A stretch of 64,000 nt of DNA, from positions 3,906,001-3,970,000 of the forward strand of contig OX442322.1 of assembly GCA_949358305.1 (NCBI GenBank), given 5' to 3'. The DNA is from Strigamia acuminata. Lineage: Eukaryota > Arthropoda > Chilopoda > Geophilomorpha > Linotaeniidae. Shown piece after piece: positions 1 through 64,000 of the stretch; within the stretch, counting starts at the first letter, position 1, and every line of letters begins with the position of its first letter. The notes beneath the pieces were generated by a model, which saw nothing but the letters and a program-made list of their open reading frames with translations, made no database searches and was not told where the DNA came from. The position numbers and the translations under genes were made by a program.

Positions 1-1
1 A

Positions 2-2251
2 TTCTTCGATGAAGGAAAAAGAGAAATGATCATGACTCCTAGACCCGTAGCTTATGCTAGTCGAGTCTTACGAGGGGCAGAAGTACGCTACTCAACACCC
101 GAACTCGAGTGTTTAGCAGTAGTATGGGCAGTCGACAAATTCCGACCGTATATCGAATATACGACTTTTACTTTGGAATCAGACGCCGAAGCATTAAAAT
201 GGCTGATGGGAACACCAGAACCATCGGGACGATTTGGTCGTTGGGCAATTAAACTTCAATGTGGCGCCTTTAAGATTAAATATCGACGAGGTACCCAGAA
301 CCAAGTTGCCGACGCCTTCTCGAGAGCGCCTTTGGAGATCGAAGACATTCCAGAGAATGATTATTGTGAGCCAATCGAGATTACTCAATTCTGGCCGGAA
401 TGGGACGGAAATCGAGAAATTATTCGAAGGAATAATAGAGAAGATTGCCAATTTCTCACGAATGTGCAGCTTCATTTCGATTATTCCAAATTATTATACA
501 ATACTTTGGAAAAGGGGGAGAAGATGGATGAAGCTACAGAAGAAACACTATTTAGTGCTTTAACTGAAGTTTTAAAGGAAGTTCCACCGACTCGAGAAGA
601 AATTATAAAAGCTCAACTAGCCGACAAAGAGTGTAGAATAATAATCGATCATCTGAAACGAGATGAAATCGAACAAAGAAAGTTTAAGAAAACTAAAGAA
701 TGGATGAAAGCAGTCCAAGGTTACCAATTAGATTTTCAAGAAGAAAATGGTAATGAAATGCTGATTTATTTCAAACCAACGTTTGAAGAGGAATTGAATG
801 ACTCTGGAAACGGATTTAAAGCTGTCATTCCACCGTCATTAGTACGAAGAGTACTGTTTGCCTGTCACGGACATCCATTAAGTGGACATGCAGGGATGAG
901 TAAGACGCTCGAACGAGCAAAACTTATATATTACTGGCCGAAGATGAATAAAGATACTCGCAATTACGTCCGAAGTTGTATTCATTGCCAGCAATACAAG
1001 CCCTGTCAACATAAAAAGCATAGAGCGAGTTACACTCCTCATAACATGTCTTACCCGTGGGAAGTAATCTGCATTGATTTAATGGGTCCCAAACCGACAG
1101 GAAGAAGCCAATACAGATTTGTATTAGTAATTATAGATCAATGTACTAAATGGGTAGAATTATTCCCTTTAAGTAAGGCATCTAGTGAATCTATTGTGAA
1201 TAGGTTAGGAGAAGTGATTCATAGATGGGGATACCCAAAGAAAATTGTTAGTGATAACGGGAGCCAATTCATATCCACGATTTATGAAGAGTTTTGTAAA
1301 AAACACAACATCAGAATGGCTCATGTGAGTCCATATCACGCTCAGGCCAATCCTACGGAAAGGGCCAATAGAGACATCAAAATAATGCTGGCTCTTTATT
1401 CAGACATTCACTCCCATTGGCCGAGATTCTTAAACGAATTTGCATTTGCCTCGAGAACGGCTAAATCAGAAGCTACAGGCGCAACGCCATTCTTATTGAA
1501 CACAGGAAGAAATGTACCTCTTCCCTTTGATCCTCGGATCATTCAACATGCAAATGCATTTGACAAGAATAACCCGGAAGAATACGTATATAATTTACTT
1601 GGAATTTTACGTCGAGCACATCAAGAGATGCATTTGCGTATTCAAGCAAATTATGAGAGACACGACAAGATTCACAGAAATAAATTTCACATTTGTGAAT
1701 ATACTGTCGGTGATTTGGTATGGAAAGCCACTCACATCCTTTCAAATAAAGAGAAAGGAATTACTAAAGGTTTCGCCGAGAAACGAGATGGACCGTGGGA
1801 AATTACGGAAGTTTTACCTGGAGGTGCTTATAAGTTGAGAAAATTAGTTGATGGATCAATAGAACCATCCATAAATACTGATGATCTCTCACCTTATATC
1901 CCATCTTACCCGATTGAGACTTGGACACTCGACCAAAAGAGTGGAAGAGTAGAGAATCACCCAAACCCTGATTGGATGAACGAAAGTTCAACCGTAAATA
2001 ATTCAAGTGAATTAAATAATCAAGAATTAGGAAATAATTCTGCTAATATGGAATTAGATCCCGAAGAAGTTACAACACCCGCTTCAAAAGAAAGCGACAT
2101 CGTAGTTAATAATCCAAAACATGATTATAACCTTAGGAAAAGGAAAAGAAGTTGTGAACTTTCACAACTGCAACCTCGTACGAAGCGAATTTCTACGACA
2201 GATCAAGAATGCACAACAGATTTTATACATCTGATTCAAGATCGCCGCTAG
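2..2251 (+). CDS. pol: G1 pol, C-terminal part (RNase H and integrase)
   Basis: The frame is already open at base 2, so the start is outside the window. In G2 the same protein is 1430 residues, and this piece holds roughly the last 750. It starts in the RNase H domain, shortly after its TDAS motif. A zinc-binding H-H-C-C integrase segment (HGH...CIHC) follows near residues 285-330, then the integrase catalytic core with Asp in CIDLMG, Asp in VSDNGSQF and Glu in NPTERAN. A GPY/F-like module (RDGPWEI, GGAYKL) lies near residue 595. The tail is acidic and then basic. No chromodomain is seen. No stop or frameshift interrupts it, so it could be functional if the upstream part is intact. Confidence 0.93.
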   Translation, partial: FFDEGKREMIMTPRPVAYASRVLRGAEVRYSTPELECLAVVWAVDKFRPYIEYTTFTLESDAEALKWLMGTPEPSGRFGRWAIKLQCGAFKIKYRRGTQNQVADAFSRAPLEIEDIPENDYCEPIEITQFWPEWDGNREIIRRNNREDCQFLTNVQLHFDYSKLLYNTLEKGEKMDEATEETLFSALTEVLKEVPPTREEIIKAQLADKECRIIIDHLKRDEIEQRKFKKTKEWMKAVQGYQLDFQEENGNEMLIYFKPTFEEELNDSGNGFKAVIPPSLVRRVLFACHGHPLSGHAGMSKTLERAKLIYYWPKMNKDTRNYVRSCIHCQQYKPCQHKKHRASYTPHNMSYPWEVICIDLMGPKPTGRSQYRFVLVIIDQCTKWVELFPLSKASSESIVNRLGEVIHRWGYPKKIVSDNGSQFISTIYEEFCKKHNIRMAHVSPYHAQANPTERANRDIKIMLALYSDIHSHWPRFLNEFAFASRTAKSEATGATPFLLNTGRNVPLPFDPRIIQHANAFDKNNPEEYVYNLLGILRRAHQEMHLRIQANYERHDKIHRNKFHICEYTVGDLVWKATHILSNKEKGITKGFAEKRDGPWEITEVLPGGAYKLRKLVDGSIEPSINTDDLSPYIPSYPIETWTLDQKSGRVENHPNPDWMNESSTVNNSSELNNQELGNNSANMELDPEEVTTPASKESDIVVNNPKHDYNLRKRKRSCELSQLQPRTKRISTTDQECTTDFIHLIQDRR

Positions 2252-3061
2252 TGATAGCGTATTTTTTTAAATAAAAATTTAAAAAAGATAAAAAATCGGG
2301 TCACTTTTTGACCCACAAATTAGTCATGGTTAAATCATAAACCTATAGGAGAATAGGGTGAAAATACCCCGGGTAGAGAGTAGAGGATTTGTTCTCTCAC
2401 AAGCTTCACACACATGTGCGAGTCAACTTTGACACCTGCGTCGATAGAAAAGTTCGTCGCGATTTCTTTCAAGAAAACCTCGAGATTCGTGGTAAGACTC
2501 ATGTATTACCAGTAAACTCGGAAATTATGTGTCAGGACTTAATGTTATAATCCTTTCATGATAGAAAAGGACGAGAGAAAACTTCGGTGATTAATTTCGT
2601 CTGAAAGAGACGAACACGTGACCTCGGCGTGAAGAAGAAAATTTCTCCTTCGAGAAAATTCGAAATATCATCACGACAGTTCAACGTTTACTAGAGTGTT
2701 ACGTGTAAGTAATGATAAATTTAATATATCAAGAGATATTCACGGCTATTTTATATATAAAATTAGGATTTCTACGTTGGCAGAGAACACCTTCGCTAAA
2801 AACAACGAGTTTTGTCAATTAGAAAATCGGCACCACATCATTTTGAATACTTAAGTGGATTCCGGAGATTCCTAGTGTAAGTATTCTAAAGATAATTCTA
2901 TCGAATATTACGAATAGTAAAAAAGCCGCACGTAAAATCCCGATATAAAAATATATCGAAACCATCGATAAAGTTGATAAATTTTCACGATAGATGGCGG
3001 TATAAATTTTGTTAAATAAATCGTATTGATAAGATTCTCTATATTATTTTCTCTAGAAAAA
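2252..3061 (+). other. G1 pol-ORF3 interval
   Basis: This stretch of 810 bases has no supportable ORF. It is conserved in G2 at 17579-18388, so it is an integral part of the element. Just before ORF3 it ends in a pyrimidine-rich run followed by TAG at 3054-3056, a good 3' splice site. Confidence 0.6.
3040..3056 (+). promoter_or_regulatory. Candidate 3' splice site before G ORF3
   Basis: A run rich in T and C ends in CTAG at 3053-3056, six bases before the ORF3 start codon at 3062. The same arrangement is kept in G2. ORF3 would then be expressed from a spliced RNA, as env is in errantiviruses. The donor was not identified. Confidence 0.45.
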
Positions 3062-4029
3062 ATGGGAAAAAAGATCGAAAAAAAGAGAAAATACGTGTTG
3101 GTCGAATCCTCTTCCTCCGATGAAGAAGTAACGGCACCTCCTTCGGCCGCTGCCGTATTCGTAGAAGGGTGTCCCAAAACACCCGTGATTATCAACGCCA
3201 GAGGCTGGGATATTTTGAGTTGGGCTCGCCAACATCCCGAATTGCTCCCCGCTGAGCTTGGTCCACCCGGAACCCCCACGTTACAGGAGGAACCGGCCAA
3301 AAAAGAATCAACGGCGAAGCCATTTGTTATTCCAAAGATAAAAGCGGATGATTTCGCCAGAAATAATCCGCCAATTGCAAAAAACCAGCCAAGTACCAGT
3401 AAACCGCGAAAGGTGGAAATTGTGTACAACCGAGTCAAGTCGCCCGAACGAAGAAGGAAATCCCCACCAATGGAAGCTAAACGCCGCCGAAATTCGGAAG
3501 ACGCTACACCTTCCTCTTGTACTGGCCAAGAGCGTCCAAAAAGAGAATACGTTAGATTTAACGATTCACCAGACCGAGACCGGGAAAAAAGGTCGTATTC
3601 CTCCTACCGAAGGTCCGACCAACCTAGGAATAGGTCAAATACCAGCGCATGGTCAGATCGCCAAAAGTTGGCAAATAAAGTTCGTCAGATCCAGAAAAGA
3701 CGAGAACAGTGTAAACAAGATAAAGAGAACGGAAAACCACATGATGATATGGTACTCTCGAAGGACGAAGTGCCATGTCCTTTTTGTTCCGCCGTCGGGT
3801 GGGTCTCGGGATCGGGAACCGGAGGCCACCTGGCGCAATGTTCCAATTGCGAGGGCACAAAGAAGCGGCCCAAAGGCCAACCTTGGCGCCCCAGCTTTCT
3901 GCCGTTTGTGGTCATGGGAATTCACCCTCCCCCGGCCAGGTTGTGGGCAACTTGCCCGGAGTGTAAAATTGTCCTCTCCAGTGACGGAAGATCGCCGTAC
4001 ATCAGCCCGGAGTTCTTGAACGCCATAAC
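3062..4029 (+). pseudogene. G1 ORF3, 5' part (interrupted by copia A)
   Basis: The open frame starts at ATG 3062 (MGKKIEKKRK) and runs into copia A at 4030. If A and one copy of its ATAAC duplication are ignored, the frame continues at 9964 and stops at 10672, a total of 1677 bases or 558 residues. The N-terminus is basic and is followed by a serine/acidic patch. A basic SR/RD-rich region covers about residues 130-220. Three CxxC pairs follow at C239/C242, C260/C263 and C298/C301, with His256 between the first two, suggesting a zinc-binding fold. I see no signal peptide or transmembrane segment, so this is not a recognisable envelope. The function is unknown. In G1 it is inactivated by the insertion. 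Confidence 0.75.
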
Positions 4030-4348
4030 TGTTATAATGTTGCTGTGAATCCATATAAACAGCTAGTATATGCAGTGGTGTGGAAAAACATAGCAGGTGA
4101 TAAAAGCACACATCATCACAGGTGAGAATCAAACATCAAGTGATCTTTATTGATTGGTCACATGACCTCAATGCAATCAGCGCCACCTGTAGGCAGCATA
4201 CAGACACTGTATGTAAACAAACATTGCGATCACTCGCATTGGCCAAACACATACACTAACACTTAGCTACATGATAATACGCAAAGATATATATATACAC
4301 ACGTGTTGTAAATAGTGATTGCTTATCAATATACATTATATCTTAACA
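4030..4348 (-). repeat. A 3' LTR
   Basis: This 319-bp LTR (element sense TGTTAAG...TATAACA) matches 9640-9958. A CTCF-like sequence, read on the minus strand as CCTACAGGTGGCGC, lies at 4180-4193. Confidence 0.97.
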
Positions 4349-4360
4349 TTCGGCCCCCCG
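4349..4360 (-). other. A polypurine tract
   Basis: On the minus strand the bases just before the 3' LTR read CGGGGGGCCGAA, a G-rich plus-strand primer site in the expected position. Confidence 0.7.
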
Positions 4361-4374
4361 TATTATCTCATTCC

Positions 4375-7300
4375 TTATTGAGCCCGCAAAATGCTTAAAT
4401 CAACTAAGAAGCGATCGCAAAACTTCACCAGGTCAGCTTTGTCAACTGACTTTGTGAAAATGTCGGCATGATTGGACTTTGTGCCTACGTGAACGATTAG
4501 AAGATTATCTCTTTTAACAAGTTCTCTTATAAAATGGTAACGGATGTCAATGTGCTTTGTTTTCCTGTTCTCAACACAAGATTTTGTGAAGTCCACTGCT
4601 GATATGTTGTCGCACATGACATAATGAGAGAATCTTCCAGCTAATTCCGGGGATATTTCGTGCAGGACACGAACAATCCAGATGTAGTCCTTGACAGTTT
4701 CTGTAAGGGCTACGTACTCGGCTTCCATTGTTGACAATGTTACGTTCCGTTGTTTGAAGGTGCGCCAGTAGATGGGTGTGCTGCCCAAAGTCACTAGCGT
4801 TCCTCCAACGGAGATCCGGTCGTCTCTGTTGTTTGCATAATCGGAGTCGCTGTATCCGATTACCTCGATCCGATCATTTGGAAACAACATTAATCCGTGG
4901 TTTCTTGTTGTTCTCAGATAACTGAGTAAGTCCAAAAGTGCAATCCAGTGGTCCCACCCTGGATTCGATTGAAATTGGCTCAGGATGTTCACTGCATAAG
5001 TCATGTCGGGCCTTGTTCTCGACGCGATGAATGCTAAACATCCAAGTAAGCTTCTATATGGAATTCCTTCCATGACTTTGAATTCATCAATTGTGTCCGG
5101 ACAATCTCGTTTCGTGAGAACAGTTGCTTTCGTCATCGGTTGAGATCGAATCTTCACATGTTCCAAGTGATTTTTGAACTTCAACAACACTTTGTTCACG
5201 TACGATCTTTGATGTAGAACCAATTGTTGTTTGTGCGAGTGAAATTCGACTCCTAGCAACTTCTTCGTTTGTCCGAGAATCACTAAATCGAATTGCGTTC
5301 CAATCATGTTGAGTATTTTCATCGCATCTTCGTACTGCTTTCCGAAGACAACGATATCGTCAACGTAGACGATTAGATACGCAATGTCTCCGTATTTATA
5401 AACGCAATTGCACCAATTGACGTGTTCTAGTCCTAATTTCAATAAAGTCTCCTCCAGTTCTATTCCCCATTCTCTTCCAGACTGGTGCAGGCCATAGATA
5501 GCTCGGAGGAGCCTGCAGACATAGTTCTCCTTGCCTTCAATGATGAAACCTTTTGGCTGGCGCATGTAGACTGTTTTATGCAATTTTGCATAAAGGTATG
5601 CACACTTGACGTCTGCCTGAATGTATGACCATTTGAGCATACAGACGAGTAGCGTGAACATAAAGCGCACGATTGAAAAGTCTACCACGGGTGAGAATGT
5701 CTCCTCATAGGATTCACCGTAGACTTGGGAAAACCCTTGCGCGACAAGTCTCGCCTTATAACGTGCAATTTCTCCCTCTTCGTTCTGTTTGGTCGTATAA
5801 ATCCATCTGCAACCCACTATCTTAGTGTTGGGCGGCGGTGGAACAAGTTCCCAAACCTCGCGCTCATGCATGGTGTCAATCTCATCGTTCATCGCTTGGC
5901 GCCATTCATCCTTCTCGGGTAAAGTCGCAATTTCCTCATAACGTACGGGTACGTGGACCTCTAGATGATTGGCTTCGAAGTTGATATTGATATCGTCAAA
6001 GTCCACGTCAAGACTATCTGTCGTCGTGTTTGATTCTGAGGGCTTTTTCTTTCTTTTGTCCTCAAACAGATGCTCTGGTACGCGAAGATTGTGATCAGTA
6101 CAGTAACGCTTCACGTCGGGTATCGAGCGTAACTTGGGCTTGTCGTAGCCCTCGATCGTGTACTCGATATCTCTCTGTCCAGTCGGTCTGACTTTCTCCG
6201 TTTTCTTCCAAACTAGTGCTGGAATAGTTGGAACTGGATTCAAAAGTCCTTGTCCGGGTTGTGGCAAAGTGCCCTGCAACTTCACTTCTGGTAAATTATG
6301 ATGCAACTTGTCATCTGGCAGTCTAAATTTCAATTTAACTGGGGGCAATTCCAGTTGCGGATCTTCCTTCTTCTTTACTGGTACTGGCGGTGGTAGTGGC
6401 GGCCTGACATCTTCATCCGAATAATATTGGCGTTCATTGTCATTATCCAAATTGTCGTCCAAATTATCGATGTATGTCGTGTATTTTTCTGGTAAGCCCA
6501 GCACGCCTTCAACACCGCGCCTGCTCTCCACGAACTTCACGTCGTTGGTTTCAATTACTTTGGAAAACTCCGGCAGCCATACTCTATATCCTTTCGTGAT
6601 TCTTGAATACCCGAGCATAATGCCATGCAGACTCTTGTTGTCGATTTTGCCATCTCGAATTCTTTTCTGCACAAAGCATAAACTCCCGAATTTTCTCAAA
6701 TGTCTAAGTGATGGTTTCCGTCCGTAATACAATTCCATCGGCGTCTTGTCCGAATTCAGCTTTGCGATCCTGTTCCTGAGATAGTTGAAAGTCAGGATGG
6801 CCTCTCCCCAGAATCGATGTTCCAAGCCGGCATCGTACACAAGCGCTCGCATTCCATTTGCTAATGTCTGGTTAAGTCTCTCGGAAACGCCATTTTGGAC
6901 TGGAGTGTACGCGTTAGTCCTCTCGTGAGCGATTCCTAGTCCTTGGAGGTACTCTCCAAACTTGTTTGAGCAGAACTCCATACCGTTATCCGTACGAATT
7001 GCGAGAACCGATTTCCCAAGCAATCGTTCTATTCGTTTCACGTGTTTTTGGAAAATGTCAAATACTTCGTCCTTCTTCTTCATTAAGTACACTGTCGAAT
7101 AACGAGAGAAGTCATCCGTGATAGTTAAGAAGTATATGTTTCCCGAGAGTGTTGGTGTACTAAATGCTCCACATACATCCATGTGTAGCAATTGGAGTGG
7201 CTCTGTCGATCTAATTCCTGGCAACGACTTATGAGGAATCGCCTTCTTTTTGGCTAATGTGCAAACGTCGCATTGTGTAATTGGCACGTCCAAAACTGGC

Positions 7301-8847
7301 AACCCAATTACTGCACCTCCTTTGCTCATTGCTTGGACGCTTGGAAAATAGATATGGCCGAGCCGCTCATGCCAAAGTCTTGCTTCCTCAGGATTAGATG
7401 CACTCTTCGTTGTACTTTGTGTTGAAATAGTTGGCTCTTGTTTCTTCTGTTCGCCAACGTTCGCTCTGTTATTCGCTTTTTGTCGTAACTTCTCAAAGTC
7501 CGGCTTCTGGTCGCTTGGCTTGATGTAGTACAAACGATCCTTCTTCACGCCTTCCATCAGCTGTCTCTTCCACTGAGGATCGTATATCTTCACCAAGCCC
7601 GAGCCAACGGCGACTTTGCATCGTGCTTCGTCGATGCACGGTCCCGACAACAAATTTCGTCGCATGTCCGGCGCATAATAAACCTTCTTCAATGTGATTG
7701 GAATTGTCTCACTTCCAACCAAACACATCACGCAAACGTCCCCGACGCCTTGAATCTGAATTAAAGTCTTCTTATCCGCTTGACTTATTGTCCCTGTGGT
7801 TTCCTTGAAGTTGAAGAATTGATTCCTGTCTTTGCAGAAATGTCCAGTGGCCCCGGTGTCGTAGATCCAACAGTTGTTGGCTGCGCTGCACTGTAACATC
7901 TCCTCTTCGCTCAACTCGGTGAGAAAACCGACATCGAACATGTTTGTGTCCAATTCTTCCGCTGTATTTGTGTTCTGGCTGTTATTCGACGGTAATTGTG
8001 CTGTGCAATCCCTTGCCCAGTGCCCTGGTTGATTGCACCGGAAACACGGCCCCCGTGGTGATGATCCGGTCGCATTTCCTCGGAAATTCCGCGAATTTTT
8101 GCCGCCTCGATAATTCGATTTGCCGCCCCTTTGTCCGCCTCGGTTGTTTTGGCTGCTATTCCCTTGCTGTTGTTGGGATTTAGACGAATTATCATTGCTC
8201 TTTGTGCTTGTTCCCATGTTGAAAGCGTCCGTAATTGGCGCTTGGCCCGAATCTCTGCGTTGTTGCGCGAGTCTGCCCTCCTCGGCGACCAATTCCGCTT
8301 CAACCTTTTCCAGTGTGAAATCCTTATCGTCCCATCGGTAAATACTCTGCACAATTGACTGGTATTCTTGTGGCAGGTATCGGATGAGCTGGAATGCCTG
8401 ATACAAATTGTCCAAGTCGTGTTTGACGTCGGCTAATCGCTTTGCTGCATTGCGTATCTTCGCCGCGAATACCCCGATCGTCTCCGTCGCTGGATCGTAT
8501 TTTAAATTGAAGAATTCGTCCAACAGACGTATAATTCTCGCCCTCGAGACCGGTTCGAAGTTAGTTTTCAGCGTATCCCACGCTGTTTTCGCGTCCTCGG
8601 TCCCGCTGAGCAATTCGTGGTATTGCTCCTCGATGGCGTAGTAAATTAGGCTGAAAGCTCGCCCCTTTCGCAGTTGAAAGTCCGAGCGATCTCGCCAAGA
8701 CGCTCCCGGTGCCAGGGCTTCTTGTGTTCCATCGGTGAAGGCCCAACATCCGTGGTGCATCAACAGCACTTTGATTTGCTGCTTCCACGTATCGTAGTTC
8801 GTCCTATTCAAAAGTGTTATTTTTCGCTCGAGTTTTTCTGTCTCCAT
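4375..8847 (-). CDS. gag-pol: Copia A gag-pol polyprotein
   Basis: I start at ATG 8847 (METEKLERKI), because upstream in-frame sequence has no ATG; this gives 1490 residues. Domain order is that of Ty1/copia. A Gag (UBN2-like) region comes first, then a CCHC knuckle (CFRCNQPGHWARDC, near residue 270) and the aspartic protease motif DTGATGHF (near 330). The integrase has its zinc region (HERLGH...CDVC, near 495) and a DDE core with HMDVCG, RTDNGMEF and NGVSERLN. Reverse transcriptase follows, with ARYKARLVAQGF and YVDDIVV (near 1162), and then RNase H with SDSDYAN, TMEAEYVAL and KTKHIDIRYHFIRE. It is not broken anywhere, and it stops 26 bases before the 3' LTR. It encodes everything needed for copy-and-paste transposition. 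Confidence 0.96.
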   Translation of the reverse strand: METEKLERKITLLNRTNYDTWKQQIKVLLMHHGCWAFTDGTQEALAPGASWRDRSDFQLRKGRAFSLIYYAIEEQYHELLSGTEDAKTAWDTLKTNFEPVSRARIIRLLDEFFNLKYDPATETIGVFAAKIRNAAKRLADVKHDLDNLYQAFQLIRYLPQEYQSIVQSIYRWDDKDFTLEKVEAELVAEEGRLAQQRRDSGQAPITDAFNMGTSTKSNDNSSKSQQQQGNSSQNNRGGQRGGKSNYRGGKNSRNFRGNATGSSPRGPCFRCNQPGHWARDCTAQLPSNNSQNTNTAEELDTNMFDVGFLTELSEEEMLQCSAANNCWIYDTGATGHFCKDRNQFFNFKETTGTISQADKKTLIQIQGVGDVCVMCLVGSETIPITLKKVYYAPDMRRNLLSGPCIDEARCKVAVGSGLVKIYDPQWKRQLMEGVKKDRLYYIKPSDQKPDFEKLRQKANNRANVGEQKKQEPTISTQSTTKSASNPEEARLWHERLGHIYFPSVQAMSKGGAVIGLPVLDVPITQCDVCTLAKKKAIPHKSLPGIRSTEPLQLLHMDVCGAFSTPTLSGNIYFLTITDDFSRYSTVYLMKKKDEVFDIFQKHVKRIERLLGKSVLAIRTDNGMEFCSNKFGEYLQGLGIAHERTNAYTPVQNGVSERLNQTLANGMRALVYDAGLEHRFWGEAILTFNYLRNRIAKLNSDKTPMELYYGRKPSLRHLRKFGSLCFVQKRIRDGKIDNKSLHGIMLGYSRITKGYRVWLPEFSKVIETNDVKFVESRRGVEGVLGLPEKYTTYIDNLDDNLDNDNERQYYSDEDVRPPLPPPVPVKKKEDPQLELPPVKLKFRLPDDKLHHNLPEVKLQGTLPQPGQGLLNPVPTIPALVWKKTEKVRPTGQRDIEYTIEGYDKPKLRSIPDVKRYCTDHNLRVPEHLFEDKRKKKPSESNTTTDSLDVDFDDININFEANHLEVHVPVRYEEIATLPEKDEWRQAMNDEIDTMHEREVWELVPPPPNTKIVGCRWIYTTKQNEEGEIARYKARLVAQGFSQVYGESYEETFSPVVDFSIVRFMFTLLVCMLKWSYIQADVKCAYLYAKLHKTVYMRQPKGFIIEGKENYVCRLLRAIYGLHQSGREWGIELEETLLKLGLEHVNWCNCVYKYGDIAYLIVYVDDIVVFGKQYEDAMKILNMIGTQFDLVILGQTKKLLGVEFHSHKQQLVLHQRSYVNKVLLKFKNHLEHVKIRSQPMTKATVLTKRDCPDTIDEFKVMEGIPYRSLLGCLAFIASRTRPDMTYAVNILSQFQSNPGWDHWIALLDLLSYLRTTRNHGLMLFPNDRIEVIGYSDSDYANNRDDRISVGGTLVTLGSTPIYWRTFKQRNVTLSTMEAEYVALTETVKDYIWIVRVLHEISPELAGRFSHYVMCDNISAVDFTKSCVENRKTKHIDIRYHFIRELVKRDNLLIVHVGTKSNHADIFTKSVDKADLVKFCDRFLVDLSILRAQ

Positions 8848-9627
8848 CGCGAATTGAGTGTCCTGGACTTGTGAAACACCGTATACACACACAGATTTCC
8901 TCAAAAACACTTTCAAATACTGGTAATCGCAACTGGGTGCAGTGTTGCGATGTTAGTTCGCTCTTAATACTATGTTAGTGTATCCTAGTAACAACACTAA
9001 GCTAATAATGGTATTCAACAATATATTCGAAAATAAAACGAAATAAACGAAATAAAGAGTTCATATATGTTGGCTTCCTGCTGCAGACTATCCACTTGTT
9101 TCGTACTGACAGCTTTGAGTCACACTTCACGTGTGGTTGAGAAAAAAACGTCGTATTGTTGATTTTCCCTCGTTTTTCCGTCTTTTTCGCCTCGAAAAAT
9201 TCAGTTCCTTCGAGAATTTTCTCGTTTTTGGCAATTCCCGTTCGTTTATTGCTCGTTCACACTTCCCGTGTGGTTGTCGAGCGTCGTCGTCCTTGCGTAT
9301 TTGTCGTCGAGTTGTTTTCTCGGCGAAAATTAACGCCACGTCGACGTTACGTATCGCGCCTCGCGATATTCGGAGAAATCGTCCGAAAAAGGCCAAAATA
9401 AACGTATTAAATAAATGTTCTATAATGTTCGAACCCGTTTAGTGTTCCTGCGTCGCTTGGTGATGCAGAATAACCCCGAAAATCGTGGATCCTTGGTCCA
9501 AACACAAGTTGTCAACTCTCACCATGGGCGCCGCCATGTTGGATTTGAGGGAAACGCCTTCTTTTTCACCTCAAAAACGACTTGCACTGCTTTTAAACGA
9601 TCTCCGCGTTTTTCCCACGTTGTTTGT
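8848..9627 (-). other. A 5' leader
   Basis: About 780 bases lie between the primer binding site and the start codon. Short frames here have no protein-like character. I see nothing else in it. Confidence 0.6.
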
Positions 9628-9638
9628 GGCCCATAACC
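9628..9638 (-). other. A primer binding site (internal tRNA-iMet type)
   Basis: One base inside the 5' LTR the minus strand reads GGTTATGGGCC. This is complementary to the anticodon-stem region of initiator tRNA-Met (GGCCCATAACC), the site used by Drosophila copia, which primes from a tRNA-iMet half molecule. Confidence 0.75.
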
Positions 9639-9639
9639 T

Positions 9640-9958
9640 TGTTATAATGTTGCTGTGAATCCATATAAACAGCTAGTATATGCAGTGGTGTGGAAAAACA
9701 TAGCAGGTGATAAAAGCACACATCATCACAGGTGAGAATCAAACATCAAGTGATCTTTATTGATTGGTCACATGACCTCAATGCAATCAGCGCCACCTGT
9801 AGGCAGCATACAGACACTGTATGTAAACAAACATTGCGATCACTCGCATTGGCCAAACACATACACTAACACTTAGCTACATGATAATACGCAAAGATAT
9901 ATATATACACACGTGTTGTAAATAGTGATTGCTTATCAATATACATTATATCTTAACA
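9640..9958 (-). repeat. A 5' LTR
   Basis: 319 bp, no difference from 4030-4348 seen by eye. It is followed by the ATAAC duplicate at 9959-9963. Confidence 0.97.
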
Positions 9959-9963
9959 ATAAC

Positions 9964-10672
9964 CACTCCACTAGGAAGGGAAATGCAAGATCTGAGAATT
10001 CCGCCAGAAGCTCTAGAGAGTTCCCGAAAACCACAGAGTACGACAGTCATCGATAAAGGATGTCAAACGGTATCCAAGGAGAACGAAAAAGAAGCCGAAA
10101 ATGAACTTCTTGTGGAACCCTTTTTCCCTCCACCAGGAGCGAAAATAGCGCATCTATTCGAATACGAGGTGAGCTACTATTTTCCGACGCTTTTTAGAAT
10201 TGCCGAGAAAATCACGGAACAAATGCGCTCAGACTCTACCGATCCCTCGAATATCAATTATGCTGTCCATGTGATGAAATTGATATTTAACGCCAATCGA
10301 GGCGAATCTTTTGCTGTGCTGGAGCACATATGGACACTGTTAATTGACAGAGTCAACACCGACGGAAAAGGATTAATAAACCCTTCATGGTTCTACGGAC
10401 TCCCCTGCATTGCGGAGATATACGACGCTTCGAAGAAGGCTATTGAAGAAAGTTATGAGTTAGTTGAGAAGACTCCAGAATATGAACCAAGGTCTCCGGA
10501 GTACGCGCCGAAATCTCCACCCGCAGAAGATATAGGTGAAGAACCCAATTTCGTCATCGACCGAAGACCAGCGGAATTTCTTCCCCTAGAAAAGTCCGAA
10601 GTCGGTGAGTCCAGTGAGACTCTTAAGAAAGAGAGTGAAGGATCGGAGTCTGATGAAGAAGAAGTCAAGTGA
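9964..10672 (+). pseudogene. G1 ORF3, 3' part
   Basis: This continues the 3062-4029 frame after copia A. It contains DKGCQTV, a globular alpha-helical-looking segment (about 150 residues from VEPFFPPPG), then two adjacent heptads of the form YxPxSPx (10481-10522) that resemble the RNA polymerase II CTD repeat. The C-terminal tail is acidic and serine-rich (ESEGSESDEEE). A similar C-terminal part is kept in G2 at 16603-17180. I cannot assign a family. It has no start codon of its own next to the insertion and is presumably silent in G1. Confidence 0.72.
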
Positions 10673-11181
10673 CTCGCGGAGTTAATTTTCGAATTTAATA
10701 GAATTTAAGGAAAAAATGTTAGAATTAACGAAAAACTCAAAAGTATTCTGTTTAGTATTTAATAAGCGGTTGTGATATGCAAAAGTCATGTTATTTTTAA
10801 AAAAAAAAGGAAAATCGAGAGATAATCCTATAAATCAAAAGAAATCTTTTAATAATTGTTAAGCTAAAAAGAAATAATTTACCAAAAAATTATGTTAAGA
10901 TTCCCGTTATTTGAAATAATAATTGTGTGAAGAAATGAGGCTAAGTGTTGTAAAGTTCCAAGTTTGTTTTATTGTAACCAAATAATATTTTATTCTTGAT
11001 AATTCATTAAAAAAGAATTGTTGCGCACATCAGAAATATGAAATTTATTTTGAGTCACCCGCATACGCACTCAGCTGTTCGGGATGAAAAAAGTCCTGTT
11101 TTGAGATATTAATAAAATCATTTCGCAAGAATAACATAAACTTATGAATAAAATTTATAAGTTGAGTAATTAAGGGGGATG
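10673..11181 (+). other. G1 3' untranslated region with polypurine tract
   Basis: About 500 AT-rich bases lie between the ORF3 stop and the LTR and are conserved in G2 (16096-16602). The last ten bases, AAGGGGGATG (11172-11181), form the likely polypurine tract. No ORF was found. Confidence 0.65.
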
Positions 11182-12937
11182 TATGACGGTTTATAAGTGC
11201 TATTTATTAATAACACGGCCGAATTTTAAGTGTTTTTTGCGAAACCCGCATTTGTCAATGCTCCGAGTCGCCACTAGATGGCGCGATTATAATTCAGCGG
11301 TAAATTCGAATTGCGAGTTAAGAAAACTGGTAAATAAATATAAGAATATATTTATTTGTATGAAACGACACTTTATTAGGATTAATATAAATATATATTA
11401 ATAATTATTGTTCACACTAAGTGATGGGAATCTCTAGTTCAGCAGAAATGGAGATTTGATAATCCATCGATCAACCGATCGATGTGATTGGTGGATCCAT
11501 TTCCGGTCCTGGGTATCCAGTTCCGGTTGTGGTGTGAATTAGCATATTGCTCCTCCGTATCCACTTCCGGCGATACGGGATTGGAGGGATTCGTGGAACC
11601 CATGTTCCAATTGGTTGATTGGATTAATCTCTAATCCAGTCAGGTTATATAAACCCAAACAACCGGCCATCCGGCAGCTCTGTTTGATTATTTTCTGTTT
11701 GGTATTGTTACTTAAGAAATATGATTCGTTGTTCACGTAAAAAAACCTTTTGGTTCTTTGTTGATTTATTCACAAAGAACCGTTGCATGATTCTACAGAA
11801 TCATGCCACCGCCGGCAATTGAAGTCGAAGTGCTGGGATCATTATGTTGCATAAATGTTACAGTTTACGGTTGCGACGCCGAAGGAGAACCCGCCGTTGT
11901 GCAATTCAGTATCCTCCGGACAGGACCATGTGGTCTTTCTCGGTATGAACGTATTCCGGTACCGCAAGTAGCATCGTTGCTGTTGAGAATTAGTTCCTTC
12001 ACCGGATGGTGCCAAAGCAGTCTGTTTTACAGTAACCACGAGTAGCACCAAGTGTTTGGCAAGCTGATTCTCATGGTATTCGATGCCAAAGTAGTCGGTC
12101 TATTATTAGTACCGCGAGAGATTATACTGCTGTGCGGAGCCGCGAGCTATCGACTCCTGTGTACGTGATACCGTCAATCGCCAGACGAACGACCGTGTCG
12201 CGACGCAGGGGACGCTTGATACCGTTCTGCATTGCAAGGCGTATATTTTCTTTCGACGGCAATTGTGTGTTGCGACGGGAAGCCTAATCTTCATTTTATT
12301 TATAACAGCTAAATATTAACTTGGCGACAAGTTGATTAACCAAGTCAGAAGACTTAATTACGATCACGATTACATCAAAGACGCAAATGTAACTGATAAG
12401 TTGATGACAACTTATCCACAAAAATATCTAAATAAGAATTCACAACGATATGAATTAAATATAATTCATAAGCGGAATATTGATAAGTAAAATGAATACA
12501 TTTACTTACACCAATATCCTCCCAAAGTTGTGGCGGTGCAGACAAAGTCAACCGCAATGCTCAGATCATTCGATTTATCGACGTGCGATAATTTACACAG
12601 CGAACCAAGGAAACCAGCGAAGCCATATCGGACTCCAGGACACAGCCATCCGGCTTAGATGACATCTGTAAACCAGGTCGAGCGATGGGGAAACCGCTCC
12701 CTTATCCCAGACACGTAATGATATTATTTTAGGACCAATTGGCCTATGCTTTGTATAGTTTAATAGTCAGTTAACTTGCCAAATGTTGGCATTAGTCTTA
12801 TGTATAATTTAGCTCACTGCATATTGTTTGCCAACAATAAATTGTCTTGTATTTATCTCGTATTGTATTCACTGTTATTTATCGCGATCTCTTCCCGGTA
12901 CCATTGTTAAATGGGAGTTGTGGTCGTCACCGTCACA
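11182..12937 (+). repeat. G1 3' LTR
   Basis: The limits are set by G2, whose LTRs are flanked by a clean target duplication. The LTR begins TATGACGG and ends CCGTCACA, so the ends are imperfect inverted repeats without a 5' TG. It is 1756 bp, against 1744 in G2. A TATA box (TATATAAA) lies at 11646-11653 and a polyadenylation signal (AATAAA) at 12836-12841. A perfect CTCF consensus (CCACTAGATGGCGC) lies at 11271-11284. Confidence 0.9.
11646..11653 (+). promoter_or_regulatory. TATA box in G1 LTR
   Basis: TATATAAA. The same element is found in the G2 LTRs at 15623-15630 and 27117-27124 on the minus strand. Confidence 0.6.
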
Positions 12938-13173
12938 AATTTGGAGGGAAACCACGCCATATGCTGGCTGGTGCTAATTGCTTAGCAGCCCGGGATGGAC
13001 TGAGCTCCAAGAGCCAAAGTGGCTCTTTTATACTAGAGTCACCCCCTTGAGTTAATCCAGATTGACCAGCCCGTGATGTCACCATCACGTACGCTGGCTA
13101 GTGATAGATTTTGACAACTTCTTTAATTCTAGCGCTGGTTTGAGCTGGTCGGCAGACGACGCAACTCAACCGC
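12938..13173. other. Unassigned interval
   Basis: 236 bases between the G1 LTR and an LTR-like piece. No ORF or repeat was recognised. It may be remaining host DNA or part of an older element. Confidence 0.4.
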
Positions 13174-13599
13174 GTGACAATATTCGATATTGTTTATCTT
13201 TTTCCGTATTTATATACACTTGTTGTGTTTTTGCATGAAGTATCATGCTATTTCTAGTGTTCTTGTTAAGCTTTACGGAATTTCTCAATTCCGTAACGCC
13301 AATTCACGACACCAGGTGTCGTTAGTGTTCTTATCACCTTCCAAGATGGCGGCGACCATCGTTTTGGCTCTTGCCCACCCATTTTCGATCTGTAAATCCT
13401 TTATTTGTAAGTATTTTTGCTTTAGTAAATTTGTTTTATGCTTTTAAGCATTCGTTTCTTGATTTCACGGCATATAAGCGCATTTGCGCGGCCGTTCAAT
13501 TCGTTTTCCGTCGTCGACGTCGCCCACACGTTCGCACGAGTAGTGCGACGCATTTGCGAACGTCTTCGCAACGTTTCTTGGTCGTTTTCCTCTGCTACC
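13174..13599 (+). repeat. Copia B LTR-like sequence (relative of the E family)
   Basis: The order of landmarks matches the E LTR: a TG start, a CACCAGGTG palindrome (13310-13318), CCAAGATGGC (13341-13350), GTAAGT (13407-13412), CATATAAGC followed by a GCGCA/TGCGC hairpin, and an end in CCTCTGCTAC. The end is diverged and no partner LTR was found. Confidence 0.6.
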
Positions 13600-13935
13600 G
13601 ACCTACAGTATCGTCGCTCCATCCGAAACGGCAACGGGAATCAACATTTTGCGTCAGAGCCATTCGCAGAGGATATTCAGAATAAACAACAATCAACGGT
13701 TACTTTCGATGATGCTATCCAATATCTCGATTGGCCGAAAGGATCGGATTCTGAAAATGAACACTCGTCGTCATGCCTCCTTTAGAAGACAGTTCGAGTT
13801 CGGCTGCATCTGCACAATTCCAGACACCGGAACGTCAGTTTCAAGAAGCGTGTGCTTTGAGATTGCCGAGTTCCGACAGCAATCTAGGTGATGACACGGA
13901 TCGGGGCATTGATGATATCGATGAAGTTTCTCTCG
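13600..13935 (+). pseudogene. Copia B fragment, integrase-RT linker
   Basis: A plus-strand frame contains VTFDDAIQYLDWPKG followed by an acidic serine-rich stretch in a second frame. This corresponds to the linker between integrase and RT in the E copies (compare QYTDWPKFPDSEDE in E1). It follows the LTR-like piece directly, so the gag, protease and integrase parts are missing here. It joins an oppositely oriented integrase fragment near 13935, which indicates rearrangement. Confidence 0.55.
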
Positions 13936-14351
13936 TTTAAAATCGCTCTCACGTAGTCGATCATTGTCCGGTTAATGCGTTCGGCCGTTCCATTCATAGC
14001 GGGGCTGTTCGGGTTGGTTCGCTGACCCTCGATCCCTTTATCTCGGAGATAATTCTGAAATTCATTTGACATGAATTCCCCGCCACGATCTGATCGAATG
14101 GCTTTAACTCGGGCGTCTGCAACTCGCTCGATCCGAGTGACGAAATCCTTAAAGAGGCCAAAGACTTCAAATTTTTGGGCCATCGGTATGATCCAGCAAT
14201 ATCTGGTCGCGTCGTCAATTATCGTCAACACGAAACGAGCTCCGCCAATCGATGTGGCTGGAGAAGGGCCCCAGACATCCATGTGCAGGAGATCCAGAGC
14301 CTTTGTTGCGACCGGATTCGGATCTGGGTTATGCGATTTGCGGATTGACTT
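13936..14351 (-). pseudogene. Copia B integrase core, half interrupted by G2
   Basis: The minus strand encodes the integrase catalytic core: HMDVWG (first Asp), RSDRGGEF (second Asp) and NGTAERINRT (Glu), ending near RAILNE. The upstream half lies on the far side of G2 at 27594-27864. The frame joins across the shared ACTT. It is about as close to the E and D integrases as those are to each other. It is a broken remnant. Confidence 0.8.
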
Positions 14352-16095
14352 TGTGACGGTGACGACCACAACTCCCATTTAACAATGGTACCGGGAAGAG
14401 ATCGCAATAAATAAACAGTGAATACAATACGAGATAAATACAAGACAGTTTATTGTTGGTAAACAATAATATCAAGGCTAAATTATACATAGGACTAATG
14501 CCGACATTTGGCAAGTTAAATCAGCTATTAAACTATACAAAGAATTGGCCAACTGGCCCTAGAATAATATCACTACGGGTCTGGAATATGGGAGCGGTTT
14601 CCCCATCGCTCGACCTGATTATAGATGTCATCTTAAGCCGGATGGCTGTGTCCTGGAGTCCGATACGGCTTCGCTGGTTTCCTTGGTTCGCTGTGTAAAC
14701 TATCGCACGTCGATAAATCGAATGATCTGAGCATTGCGGTTGACTTTGTCTGCACCGCCACAACTTTGGGAGGATATTGGTGTAAGTAAATGTATTCATT
14801 TACTTATCAATATTCCACTTATGAATTATATTTAATTCATATCGTTGTGAATTCTTATTTAGATATTTCGGGAATAAGTTGTCGTCAACTTATCGGTTAT
14901 ATTGAGTTCAATATGAGATTAAGTCTTCTGACTTGATTTTGGTCCAACTGGTTGTCGAGTTTAAGTTTTGCTGTTATAAATAAAATGAAGATTAAGCTTC
15001 CCGTCGCAACACACAATTGCCATCGATTAGAATATACGCCTTGCCATGCAGAACGGTATCAAGCGTCCCCGGCGTCGCAGCACGGTCGTCCATCGAGTGG
15101 TTGACGGTACCACGTACACAGGGGTCGATAGCTCGCGGCTCCGCACAGCAGTTTTATCTCTCGCGGTACTAATAATAGACCGACTGCTTTGGCATCGAAT
15201 ACCATGAGAATCAGCTTGCCAAACACTTGGTGCTACTCGTGGTTACTGTAAAACAGACTGCTTTGGCACCATCAGGTGAAGGAACCGATTCTCAACAATA
15301 CCGATGCTACTCGTGGTAACGGAATACGTTCATACCGAAAAAGACAACTTGGTCCTGTCCGGAGGATACTGAATTGCACAACGGCGGGTTCTCCTTCGGC
15401 GTCGCAACCGTAGACTGTAACATTTATGCAACATAATAATCCCAGCACTTCGACTTCAATTGCCGGCGGTGGCATGATTCTGTAGAATCATGCAACGGTT
15501 CTTTGCGAATAAATCAACAAAGAACCAAAAGGTTTTTTACGTGAACAACGAATCATACTTCTTAAGTAACAATACCAAACAGAAATAATCAAACAGAGCT
15601 GCCGGATGGCCGGTTGTTTGGGTTTATATAACCTGACTGGATTAGAGATTAATCCAATCAACCAATTGGAACATGGGTTCCACGAATCCCTCCAATCCCG
15701 TATCGCCGGAAGTGGATACGGAGGAGCAATATGCTAATTCACACCACAACCGGAACTGGATACCCAGGACCGGAAATGGATCCACCAATCACATCGATCG
15801 GTTGATCGATGGATTATCAAATCTCCATTTCTGCTGAACTAGAGATTCCCATCACTTAGTGTGAACAATAATTATTAATATATATTTATATTAATCCTAA
15901 TAAAGTGTCGTTTCATACAAATAAATATATTCTTATATTTATTTACCAGTTTTCTTAACTCGCAATTCGAATTTACCGCTGAATTATAATCGCGCCATCT
16001 AGTGGCGACTCGGAGCATTGACAAATGCGGGTTTCGCAAAAAAACACTTAAAATTCGGCCGTGTTATTAATAAATAGCACTTATAAACCGTCATA
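14352..16095 (-). repeat. G2 3' LTR
   Basis: 1744 bp, same as 25846-27589. A CTCF-consensus match lies at 15992-16005 and the TATA box at 15623-15630, both on the minus strand. Confidence 0.95.
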
Positions 16096-16105
16096 CATCC
16101 CCCTT
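16096..16105 (-). other. G2 polypurine tract
   Basis: The minus strand reads AAGGGGGATG immediately before the LTR, the same as in G1. Confidence 0.7.
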
Positions 16106-16602
16106 AATTACTCAACTTATAAATTTTATTCATAAGTTTATGTTATTCTTGCGAAATGATTTTATTAATATCTCAAAACAGGACTTTTTTCATCCCGAAC
16201 AGCTGAGTGCGTATGCGGGTGACTCAAAATAAATTTCATATTTCTGATGTGCGCAACAATTCTTTTTTAATGAATTATCAAGAATAAAATATTATTTGGT
16301 TACAATAAAACAAACTTGGAACTTTACAACACTTAGCCTCATTTCTTCACACAATTATTATTTCAAATAACGGGAATCTTAACATAATTTTTTGGTAAAT
16401 TATTTCTTTTTAGCTTAACAATTATTAAAAGATTTCTTTTGATTTATAGGATTATCTCTCGATTTTCCTTTTTTTTAAAAATAACATGACTTTTGCATAT
16501 CACAACCGCTTATTAAATACTAAACAGAATACTTTTGAGTTTTTCGTTAATTCTAACATTTTTTCCTTAAATTCTATTAAATTCGAAAATTAACTCCGCG
16601 AG
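16106..16602 (-). other. G2 3' untranslated region
   Basis: AT-rich, with no ORF. It matches 10673-11171 in G1. Confidence 0.55.
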
Positions 16603-17578
16603 TCACTTGACTTCTTCTTCATCAGACTCCGATCCTTCACTCTCTTTCTTAAGAGTCTCACTGGACTCACCGACTTCGGACTTTTCTAGGGGAAGAAATT
16701 CCGCTGGTCTTCGGTCGATGACGAAATTGGGTTCTTCACCTATATCTTCTGCGGGTGGAGATTTCGGCGCGTACTCCGGAGACCTTGGTTCATATTCTGG
16801 AGTCTTCTCAACTAACTCATAACTTTCTTCAATAGCCTTCTTCGAAGCGTCGTATATCTCCGCAATGCAGGGGAGTCCGTAGAACCATGAAGGGTTTATT
16901 AATCCTTTTCCGTCGGTGTTGACTCTGTCAATTAACAGTGTCCATATGTGCTCCAGCACAGCAAAAGATTTGCCTCGATTGGCGTTAAATATCAATTTCA
17001 TCACATGGACAGCATAATTGATATTCGAGGGATCGGTAGAGTCTGAGCGCATTTGTTCCGTGATTTTCTCGGCAATTCTAAAAAGCGTCGGAAAATAGTA
17101 GCTCACCTCGTATTCGAATAGATGCGCTATTTTCGCTCCTGGTGGAGGGAAAAAGGGTTCCACAAGAAGTTCATTTTCGGCTTCTTTTTCGTTCGGGCGA
17201 CTTGACTCGGTTGTACACAATTTCCACCTTTCGCGGTTTACTGGTACTTGGCTGGTTTTTTGCAATTGGCGGATTATTTCTGGCGAAATCATCCGCTTTT
17301 ATCTTTGGAATAACAAATGGCTTCGCCGTTGATTCTTTTTTGGCCGGTTCCTCCTGTAACGTGGGGGTTCCGGGTGGACCAAGCTCAGCGGGGAGCAATT
17401 CGGGATGTTGGCGAGCCCAACTCAAAATATCCCAGCCTCTGGCGTTGATAATCACGGGTGTTTTGGGACACCCTTCTACGAATACGGCAGCGGCCGAAGG
17501 AGGTGCCATTACTTCTTCATCGGAGGAAGAGGATTCGACCAACACGTATTTTCTCTTTTTTTCGATCTTTTTTCCCAT
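16603..17578 (-). pseudogene. G2 ORF3 with internal deletion
   Basis: The frame begins at ATG 17578 (MGKKIEKKRK) and stops early, after KSPERKRSRK. The remaining C-terminal part is open in another frame down to 16603. Compared with G1 (less copia A), 701 bases are missing. The junction lies in GAACGA, which is present at both ends of the deleted segment in G1 (3446-3451 and 10081-10086). Since 701 is not a multiple of three, the frame is lost. All three CxxC pairs fall in the deleted part. The heptad region and acidic tail survive but are out of frame. Confidence 0.85.
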
Positions 17579-18388
17579 TTTTTCTAGAGAAAATAATATA
17601 GAGAATCTTATCAATACGATTTATTTAACAAAATTTATACCGCCATCTATCGTGAAAATTTATCAACTTTATCGATGGTTTCGATATATTTTTATATCGG
17701 GATTTTACGTGCGGCTTTTTTACTATTCGTAATATTCGATAGAATTATCTTTAGAATACTTACACTAGGAATCTCCGGAATCCACTTAAGTATTCAAAAT
17801 GATGTGGTGCCGATTTTCTAATTGACAAAACTCGTTGTTTTTAGCGAAGGTGTTCTCCGCCAACGTAGAAATCCTAATTTTATATATAAAATAGCCGTGA
17901 ATATCTCTTGATATATTAAATTTATCATTACTTACACGTAACACTCTAGTAAACGTTGAACTGTCGTGATGATATTTCGAATTTTCTCGAAGGAGAAATT
18001 TTCTTCTTCACGCCGAGGTCACGTGTTCGTCTCTTTCAGACGAAATTAATCACCGAAGTTTTCTCTCGTCCTTTTCTATCATGAAAGGATTATAACATTA
18101 AGTCCTGACACATAATTTCCGAGTTTACTGGTAATACATGAGTCTTACCACGAATCTCGAGGTTTTCTTGAAAGAAATCGCGACGAACTTTTCTATCGAC
18201 GCAGGTGTCAAAGTTGACTCGCACATGTGTGTGAAGCTTGTGAGAGAACAAATCCTCTACTCTCTACCCGGGGTATTTTCACCCTATTCTCCTATAGGTT
18301 TATGATTTAACCATGACTAATTTGTGGGTCAAAAAGTGACCCGATTTTTTATCTTTTTTAAATTTTTATTTAAAAAAATACGCTATCA
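17579..18388 (-). other. G2 pol-ORF3 interval
   Basis: Same as 2252-3061 in G1, including the splice-acceptor-like pyrimidine run beside the ORF3 start. No coding sequence was seen. Confidence 0.55.
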
Positions 18389-21300
18389 CTAGCGGCGATC
18401 TTGAATCAGATGTATAAAATCTGTTGTGCATTCTTGATCTGTCGTAGAAATTCGCTTCGTACGAGGTTGCAGTTGTGAAAGTTCACAACTTCTTTTCCTT
18501 TTCCTAAGGTTATAATCATGTTTTGGATTATTAACTACGATGTCGCTTTCTTTTGAAGCGGGTGTTGTAACTTCTTCGGGATCTAATTCCATATTAGCAG
18601 AATTATTTCCTAATTCTTGATTATTTAATTCACTTGAATTATTTACGGTTGAACTTTCGTTCATCCAATCAGGGTTTGGGTGATTCTCTACTCTTCCACT
18701 CTTTTGGTCGAGTGTCCAAGTCTCAATCGGGTAAGATGGGATATAAGGTGAGAGATCATCAGTATTTATGGATGGTTCTATTGATCCATCAACTAATTTT
18801 CTCAACTTATAAGCACCTCCAGGTAAAACTTCCGTAATTTCCCACGGTCCATCTCGTTTCTCGGCGAAACCTTTAGTAATTCCTTTCTCTTTATTTGAAA
18901 GGATGTGAGTGGCTTTCCATACCAAATCACCGACAGTATATTCACAAATGTGAAATTTATTTCTGTGAATCTTGTCGTGTCTCTCATAATTTGCTTGAAT
19001 ACGCAAATGCATCTCTTGATGTGCTCGACGTAAAATTCCAAGTAAATTATATACGTATTCTTCCGGGTTATTCTTGTCAAATGCATTTGCATGTTGAATG
19101 ATCCGAGGATCAAAGGGAAGAGGTACATTTCTTCCTGTGTTCAATAAGAATGGCGTTGCGCCTGTAGCTTCTGATTTAGCCGTTCTCGAGGCAAATGCAA
19201 ATTCGTTTAAGAATCTCGGCCAATGGGAGTGAATGTCTGAATAAAGAGCCAGCATTATTTTGATGTCTCTATTGGCCCTTTCCGTAGGATTGGCCTGAGC
19301 GTGATATGGACTCACATGAGCCATTCTGATGTTGTGTTTTTTACAAAACTCTTCATAAATCGTGGATATGAATTGGCTCCCGTTATCACTAACAATTTTC
19401 TTTGGGTATCCCCATCTATGAATCACTTCTCCTAACCTATTCACAATAGATTCACTAGATGCCTTACTTAAAGGGAATAATTCTACCCATTTAGTACATT
19501 GATCTATAATTACTAATACAAATCTGTATTGGCTTCTTCCTGTCGGTTTGGGACCCATTAAATCAATGCAGATTACTTCCCACGGGTAAGACATGTTATG
19601 AGGAGTGTAACTCGCTCTATGCTTTTTATGTTGACAGGGCTTGTATTGCTGGCAATGAATACAACTTCGGACGTAATTGCGAGTATCTTTATTCATCTTC
19701 GGCCAGTAATATATAAGTTTTGCTCGTTCGAGCGTCTTACTCATCCCTGCATGTCCACTTAATGGATGTCCGTGACAGGCAAACAGTACTCTTCGTACTA
19801 ATGACGGTGGAATGACAGCTTTAAATCCGTTTCCAGAGTCATTCAATTCCTCTTCAAACGTTGGTTTGAAATAAATCAGCATTTCATTACCATTTTCTTC
19901 TTGAAAATCTAATTGGTAACCTTGGACTGCTTTCATCCATTCTTTAGTTTTCTTAAACTTTCTTTGTTCGATTTCATCTCGTTTCAGATGATCGATTATT
20001 ATTCTACACTCTTTGTCGGCTAGTTGAGCTTTTATAATTTCTTCTCGAGTCGGTGGAACTTCCTTTAAAACTTCAGTTAAAGCACTAAATAGTGTTTCTT
20101 CTGTAGCTTCATCCATCTTCTCCCCCTTTTCCAAAGTATTGTATAATAATTTGGAATAATCGAAATGAAGCTGCACATTCGTGAGAAATTGGCAATCTTC
20201 TCTATTATTCCTTCGAATAATTTCTCGATTTCCGTCCCATTCCGGCCAGAATTGAGTAATCTCGATTGGCTCACAATAATCATTCTCTGGAATGTCTTCG
20301 ATCTCCAAAGGCGCTCTCGAGAAGGCGTCGGCAACTTGGTTCTGGGTACCTCGTCGATATTTAATCTTAAAGGCGCCACATTGAAGTTTAATTGCCCAAC
20401 GACCAAATCGTCCCGATGGTTCTGGTGTTCCCATCAGCCATTTTAATGCTTCGGCGTCTGATTCCAAAGTAAAAGTCGTATATTCGATATACGGTCGGAA
20501 TTTGTCGACTGCCCATACTACTGCTAAACACTCGAGTTCGGGTGTTGAGTAGCGTACTTCTGCCCCTCGTAAGACTCGACTAGCATAAGCTACGGGTCTA
20601 GGAGTCATGATCATTTCTCTTTTTCCTTCATCGAAGAATTCTACATCTTGGCATAACACACTACCAAGTCCATCATGCGATGCGTCTGTCAAGATTACGA
20701 ATGGTTTCATCATATCTGGCATTAACAAAACCTGTGTTTCGTCACATAAAATATTTTTTATTGTTTCAAAAGCTTTCTCTTGTTCTTCTCCCCATTCGAA
20801 CACTGCTTTATCATGCATCATGCTAGTTAGAGGCCTAGCAATTTTTGCATGTTCGGGAATAAATTTCCGGAAGAAATTTGACAAGCCATGAAATCGTTGA
20901 ATATCCTTGGAATTCTTAGGAGTTGGATATTTCCTAACGGATACTATCTTGTCTGGGTCAGGTGCTAATCCGGTTGGAGTTATCAAATGACCCAAAAATT
21001 TGAGTGTAGTTTTTCCAAATTTTGATTTTTCCTTATTTACTGATAAGTTGGCCTTATCTAGTCTTTCCAACACATCTTTGATATGTTCAAGATGTTTCTC
21101 CCAAGTGGTGGAGAAGATTATCACGTCGTCCAAATAGACTAACGCGTGTTTGTATAATGCTTCGCCCATCACTCGTTCCATTAAGAACTGAAATGTACAC
21201 GGCGCATTGCAAAGACCAAAAGGCATGCGGACAAATTGGTAATTGCCTTTCGGAGTATAAAAGGCTGTTTTCTGTCTATCTTCCTCGTCCATCTCGACCT

Positions 21301-22681
21301 GATAATAACCTTTGGTAAGGTCAAGAGACGTGAAATATTTTGCCTGATTTGTATTGTGGAGTAACAAATCAATACTTGGCATTTGTATAGCGTTAATTTC
21401 GGTGATTGCATTCAACCACCGATAATCGATACATAAACGATAAGTACCATTTGGTTTGGCTACGATCACTGGATGACTTATGTAAGGTCCAGTAGCTCTT
21501 TCGATCAAATTATCCGCTTCTAATTCTTCTACTAATTTAGTCATAATGGCTATTTTAGCAGGGTTATACATTCGAAATGGTTGTTTTTTCCACGTTACAT
21601 CCTTTTTAAAGGTGATCTTATGCTTTATTATGTTAGTACATCCGACTTTATCTCTAAAGACGTTCTTAACACTAGCAATTACTTCGCGTAATTTACTTTT
21701 TTCCTCATCTGAACAGTCACAATCCTTTACCAGCAATTCTTCCCAATTATCTGGCGTGTGTGTGGCTGTTGCGTTGTCAGTCAACACTTGTACTCGAGCT
21801 AAATTACAATTTAACTCGTCAGTTTCGTAGGGTGCAGTCCAGTCGGACTTGCTGTCGCAAGTAAATACAGCTCGTGCTGGATTTAAATTAATTTTGGTTC
21901 GGCGCATAAAATTATGTCCGATAATTAATCCACACACATTATTATCCAAAATGATAAAATTTATTGGTGTGAATTCTGCTCCATCTGCCCATTGTACACA
22001 CAAAGTAATTTGTCCTAGTGGAATATGAGTAACTCCAACTGCACAAACTCTCATGTGTTTTGGACAATCTTGTATGAAATCGGGAGATGCACAAGTTTTA
22101 CTTAGTAATTGCAACCCAATAAAACACTGTGTGGCTCCTGAGTCCATCAAAGCATTGTAGGTGAGTCCACCTATTGTAATTTTCATTCGGGGGTCGTCGA
22201 TGTGATTTCCCAATTTATTAATTCGTTCGATGCCATCTTTTCGTTTTAACTGATTCTCGTTAATGTAAGATTTTAATCTCGCAAATCTGGAGGATTTGGA
22301 GTCGGGATTCAAATTATCAATCATTGATTGTAAATTCTCGAATACTCCTCCACTAGAACTGGTGGATTCATCACGAATATTAAGATTGGATGTATCTTGT
22401 ATCAATCTAGCTAAAGATTCGTCCCCCTTATCTAGAGAAAACAGGTCGTCGTGAAAATTCAAGAACGGGTTTGCTGTCTCCTCTGCCGAAAAGGGCGTAT
22501 TTGACGCGATTTTAAACTTATAATTCCAGTTCCTTTTCCGTGTCTTCCGGTTAGGACGAGCACGCTTAATTTCTTTATCTTGAATAGTTAAATTATCCAA
22601 AGTTTCGGAAAGTGCTTGTTCCAAGTCTGGTGGTAAAATTCCTTCGGAATTATTAATAGGGGGCTCGAGGACCCCCGCCAC
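18389..22681 (-). CDS. pol: G2 Pol (protease, RT, RNase H, integrase)
   Basis: The frame has no ATG near its beginning and is best explained by -1 frameshifting from gag at 22684-22690; about 1430 residues are encoded after the shift. The aspartic protease motif DSGATQCF lies near residue 180. RT contains YRLCIDYRWLN, LDLTKGYYQV and YLDDVII (near 516). RNase H has TDASHDGLG (near 663). The integrase has a zinc segment (HGHPLSGH...CIHC, near 964) and D,D,E residues near 1037, 1097 and 1133, followed by a GPY/F-like module. It is uninterrupted. It converts the RNA into DNA and inserts it. There is no chromodomain, as in errantivirus-type gypsy elements. Confidence 0.95.
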   Translation of the reverse strand: MAGVLEPPINNSEGILPPDLEQALSETLDNLTIQDKEIKRARPNRKTRKRNWNYKFKIASNTPFSAEETANPFLNFHDDLFSLDKGDESLARLIQDTSNLNIRDESTSSSGGVFENLQSMIDNLNPDSKSSRFARLKSYINENQLKRKDGIERINKLGNHIDDPRMKITIGGLTYNALMDSGATQCFIGLQLLSKTCASPDFIQDCPKHMRVCAVGVTHIPLGQITLCVQWADGAEFTPINFIILDNNVCGLIIGHNFMRRTKINLNPARAVFTCDSKSDWTAPYETDELNCNLARVQVLTDNATATHTPDNWEELLVKDCDCSDEEKSKLREVIASVKNVFRDKVGCTNIIKHKITFKKDVTWKKQPFRMYNPAKIAIMTKLVEELEADNLIERATGPYISHPVIVAKPNGTYRLCIDYRWLNAITEINAIQMPSIDLLLHNTNQAKYFTSLDLTKGYYQVEMDEEDRQKTAFYTPKGNYQFVRMPFGLCNAPCTFQFLMERVMGEALYKHALVYLDDVIIFSTTWEKHLEHIKDVLERLDKANLSVNKEKSKFGKTTLKFLGHLITPTGLAPDPDKIVSVRKYPTPKNSKDIQRFHGLSNFFRKFIPEHAKIARPLTSMMHDKAVFEWGEEQEKAFETIKNILCDETQVLLMPDMMKPFVILTDASHDGLGSVLCQDVEFFDEGKREMIMTPRPVAYASRVLRGAEVRYSTPELECLAVVWAVDKFRPYIEYTTFTLESDAEALKWLMGTPEPSGRFGRWAIKLQCGAFKIKYRRGTQNQVADAFSRAPLEIEDIPENDYCEPIEITQFWPEWDGNREIIRRNNREDCQFLTNVQLHFDYSKLLYNTLEKGEKMDEATEETLFSALTEVLKEVPPTREEIIKAQLADKECRIIIDHLKRDEIEQRKFKKTKEWMKAVQGYQLDFQEENGNEMLIYFKPTFEEELNDSGNGFKAVIPPSLVRRVLFACHGHPLSGHAGMSKTLERAKLIYYWPKMNKDTRNYVRSCIHCQQYKPCQHKKHRASYTPHNMSYPWEVICIDLMGPKPTGRSQYRFVLVIIDQCTKWVELFPLSKASSESIVNRLGEVIHRWGYPKKIVSDNGSQFISTIYEEFCKKHNIRMAHVSPYHAQANPTERANRDIKIMLALYSDIHSHWPRFLNEFAFASRTAKSEATGATPFLLNTGRNVPLPFDPRIIQHANAFDKNNPEEYVYNLLGILRRAHQEMHLRIQANYERHDKIHRNKFHICEYTVGDLVWKATHILSNKEKGITKGFAEKRDGPWEITEVLPGGAYKLRKLVDGSIEPSINTDDLSPYIPSYPIETWTLDQKSGRVENHPNPDWMNESSTVNNSSELNNQELGNNSANMELDPEEVTTPASKESDIVVNNPKHDYNLRKRKRSCELSQLQPRTKRISTTDQECTTDFIHLIQDRR

Positions 22682-25017
22682 TAGTTTTTTGGAACCGGTG
22701 GGGTTTCAGTAATTGGTGCCGTAGTAGCGTTCTTCGGGTCTAAGAATTTACTAAATAAATCCGACACTGTCTTACTTATCGTTGTTTGCATACTGTTATT
22801 CATATCAGTTTTTAACTCTTCCATTTTTTGATCAATAGCTTCGGCAGTTACCCAATTTTGGCGTGGTCGCTTAAATTCGTTCGGCTGCTGATTAGCGCTA
22901 TTGTTATTGGAATTATTATTTCCAGGGAAATTATTGCTAAATTTTCGCTTTGGAAGCAGAGGACATTCTCTTTTGAAATGACCTGGTTGTTTACAATGAA
23001 AACATTTCCCTGTCTGATTTTCCGACATGGCACATAATAAATTATCCATTGATACATTATTCTCTGTCAACTCATTGACTTCCATTATTTCTTCTTCCGG
23101 CTCTATTTCCATCATTTGAGTGGATCGAGCCGAAGGTCTCATATTTTTGGTATCTTTAGAATACTTCTGGTTGTTAGATACCACTTTATCAATTTCCTTG
23201 GAATTCTCTGTACGGATTCTTTGGGGTTCAAAGAGTGCTCTATTCGTTCGTACGAATTGAAAGATTTTGTCTACTGACTCGCTCCTGTACAGATTTCGAT
23301 CGATTAATCTATTGTAACTCGTCCAATTCAGGTTGTCGAAAAGTGTGGCAACATTTCCTCTTTCGGAATACGATCCTTGGGCTTTAGTGAATCTGACTAG
23401 AAATTCATATAAAGGTTCATCGTCTCCTTGGATTACTTTTCGTAAATTTCGGAGTCGAGTAGTTGGAATCATGTCGAATTCTTCACGAAATAATTCTACG
23501 AAGGTTTCCCAGTTGGTAAACTTGGTTTTATTCTCGTCATACCATTGTTGGGCTAATCCGGACAAATAGGTGGGAATACCTTGATTAACCATTTCGTCCA
23601 GAGTTAATCCCTTTGAAATAGCTACAGTTTTAGCTACTGATAAAAATTTATCTATATCCTCCTGTTTTCCATCGAAAACTGGAAGGTCTTGTCCTTTGAA
23701 AAAGACTTTACTGGGTCCTGGATTATTAGATCGTTGCGGCCCAGTTGTTTGTTGAGTTTGAACGAATGTATCTATTCGACTATCCAATTGTTTTTGGAAT
23801 TGGGCGGCCATATTTTGTTGCATTTTCAAAATATAGTCAAATGAAATATTAGTTCCGTCAGAGGGAAGTCTAGTTTCTGTAGAACTTTCTGCCGAGAAAT
23901 GTGAGCTTGGAATGTCATCGGTAGATGCACGTGACGGATTTGTCTGGTCTCGGGGTTCACTACCATGGCTAGCCCGAGTGGACGCCGCGAGATTTAGCCG
24001 GATGCTTTCCTGTAAGGTTTTCTCCCGCTTGCGTTGATTGTCTTCAATTCTGTTCACTTCCGCCCACTTCTTATTGTATTGATCTTGTTGCTTTTGGAAC
24101 TTTTCATCGTGTTCCTGTCGCCATTGAGCCCGTAATTGATTAATTAGAATTTTATCGTTTTTGTCTATCGACTTACGAACTTCGTTTTGATTGACAACTT
24201 CTCCTTCAAGTTTATCTTGGCGAATCTTTTCGTCGTTAATCTGTTTTTGATTAATTGCTTCCAGCCTAATTCGTTCCTTTTCCACTTCGTCTAATCTCAA
24301 TTGTTCTTGTCGAGTTTGAGGTAAGACTGGAGATGGTAGTGGAGATAATTTCCGTCGAATGGCGGATTTATTGCCTCGCCCTCTAGGGGTTTGTTTGGCA
24401 AAATGTCTCGTCCCATTCTCCGTATAAATATGTGGATTGGGTTGCTTTTTAGCATTTTCAGGTTGAAAAGTTGAAAAATTGGATCCTCCTACCTCCGAAA
24501 TACTTGGAGTATTGTGGTAACTGGCGTTGCGGGAGTGAGGAGTTCTATTTCCTAAACTGGACTGATCAAGCGATTCCTTGCTTGATGTTCGAAATAATTC
24601 TCGAATATCTTGGTTACGAACCGACGGAGTTTTAATTCTTGCTTGATCCCCCAACTTACGTTGTGGAGTTTTAGATCGTGATCGGTTTTCTTCAGACAGA
24701 TCTCTTGGCGACGGGATTGGGTCCTTTCCAGAATTATGGTTCGCCGAACTCTCCTTCGAAAGTTCTGCTCGTTTTTCCGGAGTTGGATTAATACGTATGT
24801 TACGTAACGCCCGCTTCGTCACAAATTCAGAAGCTTCGATTATGGTTTTGAACTGAGTTCTATCTAGTTCGTAATGCGTACAAAACTGTGTGAGTTCATC
24901 GGGAATCATTTCCGTTTGGTCACAAAGTTTTACATAACTTGAATCCAAGCTAACTATTTCTTCTACGGCCTTTTCTTCAGCCACTTTTTCTTCGTTAGGA
25001 AGATTGTTTGGATCCAT
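22681..25017 (-). CDS. gag: G2 Gag
   Basis: ATG at 25017 (MDPNNLPNEE) to TAG at 22683-22681; 778 residues, long for a gypsy Gag. The N-terminal third is polar, with a serine/arginine/proline-rich stretch. A long charged segment at about residues 245-345, rich in Q, K, E and R, should form a coiled coil. The retrotransposon capsid region follows (WYDENKTKFTNWETFVELFREEF, near 490-520). A single CCHC nucleocapsid knuckle (CFHCKQPGHFKREC) lies near 670-683, then asparagine-rich sequence. The stop codon is directly preceded by a slippery heptamer feeding pol. Confidence 0.93.
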   Translation of the reverse strand: MDPNNLPNEEKVAEEKAVEEIVSLDSSYVKLCDQTEMIPDELTQFCTHYELDRTQFKTIIEASEFVTKRALRNIRINPTPEKRAELSKESSANHNSGKDPIPSPRDLSEENRSRSKTPQRKLGDQARIKTPSVRNQDIRELFRTSSKESLDQSSLGNRTPHSRNASYHNTPSISEVGGSNFSTFQPENAKKQPNPHIYTENGTRHFAKQTPRGRGNKSAIRRKLSPLPSPVLPQTRQEQLRLDEVEKERIRLEAINQKQINDEKIRQDKLEGEVVNQNEVRKSIDKNDKILINQLRAQWRQEHDEKFQKQQDQYNKKWAEVNRIEDNQRKREKTLQESIRLNLAASTRASHGSEPRDQTNPSRASTDDIPSSHFSAESSTETRLPSDGTNISFDYILKMQQNMAAQFQKQLDSRIDTFVQTQQTTGPQRSNNPGPSKVFFKGQDLPVFDGKQEDIDKFLSVAKTVAISKGLTLDEMVNQGIPTYLSGLAQQWYDENKTKFTNWETFVELFREEFDMIPTTRLRNLRKVIQGDDEPLYEFLVRFTKAQGSYSERGNVATLFDNLNWTSYNRLIDRNLYRSESVDKIFQFVRTNRALFEPQRIRTENSKEIDKVVSNNQKYSKDTKNMRPSARSTQMMEIEPEEEIMEVNELTENNVSMDNLLCAMSENQTGKCFHCKQPGHFKRECPLLPKRKFSNNFPGNNNSNNNSANQQPNEFKRPRQNWVTAEAIDQKMEELKTDMNNSMQTTISKTVSDLFSKFLDPKNATTAPITETPPVPKN
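22684..22690 (-). promoter_or_regulatory. -1 ribosomal frameshift heptamer of G2
   Basis: On the minus strand the gag frame reads CCA AAA AAC TAG, giving the classical slippery heptamer A AAA AAC in the right phase, directly before the gag stop. A one-base slip back enters the pol frame. I did not resolve a downstream pseudoknot. Confidence 0.8.
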
Positions 25018-25824
25018 TTTATAAAAATATAATTGAATCGGTCTTTTTTACTATTTTAGCGGTGGAAAACTTCGAATCGTAACTAGAATCGGATGGCGCA
25101 GTCAGGATGGTTACTGAAACACGTCTGCTGGTCTGGTCTGGAAGCGAATGATCTCAATCTGATCTGGCTCTCCTTTAATAGCAAGGGGCTGGGGATCCTT
25201 AGATCACCTAGTTCCTGATTGGCTGGTTCGTTATCAACTGATTGTATAACGAACGTATCATTTTCGTCATCAGTTCTCTACTAAGTCCGTTCTTTTCGAC
25301 TTTTAGTCTTTACCGATAAAATAAAATTCCTTCGAGAGATTATTTGTAAATATTCCCAAAATTATATATTTCATAAAAATAAAATAAATTCACTTTCAAC
25401 CTTTGTCAATTGTTTCCAATTATTATATCTTCTCCTTAATACTGGATTTTACTTTGAAGTTCCATATTCTGCAAGTTTTCTTTGTCTTGCGATTCGTTAA
25501 ACATGTTTAAACTTGTCTTACTTTTACTTTTTCACGGAAAAATAAAGTAAATATCAAAATATAACTATTCTGTGTTTTATATCCATCAAATTCTCCGAAG
25601 CTTTAGTTTTTAAATACTTCGATTAAATCTATCTCAACCATCGTGTGATAGATTTAGAATTCCTGGTTGCAATTCCTTCGTCCAGAATTGTATTATTCAT
25701 TTTCTTCGAGAAAACAGAATGTACTTTCTAAAACTGCAATTTGTAAAATTTATTTACAAATTTTTTAGCCTTATTTATCTCAAAAAAATTCACTTTTACA
25801 ATTCAATCGAATTAATTGCAACCT
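25018..25824 (-). other. G2 5' leader
   Basis: About 800 bases between the primer binding site and the gag ATG, with no supportable ORF. Confidence 0.55.
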
Positions 25825-25843
25825 AATCTCGGTGGGACCTCCA
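25825..25843 (-). other. G2 primer binding site (tRNA-Gln-like)
   Basis: Two bases from the 5' LTR the minus strand reads TGGAGGTCCCACCGAGATT. From memory this is complementary to the 3' end of a metazoan tRNA-Gln; a tRNA search would settle it. Confidence 0.65.
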
Positions 25844-25845
25844 CG

Positions 25846-27589
25846 TGTGACGGTGACGACCACAACTCCCATTTAACAATGGTACCGGGAAGAGATCGCA
25901 ATAAATAAACAGTGAATACAATACGAGATAAATACAAGACAGTTTATTGTTGGTAAACAATAATATCAAGGCTAAATTATACATAGGACTAATGCCGACA
26001 TTTGGCAAGTTAAATCAGCTATTAAACTATACAAAGAATTGGCCAACTGGCCCTAGAATAATATCACTACGGGTCTGGAATATGGGAGCGGTTTCCCCAT
26101 CGCTCGACCTGATTATAGATGTCATCTTAAGCCGGATGGCTGTGTCCTGGAGTCCGATACGGCTTCGCTGGTTTCCTTGGTTCGCTGTGTAAACTATCGC
26201 ACGTCGATAAATCGAATGATCTGAGCATTGCGGTTGACTTTGTCTGCACCGCCACAACTTTGGGAGGATATTGGTGTAAGTAAATGTATTCATTTACTTA
26301 TCAATATTCCACTTATGAATTATATTTAATTCATATCGTTGTGAATTCTTATTTAGATATTTCGGGAATAAGTTGTCGTCAACTTATCGGTTATATTGAG
26401 TTCAATATGAGATTAAGTCTTCTGACTTGATTTTGGTCCAACTGGTTGTCGAGTTTAAGTTTTGCTGTTATAAATAAAATGAAGATTAAGCTTCCCGTCG
26501 CAACACACAATTGCCATCGATTAGAATATACGCCTTGCCATGCAGAACGGTATCAAGCGTCCCCGGCGTCGCAGCACGGTCGTCCATCGAGTGGTTGACG
26601 GTACCACGTACACAGGGGTCGATAGCTCGCGGCTCCGCACAGCAGTTTTATCTCTCGCGGTACTAATAATAGACCGACTGCTTTGGCATCGAATACCATG
26701 AGAATCAGCTTGCCAAACACTTGGTGCTACTCGTGGTTACTGTAAAACAGACTGCTTTGGCACCATCAGGTGAAGGAACCGATTCTCAACAATACCGATG
26801 CTACTCGTGGTAACGGAATACGTTCATACCGAAAAAGACAACTTGGTCCTGTCCGGAGGATACTGAATTGCACAACGGCGGGTTCTCCTTCGGCGTCGCA
26901 ACCGTAGACTGTAACATTTATGCAACATAATAATCCCAGCACTTCGACTTCAATTGCCGGCGGTGGCATGATTCTGTAGAATCATGCAACGGTTCTTTGC
27001 GAATAAATCAACAAAGAACCAAAAGGTTTTTTACGTGAACAACGAATCATACTTCTTAAGTAACAATACCAAACAGAAATAATCAAACAGAGCTGCCGGA
27101 TGGCCGGTTGTTTGGGTTTATATAACCTGACTGGATTAGAGATTAATCCAATCAACCAATTGGAACATGGGTTCCACGAATCCCTCCAATCCCGTATCGC
27201 CGGAAGTGGATACGGAGGAGCAATATGCTAATTCACACCACAACCGGAACTGGATACCCAGGACCGGAAATGGATCCACCAATCACATCGATCGGTTGAT
27301 CGATGGATTATCAAATCTCCATTTCTGCTGAACTAGAGATTCCCATCACTTAGTGTGAACAATAATTATTAATATATATTTATATTAATCCTAATAAAGT
27401 GTCGTTTCATACAAATAAATATATTCTTATATTTATTTACCAGTTTTCTTAACTCGCAATTCGAATTTACCGCTGAATTATAATCGCGCCATCTAGTGGC
27501 GACTCGGAGCATTGACAAATGCGGGTTTCGCAAAAAAACACTTAAAATTCGGCCGTGTTATTAATAAATAGCACTTATAAACCGTCATA
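25846..27589 (-). repeat. G2 5' LTR
   Basis: 1744 bp. TATA box at 27117-27124 and CTCF-consensus match at 27486-27499, minus strand. It is followed by the ACTT duplicate. Confidence 0.95.
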
Positions 27590-27593
27590 ACTT

Positions 27594-27864
27594 CGCGATT
27601 CGACAGTCATTGCATGCCAAGTCCCGGCTGACTTCCACTGGTTCCATGCCATAGACTTGTTCATTTGCTGCCAGTAGACGCATGGCGTTGGTATGGAGAT
27701 GGCCAAGACGACTATGCCACAACCCAGTTGCATCTTTCTTCGCTGTCGGCGCAGCAAAAGGTTCCTTTTTGAGCGGAGGAACCGATTTGCCAGGGGATGA
27801 CGTCGGGATTGACTGAATGACGTCGGCGTAGGATGGAGTGGGAGGAGGGAGCTGGGTTTGTGCA
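27594..27864 (-). pseudogene. Copia B integrase N-terminus, beyond G2
   Basis: One minus-strand frame encodes the protease-integrase linker and the integrase zinc region, with GLWHSRLGHLHT and a CNDC pair. It runs directly into the 13936-14351 fragment once G2 is removed. At 27865 it is cut by the 5' LTR of copia C. Confidence 0.75.
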
Positions 27865-28047
27865 TGTTAATGTAATTTGCTATCTCGATAAGAGATGGCA
27901 CTCTTCTCTGTTTAATTTTATGTATCACCACCTGGTGACAATTTGTTTTATTCATCACTATTAAAGTCTCCAAGATGGCGACCTACATGGCCGTGTGTGT
28001 TTCTTCACCTGACAACACTTCTAGAGATATAAATATAAGCGCCAACA
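27865..28047 (+). repeat. C 5' LTR
   Basis: Begins TGTTAATG and ends GCCAACA just before the primer site; 183 bp. It carries a CACCACCTGGTG palindrome (27926-27937) and CCAAGATGGC (27970-27979). No second copy is in the window, so the left edge rests on the TG end and on where B stops. Confidence 0.7.
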
Positions 28048-28049
28048 AA

Positions 28050-28063
28050 GGTTATGGGTCCAG
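28050..28063 (+). other. C primer binding site (internal tRNA-iMet type)
   Basis: GGTTATGGGTCCAG lies two bases after the LTR, the same class of site as in copia A and Drosophila copia. Confidence 0.7.
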
Positions 28064-28332
28064 ATACGCATTCTAGAAGACTTCAGGCGAGTTTGTGTGA
28101 AGAATTACGACAGTGAAGAACCAAATCGAGTTCGGGACGAGGAATTATCGCGAGTTCGAGGCGAGGAATTATCGCGAGTCACGCCCCTTCACCTTCATGT
28201 CTAAATACGAACAATTAGCGAGGAAAAACGGACAAAATTGTGATATCTTTCAGTTTGTGGACAATTTGACATTCGAGTGTGATTATTTCGTGTTTATTAA
28301 CTCTTGTTATTTTGTTTTTCACGGTTTACGCC

Positions 28333-30374
28333 ATGGATAAGATACCGGATATGTTCAAATTTTCACCACTAGATGGCCTAAATTACGAGGCATGGAAAAG
28401 CGACATGAAGATGTTATTAGCGGCACAAACGCTCACCGATCACATTGATAAGGACACAAAGACTCCGACAGATCCAACCGAGCTTAAAGATTTCACAGCA
28501 AAGAAGAATAAAGCGATGGGTTATATTTATTACGGAATAAAGCGTGAAATCCGGGATTTATTGCGAAGTGCAGGTAAAGAAGATCCTTTAACTGCATGGG
28601 ATTACCTCGCCGAGATGTATGAACCAAAATCGCGTGCCCGGATTGCAATGTTGCGGAAAAATTTCGTATCAATGACGTTTAAAACCGGAGAGCACATGAA
28701 GACATTCATCAGCAGAGTTGAAAATGCCGCAGCTCAATTAAAAGATGCAGGAAGGAAAATCGATGATGATGAGATTGCTTTTCAACTTATTCAGGATCTC
28801 CCAACTGAATATGACGTGGTTGTGAAGATGATTTATGCATGGGATAACACAAAATTCACTACAAAGGATGTAAAGTCGATTTTGATTAGTGAAGCAGGCC
28901 GGATGCGGTTGATGACAACGCCACCACCTAAGAACGACTCAGAAGTTATGACTAGTTCAACGGTTCAACAGCGTGGATCACCATCACCTGGCTACACGTG
29001 TTATCGATGTGGCCAACCAGGCCATTTCATTCGTGATTGCACCCAGGCACCGTCACATTACAAAAAAGCTCGTGCTGGGCATAACACAAGATCCCGAGGA
29101 CGAAAATCGAGAGGCCGACAAAGCACATCCTCAAATGAACGACCAACGGCAGGGTTTCCGGGCGTTTTTGACGTCATGACAGTATCCAATCAACCGCCAT
29201 CAACACCGACGATCCCATGGCAACAATGGACCTGGGACAGCGCTTGTGGCGCCCATTTATGCAACGATAAGAAGTGGTTTCAAGAATTACGAATAATAAA
29301 ACTATGAATTCCTATTATGGACAATTTCAAGTAACAAGAATAGGAACTGTTATGTTTCGTCATCAAGTAGACGGAAAAGAACGACATACGGTATTGCAAC
29401 GTGTCGGTTACGCACCCAGTGGTCGGAGAAATTTAATTTCCGGATTCCAAGTCGACACTTGCGGTTACACTTGAAAAGGTGGCGGGAAGTGTATAGAAGT
29501 TTATGATAAAACTGGCACTTCTGTTTTACGCTTTACCGGGGCGAATGGACTTTACAATTTGTCTGCACAGTTACCGGAAGTAAACAATACATCAGTTTTG
29601 AAGACGTACGCAAATGTTGTATCCGAGGAACAAAAGGAATCACAAACCGAAAATTGCAGTCACGACCTCGAATTGTGGCATCGTCGATTGGCACATTTAA
29701 ATGTAAGAACAGTCGCTGAAATGTCCAAATCTGGGGCAGTTAAAGGAATGCCAAGCTTGCCGCGAGGAAATTTGTATTGCGAAGACTGCAAATTAACGAA
29801 AATGCGACGTCCGACAAGGAAAGCTTTCCCGTCCATATTGACCAAGAATTTGATGGAGATTGTTCACGCAGACATTTGAGGACCAACAGGTTATCCCTCC
29901 CCGTCCGGATTCAAATATTTTCTCGCAATCGTAGAAGATTATTCTCGATGGACGTCGGTCTACGCCCTTAAGCATAAGTGGGAAGCTTTTGATAAGATTA
30001 AAGACTTTATAACTGAAGCGGAATGTCAAACAGGACATCGGGTTAAGGCAATTAAAACCGACGACAGGTTGGAATTTTGTTCGCGCAAGATGTCAGAGCA
30101 TTTGACATCATTGGGTATTCAACATTTACGTACGAATACGTACTCACCATTCCAAAATGGAACAGCAGAACGATTTAACCAGACGGCACTTCAAGCAATT
30201 CGCGTAACACGTAAGCAGGCGAATTTACCACCAGGGTTCTGGGTTGAACTCTTGCATGCTTATGTTTATTTGCAGAATCGCACACCACAGAAGTTACTGC
30301 ACTGGAAAACGCCATATGAAATAAGGAAAGGATCACCACCGAATATATCGTATATCCGAAAGATTGGCAGTATG
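28333..30374 (+). pseudogene. gag-pol: C gag-pol, first part
   Basis: ATG at 28333 (MDKIPDMFKF). A UBN2-like Gag and a CCHC knuckle (CYRCGQPGHFIRDC) are open to the protease motif DSACGAHLC. A frameshift follows near 29290, a TGA at 29472-29474, and a TGA at 29877-29879 where copia integrases have Trp after the first catalytic Asp. Further visible parts are the integrase zinc region (WHRRLAH...CEDC), KTDDRLEFC and NGTAERFN. D interrupts it at 30375 in the integrase C-terminal part. It is not functional. Confidence 0.85.
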
Positions 30375-30947
30375 TGTGGTGGTATGCTGCAAAAACAGCA
30401 CAGACTAGGCAGTGGAAACGCTTAAAAATAAGCCAACACGTACGATATAGCACGCACGAGACGTGCGGCGCGTCGTCTACGCGAATTCGAGCCGGTTCTG
30501 GTCAAATTTGCGTGGTGTCTGCACTTATCTACGTGCAGACACGAGAAACAAGTTATTTATAAACAAAATAAACGATTTATTAACCTAAAACTTACGAAAA
30601 CAGGATTGAAATGCACAGGAGCACACTTAGCAGTGTGCGTCGCCATCTTGGAATAAAAGGCAGTGCGCTCTGGTGACAGAAGCGAGCGACACACAGGTAT
30701 AAACAGATAGGCGATGCATGATGCCCAGTGTGTTAAGACACAGTTAATGCAGGCACCATGCATTTCCCTTACAATATATAATAAATATACGGAAATATAC
30801 TGGTAACAACCAGTTAAGTAGGAAATAAACACTAAATCATTTGGGGAAAGAAAATATAATAACCGATGATGTGAAAAAGTCCAGGTAGCGTCATTACGCA
30901 TCGAAAAAGTGTTAAATAAACGTCCGAAGTGGTTTCAAGGACCAACA
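30375..30947 (-). repeat. D 3' LTR
   Basis: 573 bp, element sense TGTTGGTCC...ACCACCACA. Minus-strand CCAAGATGGC at 30642-30651 and a GTAAGT donor-like site at 30590-30595. Confidence 0.95.
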
Positions 30948-30959
30948 ATTCCCTCCTTC
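30948..30959 (-). other. D polypurine tract
   Basis: The minus strand reads GAAGGAGGGAAT next to the 3' LTR. Confidence 0.65.
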
Positions 30960-30993
30960 GATGTGCAATGTCGATATTAACAGTTCGATGAAA

Positions 30994-33900
30994 TTATTTC
31001 GAGATGAAGATCCGGGACAACAAATTTCGGAGGCGTTCGGAACTAAGCCATTTCGTGAAAATATCCGAAACATTTATTTCACCCGGAATTTTGCGGAGTT
31101 CGAAGCATCCGGCAATATGCCACTCTCGAAGCCAATGGAACTTTACTCGAATGTGTTTGGTTTTCAAGTTCTCGATGTCGTTGTTCGTGAATTGGATCGA
31201 GGCAAGGGCATCGGAGAAAATAATCGGTTTCGATAATCGGTTTAACGGTGGAAACACTCGATAGATACTGTCCAACCAGTATAACTCTTTAACGATTTCA
31301 ACGAGTGCCACAAACTCGACTTCCATGGTGGAACAGGCGACGCTGGTCTGCTTTTTGCAGCTCCAGCCAATTGGCACACAACCGATATAAATGATGTATC
31401 CTCCGAAGCTTCTCGATGTCGCAATGTCGCTCGCCCACGACGCATCTGTGTATCCCCACAGCTGACTGGAATTACACCCCGAGAGTTCGATCGAGAAATC
31501 GCTCGTGTTCGCCACGTATTTGAGAACTTGGAGCAAACACTTGATGTGGCGGTGGTCGTAGCAGTTATTATACTGCGATAAAGCGATGACCGAATATAAT
31601 ATGTCGGGACGAGTGCGAGAAGCGAGGAATAATAACGATCCGATGAGCAATCGGTACGGAAAGTCCGGGAGATTATCCAACGAGCCTTTGACGAGCGTGG
31701 TCCCCGGTGTGACAGGCACTTTAATGAGTGCATCTGACGAAACGTTGAACTTTTTAAGAAGTTTGTCGATGTAGGAGCGTTGGGACATGAAAACTTTCCC
31801 ATCGCGACGCACGAATTCTACCCCGAGTAATTTGGTTATCGGTCCGAGGTTGACGATGTTGAATTTGCTGGAAATCAGCGCCAAAATACGGTCTCGGATA
31901 CTCTCCGACGCGTAAAATAAGACGATATCGTCCACGTAGACTAACATAACAGCCGAATGTCCAAATGCGTAAACGCAATTACAAGCGGGAAATTTTTGGA
32001 ATCCGAGGTCGGTTAACGTCTCGTTGAGCTTCTGGTACCACATGCGCCCCGACTGGTGAAGACCATAAAGTGACTTGGTTAACAACCAGACGTTGTCGGG
32101 TGAGGTGCATGTGGCGCCGGCGGGAATCCGCATGTAAATTTCGTGGTCGAGGTCGCCGTAAAGGTAGGCACACTTGACGTCGAGGTGGAGATCCCTCCAT
32201 CCTAGTAAAACGACTAGGAGGCAGAAAAAGAATCGGATGAGCACGAAGTTAACCACCGGACTAAAAACTTCATCGAAATCAACGCCCATTGTTTGGCGGA
32301 AACCCTGCGCAACAAGTCGGGCACGGTAGCGGTGAATTTTCCCGGTGGCATCTGATTTCAAACGGAAGATCCACTTGCACCCGAGAATTGTCTTGTCCGG
32401 GGGTCGTGGAACTTCCTTATAAACTTCGCGTTCCTTGAAAGTCGTGAGCTCCTCATCGATTGCCTCGGTCCACTTCGGTGCCTCGGGTAGCTTAACAGCT
32501 TCGGCGTACGTGGACGGCTCTCGAAAACACATAAGGACGCGATGAACAGGTTGCTCTTCCTGCAATTGATGTTCGAGGTTGCCGAAAAAGAAAATGTCCT
32601 CTTCATACGGAAGTTGGTGAGCGATGCAATATCTTTCGATGTCCCCTCTCGACCTTAAGCGGACACCGTGCTCCGGATAGTAATAAACGTCGACCTTAAC
32701 TTTGCCAGGCGCTTGTTCTTTCCGGAGATGCTCTTCCCTCCTCCATCCGCTGAAGGGCGTATCTCCACCAATAAAACGATAGGGGCAGTGAAGAGCGCGT
32801 AACGGAGCGAGAGGCGGTGCAGGCGTTGCAGCGGCCGCTGGTAAGGCGGCTGCCTTATCGAGGAGATCATCGAGGAGATTATCAAGTGGATCATCTTCGG
32901 GGTCGTGCTCGGAATCACGTTCGGGATAGCGTTCGAAAAATTGTTCGATATCGTGGTCAATGTCGAGTTCACTATCGCTGGCCTCAGGGGTGTGAGGTCG
33001 ACGAGCCAAAGCATCGGGACGTAATCTCCTCCGAGGACGGTAAAGCGGAAGTGGTGGGTCAGGCGTGACGTCCAAACCGATGTCCTCCGGTACATCGTCC
33101 GCAAACAGAATAGGAGGAGGCAATTCATCAGCAATGTCCTCTTCGACCTCCTCGAGGACGGAGCGATATGAAGCAACTGATGAAGCGCTTGACGGAGCCC
33201 GATGGCAGAATTCATCATCGTCATTAGACGATTCATCGTCGGAATCACGACGTCGACGTGACCAGGGTACAGATGGGAAAGCGCCATCGTCAAAAGTGAC
33301 ACGAGACGGTGTAGTGACGCGAGAAGGCTCCTCCATGAATGGAGCATTTTCGTAGGGATCCGGAACGTAAAACGGCGAGCGTTTGAAATTCTGACGTTCA
33401 TCGATTTGAACGTGAACGGATTCCGTGACGGTGTTCGTAGCCGGATTCCAAACCCGATAACCGCGAGTGTTGGAGGCGTAACCTACGAGAAATCCTTCCC
33501 ACGCCCGTGGATCCATTTTGTTGCGCCCGGGTGCGGTGAAATGCACCCAGCATTTAGAACCAATTTTTCGGAAATGTTTGACGGAGAGGGCACGCTGGCG
33601 CCACAACACATATGGGATTTCGTCGTTAAGTTTTGAATGCGGGCTGCGATTTTTGACGTACGAAAATGTCACAGCGAGTTCAGCCCAAAGTGTGTGCGGA
33701 AAACCGGTTTCGGAGGTAACAGAGCGAAGATAGTCGCCCATCGTCCGGTTTAGGCGTTCGGCGACCCCGTTCATTTGTGGGCTTCCGGGATTGGTCCGTT
33801 GTGCGACAATGCCCTTGTCAGCGAGGTAACGGTCAAAAGTCTTAGAAATAAATTCCCCGCCGCGATCCGTGCGAATTGATTTGACGCGGGAATCCGTAAT

Positions 33901-35934
33901 GCGTTCAACGCGAGAAACAAAGTCTTTGAAAGTTGTGAAGGCGTCGGATTTGCGTGCAATCGGAAAAATCCACGAATATCGGGTCGCGTCGTCAACAATG
34001 GAGAAGGCATAATCAGCACCGCCAATCGAAGTCAGTCTTGACGGGCCCCAGACGTCCATGTGCAGCAACTCCAACGGTTTGGTCGTCGAAGGTGTGGGAA
34101 TCGGTTTATGCGAGGCGCGTGTGGACTTGGCAATGCGACATGAGTTGCAGGAAAGTTCTTGTCGAACCGCAGCCGGATCGAGTCCATAAACTTGGGAATT
34201 GTTCGCCAAAGTCCGCATGGTTTTGGTGTGGAGATAGCCCAACCTGGCGTGCCATAATCCCGTGGCATCCGCAACGTTCGCAGCCGGCGTTACGACCTTT
34301 TTGGGAGGTGGGATCGCCTTTGTCGTGGCAACGGGAGGCGGAGGAGATGATAGGACGTTGGAATACATCCGGATCTGTTGTGGTTTAGATCCGGGAACAG
34401 GATTGTGGATGATCGGGAAAGGGGAAGGCACGAGTAGGGTGTTGGAAGAGATGGGTAAGCGGAAGTGGGTCATTTCAACGTTTGATATTCTCTTCGACTT
34501 CTTTGAGGGCATCGCGGGAAAATCTTCCTCCTTCGTGATGAGAGTCATCGGCGCAGTAGTCGGAGGTGACGTTGGGATGGGCGCTGTACTCGAAACAACA
34601 GTCGGCGACGCAAATGGCGAAATTAGTCCATCTACGAAGTAAAGTCCTGACTTTTGCTTCGCCCGAAGAACACTTTGTTTGATATCCGTCCCATATGTAT
34701 GCAACTCCGAATTGTAAATGTGTATGTGATGCCCACATTTATCAACTCGCGAAACCGAAATTAAATTAGCGCCGAAATCAGGTGCGTACAAAACATCGCG
34801 GAGAAGTACGGTGCATTCACAGCCATCGATGAGTGACTTGACTGGAACATTCCCTTTTCCGGTAACTTTGGAGCTTCCTTGTCCCAATTCGATATTAAAA
34901 GGGACGACCTCAACAAAGTCCAAGAACCACGATTTAACGTGTGAAACGTGGTCGGTGGCGCCGCAGTCAACAATCCATTCGTGAGATTGGACGAAATGAA
35001 CGGTAGGAACCTGGATCGCAGGTGGTGCGGACAGGAGATATGCTGCATCTCGGCGCGGGCGTGAAGACTCGCGAAACTGTCCCTGTTGCTGTTGATTCGG
35101 GTTCACATTCGGATTCGGGCCTTTATTGCGACGTCGACTCTTGCTGCGAGATCGTGTCTGAAGCGTAGCTACCGGCTGTTGCCCCGTTGTTTGCTTGCGA
35201 GGATGCTGGCACTTATTGGCGTAGTGTCCAAGCTCGTTGCAATTGAAGCAACGCACCTGCGCAAGCGGGCGCGGGGGTCGCGACTGGTTACGTCCTTGTC
35301 GCCCAGTAGCATAAGCGGAGGAATTACCGGAGTTTCGGTTCGAATGCGACTTTAATCGGAGATATTCCGACAACAACTGATCGGAGACTTTAGCCGGGGT
35401 AAACTCTGCCAGCGGCCAATGGTAAATGGCAAAAGTCGCCTGGTCGTATTTGTCCGGAAGAAAGTCTAAATACTGGTACGCGTGATGTCGAGGGAGGATG
35501 TCTTCACCGACGTCGTGGAGTTGGCGGACCATGAGGTCGACGCGGCTAAGGAAATCGGCCATTTCCTCGCCGGGCTCCAACTTGAGCTGCAGGAACTCAC
35601 GGCGCATCGCCGCTTGGCGGGCGAGAGAGCTGGGGGCGTAAATCTTGGCCAAAGTGTCCCACGCCTGTTTCGGAGTGGTGCAACCGTCGAGGGCCGACTG
35701 TTTGGCCTGCGAGACGTGGCAATAAATGGTCCCCAGCGCTCGGGCTTTCCGACGTTGCCATTTTTGCCAAACATCTTCATCCACGTTGGCTTTGACTAGT
35801 TCCTCCGTTTCGGTGACGTGGTGCCATACGCCGTCGGACATCAATAGCATTTTAATTGCACGGTGCCAGTGTTCGTAATTGCCGGTCACGAGAATCGGCA
35901 CGTGGCCTGACGACTGATCGGTGGCCTTTTTCAT
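30994..35934 (-). CDS. gag-pol: Copia D gag-pol polyprotein
   Basis: The frame is open further upstream, but I start at ATG 35934 (MKKATDQSSG), where homology with the E Gag begins; 1646 residues. Order: UBN2-like Gag, CCHC knuckle (CFNCNELGHYANKC, near 230), protease (DCGATDHV, near 320), integrase zinc region (WHARLGYLH...CNSC, near 560), and a DDE core with HMDVWG, RTDRGGEF and NGVAERLN. A long acidic linker follows, then RT with HRYRARLVAQGF and YVDDIVLF (near 1334), and RNase H with TDASWAS and TMEVEFVAL. The protease has Cys between Asp and Gly (DCG), shared with E. No break was found. Confidence 0.96.
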   Translation of the reverse strand: MKKATDQSSGHVPILVTGNYEHWHRAIKMLLMSDGVWHHVTETEELVKANVDEDVWQKWQRRKARALGTIYCHVSQAKQSALDGCTTPKQAWDTLAKIYAPSSLARQAAMRREFLQLKLEPGEEMADFLSRVDLMVRQLHDVGEDILPRHHAYQYLDFLPDKYDQATFAIYHWPLAEFTPAKVSDQLLSEYLRLKSHSNRNSGNSSAYATGRQGRNQSRPPRPLAQVRCFNCNELGHYANKCQHPRKQTTGQQPVATLQTRSRSKSRRRNKGPNPNVNPNQQQQGQFRESSRPRRDAAYLLSAPPAIQVPTVHFVQSHEWIVDCGATDHVSHVKSWFLDFVEVVPFNIELGQGSSKVTGKGNVPVKSLIDGCECTVLLRDVLYAPDFGANLISVSRVDKCGHHIHIYNSELHTYGTDIKQSVLRAKQKSGLYFVDGLISPFASPTVVSSTAPIPTSPPTTAPMTLITKEEDFPAMPSKKSKRISNVEMTHFRLPISSNTLLVPSPFPIIHNPVPGSKPQQIRMYSNVLSSPPPPVATTKAIPPPKKVVTPAANVADATGLWHARLGYLHTKTMRTLANNSQVYGLDPAAVRQELSCNSCRIAKSTRASHKPIPTPSTTKPLELLHMDVWGPSRLTSIGGADYAFSIVDDATRYSWIFPIARKSDAFTTFKDFVSRVERITDSRVKSIRTDRGGEFISKTFDRYLADKGIVAQRTNPGSPQMNGVAERLNRTMGDYLRSVTSETGFPHTLWAELAVTFSYVKNRSPHSKLNDEIPYVLWRQRALSVKHFRKIGSKCWVHFTAPGRNKMDPRAWEGFLVGYASNTRGYRVWNPATNTVTESVHVQIDERQNFKRSPFYVPDPYENAPFMEEPSRVTTPSRVTFDDGAFPSVPWSRRRRDSDDESSNDDDEFCHRAPSSASSVASYRSVLEEVEEDIADELPPPILFADDVPEDIGLDVTPDPPLPLYRPRRRLRPDALARRPHTPEASDSELDIDHDIEQFFERYPERDSEHDPEDDPLDNLLDDLLDKAAALPAAAATPAPPLAPLRALHCPYRFIGGDTPFSGWRREEHLRKEQAPGKVKVDVYYYPEHGVRLRSRGDIERYCIAHQLPYEEDIFFFGNLEHQLQEEQPVHRVLMCFREPSTYAEAVKLPEAPKWTEAIDEELTTFKEREVYKEVPRPPDKTILGCKWIFRLKSDATGKIHRYRARLVAQGFRQTMGVDFDEVFSPVVNFVLIRFFFCLLVVLLGWRDLHLDVKCAYLYGDLDHEIYMRIPAGATCTSPDNVWLLTKSLYGLHQSGRMWYQKLNETLTDLGFQKFPACNCVYAFGHSAVMLVYVDDIVLFYASESIRDRILALISSKFNIVNLGPITKLLGVEFVRRDGKVFMSQRSYIDKLLKKFNVSSDALIKVPVTPGTTLVKGSLDNLPDFPYRLLIGSLLFLASRTRPDILYSVIALSQYNNCYDHRHIKCLLQVLKYVANTSDFSIELSGCNSSQLWGYTDASWASDIATSRSFGGYIIYIGCVPIGWSCKKQTSVACSTMEVEFVALVEIVKELYWLDSIYRVFPPLNRLSKPIIFSDALASIQFTNNDIENLKTKHIRVKFHWLREWHIAGCFELRKIPGEINVSDIFTKWLSSERLRNLLSRIFISK

Positions 35935-36606
35935 GATTGTACGGAGGAAAAATGCGTAGAAATGGGAAATTGAAGCACAATCGACGCACAATTCACGCAC
36001 AAACGAAGCACAAATCACGATGCGAAGCACTTTACGTAGCACTGTCAAAGCGGAAACCAAGAATGGGCGATTCCTTCTAAAGGAATCAAATAGCTTTCGG
36101 TTGCCAGTCTGAGAGGGTCCGTTCGACTTCCTGGAGCCGCGGGAAACCTCACTTGTACCACGACAAGCACAACCGAAAAATACAACGGCGCTTGCCCGGA
36201 TTCGGACGAAGGGCGCCGAGGATTCTAATTGTCCCACACCAAAATACCCACTTAAAACTAACAAAGGTAAATCGACTCTGAAAAGCAAAATAAGGCGAAA
36301 TTGACGAATCAGTCGCGGTGCACGTCGCAACACGCGATCCTCGTGTGAAAAACACGGATATGTGCGATTTTAAACGAAAAATCGCAAAAAATGAACGAAA
36401 ATCATCGATACTGTCGCACACCGGGGTGCTAAACAGCGGGTTACACCCGTTTCTCGGTGATAACGTCGTGTAGACGTCGTCGCATGTCGAAAATCGGTGT
36501 AAATCGGCAAAAAATCTGAAAATATAGAAAATTTCCGCAAAATTCGCAAAAAAATCGCGAAAATTGTGGAAAATTAAGGAAAAAACGAGGCTCTGGTGTC
36601 TTTCCA
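35935..36606 (-). other. D 5' leader
   Basis: About 670 bases between primer site and ATG. The open frame through it has no recognisable protein features, so I leave it untranslated. Confidence 0.55.
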
Positions 36607-36620
36607 GGCCTCTGTTACCA
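36607..36620 (-). other. D primer binding site
   Basis: Two bases from the 5' LTR the minus strand reads TGGTAACAGAGGCC. It starts with TGG, as a site for a tRNA 3' end should, and resembles the tRNA-iMet 3' complement seen in E with a few changes. Confidence 0.6.
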
Positions 36621-36622
36621 AT

Positions 36623-37195
36623 TGTGGTGGTATGCTGCAAAAACAGCACAGACTAGGCAGTGGAAACGCTTAAAAATAAGCCAACACGTACGATATAGCA
36701 CGCACGAGACGTGCGGCGCGTCGTGTACGCGAATTCGAGCCGGTTCTGGTCGAATTTGCGTGGTGTCTGCACTTATCTACGTGCAGACACGAGAAACAAG
36801 TTATTTATAAACAAAATAAACGATTTATTAACCTAAAACTTACGAAAACAGGATTGAAATGCACAGGAGCACACTTAGCAGTGTGCGTCGCCATCTTGGA
36901 ATAAAAGGCAGTGCGCTCTGGTGACAGAAGCGAGCGACACACAGGTATAAACAGATAGGCGATGCATGATGCCCAGTGTGTTAAGACACAGTTAATGCAG
37001 GCACCATGCATTTCCCTTACAATATAAAATAAATATACGGAAATATACTGGTAACAACCAGTTAAGTAGGAAATAAACACTAAATCATTTGGGGAAAGAA
37101 AATATAATAACCGATGATGTGAAAAAGTCCAGGTAGCGTCATTACGCATCGAAAAAGTGTTAAATAAACGTCCGAAGTGGTTTCAAGGACCAACA
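36623..37195 (-). repeat. D 5' LTR
   Basis: 573 bp, partner of 30375-30947. CCAAGATGGC on the minus strand at 36890-36899. Confidence 0.95.
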
Positions 37196-37200
37196 GTATG

Positions 37201-37501
37201 GTCCATAGATTTATCCCGAAGGCCGAACGACAAGACAAATTTTCGGATTGTGGAGAAGTTGGCGTACTCGTCGGATATGCGTTATTTACTTGAGGCTACC
37301 GAATATAGGATCCTATCAGCAACAAAATCATTGAGAGTGATCAAGTGACAATTAATGAAGCTAAGGTTTATCAACCCAAACGAGTCGAAAGTGTAGAACA
37401 AATTAGTTTTACACCTGACACGACAGAAGAACCTAAATCAAAATCGACGTTGAAGAAGGTTGCATCGTCGCAAGCAAAACAACAAGCAGTTGCACAAGTA
37501 A
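37201..37501 (+). pseudogene. C pol, middle part
   Basis: Continues the C integrase frame after D with the GVLVGY motif region, then linker sequence. It is cut at 37502 by E'. Its last five bases, GTAAC, are duplicated at 61276-61280. Confidence 0.75.
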
Positions 37502-37954
37502 CTGTTGTTTTCCGATACCAAATAGTCCTCCGTATTCATTTCGTGTATTTATATTGTGTTTCTGCATCATGCAGTCTTTATAGTATTTATTTAGACTTTA
37601 CTTATTGTTTAACATGAGGCATAATGCTGCCTGTATCATTTTTGTATCAATTTATCATTTCTAACACCAGATGGTGTCATACTATGTTTTTCACACATCC
37701 AAGATGTCCGCCTGCGTGTCTGCAGGTTTTTGCTTATCATTCTCGTCCAAATGGACTCCAATTTGTAAGTGCTTTTATTTATAATTAAATATTGTTTATT
37801 TTTACATTCTTTTGTTGTATTTGGCCGCATATAAGCACGTTTAAACGTGCAGCGCCTCGTTTTTGTCTCGTCATTATCGGCGATAGTTTGCGCTCGCCAT
37901 TTCGGCCGCACGCGTGATATTTTCACGGCGTTTACCGCTTCCACATGGTCACAT
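37502..37954 (+). repeat. E' 5' LTR, main part
   Basis: Begins TGTTGTTTTCC. It matches the 3' LTR up to about 37950, where E1 intervenes; the remaining LTR end is at 44807-44840. Landmarks: CACCAGATGGTG (37665-37676), CCAAGATGTC (37699-37708), GTAAGT (37765-37770) and the palindrome GCACGTTTAAACGTGC (37835-37850). Confidence 0.85.
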
Positions 37955-38438
37955 GGTAGCAGAGGAGGAGGCGCAGAACGGTCAATTAGACCGTGTGGAA
38001 GCGTGAAACACGCACGAAAAACCGAGTGCGTGGCCGTAATGGCGGGCGCACGTGAATACCGCTAATGGCAGGTCAAATACAAGCTGCCGCACGTGGAAAA
38101 CGTGCTTATTTGCAGCAAAAGACAACTACACAATGTAAAAATAATAAATGTTTACTCTAAAATAAAACAACTTACAAATTGAGACCATTTTGGTGTAGAT
38201 AACATGGTTATGCTTGCACAGCCTGCAAGCAGCCATCTTGGAATAAGGAAAAATATACAATGACACCATCTGGTGTTAAGAATTATCAACTTAATACAAT
38301 TGAGCTGTGGGCAGCATTATACCCAATGATAAATAATTATATAAAGACAAAATAAATACAAAAAGCTGCTTAGTGCTGATAAACACTAGGAAATTTCCGT
38401 AATGAGTACGGAGGACTATTTGGCATTGGAAAACAAAA
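37955..38438 (-). repeat. E1 3' LTR
   Basis: 484 bp, partner of 44323-44806. The terminal base is changed (GGTAGCAG in place of TGTAGCAG), and the inner end has AAAA for AACA. CCAAGATGGC on the minus strand at 38232-38241. Confidence 0.85.
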
Positions 38439-38645
38439 ATTTCCCCCTTCAAGGCCAGATAGCCGCACAATTAAACAGAAATGGGGAAAATATCATATGT
38501 AACTTTACAATTTTCAAATAATTAAGGAAAAACAATAAATCGAATTATCGAGCCGGGTACTATTATATTAATCACTACGGAAGCCCGAAAATTCCCACTG
38601 GAACTCGATGATCCTCAAAATTCGGGTAAAACTAAATTAAGAATG
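38439..38645 (-). other. E1 3' untranslated region with polypurine tract
   Basis: About 200 bases between LTR and pol stop. A purine run, GAAGGGGGAAA on the minus strand (38440-38451), is the likely polypurine tract. Confidence 0.5.
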
Positions 38646-41600
38646 TCACGATAGGTTGAAATTGAAAATCCGGGAAATCAGGAGACGCAGTTGAGATGAG
38701 CTCAACCATTTGGTAAAAATGTCTGCCACGTTCATTGATCCGGGGACTTTGCGCAATTGAAATGCGCCTGCTGTGTACCATTCCCGAATCCAATGAAATT
38801 TCACTCGGATATGTTTCGTTTTACTGTTCTCCACGTCATTCGATGTGAATTGGATGGAAGAAAGCGCATCGGAGAACACTATAGGTGGTGAAGATCTATT
38901 CAGCATCGGTACGGAACTGTAGACGTAATCGAGCCAATAAAGCTCACGGACGCACTCAACGAGGGCGACAAACTCCGCTTCCATCGTTGAGCACGCCACG
39001 CTGGTTTGTTTACGACAACTCCATCCGATGGGGACGTTTCCAATATAGGCTATATACCCGCCGAAACTCAAAGAAGTGCTGACTTCGGTGGCCCAGGACG
39101 CGTCAGTATATCCCCATAGTTGTCCATTGGAACAATTTGACAGTTCAATTGCGTAATCCAAAGTATTGCCTACATAGCGCACAACCTGCATTTGATGTGA
39201 GTGTGGTTGTAGCAATTATTGAACTGTGACAACATTATCACTGAGAATAATATATCAGGTCGTGTCCTCGATGCGAGGAAGAGAAGAGAGCCAATTAACG
39301 AACAATAAGGAAATTCTGGCAAGTCCTCTTTCGACCCTTTGACGAGCGTCGTTCCTGGTGTTACTGGGACCTTGATGAGTTTATCGGCGACAATTTCAAA
39401 TTTCTTGAGAATCTTCTGTATGTATGCACGTTGGATGATGAAGATTCCCTTGGGAGTACGAATGAACTCTACCCCTAAGAGTTTCGTAATTGGTCCTAAA
39501 TTCACGACATCGAATTTGGTGCTGATGAGCGCAATTAATTGCGCCAGGACGTTATCCGTCGCGTAAAATAGAACTATATCATCGACGTATATTAGCATCA
39601 CGGCGGAAGTTCCGTATATGTACACACAGTTGCACCCTGGTAATCTGCGAAATCCCAAATCGCGCAATGTTTGATCCAGTTTTTCAAACCATTGGCGCCC
39701 GGACTGGTGGAGTCCATAGAGCGACTTTATGAGGAGCCAAACGTGATTTGGATTTGAACATGTTGCGCCAGCTGGAATGCGCATATACACCTTATGCGCA
39801 AGATCGCCATATAGGTACGCGCACTTCACATCTAAATGCGCATCCTTCCACCCTTTGAGGACTACTAATAGGCAGAAAAACAGGCGTATGAGAACAAAGT
39901 TGACAACAGGGCTGAAAACTTCGTCGTAGTCTACTCCTAAAGTTTGACGGAAGCCCTGTGCCACTAATCTGGCGCGATATCTAGCTGGCTTGCCTAGAGC
40001 ATCTTCCTTCAGTTTGAAGAGCCACTTACACCCTAATATGGTTGTATTTTCCGGTTTAGGGACCTCTTCATAGACGCCTCTTTTTGCAAAAGTGTCTAAT
40101 TCTTCATTAATGGCTTCTTGCCATTTTGTCGCATCCGGAAATCTCACAGCCTCTGCATAGCTGGTAGGGTCACGGCGACACAAATGCACTCTAGGAAGTG
40201 GTAATGGAAGATCCTCCAATTCGTATTCCATATTGCCAAAATAAAATAGTTCAGGATCATAAGGAATGTTATTCATGTGACAGAATTCCTCAACGTCACC
40301 TCTAGAACGTAATCGGAGTCCTGCTTCTGGGAAATAATAGACATCTGTTTTTAATTTGCCGGGTTCCTGCACTTTGCGCAAATGTTCCTCCCTTTTCCAG
40401 TGTCTACACACAGTATCTCCACCAATGTATTGCCACTTATACGCAGTTGCTGCTCCAGTTGGAGGTGGACCATGGTGGGCTGCTTGATGAACTTGTGGCG
40501 CATTTCCACGAGAGCCTCGACGAGTATTTACAAAACTCGGAGGTGAACCAGGTGGTGTATGACTTGGTGTATTGCCGGGAGTAATAACTGGACTCGGCAC
40601 TGGTGTTATTACTGGAGTAATCAAAGGAGCTCGAATAGGAGATCCCGGAGTTGGAGTGGCTGGTGGAGTCCGGAATTGAGCACCCGCTGGGGTCGAATCG
40701 TCAGAGTCATAGTCCGTATCACATTCATCCTCTGAATCCGGAAATTTGGGCCAATCAGTATATTGTAGACCGTCGTCTTCAAACCTCACTTGCGGTTGTG
40801 AAATGCGCAATGGTTGACGAATTTGTGACGATTGACGCGTTTGGTCCAGATCTGGTCCCATCCACGGTTGCTGTGGTCCTCGATAATGATTAGAGCGCTT
40901 ATAAGATTGCCGTTCATCAATTTGGACGTGAATGGACTCGATGACCTTGTTGTCTGTCGGATTCCAGATGCGGTAGCCTCGCGTTGTGGTGGCGTATCCA
41001 ACCAAGTAGCCCTCCCAAGCTCGTGGATCGAGCTTGTCCCTGCCAGGTGCTGTGTGATGAACCCAGCACTTGGAGCCTAACTTGCGCAGGTGTCTAAGCG
41101 AAAGGGCACGTCGTCGCCACAGGATATAGGGGACCTCATTTTTGAGACGAGAATGAGGGCACCGGTTCTTTATATAGGAGAAAGTCACTGCGAATTCCGC
41201 CCAAAGTTCATTAGGTAATCCGGTTTCATCTAAAATGGCACGAGTATAATCCGCCATTGTGCGATTTATTCGTTCTGCTGTGCCATTCATAGCGGGGCTA
41301 TGGGGATTGGTCCGCTGGGCTTGAATTCCAGTTTCTTTCAGATAGCGTTCAAATTCATTCGATATGAATTCTCCTCCTCGGTCAGTTTGGATGGCCTTGA
41401 CTCGTTTGCCCGTCACTCGTTCAATTCGCGTGACGTAATCTTTAAACAATCCAAATACTTGGGATTTTTGGGCCATCGGAAGTATCCAGGCGTAGCGCGT
41501 GGCGTCGTCGATAATCGTTAGCACATAACGCGCGCCTCCGTAGGAAGTTGTTCTTGAGGCTCCCCACACATCCATGTGCAGGAGATCTAAAGCCTTGGTT

Positions 41601-43454
41601 GCAATGGGGTGCGCATCCGGCTTGTGAGAAATGCGCGTTGATTTCGCAATTCTGCAATGATTACACGAGAGTTCTTTGTTCACTTCTGCCGGTGTAACTC
41701 CGTAAACTTGTTCATTTCCGGCCAAAAGTTTCATAGCATTGGTATGAAGATGACCCAATCTGCTGTGCCATATCCCAGTCGCATCCTTTTTGACCGTAGG
41801 CGCTGCAACTTTCTTTTGATTCGCCGATTTTGGATTCGGTTTGGAAGTTGTAGGAATTGCCTTTATTGTATCGGCAAAGGATGGGACTTGAGGTAAAGGA
41901 TTGGTAGGAACAGGTACAGGAGGTGTCTTGGACTGGGTTACTTTGATTGGTACAGGTGGAGGAATTTCATTTGGCAAAGGAGGGAATTCGAGCCGAAAAT
42001 CAGTAAAAAGTTCAGGATCTTTCGACTTTTTCTTTGCCCTTGGATACTGGATGAAATCCTCTTCTGTCGTGACTAATGTTCGGGTCGAAGCGGTCGACTG
42101 CGCAATAGGCACATCCACTGTTGATATCAACGTTGAAGGTGGGCACAAGCCGTCAACATAGTAAAGGCCGCCCTTTTCTTTGGCCCGAAGCATTGGATGC
42201 TTAATGTCGGATTTGTAGACATAAACGTCTCCATTCCAAATATGGATGTGATGTTTAGTTTTATCCATTTTTGACACTGAAATCAAATTCGCCTCAAATT
42301 TTGGCGCATACAACACATCTTGGAGATTTACGACACATTCTACGTTGTTAATCATGGAGATAATCTGGATTTTGCCCTTTCCTAGAACTTCGGAATGTTC
42401 TTGACCCAATGCGATATTAAAGGGCACAACTTTGACAAAGTCCTGAAACCATGCTTGGACGTGGCACACATGATCCGTTGCCCCACAATCCACTATCCAT
42501 TCATGTGATTGCATGAAGTGAATTGTGGGCATTGGTTGAGGCGCACTGGCGAAAAAGTTCATTTCCCGTCTTGCGCTGGAATTCCCCCTTGGCCTCGAAT
42601 CATCACGGTTTGAGTTCTTGTTGCGTTTGCGGCTAGAACTTCTTGGCTTCCTTTGAAGTGAAGCTGTCGGTTGATTTTTGTCATCTCGGCGCGGCGGTAA
42701 TGGACATTTATTTGCGTAATGGCCAAATTCCTGGCAATTAAAACACTGCACCGAAGATAACGGTCGAGAGGGACGAGAACGATTTCTCCCACGTTGCTGT
42801 TTTTCACTAGCAGAGGCACGTGGAGATTTAGAATTGTCTATGTCGCGCGAATCCATAGCTTTGAGTCGCATATGTTCCGCGAGCAATTGTTCAGACACTT
42901 TCTTTGGTGTAAATTCTCCTTTGGGCAAGTGATATGTCGTGAATGAAATCTGTGAATATTCACGAGGCAATAAGTCCAAGTATTGGTAAGCGTGATGATC
43001 AGGCGTAGTTATCTCTCCGATATCCTTCATTTGGCGGACATGATAGTCTACGCGTCCTAAGAAGTCGGCCATATCTTCGCCCTGCTCCAGGCGCAAATTC
43101 AAAAATTCGCGGCGCATGGCTGCCTGTCGCGCACGAGATGATGGCGCATAAATGTTGGCTAAGATGTCCCATGCTTCCTTCGGGGTTTTACAATCATCTA
43201 GCGCAGACTTCTTCGCCTCGCTTACAGAACAGTATATTAAACCTAAAGCTTTGGCTTTACGACGCTTGTATTTCTTCTTCTCCTTATCTCCGGCGGTTTT
43301 AAGGAAATCTGCCTCTTCTTCTTCCGTCACATGTTCCCACAATTCTTCACTTCTCAGCACCATGCGCATTGAGCGCTGCCATAGTTCGTAGTTTACATAA
43401 CACTACGCTGAGAATGGGAAGGCGTCCGGAATTTCCTTCGACGGACTTGGACAT
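38646..43454 (-). pseudogene. gag-pol: E1 gag-pol with two frame breaks
   Basis: The expected start (MSKSVEG) is at ATG 43454. About 7 extra bases near 43400 shift the frame within the first 30 residues. From there one long frame (43369-39170) carries UBN2-like Gag, CCHC knuckle (CFNCQEFGHYANKC), protease DCGATDHV, integrase (HSRLGHLH...CNHC; HMDVWG, QTDRGGEF, NGTAERIN), acidic linker and RT with YVDDIVLF. Near 39190 about 7 bases are missing compared with E', and RNase H (TDASWAT, TMEAEFVAL) continues in another frame to 38646. It cannot make a complete product without suppression of both shifts. Confidence 0.9.
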
Positions 43455-44308
43455 TATGACGTGAAGTTACGAAACTATCCGTAGCAAAACACACCGGATG
43501 GAGAATGGTACAATTGGAGCACTTGACGGTCTCGTAGCACAATATCGCGTTGCACAACACAAATACGGCGCACTGATCGAAGCACTGTCAAAGCGGATAT
43601 CAATCGAATTGGGCGACCACTTCTGAAGTAGTCAGATAACCCTAGCCAGCCAACACACAGGGGTCCGTTCGCCTGCCTGGAGGCGCGGGAGTACCTGTTG
43701 GCCACGGTAAGCACTGGCTAGGAATGAGTTAATGCGGTAGTTCCGACTGGAACAGAAGAGCAAAAACTATTCTAAAGGGCCCCCAAAACCTTAAATATAT
43801 CTTAAAATTAACAAGCTTATTACGACTACTGAAAAGGAATATTTGATTAGTGCAATGAGACGTTGCGCCAATAATTGCAAAGCAAAAATGGCGTCGTTGC
43901 GCATTAAAATCAAAAATCGTCGAAAATCGTCGTTTTTCTCGCCGAAAAATTCGAAAATCGTCGTAACAACGACCGTACACGGTGTACGAGGTCGGGATAT
44001 CCAACAAATCGTCGTTCACGCTGTGTAAAGCGGGTTTCCAACGTCGAATCTCGTCGGAAAATGGCGAAAACCTGAAAATACACAAAATTCGCGTCGAAAA
44101 TCGCGAAACTCGCGGAAATTCGAGCGAAATTAAATAACAAATCGTGGAGCCGGTAGCACAGACTGCGTGAGAACGTCGGCGTGTCGTCGCGAACGTTCCG
44201 AAAATCGTCGCGGAAATCTGGAAATAGAAAATTTATTGCAAATTCGCGAATTTCGCGAAAATAACGATAAAATTAGCGGTTTCGGTGGGCTGCAAGGATA
44301 GCAATTAT
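43455..44308 (-). other. E1 5' leader
   Basis: About 850 bases, homologous to the E' leader at 44855-45285 plus 47032-47315. No ORF of substance. Confidence 0.55.
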
Positions 44309-44320
44309 CCTCTGCTACCA
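44309..44320 (-). other. E1 primer binding site (tRNA-iMet 3' end)
   Basis: The minus strand reads TGGTAGCAGAGG, two bases from the LTR. This is complementary to the CCTCTGCTACCA 3' end of initiator tRNA-Met. Confidence 0.75.
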
Positions 44321-44322
44321 AT

Positions 44323-44806
44323 TGTAGCAGAGGAGGAGGCGCAGAACGGTCAATTAGACCGTGTGGAAGCGTGAAAAACGCACGAAAAACCGAGTGCTTG
44401 GCCGTAATGGCGGGCGCACGTGAATACCGCTAATGGCAGGTCAAATACAAGCTGCCGCACGTGGAAAACGTGCTTATTTGCAGCAAAAGACAACTACACA
44501 ATGTAAAAATAATAAATGTTTACTCTAAAATAAAACAACTTACAAATTGAGACCATTTTGGTGTAGATAACATGGTTATGCTTGCACAGCCTGCAAGCAG
44601 CCATCTTGGAATGAGGAAAAATATACAATGACACCATCTGGTGTTAAGAATTATCAACTTAATACAATTGAGCTGTGGGCAGCATTATACCCAATGATAA
44701 ATAATTATATAAAGACAAAATAAATACAAAAAGCTGCTTAGTGCTGATAAACACTAGGAAATATCCGTAATGAGTACGGAGGACTATTTGGCATTGGAAA
44801 ACAACA
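44323..44806 (-). repeat. E1 5' LTR
   Basis: 484 bp; element sense TGTTGTTTTCC...CCTCTGCTACA. CCAAGATGGC on the minus strand at 44600-44609 and GTAAGT at 44538-44543. Confidence 0.88.
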
Positions 44807-44840
44807 AATTTGACCACTTTGCGCCTCCTCCTCTGCTACA
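44807..44840 (+). repeat. End of the E' 5' LTR, beyond E1
   Basis: TTTGACCAC followed by the pyrimidine-rich LTR end CCTCTGCTACA matches the end of the E' 3' LTR at 61243-61275. The E' leader follows directly. Confidence 0.75.
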
Positions 44841-44842
44841 AG

Positions 44843-44854
44843 TGGTAGCAGAGG
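44843..44854 (+). other. E' primer binding site (tRNA-iMet 3' end)
   Basis: TGGTAGCAGAGG lies two bases after the LTR end, the same as in E1. Confidence 0.75.
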
Positions 44855-45285
44855 GTGGTTGGCTGTCCAGCAGCGCAACAAACCACTAACCTTTATCGCC
44901 ATTTTCGCGAAATTCGCAAATTTGCGATAAATTCTTTATTTGCAGATTTTCGCCGATTTCCAGCAATTCAACGTTGGAAAACCCACTGGACGCAGTGTGA
45001 ACGACGAGTTTAGGAATATCCCGACCTCGTACACACTGTACAGTCAAAGAAACGACGATTTCCGAATTTTCAGTGAAGAAAAACGACGATTTTCGACAAT
45101 TTTCGCATTTCTAATGCGCAACGACGCCATTTTTGCTTTGCAATTATTGGCGCAACGTCTCATCGCACTAATCAAATATTCCTTTTTCAGTAATCGTAAT
45201 AAGCTTGTTAATTTTTAAGGTATCTTTAAGGTTTTGGGGGCCCTTTAGAATAGTTTTTGCTCTTCGGTTCCAGTCGGAACCACCG

Positions 45286-47031
45286 TGTGACGATTCTACT
45301 TTTGGGCTAATTTATTAGTCCTTTTTGAGATAGATAATTCGGTTTATACAAGACGTTGCTAAGTTTAGCAACAACCTAACCGAGATAAGCTACGGAAGCC
45401 TTCACAAACATGAATATGTAATCAAGTAGAAATAACTTACAGTTTTAGTGTGACATGACATATTTATTACTAAATATTAACAACAAAATATGGGTTCTTG
45501 ACGCGTGTAAACGGGCGGCATCAACTGGTTGAGGATCCGGGCGAAGCCAGAGGGATACGGCTGACTTGCGGCATCGTCACAAACATCGCTACGGAGACGT
45601 ATTTGGTCCGCAGCTCGATTATCTAATAGTACGAAGAGTCCTTCGTATATTTGGGAATATTCAGCAGAATATTCCATATTTCAAATGAATAAAAGTAAAG
45701 TGATTATTGGAATATAACAAATGTATTGTTATATAAATATTAATTGGGCGGGGACCGTCACGACAATTGAGAGAACGTCGCGGGAGTTGTTGAGACTCCA
45801 TCCGCCAGCATGCCTTACGACGACAAGATCTCGTGATCAGGCGCCGAGTATTTAATTGTGTGCTTTAACTCGCTATCGGTGGTACCAACCACCAGGTAAA
45901 CATTTCTATGGACTTACCGGTATAAAAAGATATTGCCAATACAGGATTACCAATGCCCGAGTAATTTATTTAACACAGTGTTGTTCAACTCCTGTTCATG
46001 GGTTACTAACCCGGAGGGTACGATGGGGCGGGGACCGTCACGACGGTCGAGAGAACCATCGCGGGAGGATTTGACTCCTCCATCCGCCAGCATGCCTTAC
46101 GATGGCGGGATCCAATGATCGAGCACCGGGTAAAATATTATTTGGCCACTGCCGTTGGATTACCATTATCCAGGTAGTTATTTAACGCAACATCTGAAGA
46201 TATTACTCACGGGCTACCAACCCGGCGTGTTACCTGTGCATTAGGCCTTTACCGACTTTTAACGAGCGGAAGGACCAATCGTAGAAAGACGGGAACCTGC
46301 GTGGGCTGTTTACAACAACCATCCTGCAGCGGACTGTGGCCAGTTAGCTGAGGGACCTACTTTCATTTAGCAAGGTCGTACTGTATACGACCGTTATATT
46401 AAGCCACCGTACGAAGTCCTACTGTCCTGTAGAACAGCTGGCTAACGTTACGGGGCCATTTCATGCGGATGCATGTCTATTACCGGAGTTAGCCTTCCCG
46501 AAATAGCCCTACAATAGCAATAACAAAATAGTAATGAATACTAACTGTGGAGAGCTGAGGTGGCCTGATGTGTCGATAGAGAATAATGAAATCAAACGAT
46601 AACAATTCAACTACAGACAATATACAAGTTCAGTTATCAAGCCAAGCACTGGAAGTGAGAAAACTGAAGCTTATATAGTTCTGTAGAACTACTAGATTGG
46701 CGACAGCCAATCAGCGTACGAATCGGTGGATTCGTGGGTCACTAGTCCGGACCTAATATATGACTATGTCCAGATGGGCCCAGTTGGGGTCCGGAAAGGT
46801 CCGATTGGTTCCCTTTGACAGGTAAGTAATGTGGATATTGATTCGATAGAATCAACACCATCAAGTAATTAATACTTAATTCATATTGAATAAAATAGTT
46901 ATATTTTATTCACCGTGTTTAAATAATTATTTATCACACTTTTTAGTTTTAACCGAGTTTGAAATACGCGCGTTGGTTAAACAGCGCCATCTATGGTGAA
47001 CATTGATAACTATCGATTTGTAATCATCACA
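45286..47031 (-). repeat. Solo LTR H1 (gypsy-like)
   Basis: The segment has TG...CA ends (TGTGACGATTC at one side, ATCATCACA at the other), is 1746 bp long, and is flanked by the 4-bp duplication ACCG (45282-45285 and 47032-47035). There is no internal coding sequence. A TATATAAG-like box on the minus strand near 46672-46680 suggests minus orientation. It contains an internal tandem duplication beginning at 45747 and 46023. It is the product of LTR-LTR recombination of a full element. Confidence 0.85.
45747..46230. repeat. Tandem duplication inside H1
   Basis: Two diverged units start with GGGCGGGGACCGTCACGAC at 45747 and 46023 and share CCATCCGCCAGCATGCCTTACGA further in. H2 has only one unit (near 62300). 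Confidence 0.7.
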
Positions 47032-47315
47032 ACCGCATTAACTCATTCCTAGCCAGTGCTTACCGCGGCCAACAGGTACTCCCGCGCCTCCAGGAAGGCG
47101 AACGAACCCCTGTGTGTTGGCTGGCTAGGGTTATCTGACCACTTCAGAAGTGGTTGCCCAATTCGATTGATATCCGCTTTGACAGTGCTTCGATTAGTGC
47201 GCCGTATTTGTGTTGCGCAACGCAATATCGTGCTACGAGACCGTCAAGTGCTCCAATTGTGCCATTCTCCATCCAGTGTGTTTTACTACGGATTGCTTCG
47301 TAACTCCGCGTCATT

Positions 47316-50300
47316 ATGTCGAAGTCCACAGACGATAATCCAGGACAACTTCCCATCCTTAGCGTAGGGAACTACGAACTTTGGCAGCGCTCAATGCGCA
47401 TGGTTCTCCGAAGCGAGGAGTTATGGGAGCACGTAACCGAGGAAGAAGAGGAGGAGTTCCTTAAAACAGCTGGAGACAAAGAGAAGAAGAAGTATAAGCG
47501 TCGTAAAGCCAAGGCATTAGGCTTGATATATTGTTCCGTGAGCGAGGCTAAAAAGTCAGCTCTCGATGATTGCAAAACCCCAAAGGAAGCATGGGATATC
47601 TTAGCCAACATTTATGCGCCATCATCTCGTGCGCAACAGGCAGCCATGCGCCGCGAATTTTTGAATTTGCGCCTAGAGCAGGGTGAAGATATGGCCGACT
47701 TCTTAGGACGCGTTGACTATCATGTCCGCCAAATGAAGGATATCGGAGAGATAACTTCGCCTGATCACCACGCTTACCAATACTTGGACTTATTGCCTCG
47801 TGAATATTCACAGATTTCATTCACAACATATCACTTGCTCAAAGGTGAATTCACACCAAACAAAGTGGCTGAACAATTACTTTCGGAACATATGCGACTC
47901 AAAGCGACAGATTCACGCGATTCGGACAATTCGAAACAATCACGTGCCTATGCTAGTGAGAAACAGCAACATGGGAGAAATCGCTCGCGTCCCTCTCGAC
48001 CGTTATCTTCGGTGCAGTGCTTCAATTGCCAGGAATTCGGACATTATGCGAATAAATGCCCTTTACCACCTCGCCGAGATGATAAAAATCAATCATCAGC
48101 TTCTTTTCAACGGAAGCCTAGAAGTTCTAGCCGCAAACGCAATAAAAACTCAAATCGAGATGATTCTAGGCCAAGGGGGAATTCTAGTGCAAGGCGAGAA
48201 ACAAACTTTTTCGTCAATGCTCCTCAATCCATTCAGTTGCCCACAATTCACTTTATGCAGTCGCATGAGTGGATAGTGGATTGTGGGGCAACTGATCATG
48301 TGTGCCACGTCCAAGCATGGTTTCAAGACTACGTCAAAGTTGTGCCTTTCAATATTGAGTTAGGGCAAGGACATTCACAAGTCCTCGGAAGAGGCAAAGT
48401 GCGATGGATTGCGACCACCTTCAGTTGTTTCAACGGTGAATACGCCCATCTCTCAGCCGCCTGCTCCTGTTCGAACCCTAGTAACAGCAGAAGAGGATTT
48501 CATCAAATATCTGGAGGCAAAGAAGAAATCAAAAAATTCCGAACTTTTTACGGATTTTCGTCTTGAATTTCCTCCTTTGCCAAATAATATCCCTCCGCCT
48601 GTTCTCACCAATCAAGCCCAATCCAAAACCCTTCCTGTACCTGTTCCTACCAATCCGATGCCTCAAGTCCCATCCTTTGCCGACACATTAAAGGCAAATC
48701 CTTTGACTTTCCAACCGAATTCAAGTTCGAAACCGAATTCAAAAACGGTTAAAACAAAGACGGTTGCAGCGCCATCGGTTAAAAAGGATGCGACTGGGAT
48801 ATGGCATAGCAGATTGGGTCACCTTCACACCAATGCTATGAAACTTTTGGCCGGAAACGAGCAAGTCTACGGAATGGAACCGGCAGAAGTGAACAAGGAA
48901 CTTTCATGCAACCATTGCAGAATAGCGAAATCTACTCGCATCTCACATAAACCGAATGAACATCCAATTTCCACTAAAGCTTTGGATCTCTTACACATGG
49001 ACGTGTGGGGAGCATCAAGAACAACTTCCTACGGAGACGCGCGTTATGTGTTGACTATCATTGACAATGCCACGCGCTATGCCTGGATATTTCCGATGGC
49101 CCACAAATCTTAAGTGCTCGGACTCTTTAAGGATTATGTCACACGAATAGAGCGAATGACCAATAAGCGAGTAAAGGCCATACGGACTGACCGAGGAGGG
49201 GAATTCATATCAAATAAATTTGATCGATATCTCAAGGAAACTGGAATTCAGGCCCAACGGACCAACCCCCATAGCCCCGCTATGAATGGCACAGCGGAAC
49301 GTATAAACCGCACAATGGCGGATTACACGCGTGCTATCTTGGACGAAACTGGACTTCCAAATGAGCTTTGGGCAGAATTTGCGGTAACGTTTTCATACAT
49401 TAAGAACAGATTTCCTCATTCACGTCTCAAACATGAGGTACCGTACATTTTGTGGCGACAACGTGCCCTTTCTCTCCGACACCTGCGGAAATTAGGCTCT
49501 AAATGCTGGGTACATCACACAGCACCTGGCAGGGACAAGCTAGATCCACGAGCTTGGGAGGGCTATTTAGTCGGATACGCCACGACAACGCGAGGATATC
49601 GCATCTGGAATCCGAAAGACAACAAGGTTATCGAGTCCATCCATGTTCAAATCGATGAACGACAATCTTATAAGCGCTCTAATCATTATTTCGGTCCGCA
49701 AGAGCCATGGATGGGACCAGATTTGGACCAAACGCATCAAGCGTCGCAAACTTATCAACCATTGCGCATTTCACAACCGCAAGTGAGGTTTGAAGACGAT
49801 TTGGAATACACTGATTGGCCCAAATTTCCGGATTCAGAAGATGAATGCGACACGGATTATGATTCGGACGACTCAATTCCGCCAGGCGCTCAAGCCCGGA
49901 CACCACCTGGGTCTCCGATTAGAATTCCAACACCTGTCCAATCTCCAATAATTTCTCCAGGGACATCCCGAGCGCCAAGCCCACTTATCACACCAGGTAC
50001 TACGCCAACTCATACACCGACGGGTACGCCACCAGGTTCACTACCAAGTTTCGTGAACGCTCGTTAAGGTTCTCGTGGTAATGCAGCACAGGCCCATCCA
50101 GCAGCACAGCATGGCCCACCTCCAACAGGAGCTGCAACTGCGTATAAGTGGCGTTATGTTGGAGGCGATTCCGAGTGTAGGCGCTGGAAAAGAGAGGAAC
50201 ATTTGCGCAAAGTGCAGGAACCTGGCAAATTGAAAACAGATGTCTATTATTTCCCAGAAGCAGGACTCCGATTACGTTCTAGAGGTGATGTTGAAGAGTT

Positions 50301-51945
50301 CTGTCACATGAACAACATTCCTTATGATCCCGAATTATTTTATTTTGGCAACATGGAATATGAATTAGAAGACATTCCGCCACCACTTCCCAGAGTGCAT
50401 CTGTGTCGTCGTGATCCCACTAGTTACGCAGAGGCTGTGAGATTTCCGGATGCGACCAAATGGCAGGAGGCCATTAATGAGGAACTAGACACTTTCGCAA
50501 AGAGAGGTGTTTACGAAGAAGTCCCAAAACCGGAAAACAGGAAGATATTGGGATGCAAGTGGCTCTTCAAACTCAAAGAAGATGCTCTAGGGAATCCAGC
50601 AAGATATCGCGCCAGATTAGTGGCACAGGGCTTCGGTCAAACGTTAGGAGTAGACTACGACGAAGTTTTTAGCCCTGTTGTCAACTTTGTTCTAATACGC
50701 CTATTCTTCTGCTTCCTAGTTGTCCTCAAAGGATGGAAGGATGCGCACTTAGATGTAAAGTGCGCGTACCTATATAGTGACCTTGCGCATAAAGTGTACA
50801 TGCGCATTCCAGCTGGCGCAACCTGTTCTAATTCAAATCACGTATGGCTCCTAATAAAGTCGCTCTATGGTCTCCACCAGTCCGGGCGCCAATGGTTTGA
50901 AAAACTTGATCAAACATTGCGCGAATTAGGATTTCGCAAATTACCAGGATGCAACTGCGTATATATCTACGGTTTCTCCGCCGTGATGCTCATAGTTGTC
51001 GATGACATAGTTTTATTTTATGCAACTGATGGCATCCTGACTCAACTAATTGCGCTCATCAGCACCAAATTTGACATAGTGAATTTGGGCCCAATTTCGA
51101 AGCTCTTAGGTGTAGAGTTCATACGCACTCTTAAAGGAATCTTTATCATCCAACGTACATACACACAGAAGATTCTCAAGAAATTTAAAATTGCTGTTGA
51201 TAAACTCATCAAGGTTCCGGTGACACCAGGGACAACGCTCGTCAAAGGGTCGAAGGAAGATTTGCCAGAATTCCCCTATCGTTCATTAATAGGATCTCTT
51301 CTCTTCCTCGCTTCAAGAACACGACCCGACATATTATTCTCAGTGATAATGTTATCCCAGTTTAACAATTGCTACAACCACACTCACATCAGAGCACTCA
51401 TGCAGGTTGTTCGCTACGTGGGAAACACTGTTGACTACGCAATTGAACTGTCAAATTGTTCCAATGGATTACTCTGGGAATACACTGATGCGCCCTGGGC
51501 CACCGAGGTTAGCACGTCCTTAAGTTTTGGCGGCTATATAGTCTACATTGGGAATGTCCCCATCGGATGGAGTTGCCGAAAACAGACCAGCGTGGCGTGC
51601 TCAGCGATGGAGGCAGAATTTGTGGCCCTCGTTGAGTGCGTCAGGGAACTCTACTGGCTGGATTATGTCTACAGCTCCGTCCCGATGCTGAATCGTTCAT
51701 CACGACCCATTGTGTTCTCCGATGCACTGTCTTCCATACAGTTCACTTCTAATGACGTGGAGAACAGTAAAACAAAGCATATCCGAGTGAAATTTCATTG
51801 GATTCGAGAATGGTACACAGCAGATGTATTCGAACTTCGAAAAGTGCCTGGATCAATGAACGTAGCAGATATCTTCACCAAATGGTTAAGCTCACCACAA
51901 TTGCGTCTGCTAATTTCCCGGATTTTCAATTTCAACCTATCGTGA
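47316..51945 (+). pseudogene. gag-pol: E' gag-pol, multiply broken
   Basis: ATG at 47316 (MSKSTDDNPG). Gag with CCHC knuckle and protease DCGATDHV are open to about 48400. There a deletion of roughly 250 bases compared with E1 removes the protease C-terminal part and shifts the frame. Integrase continues from 48409 (HSRLGHLH...CNHC, HMDVWG), a TAA interrupts at 49111-49113, then RTDRGGEF and NGTAERIN follow. A second TAA lies at 50065-50067 in the linker. RT and RNase H are open from 50203 to 51945, but the RT catalytic motif reads VVDDIVLF in place of YVDD. It is inactive. Confidence 0.9.
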
Positions 51946-52154
51946 CATTCTTATTTTAGTTTTACTCGAATGTGAGGATCATCGAGTTCCAGTGGGAATT
52001 TTCGGGCTTTAATAAAGATTTGAAATAACAGTACCCGGCTCGATGATTCGCCTTATTGTTTTCCTTTATTATCTAATATATTGTAAAGTTACATTTATTT
52101 TTTCCCTAATTTCTTTTCTCGATTATATGACTATTTGCCATCGAATGGGGAAAT
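51946..52154 (+). other. E' 3' untranslated region
   Basis: About 200 bases. The purine-rich GAATGGGGAAA just before the LTR is the likely polypurine tract (52143-52153). Confidence 0.5.
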
Positions 52155-52206
52155 TGTTGTTTTCCGATACCAAATAGTCCTCCGTATTCATTTCGTGTAT
52201 TTATAT
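52155..52206 (+). repeat. E' 3' LTR, left part
   Basis: The first 52 bases of the LTR (TGTTGTTTTCC...), interrupted by gypsy F. Its last four bases, ATAT, are the target duplicate. Confidence 0.88.
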
Positions 52207-52750
52207 TGTTACGAGCGCAGACCTCGCTGTACGACAGCGGGCCTAAACGCTCTGTTTAGAGAATTAATTCTGAAAGCTCTCACTAGGCACACTGGAGTTT
52301 CCAAATCCGCTCACCAGTTGTCACTGTGTTAATTATGCACAGGGCAACTGGACTAATCAATCAAGTAGAGCGGGGGTGGACCCAGAGTTTACCTGGTGAG
52401 CTAAGTGGGTTTGAGAGAGCAGAAATGTTCTGAGCCTCAAACAGTTAACATGGTAAGTAAAGGCTTCTGTGGACCAGCGCACACAGCGCTTGGTCCCACC
52501 CCGCCTTTCCAAATTCATAGAGATATAATTTGATTATCATTCTTGCTTTCTTGCTTTATGTTTATGTAAAATAAAGGATTATGTTTATCATTTGATTTTG
52601 TTAAGTTTGTAATAAGTCCCATAGAATAAAAGAGATTTATTTAAATGATAAATCAGTTCTCTCAATCATTTCACCTAAAGGATTTCAAGGTCTTTGCTAA
52701 ATTAATTAGCATTTGTTATGTGTGTGGATCACCCCAACCCACACGTAACA
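52207..52750 (+). repeat. F 5' LTR
   Basis: TGTTACGAG...CGTAACA, 544 bp. AATAAA at 52570-52575 and 52625-52630. A consensus splice donor GTAAGT starts at 52453. Confidence 0.96.
52453..52458 (+). promoter_or_regulatory. Candidate 5' splice site in the F LTR
   Basis: ATG|GTAAGT, a near-perfect donor. Together with the acceptor at 58635 it could produce a spliced ORF3 message. Confidence 0.4.
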
Positions 52751-52753
52751 AAG

Positions 52754-52767
52754 TGGTGGAGATGCGG
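52754..52767 (+). other. F primer binding site, tRNA not identified
   Basis: TGGTGGAGATGCGG begins three bases after the LTR. The TGG start fits a tRNA 3' CCA, but I could not match the tRNA. Confidence 0.55.
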
Positions 52768-53529
52768 AATTAAAAGACCCTGTATAATTGCTTTATTTAA
52801 GAGCTAAAATGTTAGTAAAAATCTGGAATTTTGAGTAAAATAGTTGAAAATTTGTCCCTGAAAATGAGTAAGGTTGAGAAAGCAAATTGCCTATAATATT
52901 ATCAGATTTGAAAGCAAATAAAGAGACTTGTGAAAATCAATTTTAGTGTGAAAATTGAGAATTGGGAATGAATATTTAATTGTTTTGTGTGAAAATGTTG
53001 AATATTTAATTATCTTGTGTAAAAGTGTTGAATATTTAAGTGTTTGAGTTGAAACTGAGCATGAATGTTAAATGAGTTTGCATGTTACTGAATATTTAAT
53101 TAGTTGAAAACAATTAAACAGTATTTTAGAATTAAAGCCTAGTTTTAATGATAAATCATTTTAAGGTTATACATATTTTGAATAATTTTAAGAATTGTAA
53201 ATAGTTTTAAAACAATTTTAACTCATGCACAGTTATAAGTAATAATATTATGAATTATTTTCTTTTCTCCTTAGCATGGTGAAAGTGTTTTAGTGATTAG
53301 TGTTTCACAGGTGAGGTGAATTTGTGTTTTGTGAGTGTGTGCCTTCTATGGTTGGAGTGGATCCATATTGAAGCTGGATCCTTCAAATATAACATTTCGC
53401 AAGAAATCATCAAGTATAATTGCGGAAGACAGAGAGCGACACTACACATTAACAACAGAATTCAAGTCTGATGAACATTTGGATAGTGAGATAGAACCAG
53501 AGGATAGTGAACCTCTAGAAGAAGTCAAG
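52768..53529 (+). other. F 5' leader
   Basis: AT-rich, no ATG-initiated ORF of substance. Contains 30-bp direct repeats at 52970-53029. Confidence 0.55.
52970..53042 (+). repeat. Short tandem repeats in the F leader
   Basis: Two 30-bp units (52970-52999 and 53000-53029), each beginning GAATATTTAATT and ending in a GTT, are followed by a partial diverged third unit. Confidence 0.7.
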
Positions 53530-54597
53530 ATGGCGACTAGCTCAACTGCAACGTTGGAAACCCTATTAAAAGGACTAGTAGTGCAAAAGCGCAATCCAGT
53601 CAATTATGATACCAGAACGGGGAACATTGACGAATGGATTGTTGGTTATGAAGCGATTGTTGCTACGGATACGGAACGTGCCAAGCATCTGCCGATTGTA
53701 ATGAAGGAAGATGCGCTCTCCTGGTACGTCGAGCAGCTACAAGCTAACCCTAGCTGGGCTTGGGACGAATGGAAAGCAGCATTGCAGAAAAAATTCCGCC
53801 GTAGGCCCGAGCACGTCCTCAATACCCTACACGCCCTTAAGCATGAAGAAGGGACAGCCATTGACTTTATTAAGAAAGTTCTCCACTTGTGTTCATTTGC
53901 CAGACCAGCCCTCAGTGAAACCCAGAAAATCAACTATGTCTATCAGGCTATGAAACAGCCGATAAAAGACAGGTTGATGACAGTTTTTCCTACAGCTATG
54001 GATGATTTGATGGAAAGAGTTCAGCTTTATGAAGCCCATGGAGTGAAGGAAGATCCGTCGACAGCTTTACTGACCCTTGTACAGAAACTTGTGGCTGACA
54101 AGGCGACCGTCGCACCGTCAACTTATTTGACTGGAGTGGCAGAAGCCCCAAAGTCGCTCGCAGAACTTGTAGCAGAAAACAACTTTCTAAAAGAACAGAA
54201 TATGTTTTTGCAGAATGGCGTATTGCAAGAGACGATCTCTCCAATTTTCCATCAAGGGACTTGGTTTACCCCAGTCAACAATCAGCGTCAAGGAGGAAAA
54301 TTTTTCCAAGGAACCCAGCAGAAGCAGCAGCAATTCCAGCAAAGTTCTCCGCAGAACTGGCAGAATTTTCAGCAGCAGCAAACTGGACCCGGATGTTTCC
54401 ATCAGCCCAACTGCACCTGCTGTGCGTCACAAAACAGAGGTGGCGGTGGGAAGAGGCGTGATACTTGGCGTTATAATAATAAGAATAATGAAGAAAATAA
54501 CAGTAACCAAGGAAATGGTCCTGCTAACAATAACAGCGGTAATAACCAAGCAAGAAATCCACCTGGGAATCAAAAACAACAGAACCGGGGAAACTAG
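53530..54597 (+). CDS. gag: F Gag
   Basis: I choose ATG 53530 (MATSSTATLE), the first ATG in this frame, in good initiation context (AAGATGG); 355 residues. A capsid-like region contains WYVEQLQ, WDEWKAALQKKF and the HxxGTAxxF-type segment (ALKHEEGTAIDFIKKV). A coiled-coil-like AELVAENNFLKEQN follows, then a glutamine- and asparagine-rich basic tail. There is no CCHC knuckle. A cysteine cluster (CFHQPNCTCC) and RGGGGKRRD may take the RNA-binding role. TAG at 54595-54597 directly follows a slippery heptamer. Confidence 0.9.
   Translation: MATSSTATLETLLKGLVVQKRNPVNYDTRTGNIDEWIVGYEAIVATDTERAKHLPIVMKEDALSWYVEQLQANPSWAWDEWKAALQKKFRRRPEHVLNTLHALKHEEGTAIDFIKKVLHLCSFARPALSETQKINYVYQAMKQPIKDRLMTVFPTAMDDLMERVQLYEAHGVKEDPSTALLTLVQKLVADKATVAPSTYLTGVAEAPKSLAELVAENNFLKEQNMFLQNGVLQETISPIFHQGTWFTPVNNQRQGGKFFQGTQQKQQQFQQSSPQNWQNFQQQQTGPGCFHQPNCTCCASQNRGGGGKRRDTWRYNNKNNEENNSNQGNGPANNNSGNNQARNPPGNQKQQNRGN
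54588..54594 (+). promoter_or_regulatory. -1 ribosomal frameshift heptamer of F
   Basis: The gag frame reads CGG GGA AAC TAG, so the heptamer G GGA AAC is in correct phase immediately before the stop. Shifting back by one base enters the pol frame, which is open here. Confidence 0.8.
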
Positions 54598-54599
54598 TA

Positions 54600-57500
54600 G
54601 TGCCACAAAGACAGTTAAAAAGTAGGCGTAGGAGAAGAAGAATGAGAAGGAAGTTGGAAATAGTTGACATTAACACCACTGAAGAAATGCTGACAATACC
54701 TGTCGTAGTGAACAATTTAGAAGTCAAAGGTGTATTGGATTCAGGTGGATATAGAAATATTATAAGTGAGGAACTGGCTGATAGATTGCAACTGTCACGT
54801 CGGCTTTGCCCTTATATCAAATTGAGGGTAATTGATAACTCCTTAATATCTCCTGAAGGAATTGGGAAAATTACAGTCACTATTGGAAGATTGGACTACA
54901 GCATGGAGGTATTAGTAGTGCGGGGATTTGGTCATGAGCTCTTACTAGGTGATCCTTTCCTCAAACAAGCAGGGTGTGTGTTGGACTATGACCGACGGAA
55001 GGTCTTTGTGGGGCGAAAAAGTGAAGGATTTAAACCGGAAGTTTTTCCAATGTCAAGAAATTATCTGGAACAAACATTTATTGGCAGACTTACTAAATCA
55101 ATAAAAATTCCAGCAATGCACGAATGCATGCTTTTCATTGGAGTGAACAATAATAAAACTAATGAAGATTTGTTTGCAGAGCCATTATCCAATTTGACTG
55201 ATAGATTGGGAGTAATTGGCTGTAAAACTCTAACTACATTTAAGGATGGATCAGGCATAATGCGAGTTGCGAATCCGACGAAGAAGGCGGTTTATCTGCA
55301 GAAAGGAACAGCGATTGCCAAGGCATACCACGTCATTGACATTGGTAGTTTTGAGGAGCAGCCACCTAATGGCTTGAACTTTGATTCCGCCGTGTCAAGT
55401 GATCTACTGGATACAAACCAAAAGGAGCAGCTGAAGAGCCTACTGCGTAAGAATGAAGATAGATTTGCCACTTCAGATCAGGATTTAGGCAGAGTAAAGG
55501 TCTACAAGCATAAAATAGACACAGGTGATGCACAGCCAATTCACCTGCAGCCATATCGCCGATCCATGAAAGAGAAAGAAGTCGAAGCAGAGGAAACCCA
55601 GAAACTGCTTGAAATGGATGTAATCAGAGAGTCCGAGAGTCCATGGAGTGCGCCAGTCCTTTTAATTAAGAGACGTGATGGCAAATGGCGGTTTTGTGTT
55701 GATTGGAGGCGGCTGAATGCAGTGACTAAGAAGATGGTTTACCCACTCCCCCGAATCGACGACACCTTAGACCAACTGTCAGGTGCGAAGTATTTTTCCA
55801 TGATGGATTTAATCCAGGGATATTTCCAAGTCGAGATTGATGAGGAGGATAAGGAAAAGACTGCGTTCACAACGTCTTCCGGTCATTACGAATTTAATGT
55901 ACTGGGCCAGGGCTTGTGTAATAGTCCTGCGGCATTCCAAAAGCTCATGAACAAAGTGCTTGGTAACCTCCTAGGAAAAGTGTGTATAGCCTACTTGGAC
56001 GATCTGATCATCTTTTCAAAGACATTCGACCAGCATTTGGTTGATTTAGACAACGTCTTTTCGAAATTGCGCACGGCGAATTTAAAGGTCAAATTAAGTA
56101 AATGCACTTTTGGAACGGATACCATTAAGTATTTGGGACACGTCATCAATGCAAAAGGAGTTTCACCGGATCCACGTAATTTGGAGTCCGTGGCGAAGTT
56201 CCCAAAACCAACAACAGTAAAGCAGTTGCAAGGATTTCTTGGATTATGTTCTTATTATCGCAAATTTATTCGTGGTTTTTCAGACGTGTCCAAGTGCCTT
56301 GTAAATCTGACAAAGAAAGAAGAAAAGTATGATTGGGGACCGCCACACGATGAAGCGTTCCAGAAGCTGAAGACGGCCCTAACGACAGTTCCAGTGCTGG
56401 CTCATCCAAATTTCAGCGAGCCCTTTATGATCTCTACTGACGCCAGTGCATATGGATTAGGAGTTGTGCTGAAACAAAAGATAAATAAACAAGAACATGT
56501 CGTAGCCTACGCTAGCCGACTGCTTAGCAAAGCAGAGCAGAATTATGATACGACAGAACGTGAGTGCCTTGCGATCATCTTTGGCATACAAAAGTTCCGA
56601 CCTTACTTGTATGGCCAAAAATTCTACGTTATTACGGACCATTCAGCGTTGCAGTGGCTCAAAACTGTGAGAAATCCCAACGGACGACTCACCAGATGGT
56701 CACTCCAATTGGTGGACTATGACTATGAGGTCATTCACAAGAGTGGTAAAAAACATCAAGATGCAGATGCGTTAAGTCGTATTCCTGAGGCAGTGGGCGA
56801 AGAAGAAATAATTGATTTACCTTTGTTGCTACTGGAAAATCTGGACCTACCTGCCGAGCAGCGAAAGGATCAGAAGCTGAAGGAATACGTTGATGCACTT
56901 CGAGATATTGAGCGCCTTTCGAAAAAGAAGAGACGATCTTTACAACAGTTCGTGCTCCAGGATGAAGTTTTGTTCAGAAGGAAGAATTTCCTGGGCAACG
57001 AAAGGTTACTGCTGGTTGTGCCAAAACATTTACAGCAAGATGTTCTGCACGAGATGCATGATGGCCTTCCAGGAGCTCATCTGGGCCTGTCGAAAACTTG
57101 GAAAAGAATAAGCACCAGATTCCATTGGCCCAGAATTTATGCAGAGGTCAGAGACTATGTCTTGTCCTGCAAGAAGTGCGCTGCAGCAAAAACAGATACC
57201 ACACCACCAAAAGGATTATTGCAGCCCTGGACAACCGTGACCAGACCATTCCAAAGAGTAGGAATGGACACTTTAGGAAAATTCCCGACTTCAAAGAAAG
57301 GGAATAATTATGTGTTTGTTATGACGGACTATCTATCTAGAGCGGTCTGTGCGAGAGCGTCACCAACTTGCACGGCCATTGCAGCAGCGGATGCTTTAGT
57401 TTATGAGATAATGGTGAAAGAAGGATCTCCAAGGGAAATTCTGACTGACCGTGGTACAGAATACAGAAATGAATTGATGGAGGAGGTCTCGAGACTCTAT

Positions 57501-58499
57501 AAATCAAAACATAAAACAACTAGCGGATATCATGCCAGGACAAACGGTTTAACGGAGCGTTTTAACGCAACACTTGCGAAAATGCTTCTGAACTACGTAA
57601 ATGAAGATCATACGGACTGGGATGATTTCCTGCCACACCTGTTATTCTCGTACAACACGTCGGTTCACGAGACAACTGGATATACCCCATACTTTTTATT
57701 AAGGGGGTATGAAGCAGATGTTAACGTCGATGTGAATCTGAATCTCCCGAAGAAGGAATTCACTTTGAGAACTGCCAAATTCATCGAGGCAGCAAGGAGA
57801 ATCTCAAACCAGAGACTGGAGCAGATGTCAGCTAAAAGCAAAGAAAGATTTGATAAGAACAGAAAGGTTGTGGAGTTCGAGCCTGGAGAATACGTTTATT
57901 TGAAAAAACCGAACAGAAAGGTTGGACTCAGTGAGAAATTACTGCCACAATATTCTGGTCCTTACGAAATAGTGCGCCGAACTGCACCAAACGATTACCA
58001 AATAGTAGATTCAACTGGTAAAAAATCAGACATTGTAAATGTAGAAAGGTTAAAACCTTACAAGCCAAGGAAAGAAGTATCCATAATTATGGACAGGAAT
58101 AGTGAAACTGAGGTGAAGGCGGAAAATTCTAACAAAACTAAGTTGATGGAAAGTAAAGGAATTGAAGAAGTTAGAATTAACACTAAAAAATCACTAAAAC
58201 AATCAAAAAAACCATGCACAGAAAGATTCATAAGTGATGAAGATCAGATTTCTTTAAAGTCGTTGTTCGAACCGGAGGAGACGACGGGAAAACGGTTGAA
58301 AGAATTGCCGCTGGTCGGCGATAAAGACGAAACGTCGGAGAAACGTTTGACGAAATTGCCACTAGATGGCGATAAAAGAAAAACGTCAGGACAGCGTTCG
58401 CGGAAATTGCCACCAGAGGGCGTCGTCGACGAAACACGTGACTTCCGTTTTAAGCATTTAAGACCGCGAGCACGGACGAATTATCGTCAGTTCTACTGA
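54600..58499 (+). CDS. pol: F Pol (protease, RT, RNase H, integrase)
   Basis: Expressed by -1 frameshift from gag; no ATG is needed at the start. About 1299 residues. Protease DSGG (Asp near 47, with Gly where most have Ala or Thr), RT with WRFCVDWRRLN, MDLIQGYFQV and YLDDLII (near 465), RNase H TDASAYGLG (near 612), integrase zinc region (HDGLPGAHLG...CKKC) and DDE residues near 889, 948 and 984 (MDTLGK, LTDRGTEY, GLTERFN). A GPY/F module (YSGPYEIV) lies near 1118. The C-terminal 100 residues are a basic extension with three repeats of a KLPxxG motif. There is no stop or frameshift. Confidence 0.95.
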   Translation: MPQRQLKSRRRRRRMRRKLEIVDINTTEEMLTIPVVVNNLEVKGVLDSGGYRNIISEELADRLQLSRRLCPYIKLRVIDNSLISPEGIGKITVTIGRLDYSMEVLVVRGFGHELLLGDPFLKQAGCVLDYDRRKVFVGRKSEGFKPEVFPMSRNYLEQTFIGRLTKSIKIPAMHECMLFIGVNNNKTNEDLFAEPLSNLTDRLGVIGCKTLTTFKDGSGIMRVANPTKKAVYLQKGTAIAKAYHVIDIGSFEEQPPNGLNFDSAVSSDLLDTNQKEQLKSLLRKNEDRFATSDQDLGRVKVYKHKIDTGDAQPIHLQPYRRSMKEKEVEAEETQKLLEMDVIRESESPWSAPVLLIKRRDGKWRFCVDWRRLNAVTKKMVYPLPRIDDTLDQLSGAKYFSMMDLIQGYFQVEIDEEDKEKTAFTTSSGHYEFNVLGQGLCNSPAAFQKLMNKVLGNLLGKVCIAYLDDLIIFSKTFDQHLVDLDNVFSKLRTANLKVKLSKCTFGTDTIKYLGHVINAKGVSPDPRNLESVAKFPKPTTVKQLQGFLGLCSYYRKFIRGFSDVSKCLVNLTKKEEKYDWGPPHDEAFQKLKTALTTVPVLAHPNFSEPFMISTDASAYGLGVVLKQKINKQEHVVAYASRLLSKAEQNYDTTERECLAIIFGIQKFRPYLYGQKFYVITDHSALQWLKTVRNPNGRLTRWSLQLVDYDYEVIHKSGKKHQDADALSRIPEAVGEEEIIDLPLLLLENLDLPAEQRKDQKLKEYVDALRDIERLSKKKRRSLQQFVLQDEVLFRRKNFLGNERLLLVVPKHLQQDVLHEMHDGLPGAHLGLSKTWKRISTRFHWPRIYAEVRDYVLSCKKCAAAKTDTTPPKGLLQPWTTVTRPFQRVGMDTLGKFPTSKKGNNYVFVMTDYLSRAVCARASPTCTAIAAADALVYEIMVKEGSPREILTDRGTEYRNELMEEVSRLYKSKHKTTSGYHARTNGLTERFNATLAKMLLNYVNEDHTDWDDFLPHLLFSYNTSVHETTGYTPYFLLRGYEADVNVDVNLNLPKKEFTLRTAKFIEAARRISNQRLEQMSAKSKERFDKNRKVVEFEPGEYVYLKKPNRKVGLSEKLLPQYSGPYEIVRRTAPNDYQIVDSTGKKSDIVNVERLKPYKPRKEVSIIMDRNSETEVKAENSNKTKLMESKGIEEVRINTKKSLKQSKKPCTERFISDEDQISLKSLFEPEETTGKRLKELPLVGDKDETSEKRLTKLPLDGDKRKTSGQRSRKLPPEGVVDETRDFRFKHLRPRARTNYRQFY

Positions 58500-58595
58500 A
58501 CCCGTCTTACCGTAAACTCGACCTGATCGAGTGATAAAGTGAGATAGGTGAATTAAACTGTTGAATTTTGGATTGAATTTGGACTTAGAAATTGT
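58500..58595 (+). other. F pol-ORF3 spacer
   Basis: 96 AT-rich bases. Confidence 0.5.
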
Positions 58596-59984
58596 TTGAA
58601 TTTTGAGTTGGATTTTAACTTAGAAAATTTTTCAGCAATGGAAAATTTGAAGATTGCGCGTGACTCGGACGAGGATTCAAATGCGTCGCACGAATCGAAG
58701 ATATTTCATACAGTGTATACCCGACGAGAGAACGAATTTCCCTTGCGTGACGAAGAAATTGAGCAGTTGCCGAGGATTAGGGAAATTGATGATTTAATTG
58801 TGTGTGAGCGACCATTTACAGATCGAAACAAAGTTCCGGTTGGTACAGTGGATAAGCGAACAATGATGACGCCACGCCAATTAAAGAAGTACGAACATAA
58901 ACGAAATTCACGTCATCGACGGCAAGCTTCGAAACGATTGGATGCAAGGACGGAGATCGCTCTTGAGTCGGAGAAGGGATTAAAATTCATGAGAAAAAGG
59001 CAAGTCCGAGCGAAACAACAGCAGGAACGCCGATTAGGAGAAGTTCGACAGGAACGAAAAAACATCATGGCGGCAACTAAGGAAAAGAACTTGACCGGAA
59101 CTCCGGGATGGAGCGGCTACACGGCGTGGTTGCGTGTGGAGACGGATTTGGCGCTGAAGGAGGCAGAAATTCGAAAGAAAAAGCAGCGAGCGGAGGCGCT
59201 GATGAGGCGAAAATTCAGGAACGATCCCGATGTTGACTTACCGTCGGCTTTGCGAACTTATCGCGTAGGCTTGACGGTGAGCCAGCAAACGGAAATTCAA
59301 GAATGGAGCGCGACATTTGCGGATGTGAATTCGGGGATGGAATGCTTCACGACGCCAAACCGGGAAATCGTGGTGACAGCAGGTGAAATGGCGTCATTGC
59401 TGCGATTGATGCCGGGCCGGGATTCATGGGTTTTCGACTCGGTTGTCGATTATTACCTAAACATCGTGACTTCGGATCCGGCCTATCGACGTGTTTTCGC
59501 GTTTCCAACTGCTGCCGTGCAGTACATGATCAGACGGCAATATAATGAAGCAAGAGCTGTAATGAACGGATTTTATCCAAGACCGACTCACAAGGTTTGG
59601 GTAATCCCGATGGGAATACCCGAACATTGGCAGCTGGCCATCGTCGATTTTACGCGCCCAAGGACGGAGGTGGCCCTGTTCGACCCAAGCGGCCCATTAA
59701 CGATGAAGGATATAAGATGGCAGGCTGTGTTAAATGGTTTGGCGAGTTTTAACATCCAGCTCAACCAACTCCACCCATTTGAAGCGCCGGCGATTGGCCA
59801 ACTGGACGGGGACAGTTGTGGCCCAACCATCTTATATTTCGTGCGCCGATATCTAGTTGACCGCGACCTAATGCTTCCAGCGCTCCCTTACGATTTAAGA
59901 AGCCGAATTGCGTTGGAGATCATTAAAGATCAACTAATACCTTTCGAGGAGGACGTGACAATTGAAGAAATCGAAGAAGATTAA
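58596..59984 (+). CDS. F ORF3: Ulp1/SENP-like (C48) cysteine peptidase
   Basis: 462 residues from ATG 58596. A splice acceptor at 58635 would favour ATG 58638 (448 residues). Residues 1-90 are acidic. Residues 95-215 are very basic and predicted helical (RQLKKYEHKRNSRHRR), suggesting nucleic-acid binding or nuclear localisation. The C-terminal half has the Ulp1 signature in order: DSWVFDSVVDYYLN (near 275), the catalytic HW (His344), FDPSG (Asp363), then GQLDGDSCGP with Gln402 for the oxyanion hole and Cys408 as nucleophile. Known C48 enzymes remove SUMO or related modifiers. Here a role in processing or in deconjugating host SUMO is inference. An adenain-like protease of the same clan is the main alternative. 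Confidence 0.82.
   Translation: MNFELDFNLENFSAMENLKIARDSDEDSNASHESKIFHTVYTRRENEFPLRDEEIEQLPRIREIDDLIVCERPFTDRNKVPVGTVDKRTMMTPRQLKKYEHKRNSRHRRQASKRLDARTEIALESEKGLKFMRKRQVRAKQQQERRLGEVRQERKNIMAATKEKNLTGTPGWSGYTAWLRVETDLALKEAEIRKKKQRAEALMRRKFRNDPDVDLPSALRTYRVGLTVSQQTEIQEWSATFADVNSGMECFTTPNREIVVTAGEMASLLRLMPGRDSWVFDSVVDYYLNIVTSDPAYRRVFAFPTAAVQYMIRRQYNEARAVMNGFYPRPTHKVWVIPMGIPEHWQLAIVDFTRPRTEVALFDPSGPLTMKDIRWQAVLNGLASFNIQLNQLHPFEAPAIGQLDGDSCGPTILYFVRRYLVDRDLMLPALPYDLRSRIALEIIKDQLIPFEEDVTIEEIEED
58625..58635 (+). promoter_or_regulatory. Candidate 3' splice site before F ORF3
   Basis: A pyrimidine run ends in TTTTTCAG at 58628-58635, two bases before ATG 58638. Confidence 0.45.
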
Positions 59985-60297
59985 AAATCGAAATTACAAT
60001 TGTTATCGGTATAATTTTGTGTAAGATTTTGTTTTAGATTTTCTCTTGTGTATAAATAAACACGAAGAGTTTAATTTTATGTAATTGGCTTTTCCAAGAA
60101 AAGTATTGTTAAACTAAGAATTGAGGGATATAAAGGTAATAGAACAATTCTCGTAAATTTTGTTAATAATTTTGTGAAAAGCAAGAATGATGTTGAAAGT
60201 TAGAAGTGAAAATGATAATCTCGAAGTAGAAATTTGGGGGGATTTTCATTTGAAATAATTTGAATTTTGGAGACCAAAATTTTTCAAAGGGGGGGGC
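59985..60297 (+). other. F 3' untranslated region and polypurine tract
   Basis: 313 AT-rich bases with no ORF. The run AAAGGGGGGGGGC at 60285-60297 abuts the 3' LTR and is the polypurine tract. Confidence 0.7.
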
Positions 60298-60841
60298 TGT
60301 TACGAGCGCAGACCTCGCTGTACGACAGCGGGCCTAAACGCTCTGTTTAGAGAATTAATTCTGAAAGCTCTCACTAGGCACACTGGAGTTTCCAAATCCG
60401 CTCACCAGTTGTCACTGTGTTAATTATGCACAGGGCAACTGGACTAATCAATCAAGTAGAGCGGGGGTGGACCCAGAGTTTACCTGGTGAGCTAAGTGGG
60501 TTTGAGAGAGCAGAAATGTTCTGAGCCTCAAACAGTTAACATGGTAAGTAAAGGCTTCTGTGGACCAGCGCACACAGCGCTTGGTCCCACCCCGCCTTTC
60601 CAAATTCATAGAGATATAATTTGATTATCATTCTTGCTTTCTTGCTTTATGTTTATGTAAAATAAAGGATTATGTTTATCATTTGATTTTGTTAAGTTTG
60701 TAATAAGTCCCATAGAATAAAAGAGATTTATTTAAATGATAAATCAGTTCTCTCAATCATTTCACCTAAAGGATTTCAAGGTCTTTGCTAAATTAATTAG
60801 CATTTGTTATGTGTGTGGATCACCCCAACCCACACGTAACA
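60298..60841 (+). repeat. F 3' LTR
   Basis: 544 bp, partner of 52207-52750, followed by ATAT. Confidence 0.96.
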
Positions 60842-60845
60842 ATAT

Positions 60846-61275
60846 TGTGTTTCTGCATCATGCAGTCTTTATAGTATTTATTTAGACTTTACTTATTGTT
60901 TAACATGAGGCATAATGCTGCCTGTATCATTTTTGTATCAATTTATCATTTCTAACACCAGATGGTGTCCTACTCTGTTTTTCACACATCCAAGATGTCC
61001 GCCTGCGTGTCTGCAGGTTTTTGCTTATCATTCTCGTCCAAATGGACTCCAATTTGTAAGTGCTTTTATTTATAATTAAATATTGTTTATTTTTACATTC
61101 TTTTGTTGTATTTGGTCGCATATAAGCACGTTTAAACGTGCAGCGCCTCGTTTTTGTCTCGTCATTATCCGCGATAGTTTGCGCTCGCCATTTCGGCCGC
61201 GCGCGTGATATTTTCACGGCGTTTACCGTTTTCACATGGTCAGTTTGACCACTTTGCGCCTCCTCCTCTGCTACA
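60846..61275 (+). repeat. E' 3' LTR, right part
   Basis: Continues 52155-52206 after gypsy F. CCAAGATGTC at 60990-60999, GTAAGT at 61056-61061, palindrome at 61126-61141; ends CCTCTGCTACA, followed by GTAAC. Confidence 0.9.
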
Positions 61276-61280
61276 GTAAC

Positions 61281-61848
61281 AACGATACAAGCGGCACAAA
61301 CGGTTACGCAACCTGAACAAACAGTTTTACAGTCGGTGAAACCGAAAACACAAGTTCAACCAACAATTTCAAGTCAGTTGAAACAGATTGTGTGGGAACG
61401 TGAATTAATTCCCAGATCGACAGGAAATCGAACCAATGTTTATTATTTTTGTGACGGTCAAAGGATCAAGTCTAAGACTGACGTGGCGGTTTTATGTCAA
61501 GCTAAGAATTTAAATGTAAATCTTGACGCATTTGATTTCTCACCGAAGAATTTGGTAACAGGCCAAGTGGACATTCCTCCGAAATCGCATGACGTGGCCA
61601 AACCAAATAACACCGATTCTAACACAGTCGACCAAGATTTCTTTGATTTCTTTAATGGATTAGAATGTTGCGATGTCGAAAACCCGCTATCATACGAAGA
61701 AGCAATAGAATGTGAAGATGCAAATCAATGGAATGAGGCGATGCAAGACGAAATAGCAACGCTGGAAGAAAGAAAGGTCTTTTCACTCGTTCCACCTCCA
61801 AAAGGGAAGAAGATTTTAACTAATAAATGGGTTTTTGTCCGAAAATGT
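61281..61848 (+). pseudogene. C pol, integrase-RT linker and start of RT
   Basis: Open frame continuing copia C. It includes the conserved pre-RT segment (NPLSYEEAIECEDANQWNEAM) and the first RT strand (TNKWVF), then is cut by LTR H2. The remainder of RT and RNase H are not in the window. Confidence 0.8.
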
Positions 61849-62812
61849 TGTGACGATTCTACTTTTGGCTGAATAATTAGCCATTATAAGAGATAAATCG
61901 GTTTAAACAAGACATTTCTACAACTAGAAATAACCTAACCGAGATAAGCTACGGAAGTCTGTACAACGTGAATATGTGATCAAATATAACAAGTTACGAT
62001 TTTCGTGTGATTCAAATACATGTTTATTAACATTACAACTGGGTTGGGGTTCTGGATAAGTGTAACGGCGGCTACACTGGTTGAGGATCCGGGCGATTCT
62101 GTTCGAGTGGTGCGGCTGACTTTGCGGCATCGTCACAGTTAGCGCTACGGAGACGTATTCGGTCCCGCAGCTCGGATATCTATTAATACGAAGAATCCTT
62201 CGTATTTGGTCGGGAATGTTCATTAGAATATTCCGTGTTCAGATCAATAAAGCATTATTAGTGTAATATAACAAATGAATTGTTATATTGTTATTCTATG
62301 GGCGGGGACAGTCACGACAGTCGAGGGGACCATCGCGGGAGTTGTTGAGGCTCCATCCGCCAGCATGCCTTACGACGACAAGATCTCGTGATAAGGCGCC
62401 GAGTATTTGTTTTCTGCATCAAGTCGCTTTCAGTGGTACCAACCACTGGGTAAACAGTTCCTGGGGGACTACCAGATCGGCATTACCAATACCCGAGTAT
62501 TTGTTTAGCGCAAGGTATGAATGCAATTGCTCACGGGCTACCAACCCGGTGCGTCGCCTGTAGATAAGGCTTTTACCAACCTCAGGCAAATCTTGCCTAC
62601 TTAACGGAAGGGCCAATGCACTGCATCGGAACCCTGGGAAAATGGTTTGCCCGCATTTGTTTGACGGGTTTGACTTCCCGTGTATATGCTCTGGCAGAGC
62701 ATCTGACCAAGGAGGTGAGAAGGAGATGTAACTGAATATACACTTCCGGTACAATGCTCACCTTCGGTGAGATGACATCATAAAATCTCAAGCGGCCATT
62801 TTGCATACAACC
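61849..62812 (-). repeat. LTR fragment H2 (same family as H1)
   Basis: Begins TGTGACGATTCTAC as H1 does and can be followed alongside it to about 62812, with one unit of the segment that is doubled in H1 (from about 62300). The H1-type right end is absent, so H2 is truncated or interrupted. Orientation is inferred from H1. The right limit is approximate. Confidence 0.7.
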
Positions 62813-62837
62813 GTAACAGTAGTTTACTACGGTGATA

Positions 62838-63900
62838 ATGGCAAATAACTCGATACAAGAACAGAATATGTAAGTACAACAAATAATTAAGTTTAAACAT
62901 TTAATTCAATCCACTGTCTACTGTTTTAGTGTATGTGCTTTGAAAGAAATATGTGCAAAAACGCAAAGCAGCTTGAAAAGTGTTACTTGTCCAGATGTAT
63001 TAATCGTGGATGCCGTGAAGAAACTTACTCAACAGGACACCTGTATAGATTGGAAATCATTTATTTTGAATTCTGAAACTATTGCCTTTATTAAAAAATG
63101 CAAGCTAAGTTATTCTTGGCACTCGGGCCACGTATTTCGATCAAATTCATCTGTTGAAGACGGTGTAAAGATCTGTCTCTTACAAGTTGAAGTTAGTTTT
63201 TTATTTATAAATATTTTATTTATTTATTTATATTTTGTTTACTTTTTGTCTGCAGCAATGCAAGCTACTGCTACCTGGTGATCTCCGCTATCTAGCTCAG
63301 TGTTTTTTACGTCGATTTCTAGATTTAGTAGCTAAACAGCAATCACAACGCGAAGTAAGTAGCCACCAGCAACAGCAGCAGCAACTAGTCAATGGGTTGG
63401 AAAACAATGATTCTGCGGGTGTATGCCATGTTGCAGGATATGCTTTAAAAAAAATTAAAAGAAAATATTCAAAGCATAAAGAATGCCACCTATTTCTTGC
63501 ACAAAACATTAAAGAAGCAGATGCTGTAGCAGAAGAAAATGAGTGGTTTACATTGGCCATTAATAATGGCGGTTTAATAAGAGTGTCTAAAACATTGTTT
63601 AAATTTGCGCAAAATATTCATTCCATTATTTTTAAGTATTTGAATTCGAATGCAACCACTAGCAATGTCACAGATATTTTAAATTTATTAAAAACTAATG
63701 ATATGATCACAACTGAATGGGAAAAGTTCTGGATAGAAATTAATTCATGTTGTAATCTAAAAAAATTAATTTTTGAAGAAATTATTCGTGTAATGTGTAA
63801 TGTAACTGGAACAGCACTATGCTTAACAGCAAATCAAAAGCGCAGAATTAAGGGAAATAAAAAAAAAATTACAAAATTATTCAGAAAAGAATGGTATTAA
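62838..63900 (+). CDS. Three-exon transposase-like gene
   Basis: Exons 62838-62869, 62930-63191 and 63256-63900 join to 939 bases, 312 residues, from ATG to TAA. The introns (60 and 64 bp) have GTAAGT...TTTTAG and GTTAGT...CTGCAG borders and keep the frame. The product has cysteines in its N-terminal part, a glutamine run near residue 140, then CHVAGYALKKIKRK and NNGGLIRVSKTLFKF, a pattern I associate with C-terminal regions of P-element/THAP- or hAT-type transposases. I cannot name the family securely. It is short for a transposase and may be a 3' fragment whose upstream exons are missing; the ATG could be internal. AATAAA lies at 63922-63927. Confidence 0.5.
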
Positions 63901-63962
63901 AACAATTTTAATTTATTTCCAAATAAACTTATATAAAAATTACAAAATCATTCAGAAAAGAA
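63866..63962 (+). repeat. Direct repeat at the end of the transposase-like gene
   Basis: A 27-bp stretch (AAATTACAAAAT...TTCAGAAAAGAAT) spanning the end of the coding region at about 63866-63892 recurs with one change at about 63936-63962. Confidence 0.6.
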
Positions 63963-64000
63963 TTTATTCATTATTAAACTTTATATAAAAATTAAAAAAT

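What the first reader, a model, noticed from the sequence alone, without database searches (positions are those of the whole stretch)
58596..59984. A gypsy retrotransposon carrying a Ulp1/SENP-like cysteine peptidase as third ORF
Seen: element F is intact (LTR pair, TSD, open gag and pol), and ORF3 lies inside the LTR-bounded unit on the same strand. It has His344-Trp, Asp363 in FDPSG, and Gln402 with Cys408 in GQLDGDSCGP, in the order and spacing of C48 peptidases. Known: some DNA transposons carry Ulp1 or adenain-like proteases, and errantiviruses carry env in this position. I do not know of a described gypsy lineage with this gene. Inference: it might counter SUMO-dependent silencing of transposons or process the Gag-Pol particle.
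Basis: partly seen in the sequence, partly recalled or inferred. Interest (0 to 1): 0.9.

Follow-up and report, generated by a model that had tools for sequence, protein, structure and literature searches.

The report
Gypsy retrotransposons carrying a SUMO-protease-like gene
A jumping gene of the gypsy type carries, besides its usual genes, an enzyme gene related to the proteases that strip the small protein SUMO off other proteins, and this extra gene has been kept in several families of the same genome.

Summary
Element F (52207-60841) has identical 544-base LTRs, an ATAT duplication, gag, pol (protease, RT, RNase H, integrase) and a 448-codon third gene (58638-59984). F's peptidase domain alone hit C48 enzymes weakly (Pfam 0.22; XopD 0.0053; SENP1 0.025). 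A profile of 20 ORF3 proteins (the window's and 19 relatives) matches SENP1 at 2.6e-10, then SENP5, SENP2, SENP3, Ulp1. Catalytic His, Asp, Gln, Cys and both Gly-Gly-channel tryptophans are invariant in 20 of 20. The genome has at least 93 matching stretches, 80 without stops. dN/dS is 0.04-0.15 in 11 of 12 measurable pairs, none including F; ORF3 and pol distances correlate. Against need in cis: 24 of 34 F pol copies lie beside a peptidase-deleted remnant. Best reading: a Gly-Gly-specific SUMO-type deconjugase acting in trans on host proteins; function untested, structure prediction never ran, no relative found outside this genome. Known in DNA and tyrosine-recombinase transposons; none found for LTR retrotransposons in six open-library searches. 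New variant of a known kind.

The parts
52207..52750 (+). 5' LTR (TGTTACG...CGTAACA)
   Evidence: identical to 60298-60841
60298..60841 (+). 3' LTR
52203..52206 (.). target-site duplication ATAT, left copy
60842..60845 (.). target-site duplication ATAT, right copy
   Evidence: 7 of 8 F copies have ATAT after the 3' LTR, one has ATAC
52754..52767 (+). putative primer binding site TGGTGGAGATGCGG (tRNA not identified)
   Evidence: position after the LTR; the same motif, or one with a single extra base, follows the 5' LTR in 12 of 13 relatives with an LTR pair
53335..54597 (+). gag ORF (first ATG 53530)
   Evidence: Pfam Ty3_capsid E 5.4e-6, 26.4 bits, below its cut-off of 29.1; ATG
54588..54594 (+). 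GGGAAAC heptamer just before the gag stop: candidate -1 frameshift site into pol
   Evidence: not found at the start of the pol frame in 10 relatives examined
54600..58499 (+). pol: aspartic protease, RT, RNase H, integrase (frame open from 54546)
   Evidence: Pfam hits (the protease matches are just below their cut-offs)
53311..53312 (+). candidate splice donor CAG|GTGAGG
   Evidence: best donor score in the element; splicing not shown
58628..58635 (+). candidate splice acceptor TTTTTCAG, 2 bases before the ORF3 ATG
   Evidence: sequence; not in the top 20 of the acceptor scan, not clearly conserved in relatives
58638..59984 (+). ORF3: 448-aa C48-type cysteine peptidase; basic N-terminal half, catalytic domain about residues 249-436 from the ATG
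59427..59429 (+). Trp278 codon, aligned with the SENP1 tryptophan of the Gly-Gly lid (Trp465)
   Evidence: alignment; role of Trp465 from PMC5030089; invariant 20/20
59625..59630 (+). His344 (catalytic) and Trp345 (aligned with SENP1 Trp534, Gly-Gly floor)
59682..59684 (+). Asp363 codon (catalytic)
59799..59801 (+). Gln402 codon (oxyanion-hole role recalled)
59817..59819 (+). Cys408 codon (nucleophile)
60286..60297 (+). polypurine tract before the 3' LTR
   Evidence: sequence; the same in all 8 F copies

Best explanation
ORF3 is a C48 (Ulp1/SENP-type) cysteine peptidase with an intact catalytic centre, and a standing third gene of a multi-family gypsy lineage in this genome (shown by sequence; about 0.93). 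The most likely mechanism, inferred: ORF3 is made as a separate protein, probably from a spliced subgenomic RNA, its basic N-terminal half steers it to its targets, and its Gly-Gly channel lets it remove SUMO (or a SUMO-like modifier) from host proteins, most plausibly the SUMO-dependent machinery that silences transposons or limits integration. As a diffusible enzyme acting on the host it works in trans; copies that lost it can spread while intact copies supply it, which would explain the abundant peptidase-deleted subfamily.
For: Family profile: SENP1 2.6e-10, SENP5 1.4e-6, SENP2 4.7e-6, SENP3 2e-5, Ulp1 1.1e-4; no adenain among the 17 matches up to E 10. Reversed and shuffled domain controls gave one unrelated match each, E 0.7 and 0.68. 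Catalytic residues and both Gly-Gly tryptophans invariant in 20 of 20 (roles in SENP1). Purifying selection in 11 of 12 measurable pairs. Pol/ORF3 distance correlation 0.94. 37 of 40 pol 3' ends of a second family have ORF3 within 4 kb. Pol has its own aspartic protease match. 24 of 34 F pol copies lie beside a peptidase-deleted remnant, as expected for a trans-acting or dispensable product. SUMO is tied to transposon control elsewhere: Panx silencing in Drosophila is restored by a non-cleavable SUMO fusion (PMC13195609, start of abstract in the listing); KIU-carrying Vandal transposons, whose VANC genes hold a Ulp1 domain, induce hypomethylation of related copies (PMC13317346, passages; the review calls the role of the Ulp1 domain unknown).
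Against: No substrate, activity, expression or structure data; structure prediction never accepted a job. The deletion subfamily could equally mean that ORF3 is dispensable. No dN/dS could be measured for F itself (its eight proteins are identical; F against L009 is saturated). The splice signals are clear only in F. Host SUMO itself was not identified: the places I read from the family search were ubiquitin genes and a SUMO-like-domain exon. In yeast, Ulp1 tethered to the nuclear pore restricts Ty1 transcription (PMC8585004, abstract), so the direction of a SUMO effect is not given. Clan CE enzymes can have other or double specificities (recalled). No relative was found outside this genome.
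Confidence: 0.5

Rival explanations
1. Particle peptidase: ORF3 cleaves Gag or Gag-Pol, or a packaged protein, at Gly-Gly sites, as adenain matures adenovirus particles.
For: Same clan CE catalytic order and Gly-Gly tryptophans; adenain is a viral relative (recalled).
Against: Pol has an aspartic protease match; profile hits are SENPs and Ulp1, no adenain; copies beside a peptidase-deleted remnant have multiplied; ORF3 is outside Gag-Pol.
Confidence: 0.15
2. Deubiquitinase-like guard: ORF3 removes ubiquitin or another ubiquitin-like protein from Gag, integrase or host factors and so protects the element's proteins or its integration intermediate.
For: C48-type enzymes can differ in which ubiquitin-like modifier they take (recalled); Ginger1 transposases carry a Ulp1 or an OTU domain, and their authors propose an active role of both in transposition (PMC2836005, passages).
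Against: Best matches are SENP1/2/3/5 and Ulp1, though sequence alone does not settle the modifier.
Confidence: 0.2
3. ORF3 is a dispensable passenger or a superfluous gene now being lost.
For: 24 of 34 F pol copies lie beside a peptidase-deleted remnant, and their pol is 96-100% identical to F's over the matched part.
Against: dN/dS 0.04-0.15 in 11 of 12 measurable pairs, invariant catalytic residues, retention in several families and at 37 of 40 pol ends of a second one.
Confidence: 0.12
4. ORF3 is a host gene or a separate transposon nested between pol and the 3' LTR.
For: C48 genes of other kinds exist in the genome, and one F copy has about 7 kb more between pol and ORF3.
Against: Pol of this lineage lies upstream in 17 of 20 relatives fetched and in 7 of 8 F loci (the eighth has it further upstream); ORF3 distances follow pol.
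Confidence: 0.02

Closest known systems
SENP1/SENP2/Ulp1 (MEROPS C48, Pfam PF02902)
   Same: catalytic His-Asp-Gln-Cys order, two Gly-Gly channel tryptophans, profile match 2.6e-10 to SENP1
   Different: encoded by an LTR retrotransposon; the window's protein alone does not reach the Pfam cut-off; no PDB match for the N-terminal part
Ginger1, MULE (Kaonashi/KIU) and Crypton transposons with Ulp1/C48 domains
   Same: selfish elements carrying a C48 peptidase whose function is unproven (PMC2836005; PMC13317346; PMC3212892; passages read)
   Different: DNA or tyrosine-recombinase transposons without LTRs; in Ginger1 the domain is part of the transposase, in KIU and some Cryptons of another protein
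ORF3s of bdelloid rotifer LTR retrotransposons (GDSL esterase, DEDDy exonuclease, env)
   Same: enzyme-coding third ORF downstream of pol, family-specific (PMC5408684, passages)
   Different: other enzymes; the words Ulp1, SUMO and peptidase do not occur in that paper's main text
Errantivirus env
   Same: position between pol and 3' LTR; spliced expression in errantiviruses (recalled)
   Different: no strongly hydrophobic stretch in ORF3 (maximum 19-residue hydropathy 0.91); it resembles an enzyme

Membership tests
Peptidase C48 (Ulp1/SENP) | His-Asp-Gln-Cys in order, conserved | tested here: met
   20 of 20 members; aligned with SENP1
Peptidase C48 (Ulp1/SENP) | significant profile similarity | tested here: met
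   family profile against PDB: SENP1 2.6e-10
Peptidase C48 (Ulp1/SENP) | single sequence over the Pfam gathering score | tested here: not met
   window protein: no C48 hit full length or as 262 residues; last 194 residues 11.8 bits against 20.7. 13 of 20 members hit at E <= 1, best 1.2e-4 (their bit scores were not shown)
Peptidase C48 (Ulp1/SENP) | Gly-Gly channel tryptophans | tested here: met
   W278 and W345 invariant, aligned with the SENP1 pair
Peptidase C48 (Ulp1/SENP) | fold | not tested
   Structure prediction busy at all 22 attempts
Peptidase C48 (Ulp1/SENP) | hydrolysis of SUMO or another ubiquitin-like protein | not testable with these tools
   needs an enzyme assay
Ty3/gypsy LTR retrotransposon | LTRs, TSD, gag, PR-RT-RH-IN order | tested here: met
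   the gag and protease hits are just below their cut-offs
Adenain (C5) | sequence match to adenain | tested here: not met
   no adenain among PDB matches up to E 10
Ginger1 and other C48 DNA transposons | terminal inverted repeats, transposase, no RT | tested here: not met
   F has LTRs and RT
Env-bearing gypsy (errantivirus) | ORF3 with transmembrane anchor | tested here: not met
   no strong hydrophobic stretch

The most novel reading that the evidence does not exclude
An LTR retrotransposon lineage encodes its own deSUMOylase as a trans-acting counter-defence against SUMO-dependent silencing. Peptidase-deleted copies spread as cheaters on the enzyme of intact copies, a retrotransposon parallel to the env-less retroviral 'superspreaders'.
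Probability: 0.35. Interest if true: 0.85.

Novelty: new variant of a known kind. Interest (0 to 1): 0.62.

Why it matters
C48 peptidases recur in DNA and tyrosine-recombinase transposons without a proven purpose. Finding one kept under selection in a reverse-transcribing lineage suggests that deconjugating SUMO-like modifiers helps unrelated kinds of mobile DNA, not a particular transposase. Intact and peptidase-deleted subfamilies in one genome make a natural comparison: if the enzyme counters SUMO-dependent silencing, it should lower SUMO conjugates and raise the RNA of both.

Tried and rejected
Rejected: ORF3 as a chance frame, as env, as a one-off capture or nested host gene. Searches that led nowhere: ORF3 against 5.8 billion proteins, whole (6689 candidates, none E <= 10) and residues 262-450 (361 candidates, none); viral contigs with ORF3, pol and alignment A2; genome contigs with ORF3 and A2; the 120 listed of 1492 pol relatives for an ORF3-like part. 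So no relative outside this genome was found; the protein search needs shared 5-residue words and takes only proteins of similar length, and the two contig collections are viral or prokaryotic. Host not identified: no exact nematode SL1; the RF00198 search found nothing, but nothing rang in its controls either; the best named pol relatives are arachnids. Origin of the domain unresolved: the A2 profile scores only 5-17 bits on four other C48 sequences of the genome. A Piwi family search never ran.

Full report
What is in the window. Element F runs from 52207 to 60841: two LTRs of 544 bases without a difference, ATAT on both sides, a polypurine tract before the 3' LTR and a putative primer site after the 5' LTR. 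Gag is a weak Ty3_capsid match (E 5.4e-6, below the curated cut-off); pol matches aspartic protease (just below cut-offs), RT, RNase H and integrase. The gag stop is directly preceded by GGGAAAC, and the pol frame is -1 to gag and open from 54546, so a -1 frameshift is likely (the retroviral use of this heptamer is recalled); ten relatives do not show that heptamer at the start of the pol frame. ORF3 starts at the ATG 58638 or the TTG 58596 and ends at 59984.

Is ORF3 a C48 peptidase? With F's protein alone the case was only suggestive. Full length gave no C48 match, nor did the last 262 residues; the last 194 gave one Pfam family, Peptidase_C48, at 0.22. In the PDB the ten best of eleven matches were XopD or SENP1, from 0.0053, while the reversed and shuffled domain gave one unrelated match each at 0.7 and 0.68, and the N-terminal part none. 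Relatives from the own genome settled it. Alignment A2 holds the window's protein and those of 19 of the 20 loci fetched; L020 was left out for its broken frame. Its profile matched SENP1 at 2.6e-10, and the 14 best of 17 matches were SENP or Ulp1 sequences; XopD followed at 0.32. 13 of 20 members hit Peptidase_C48 at E <= 1, best 1.2e-4; the window's member did not. His, Trp, Asp, Gln and Cys are invariant in 20 of 20, and so is the tryptophan aligned with the SENP1 lid; in SENP1 Trp465 is the lid and Trp534 the floor of the Gly-Gly channel (PMC5030089, passages). A fold comparison could not be made: no structure job was accepted.

Is it a component of a lineage? The genome (237.5 Mb, 157 contigs) has at least 93 matching stretches, 80 without an in-frame stop; 494 candidates, 92 scored. 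Eight copies, the window's included, encode the identical 462 residues. Six of the other seven differ from the window copy by 3 to 7 bases in the 3746 compared; the seventh (L003) differs throughout its upstream part and its pol lies about 7 kb further away. All eight are followed by the LTR end and then ATAT (7) or ATAC (1). The other full-length matches are 31-38% identical. Of the 20 such loci fetched, 17 have pol of this lineage in the stretch (61-71% in matches over 500 residues; L020 only in pieces); 3 (L017, L018, L019) have short or distant pol matches or none. An LTR pair was recovered in 13 of 20, several clipped by the ends of the stretch; of six with complete boundaries five have ATAT on both sides and one (L025) does not match.

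Selection. Of 18 pairs compared (Nei-Gojobori), 12 had measurable synonymous change: dN/dS was 0.04-0.09 in ten, 0.15 in one and 0.39 in one with very few changes (L016/L017). These pairs lie within families; six wider pairs, among them the only one with F, were saturated. So selection is shown for relative families and not measured for F itself, whose catalytic residues are nevertheless conserved. Pol and ORF3 tree distances correlate at 0.94 (Mantel p 0.0002, 15 sequences; several pol frames are broken and stand by their longest open piece). The family groupings agree except the order within L013/L016/L021, weakly supported in ORF3. ORF3 distances are mostly three to five times those of pol.

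Results against a need for ORF3. Of 36 scored pol matches (6407 candidates), 34 belong to family F at 96% identity or more, some of them partial. Nine of the 34 have the peptidase nearby (8 whole, 1 truncated on C148), 24 lie beside the remnant, matched in whole or part, and 1 has neither. In the four remnants read, homology stops near 58594 and resumes near 59887, with 106-108 bases between. Three are open from an ATG for 64-65 codons; the fourth is frameshifted. The last codons match ORF3 (tblastn), and 12 residues nearer the start resemble ORF3 residues 70-81 from the ATG (score reached by 6 of 2000 shuffles). The junction piece has 31 matches, 29 separate places. As the remnant keeps parts of ORF3 and other families keep the gene, loss is the derived state. 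In a second family (L024), 37 of 40 pol 3' ends have ORF3 within 4 kb, one of them by a match; the two searches scored 40 of 67 and 40 of 45 candidates, and these copies are 97% or more identical in the pol piece, so they are not independent. A successful subfamily without the peptidase means that the product is not needed in cis: it works in trans or is dispensable.

Expression. F has a strong donor at 53311 and TTTTTCAG directly before the ORF3 ATG, as a spliced env-like message would need. The acceptor was not in the top 20 of my scan, and most of the 12 relatives examined show an AG some bases upstream, with CAG|GTAA donors in one family. Splicing is an inference.

Mechanism. Shown by sequence: catalytic and Gly-Gly-binding residues, selection in relatives, a separate aspartic protease match in pol. 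Inferred: cleavage after Gly-Gly of a ubiquitin-like modifier, with SUMO favoured by the SENP and Ulp1 matches; action on host proteins in trans. The genome has at least 29 Peptidase_C48 matches, among them a frame with MULE transposase, C48 and PHD matches (L033). The Rad60-SLD search gave 23 matches; the places I read were ubiquitin genes and one SUMO-like-domain exon, by eye, not SUMO itself. Links between SUMO, Ulp1 domains and transposon control come from a listing abstract (PMC13195609), passages of a review (PMC13317346) and an abstract (PMC8585004); the last shows tethered Ulp1 restricting Ty1, so the sign of the effect cannot be assumed.

Known or new. Ulp1/C48 domains are described in Ginger1 (PMC2836005, passages), MULE/KIU (PMC13317346, passages) and Crypton elements (PMC3212892, passages); a CACTA paper with 13 occurrences of Peptidase_C48 was seen only in a listing (PMC8978399). 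Third ORFs with enzymes are described in bdelloid LTR elements (PMC5408684, passages), whose reference list also names the env-less superspreaders paper. I found no LTR retrotransposon with a C48 peptidase in six searches of the open-licence library: (20 of 28 papers listed; 20 of 31; 4; 3; 20; 3), judged from titles and the starts of abstracts; nor by term search in PMC7264820, PMC7998251, PMC8220671 and PMC5408684, nor in part 1 of 4 of PMC6338049; PMC8127270's 'C48' is a treatment label. Subscription papers and Repbase are not covered, so this is no proof of novelty.

Verdict. A well-supported, apparently undescribed pairing of two known parts, with a natural deletion series, and with function still to be shown.

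Noticed in passing
window 39173-43369 (-), 30997-36333 (-), 61336-61869 (+), 50203-51942 (+): Copia elements with a methyl-CpG-binding (MBD) match: 21.9, 24.8 and 24.1 bits (cut-off 21) and 15.5 bits; in the first two it lies between integrase and RT. The copia at 4378-8916 (-) has none at E <= 0.1.
   Followed up: no
window 2-2251 and 3026-4048 (+); 16603-17292, 18389-22681 and 22681-25017 (-); 9929-10672 (+): A second gypsy family (one partial and one longer copy) has further ORFs near the end of pol, one with a weak C2HC zinc-finger match (E 5.6e-4, below cut-off), two others without Pfam match at 0.1; possibly another ORF3 type.
   Followed up: partly
L037, L038, L039, L040 and the 29 places: Peptidase-deleted remnant of ORF3, an open frame of 64-65 codons in three of the four read, in a subfamily with more copies than the intact one.
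   Followed up: yes
L033, L034, L035: Other frames of the same genome with C48 matches over the cut-off: L033 also matches MULE transposase and PHD (PHD just below cut-off); L034 and L035 match C48 only.
   Followed up: partly
G000 C9:10973368-10985742 (L003): In one F copy pol and ORF3 lie about 7 kb further apart than usual, probably by an insertion.
   Followed up: partly
L017, L018, L019: Intact ORF3 frames without a full pol of this lineage in the fetched stretch.
   Followed up: no
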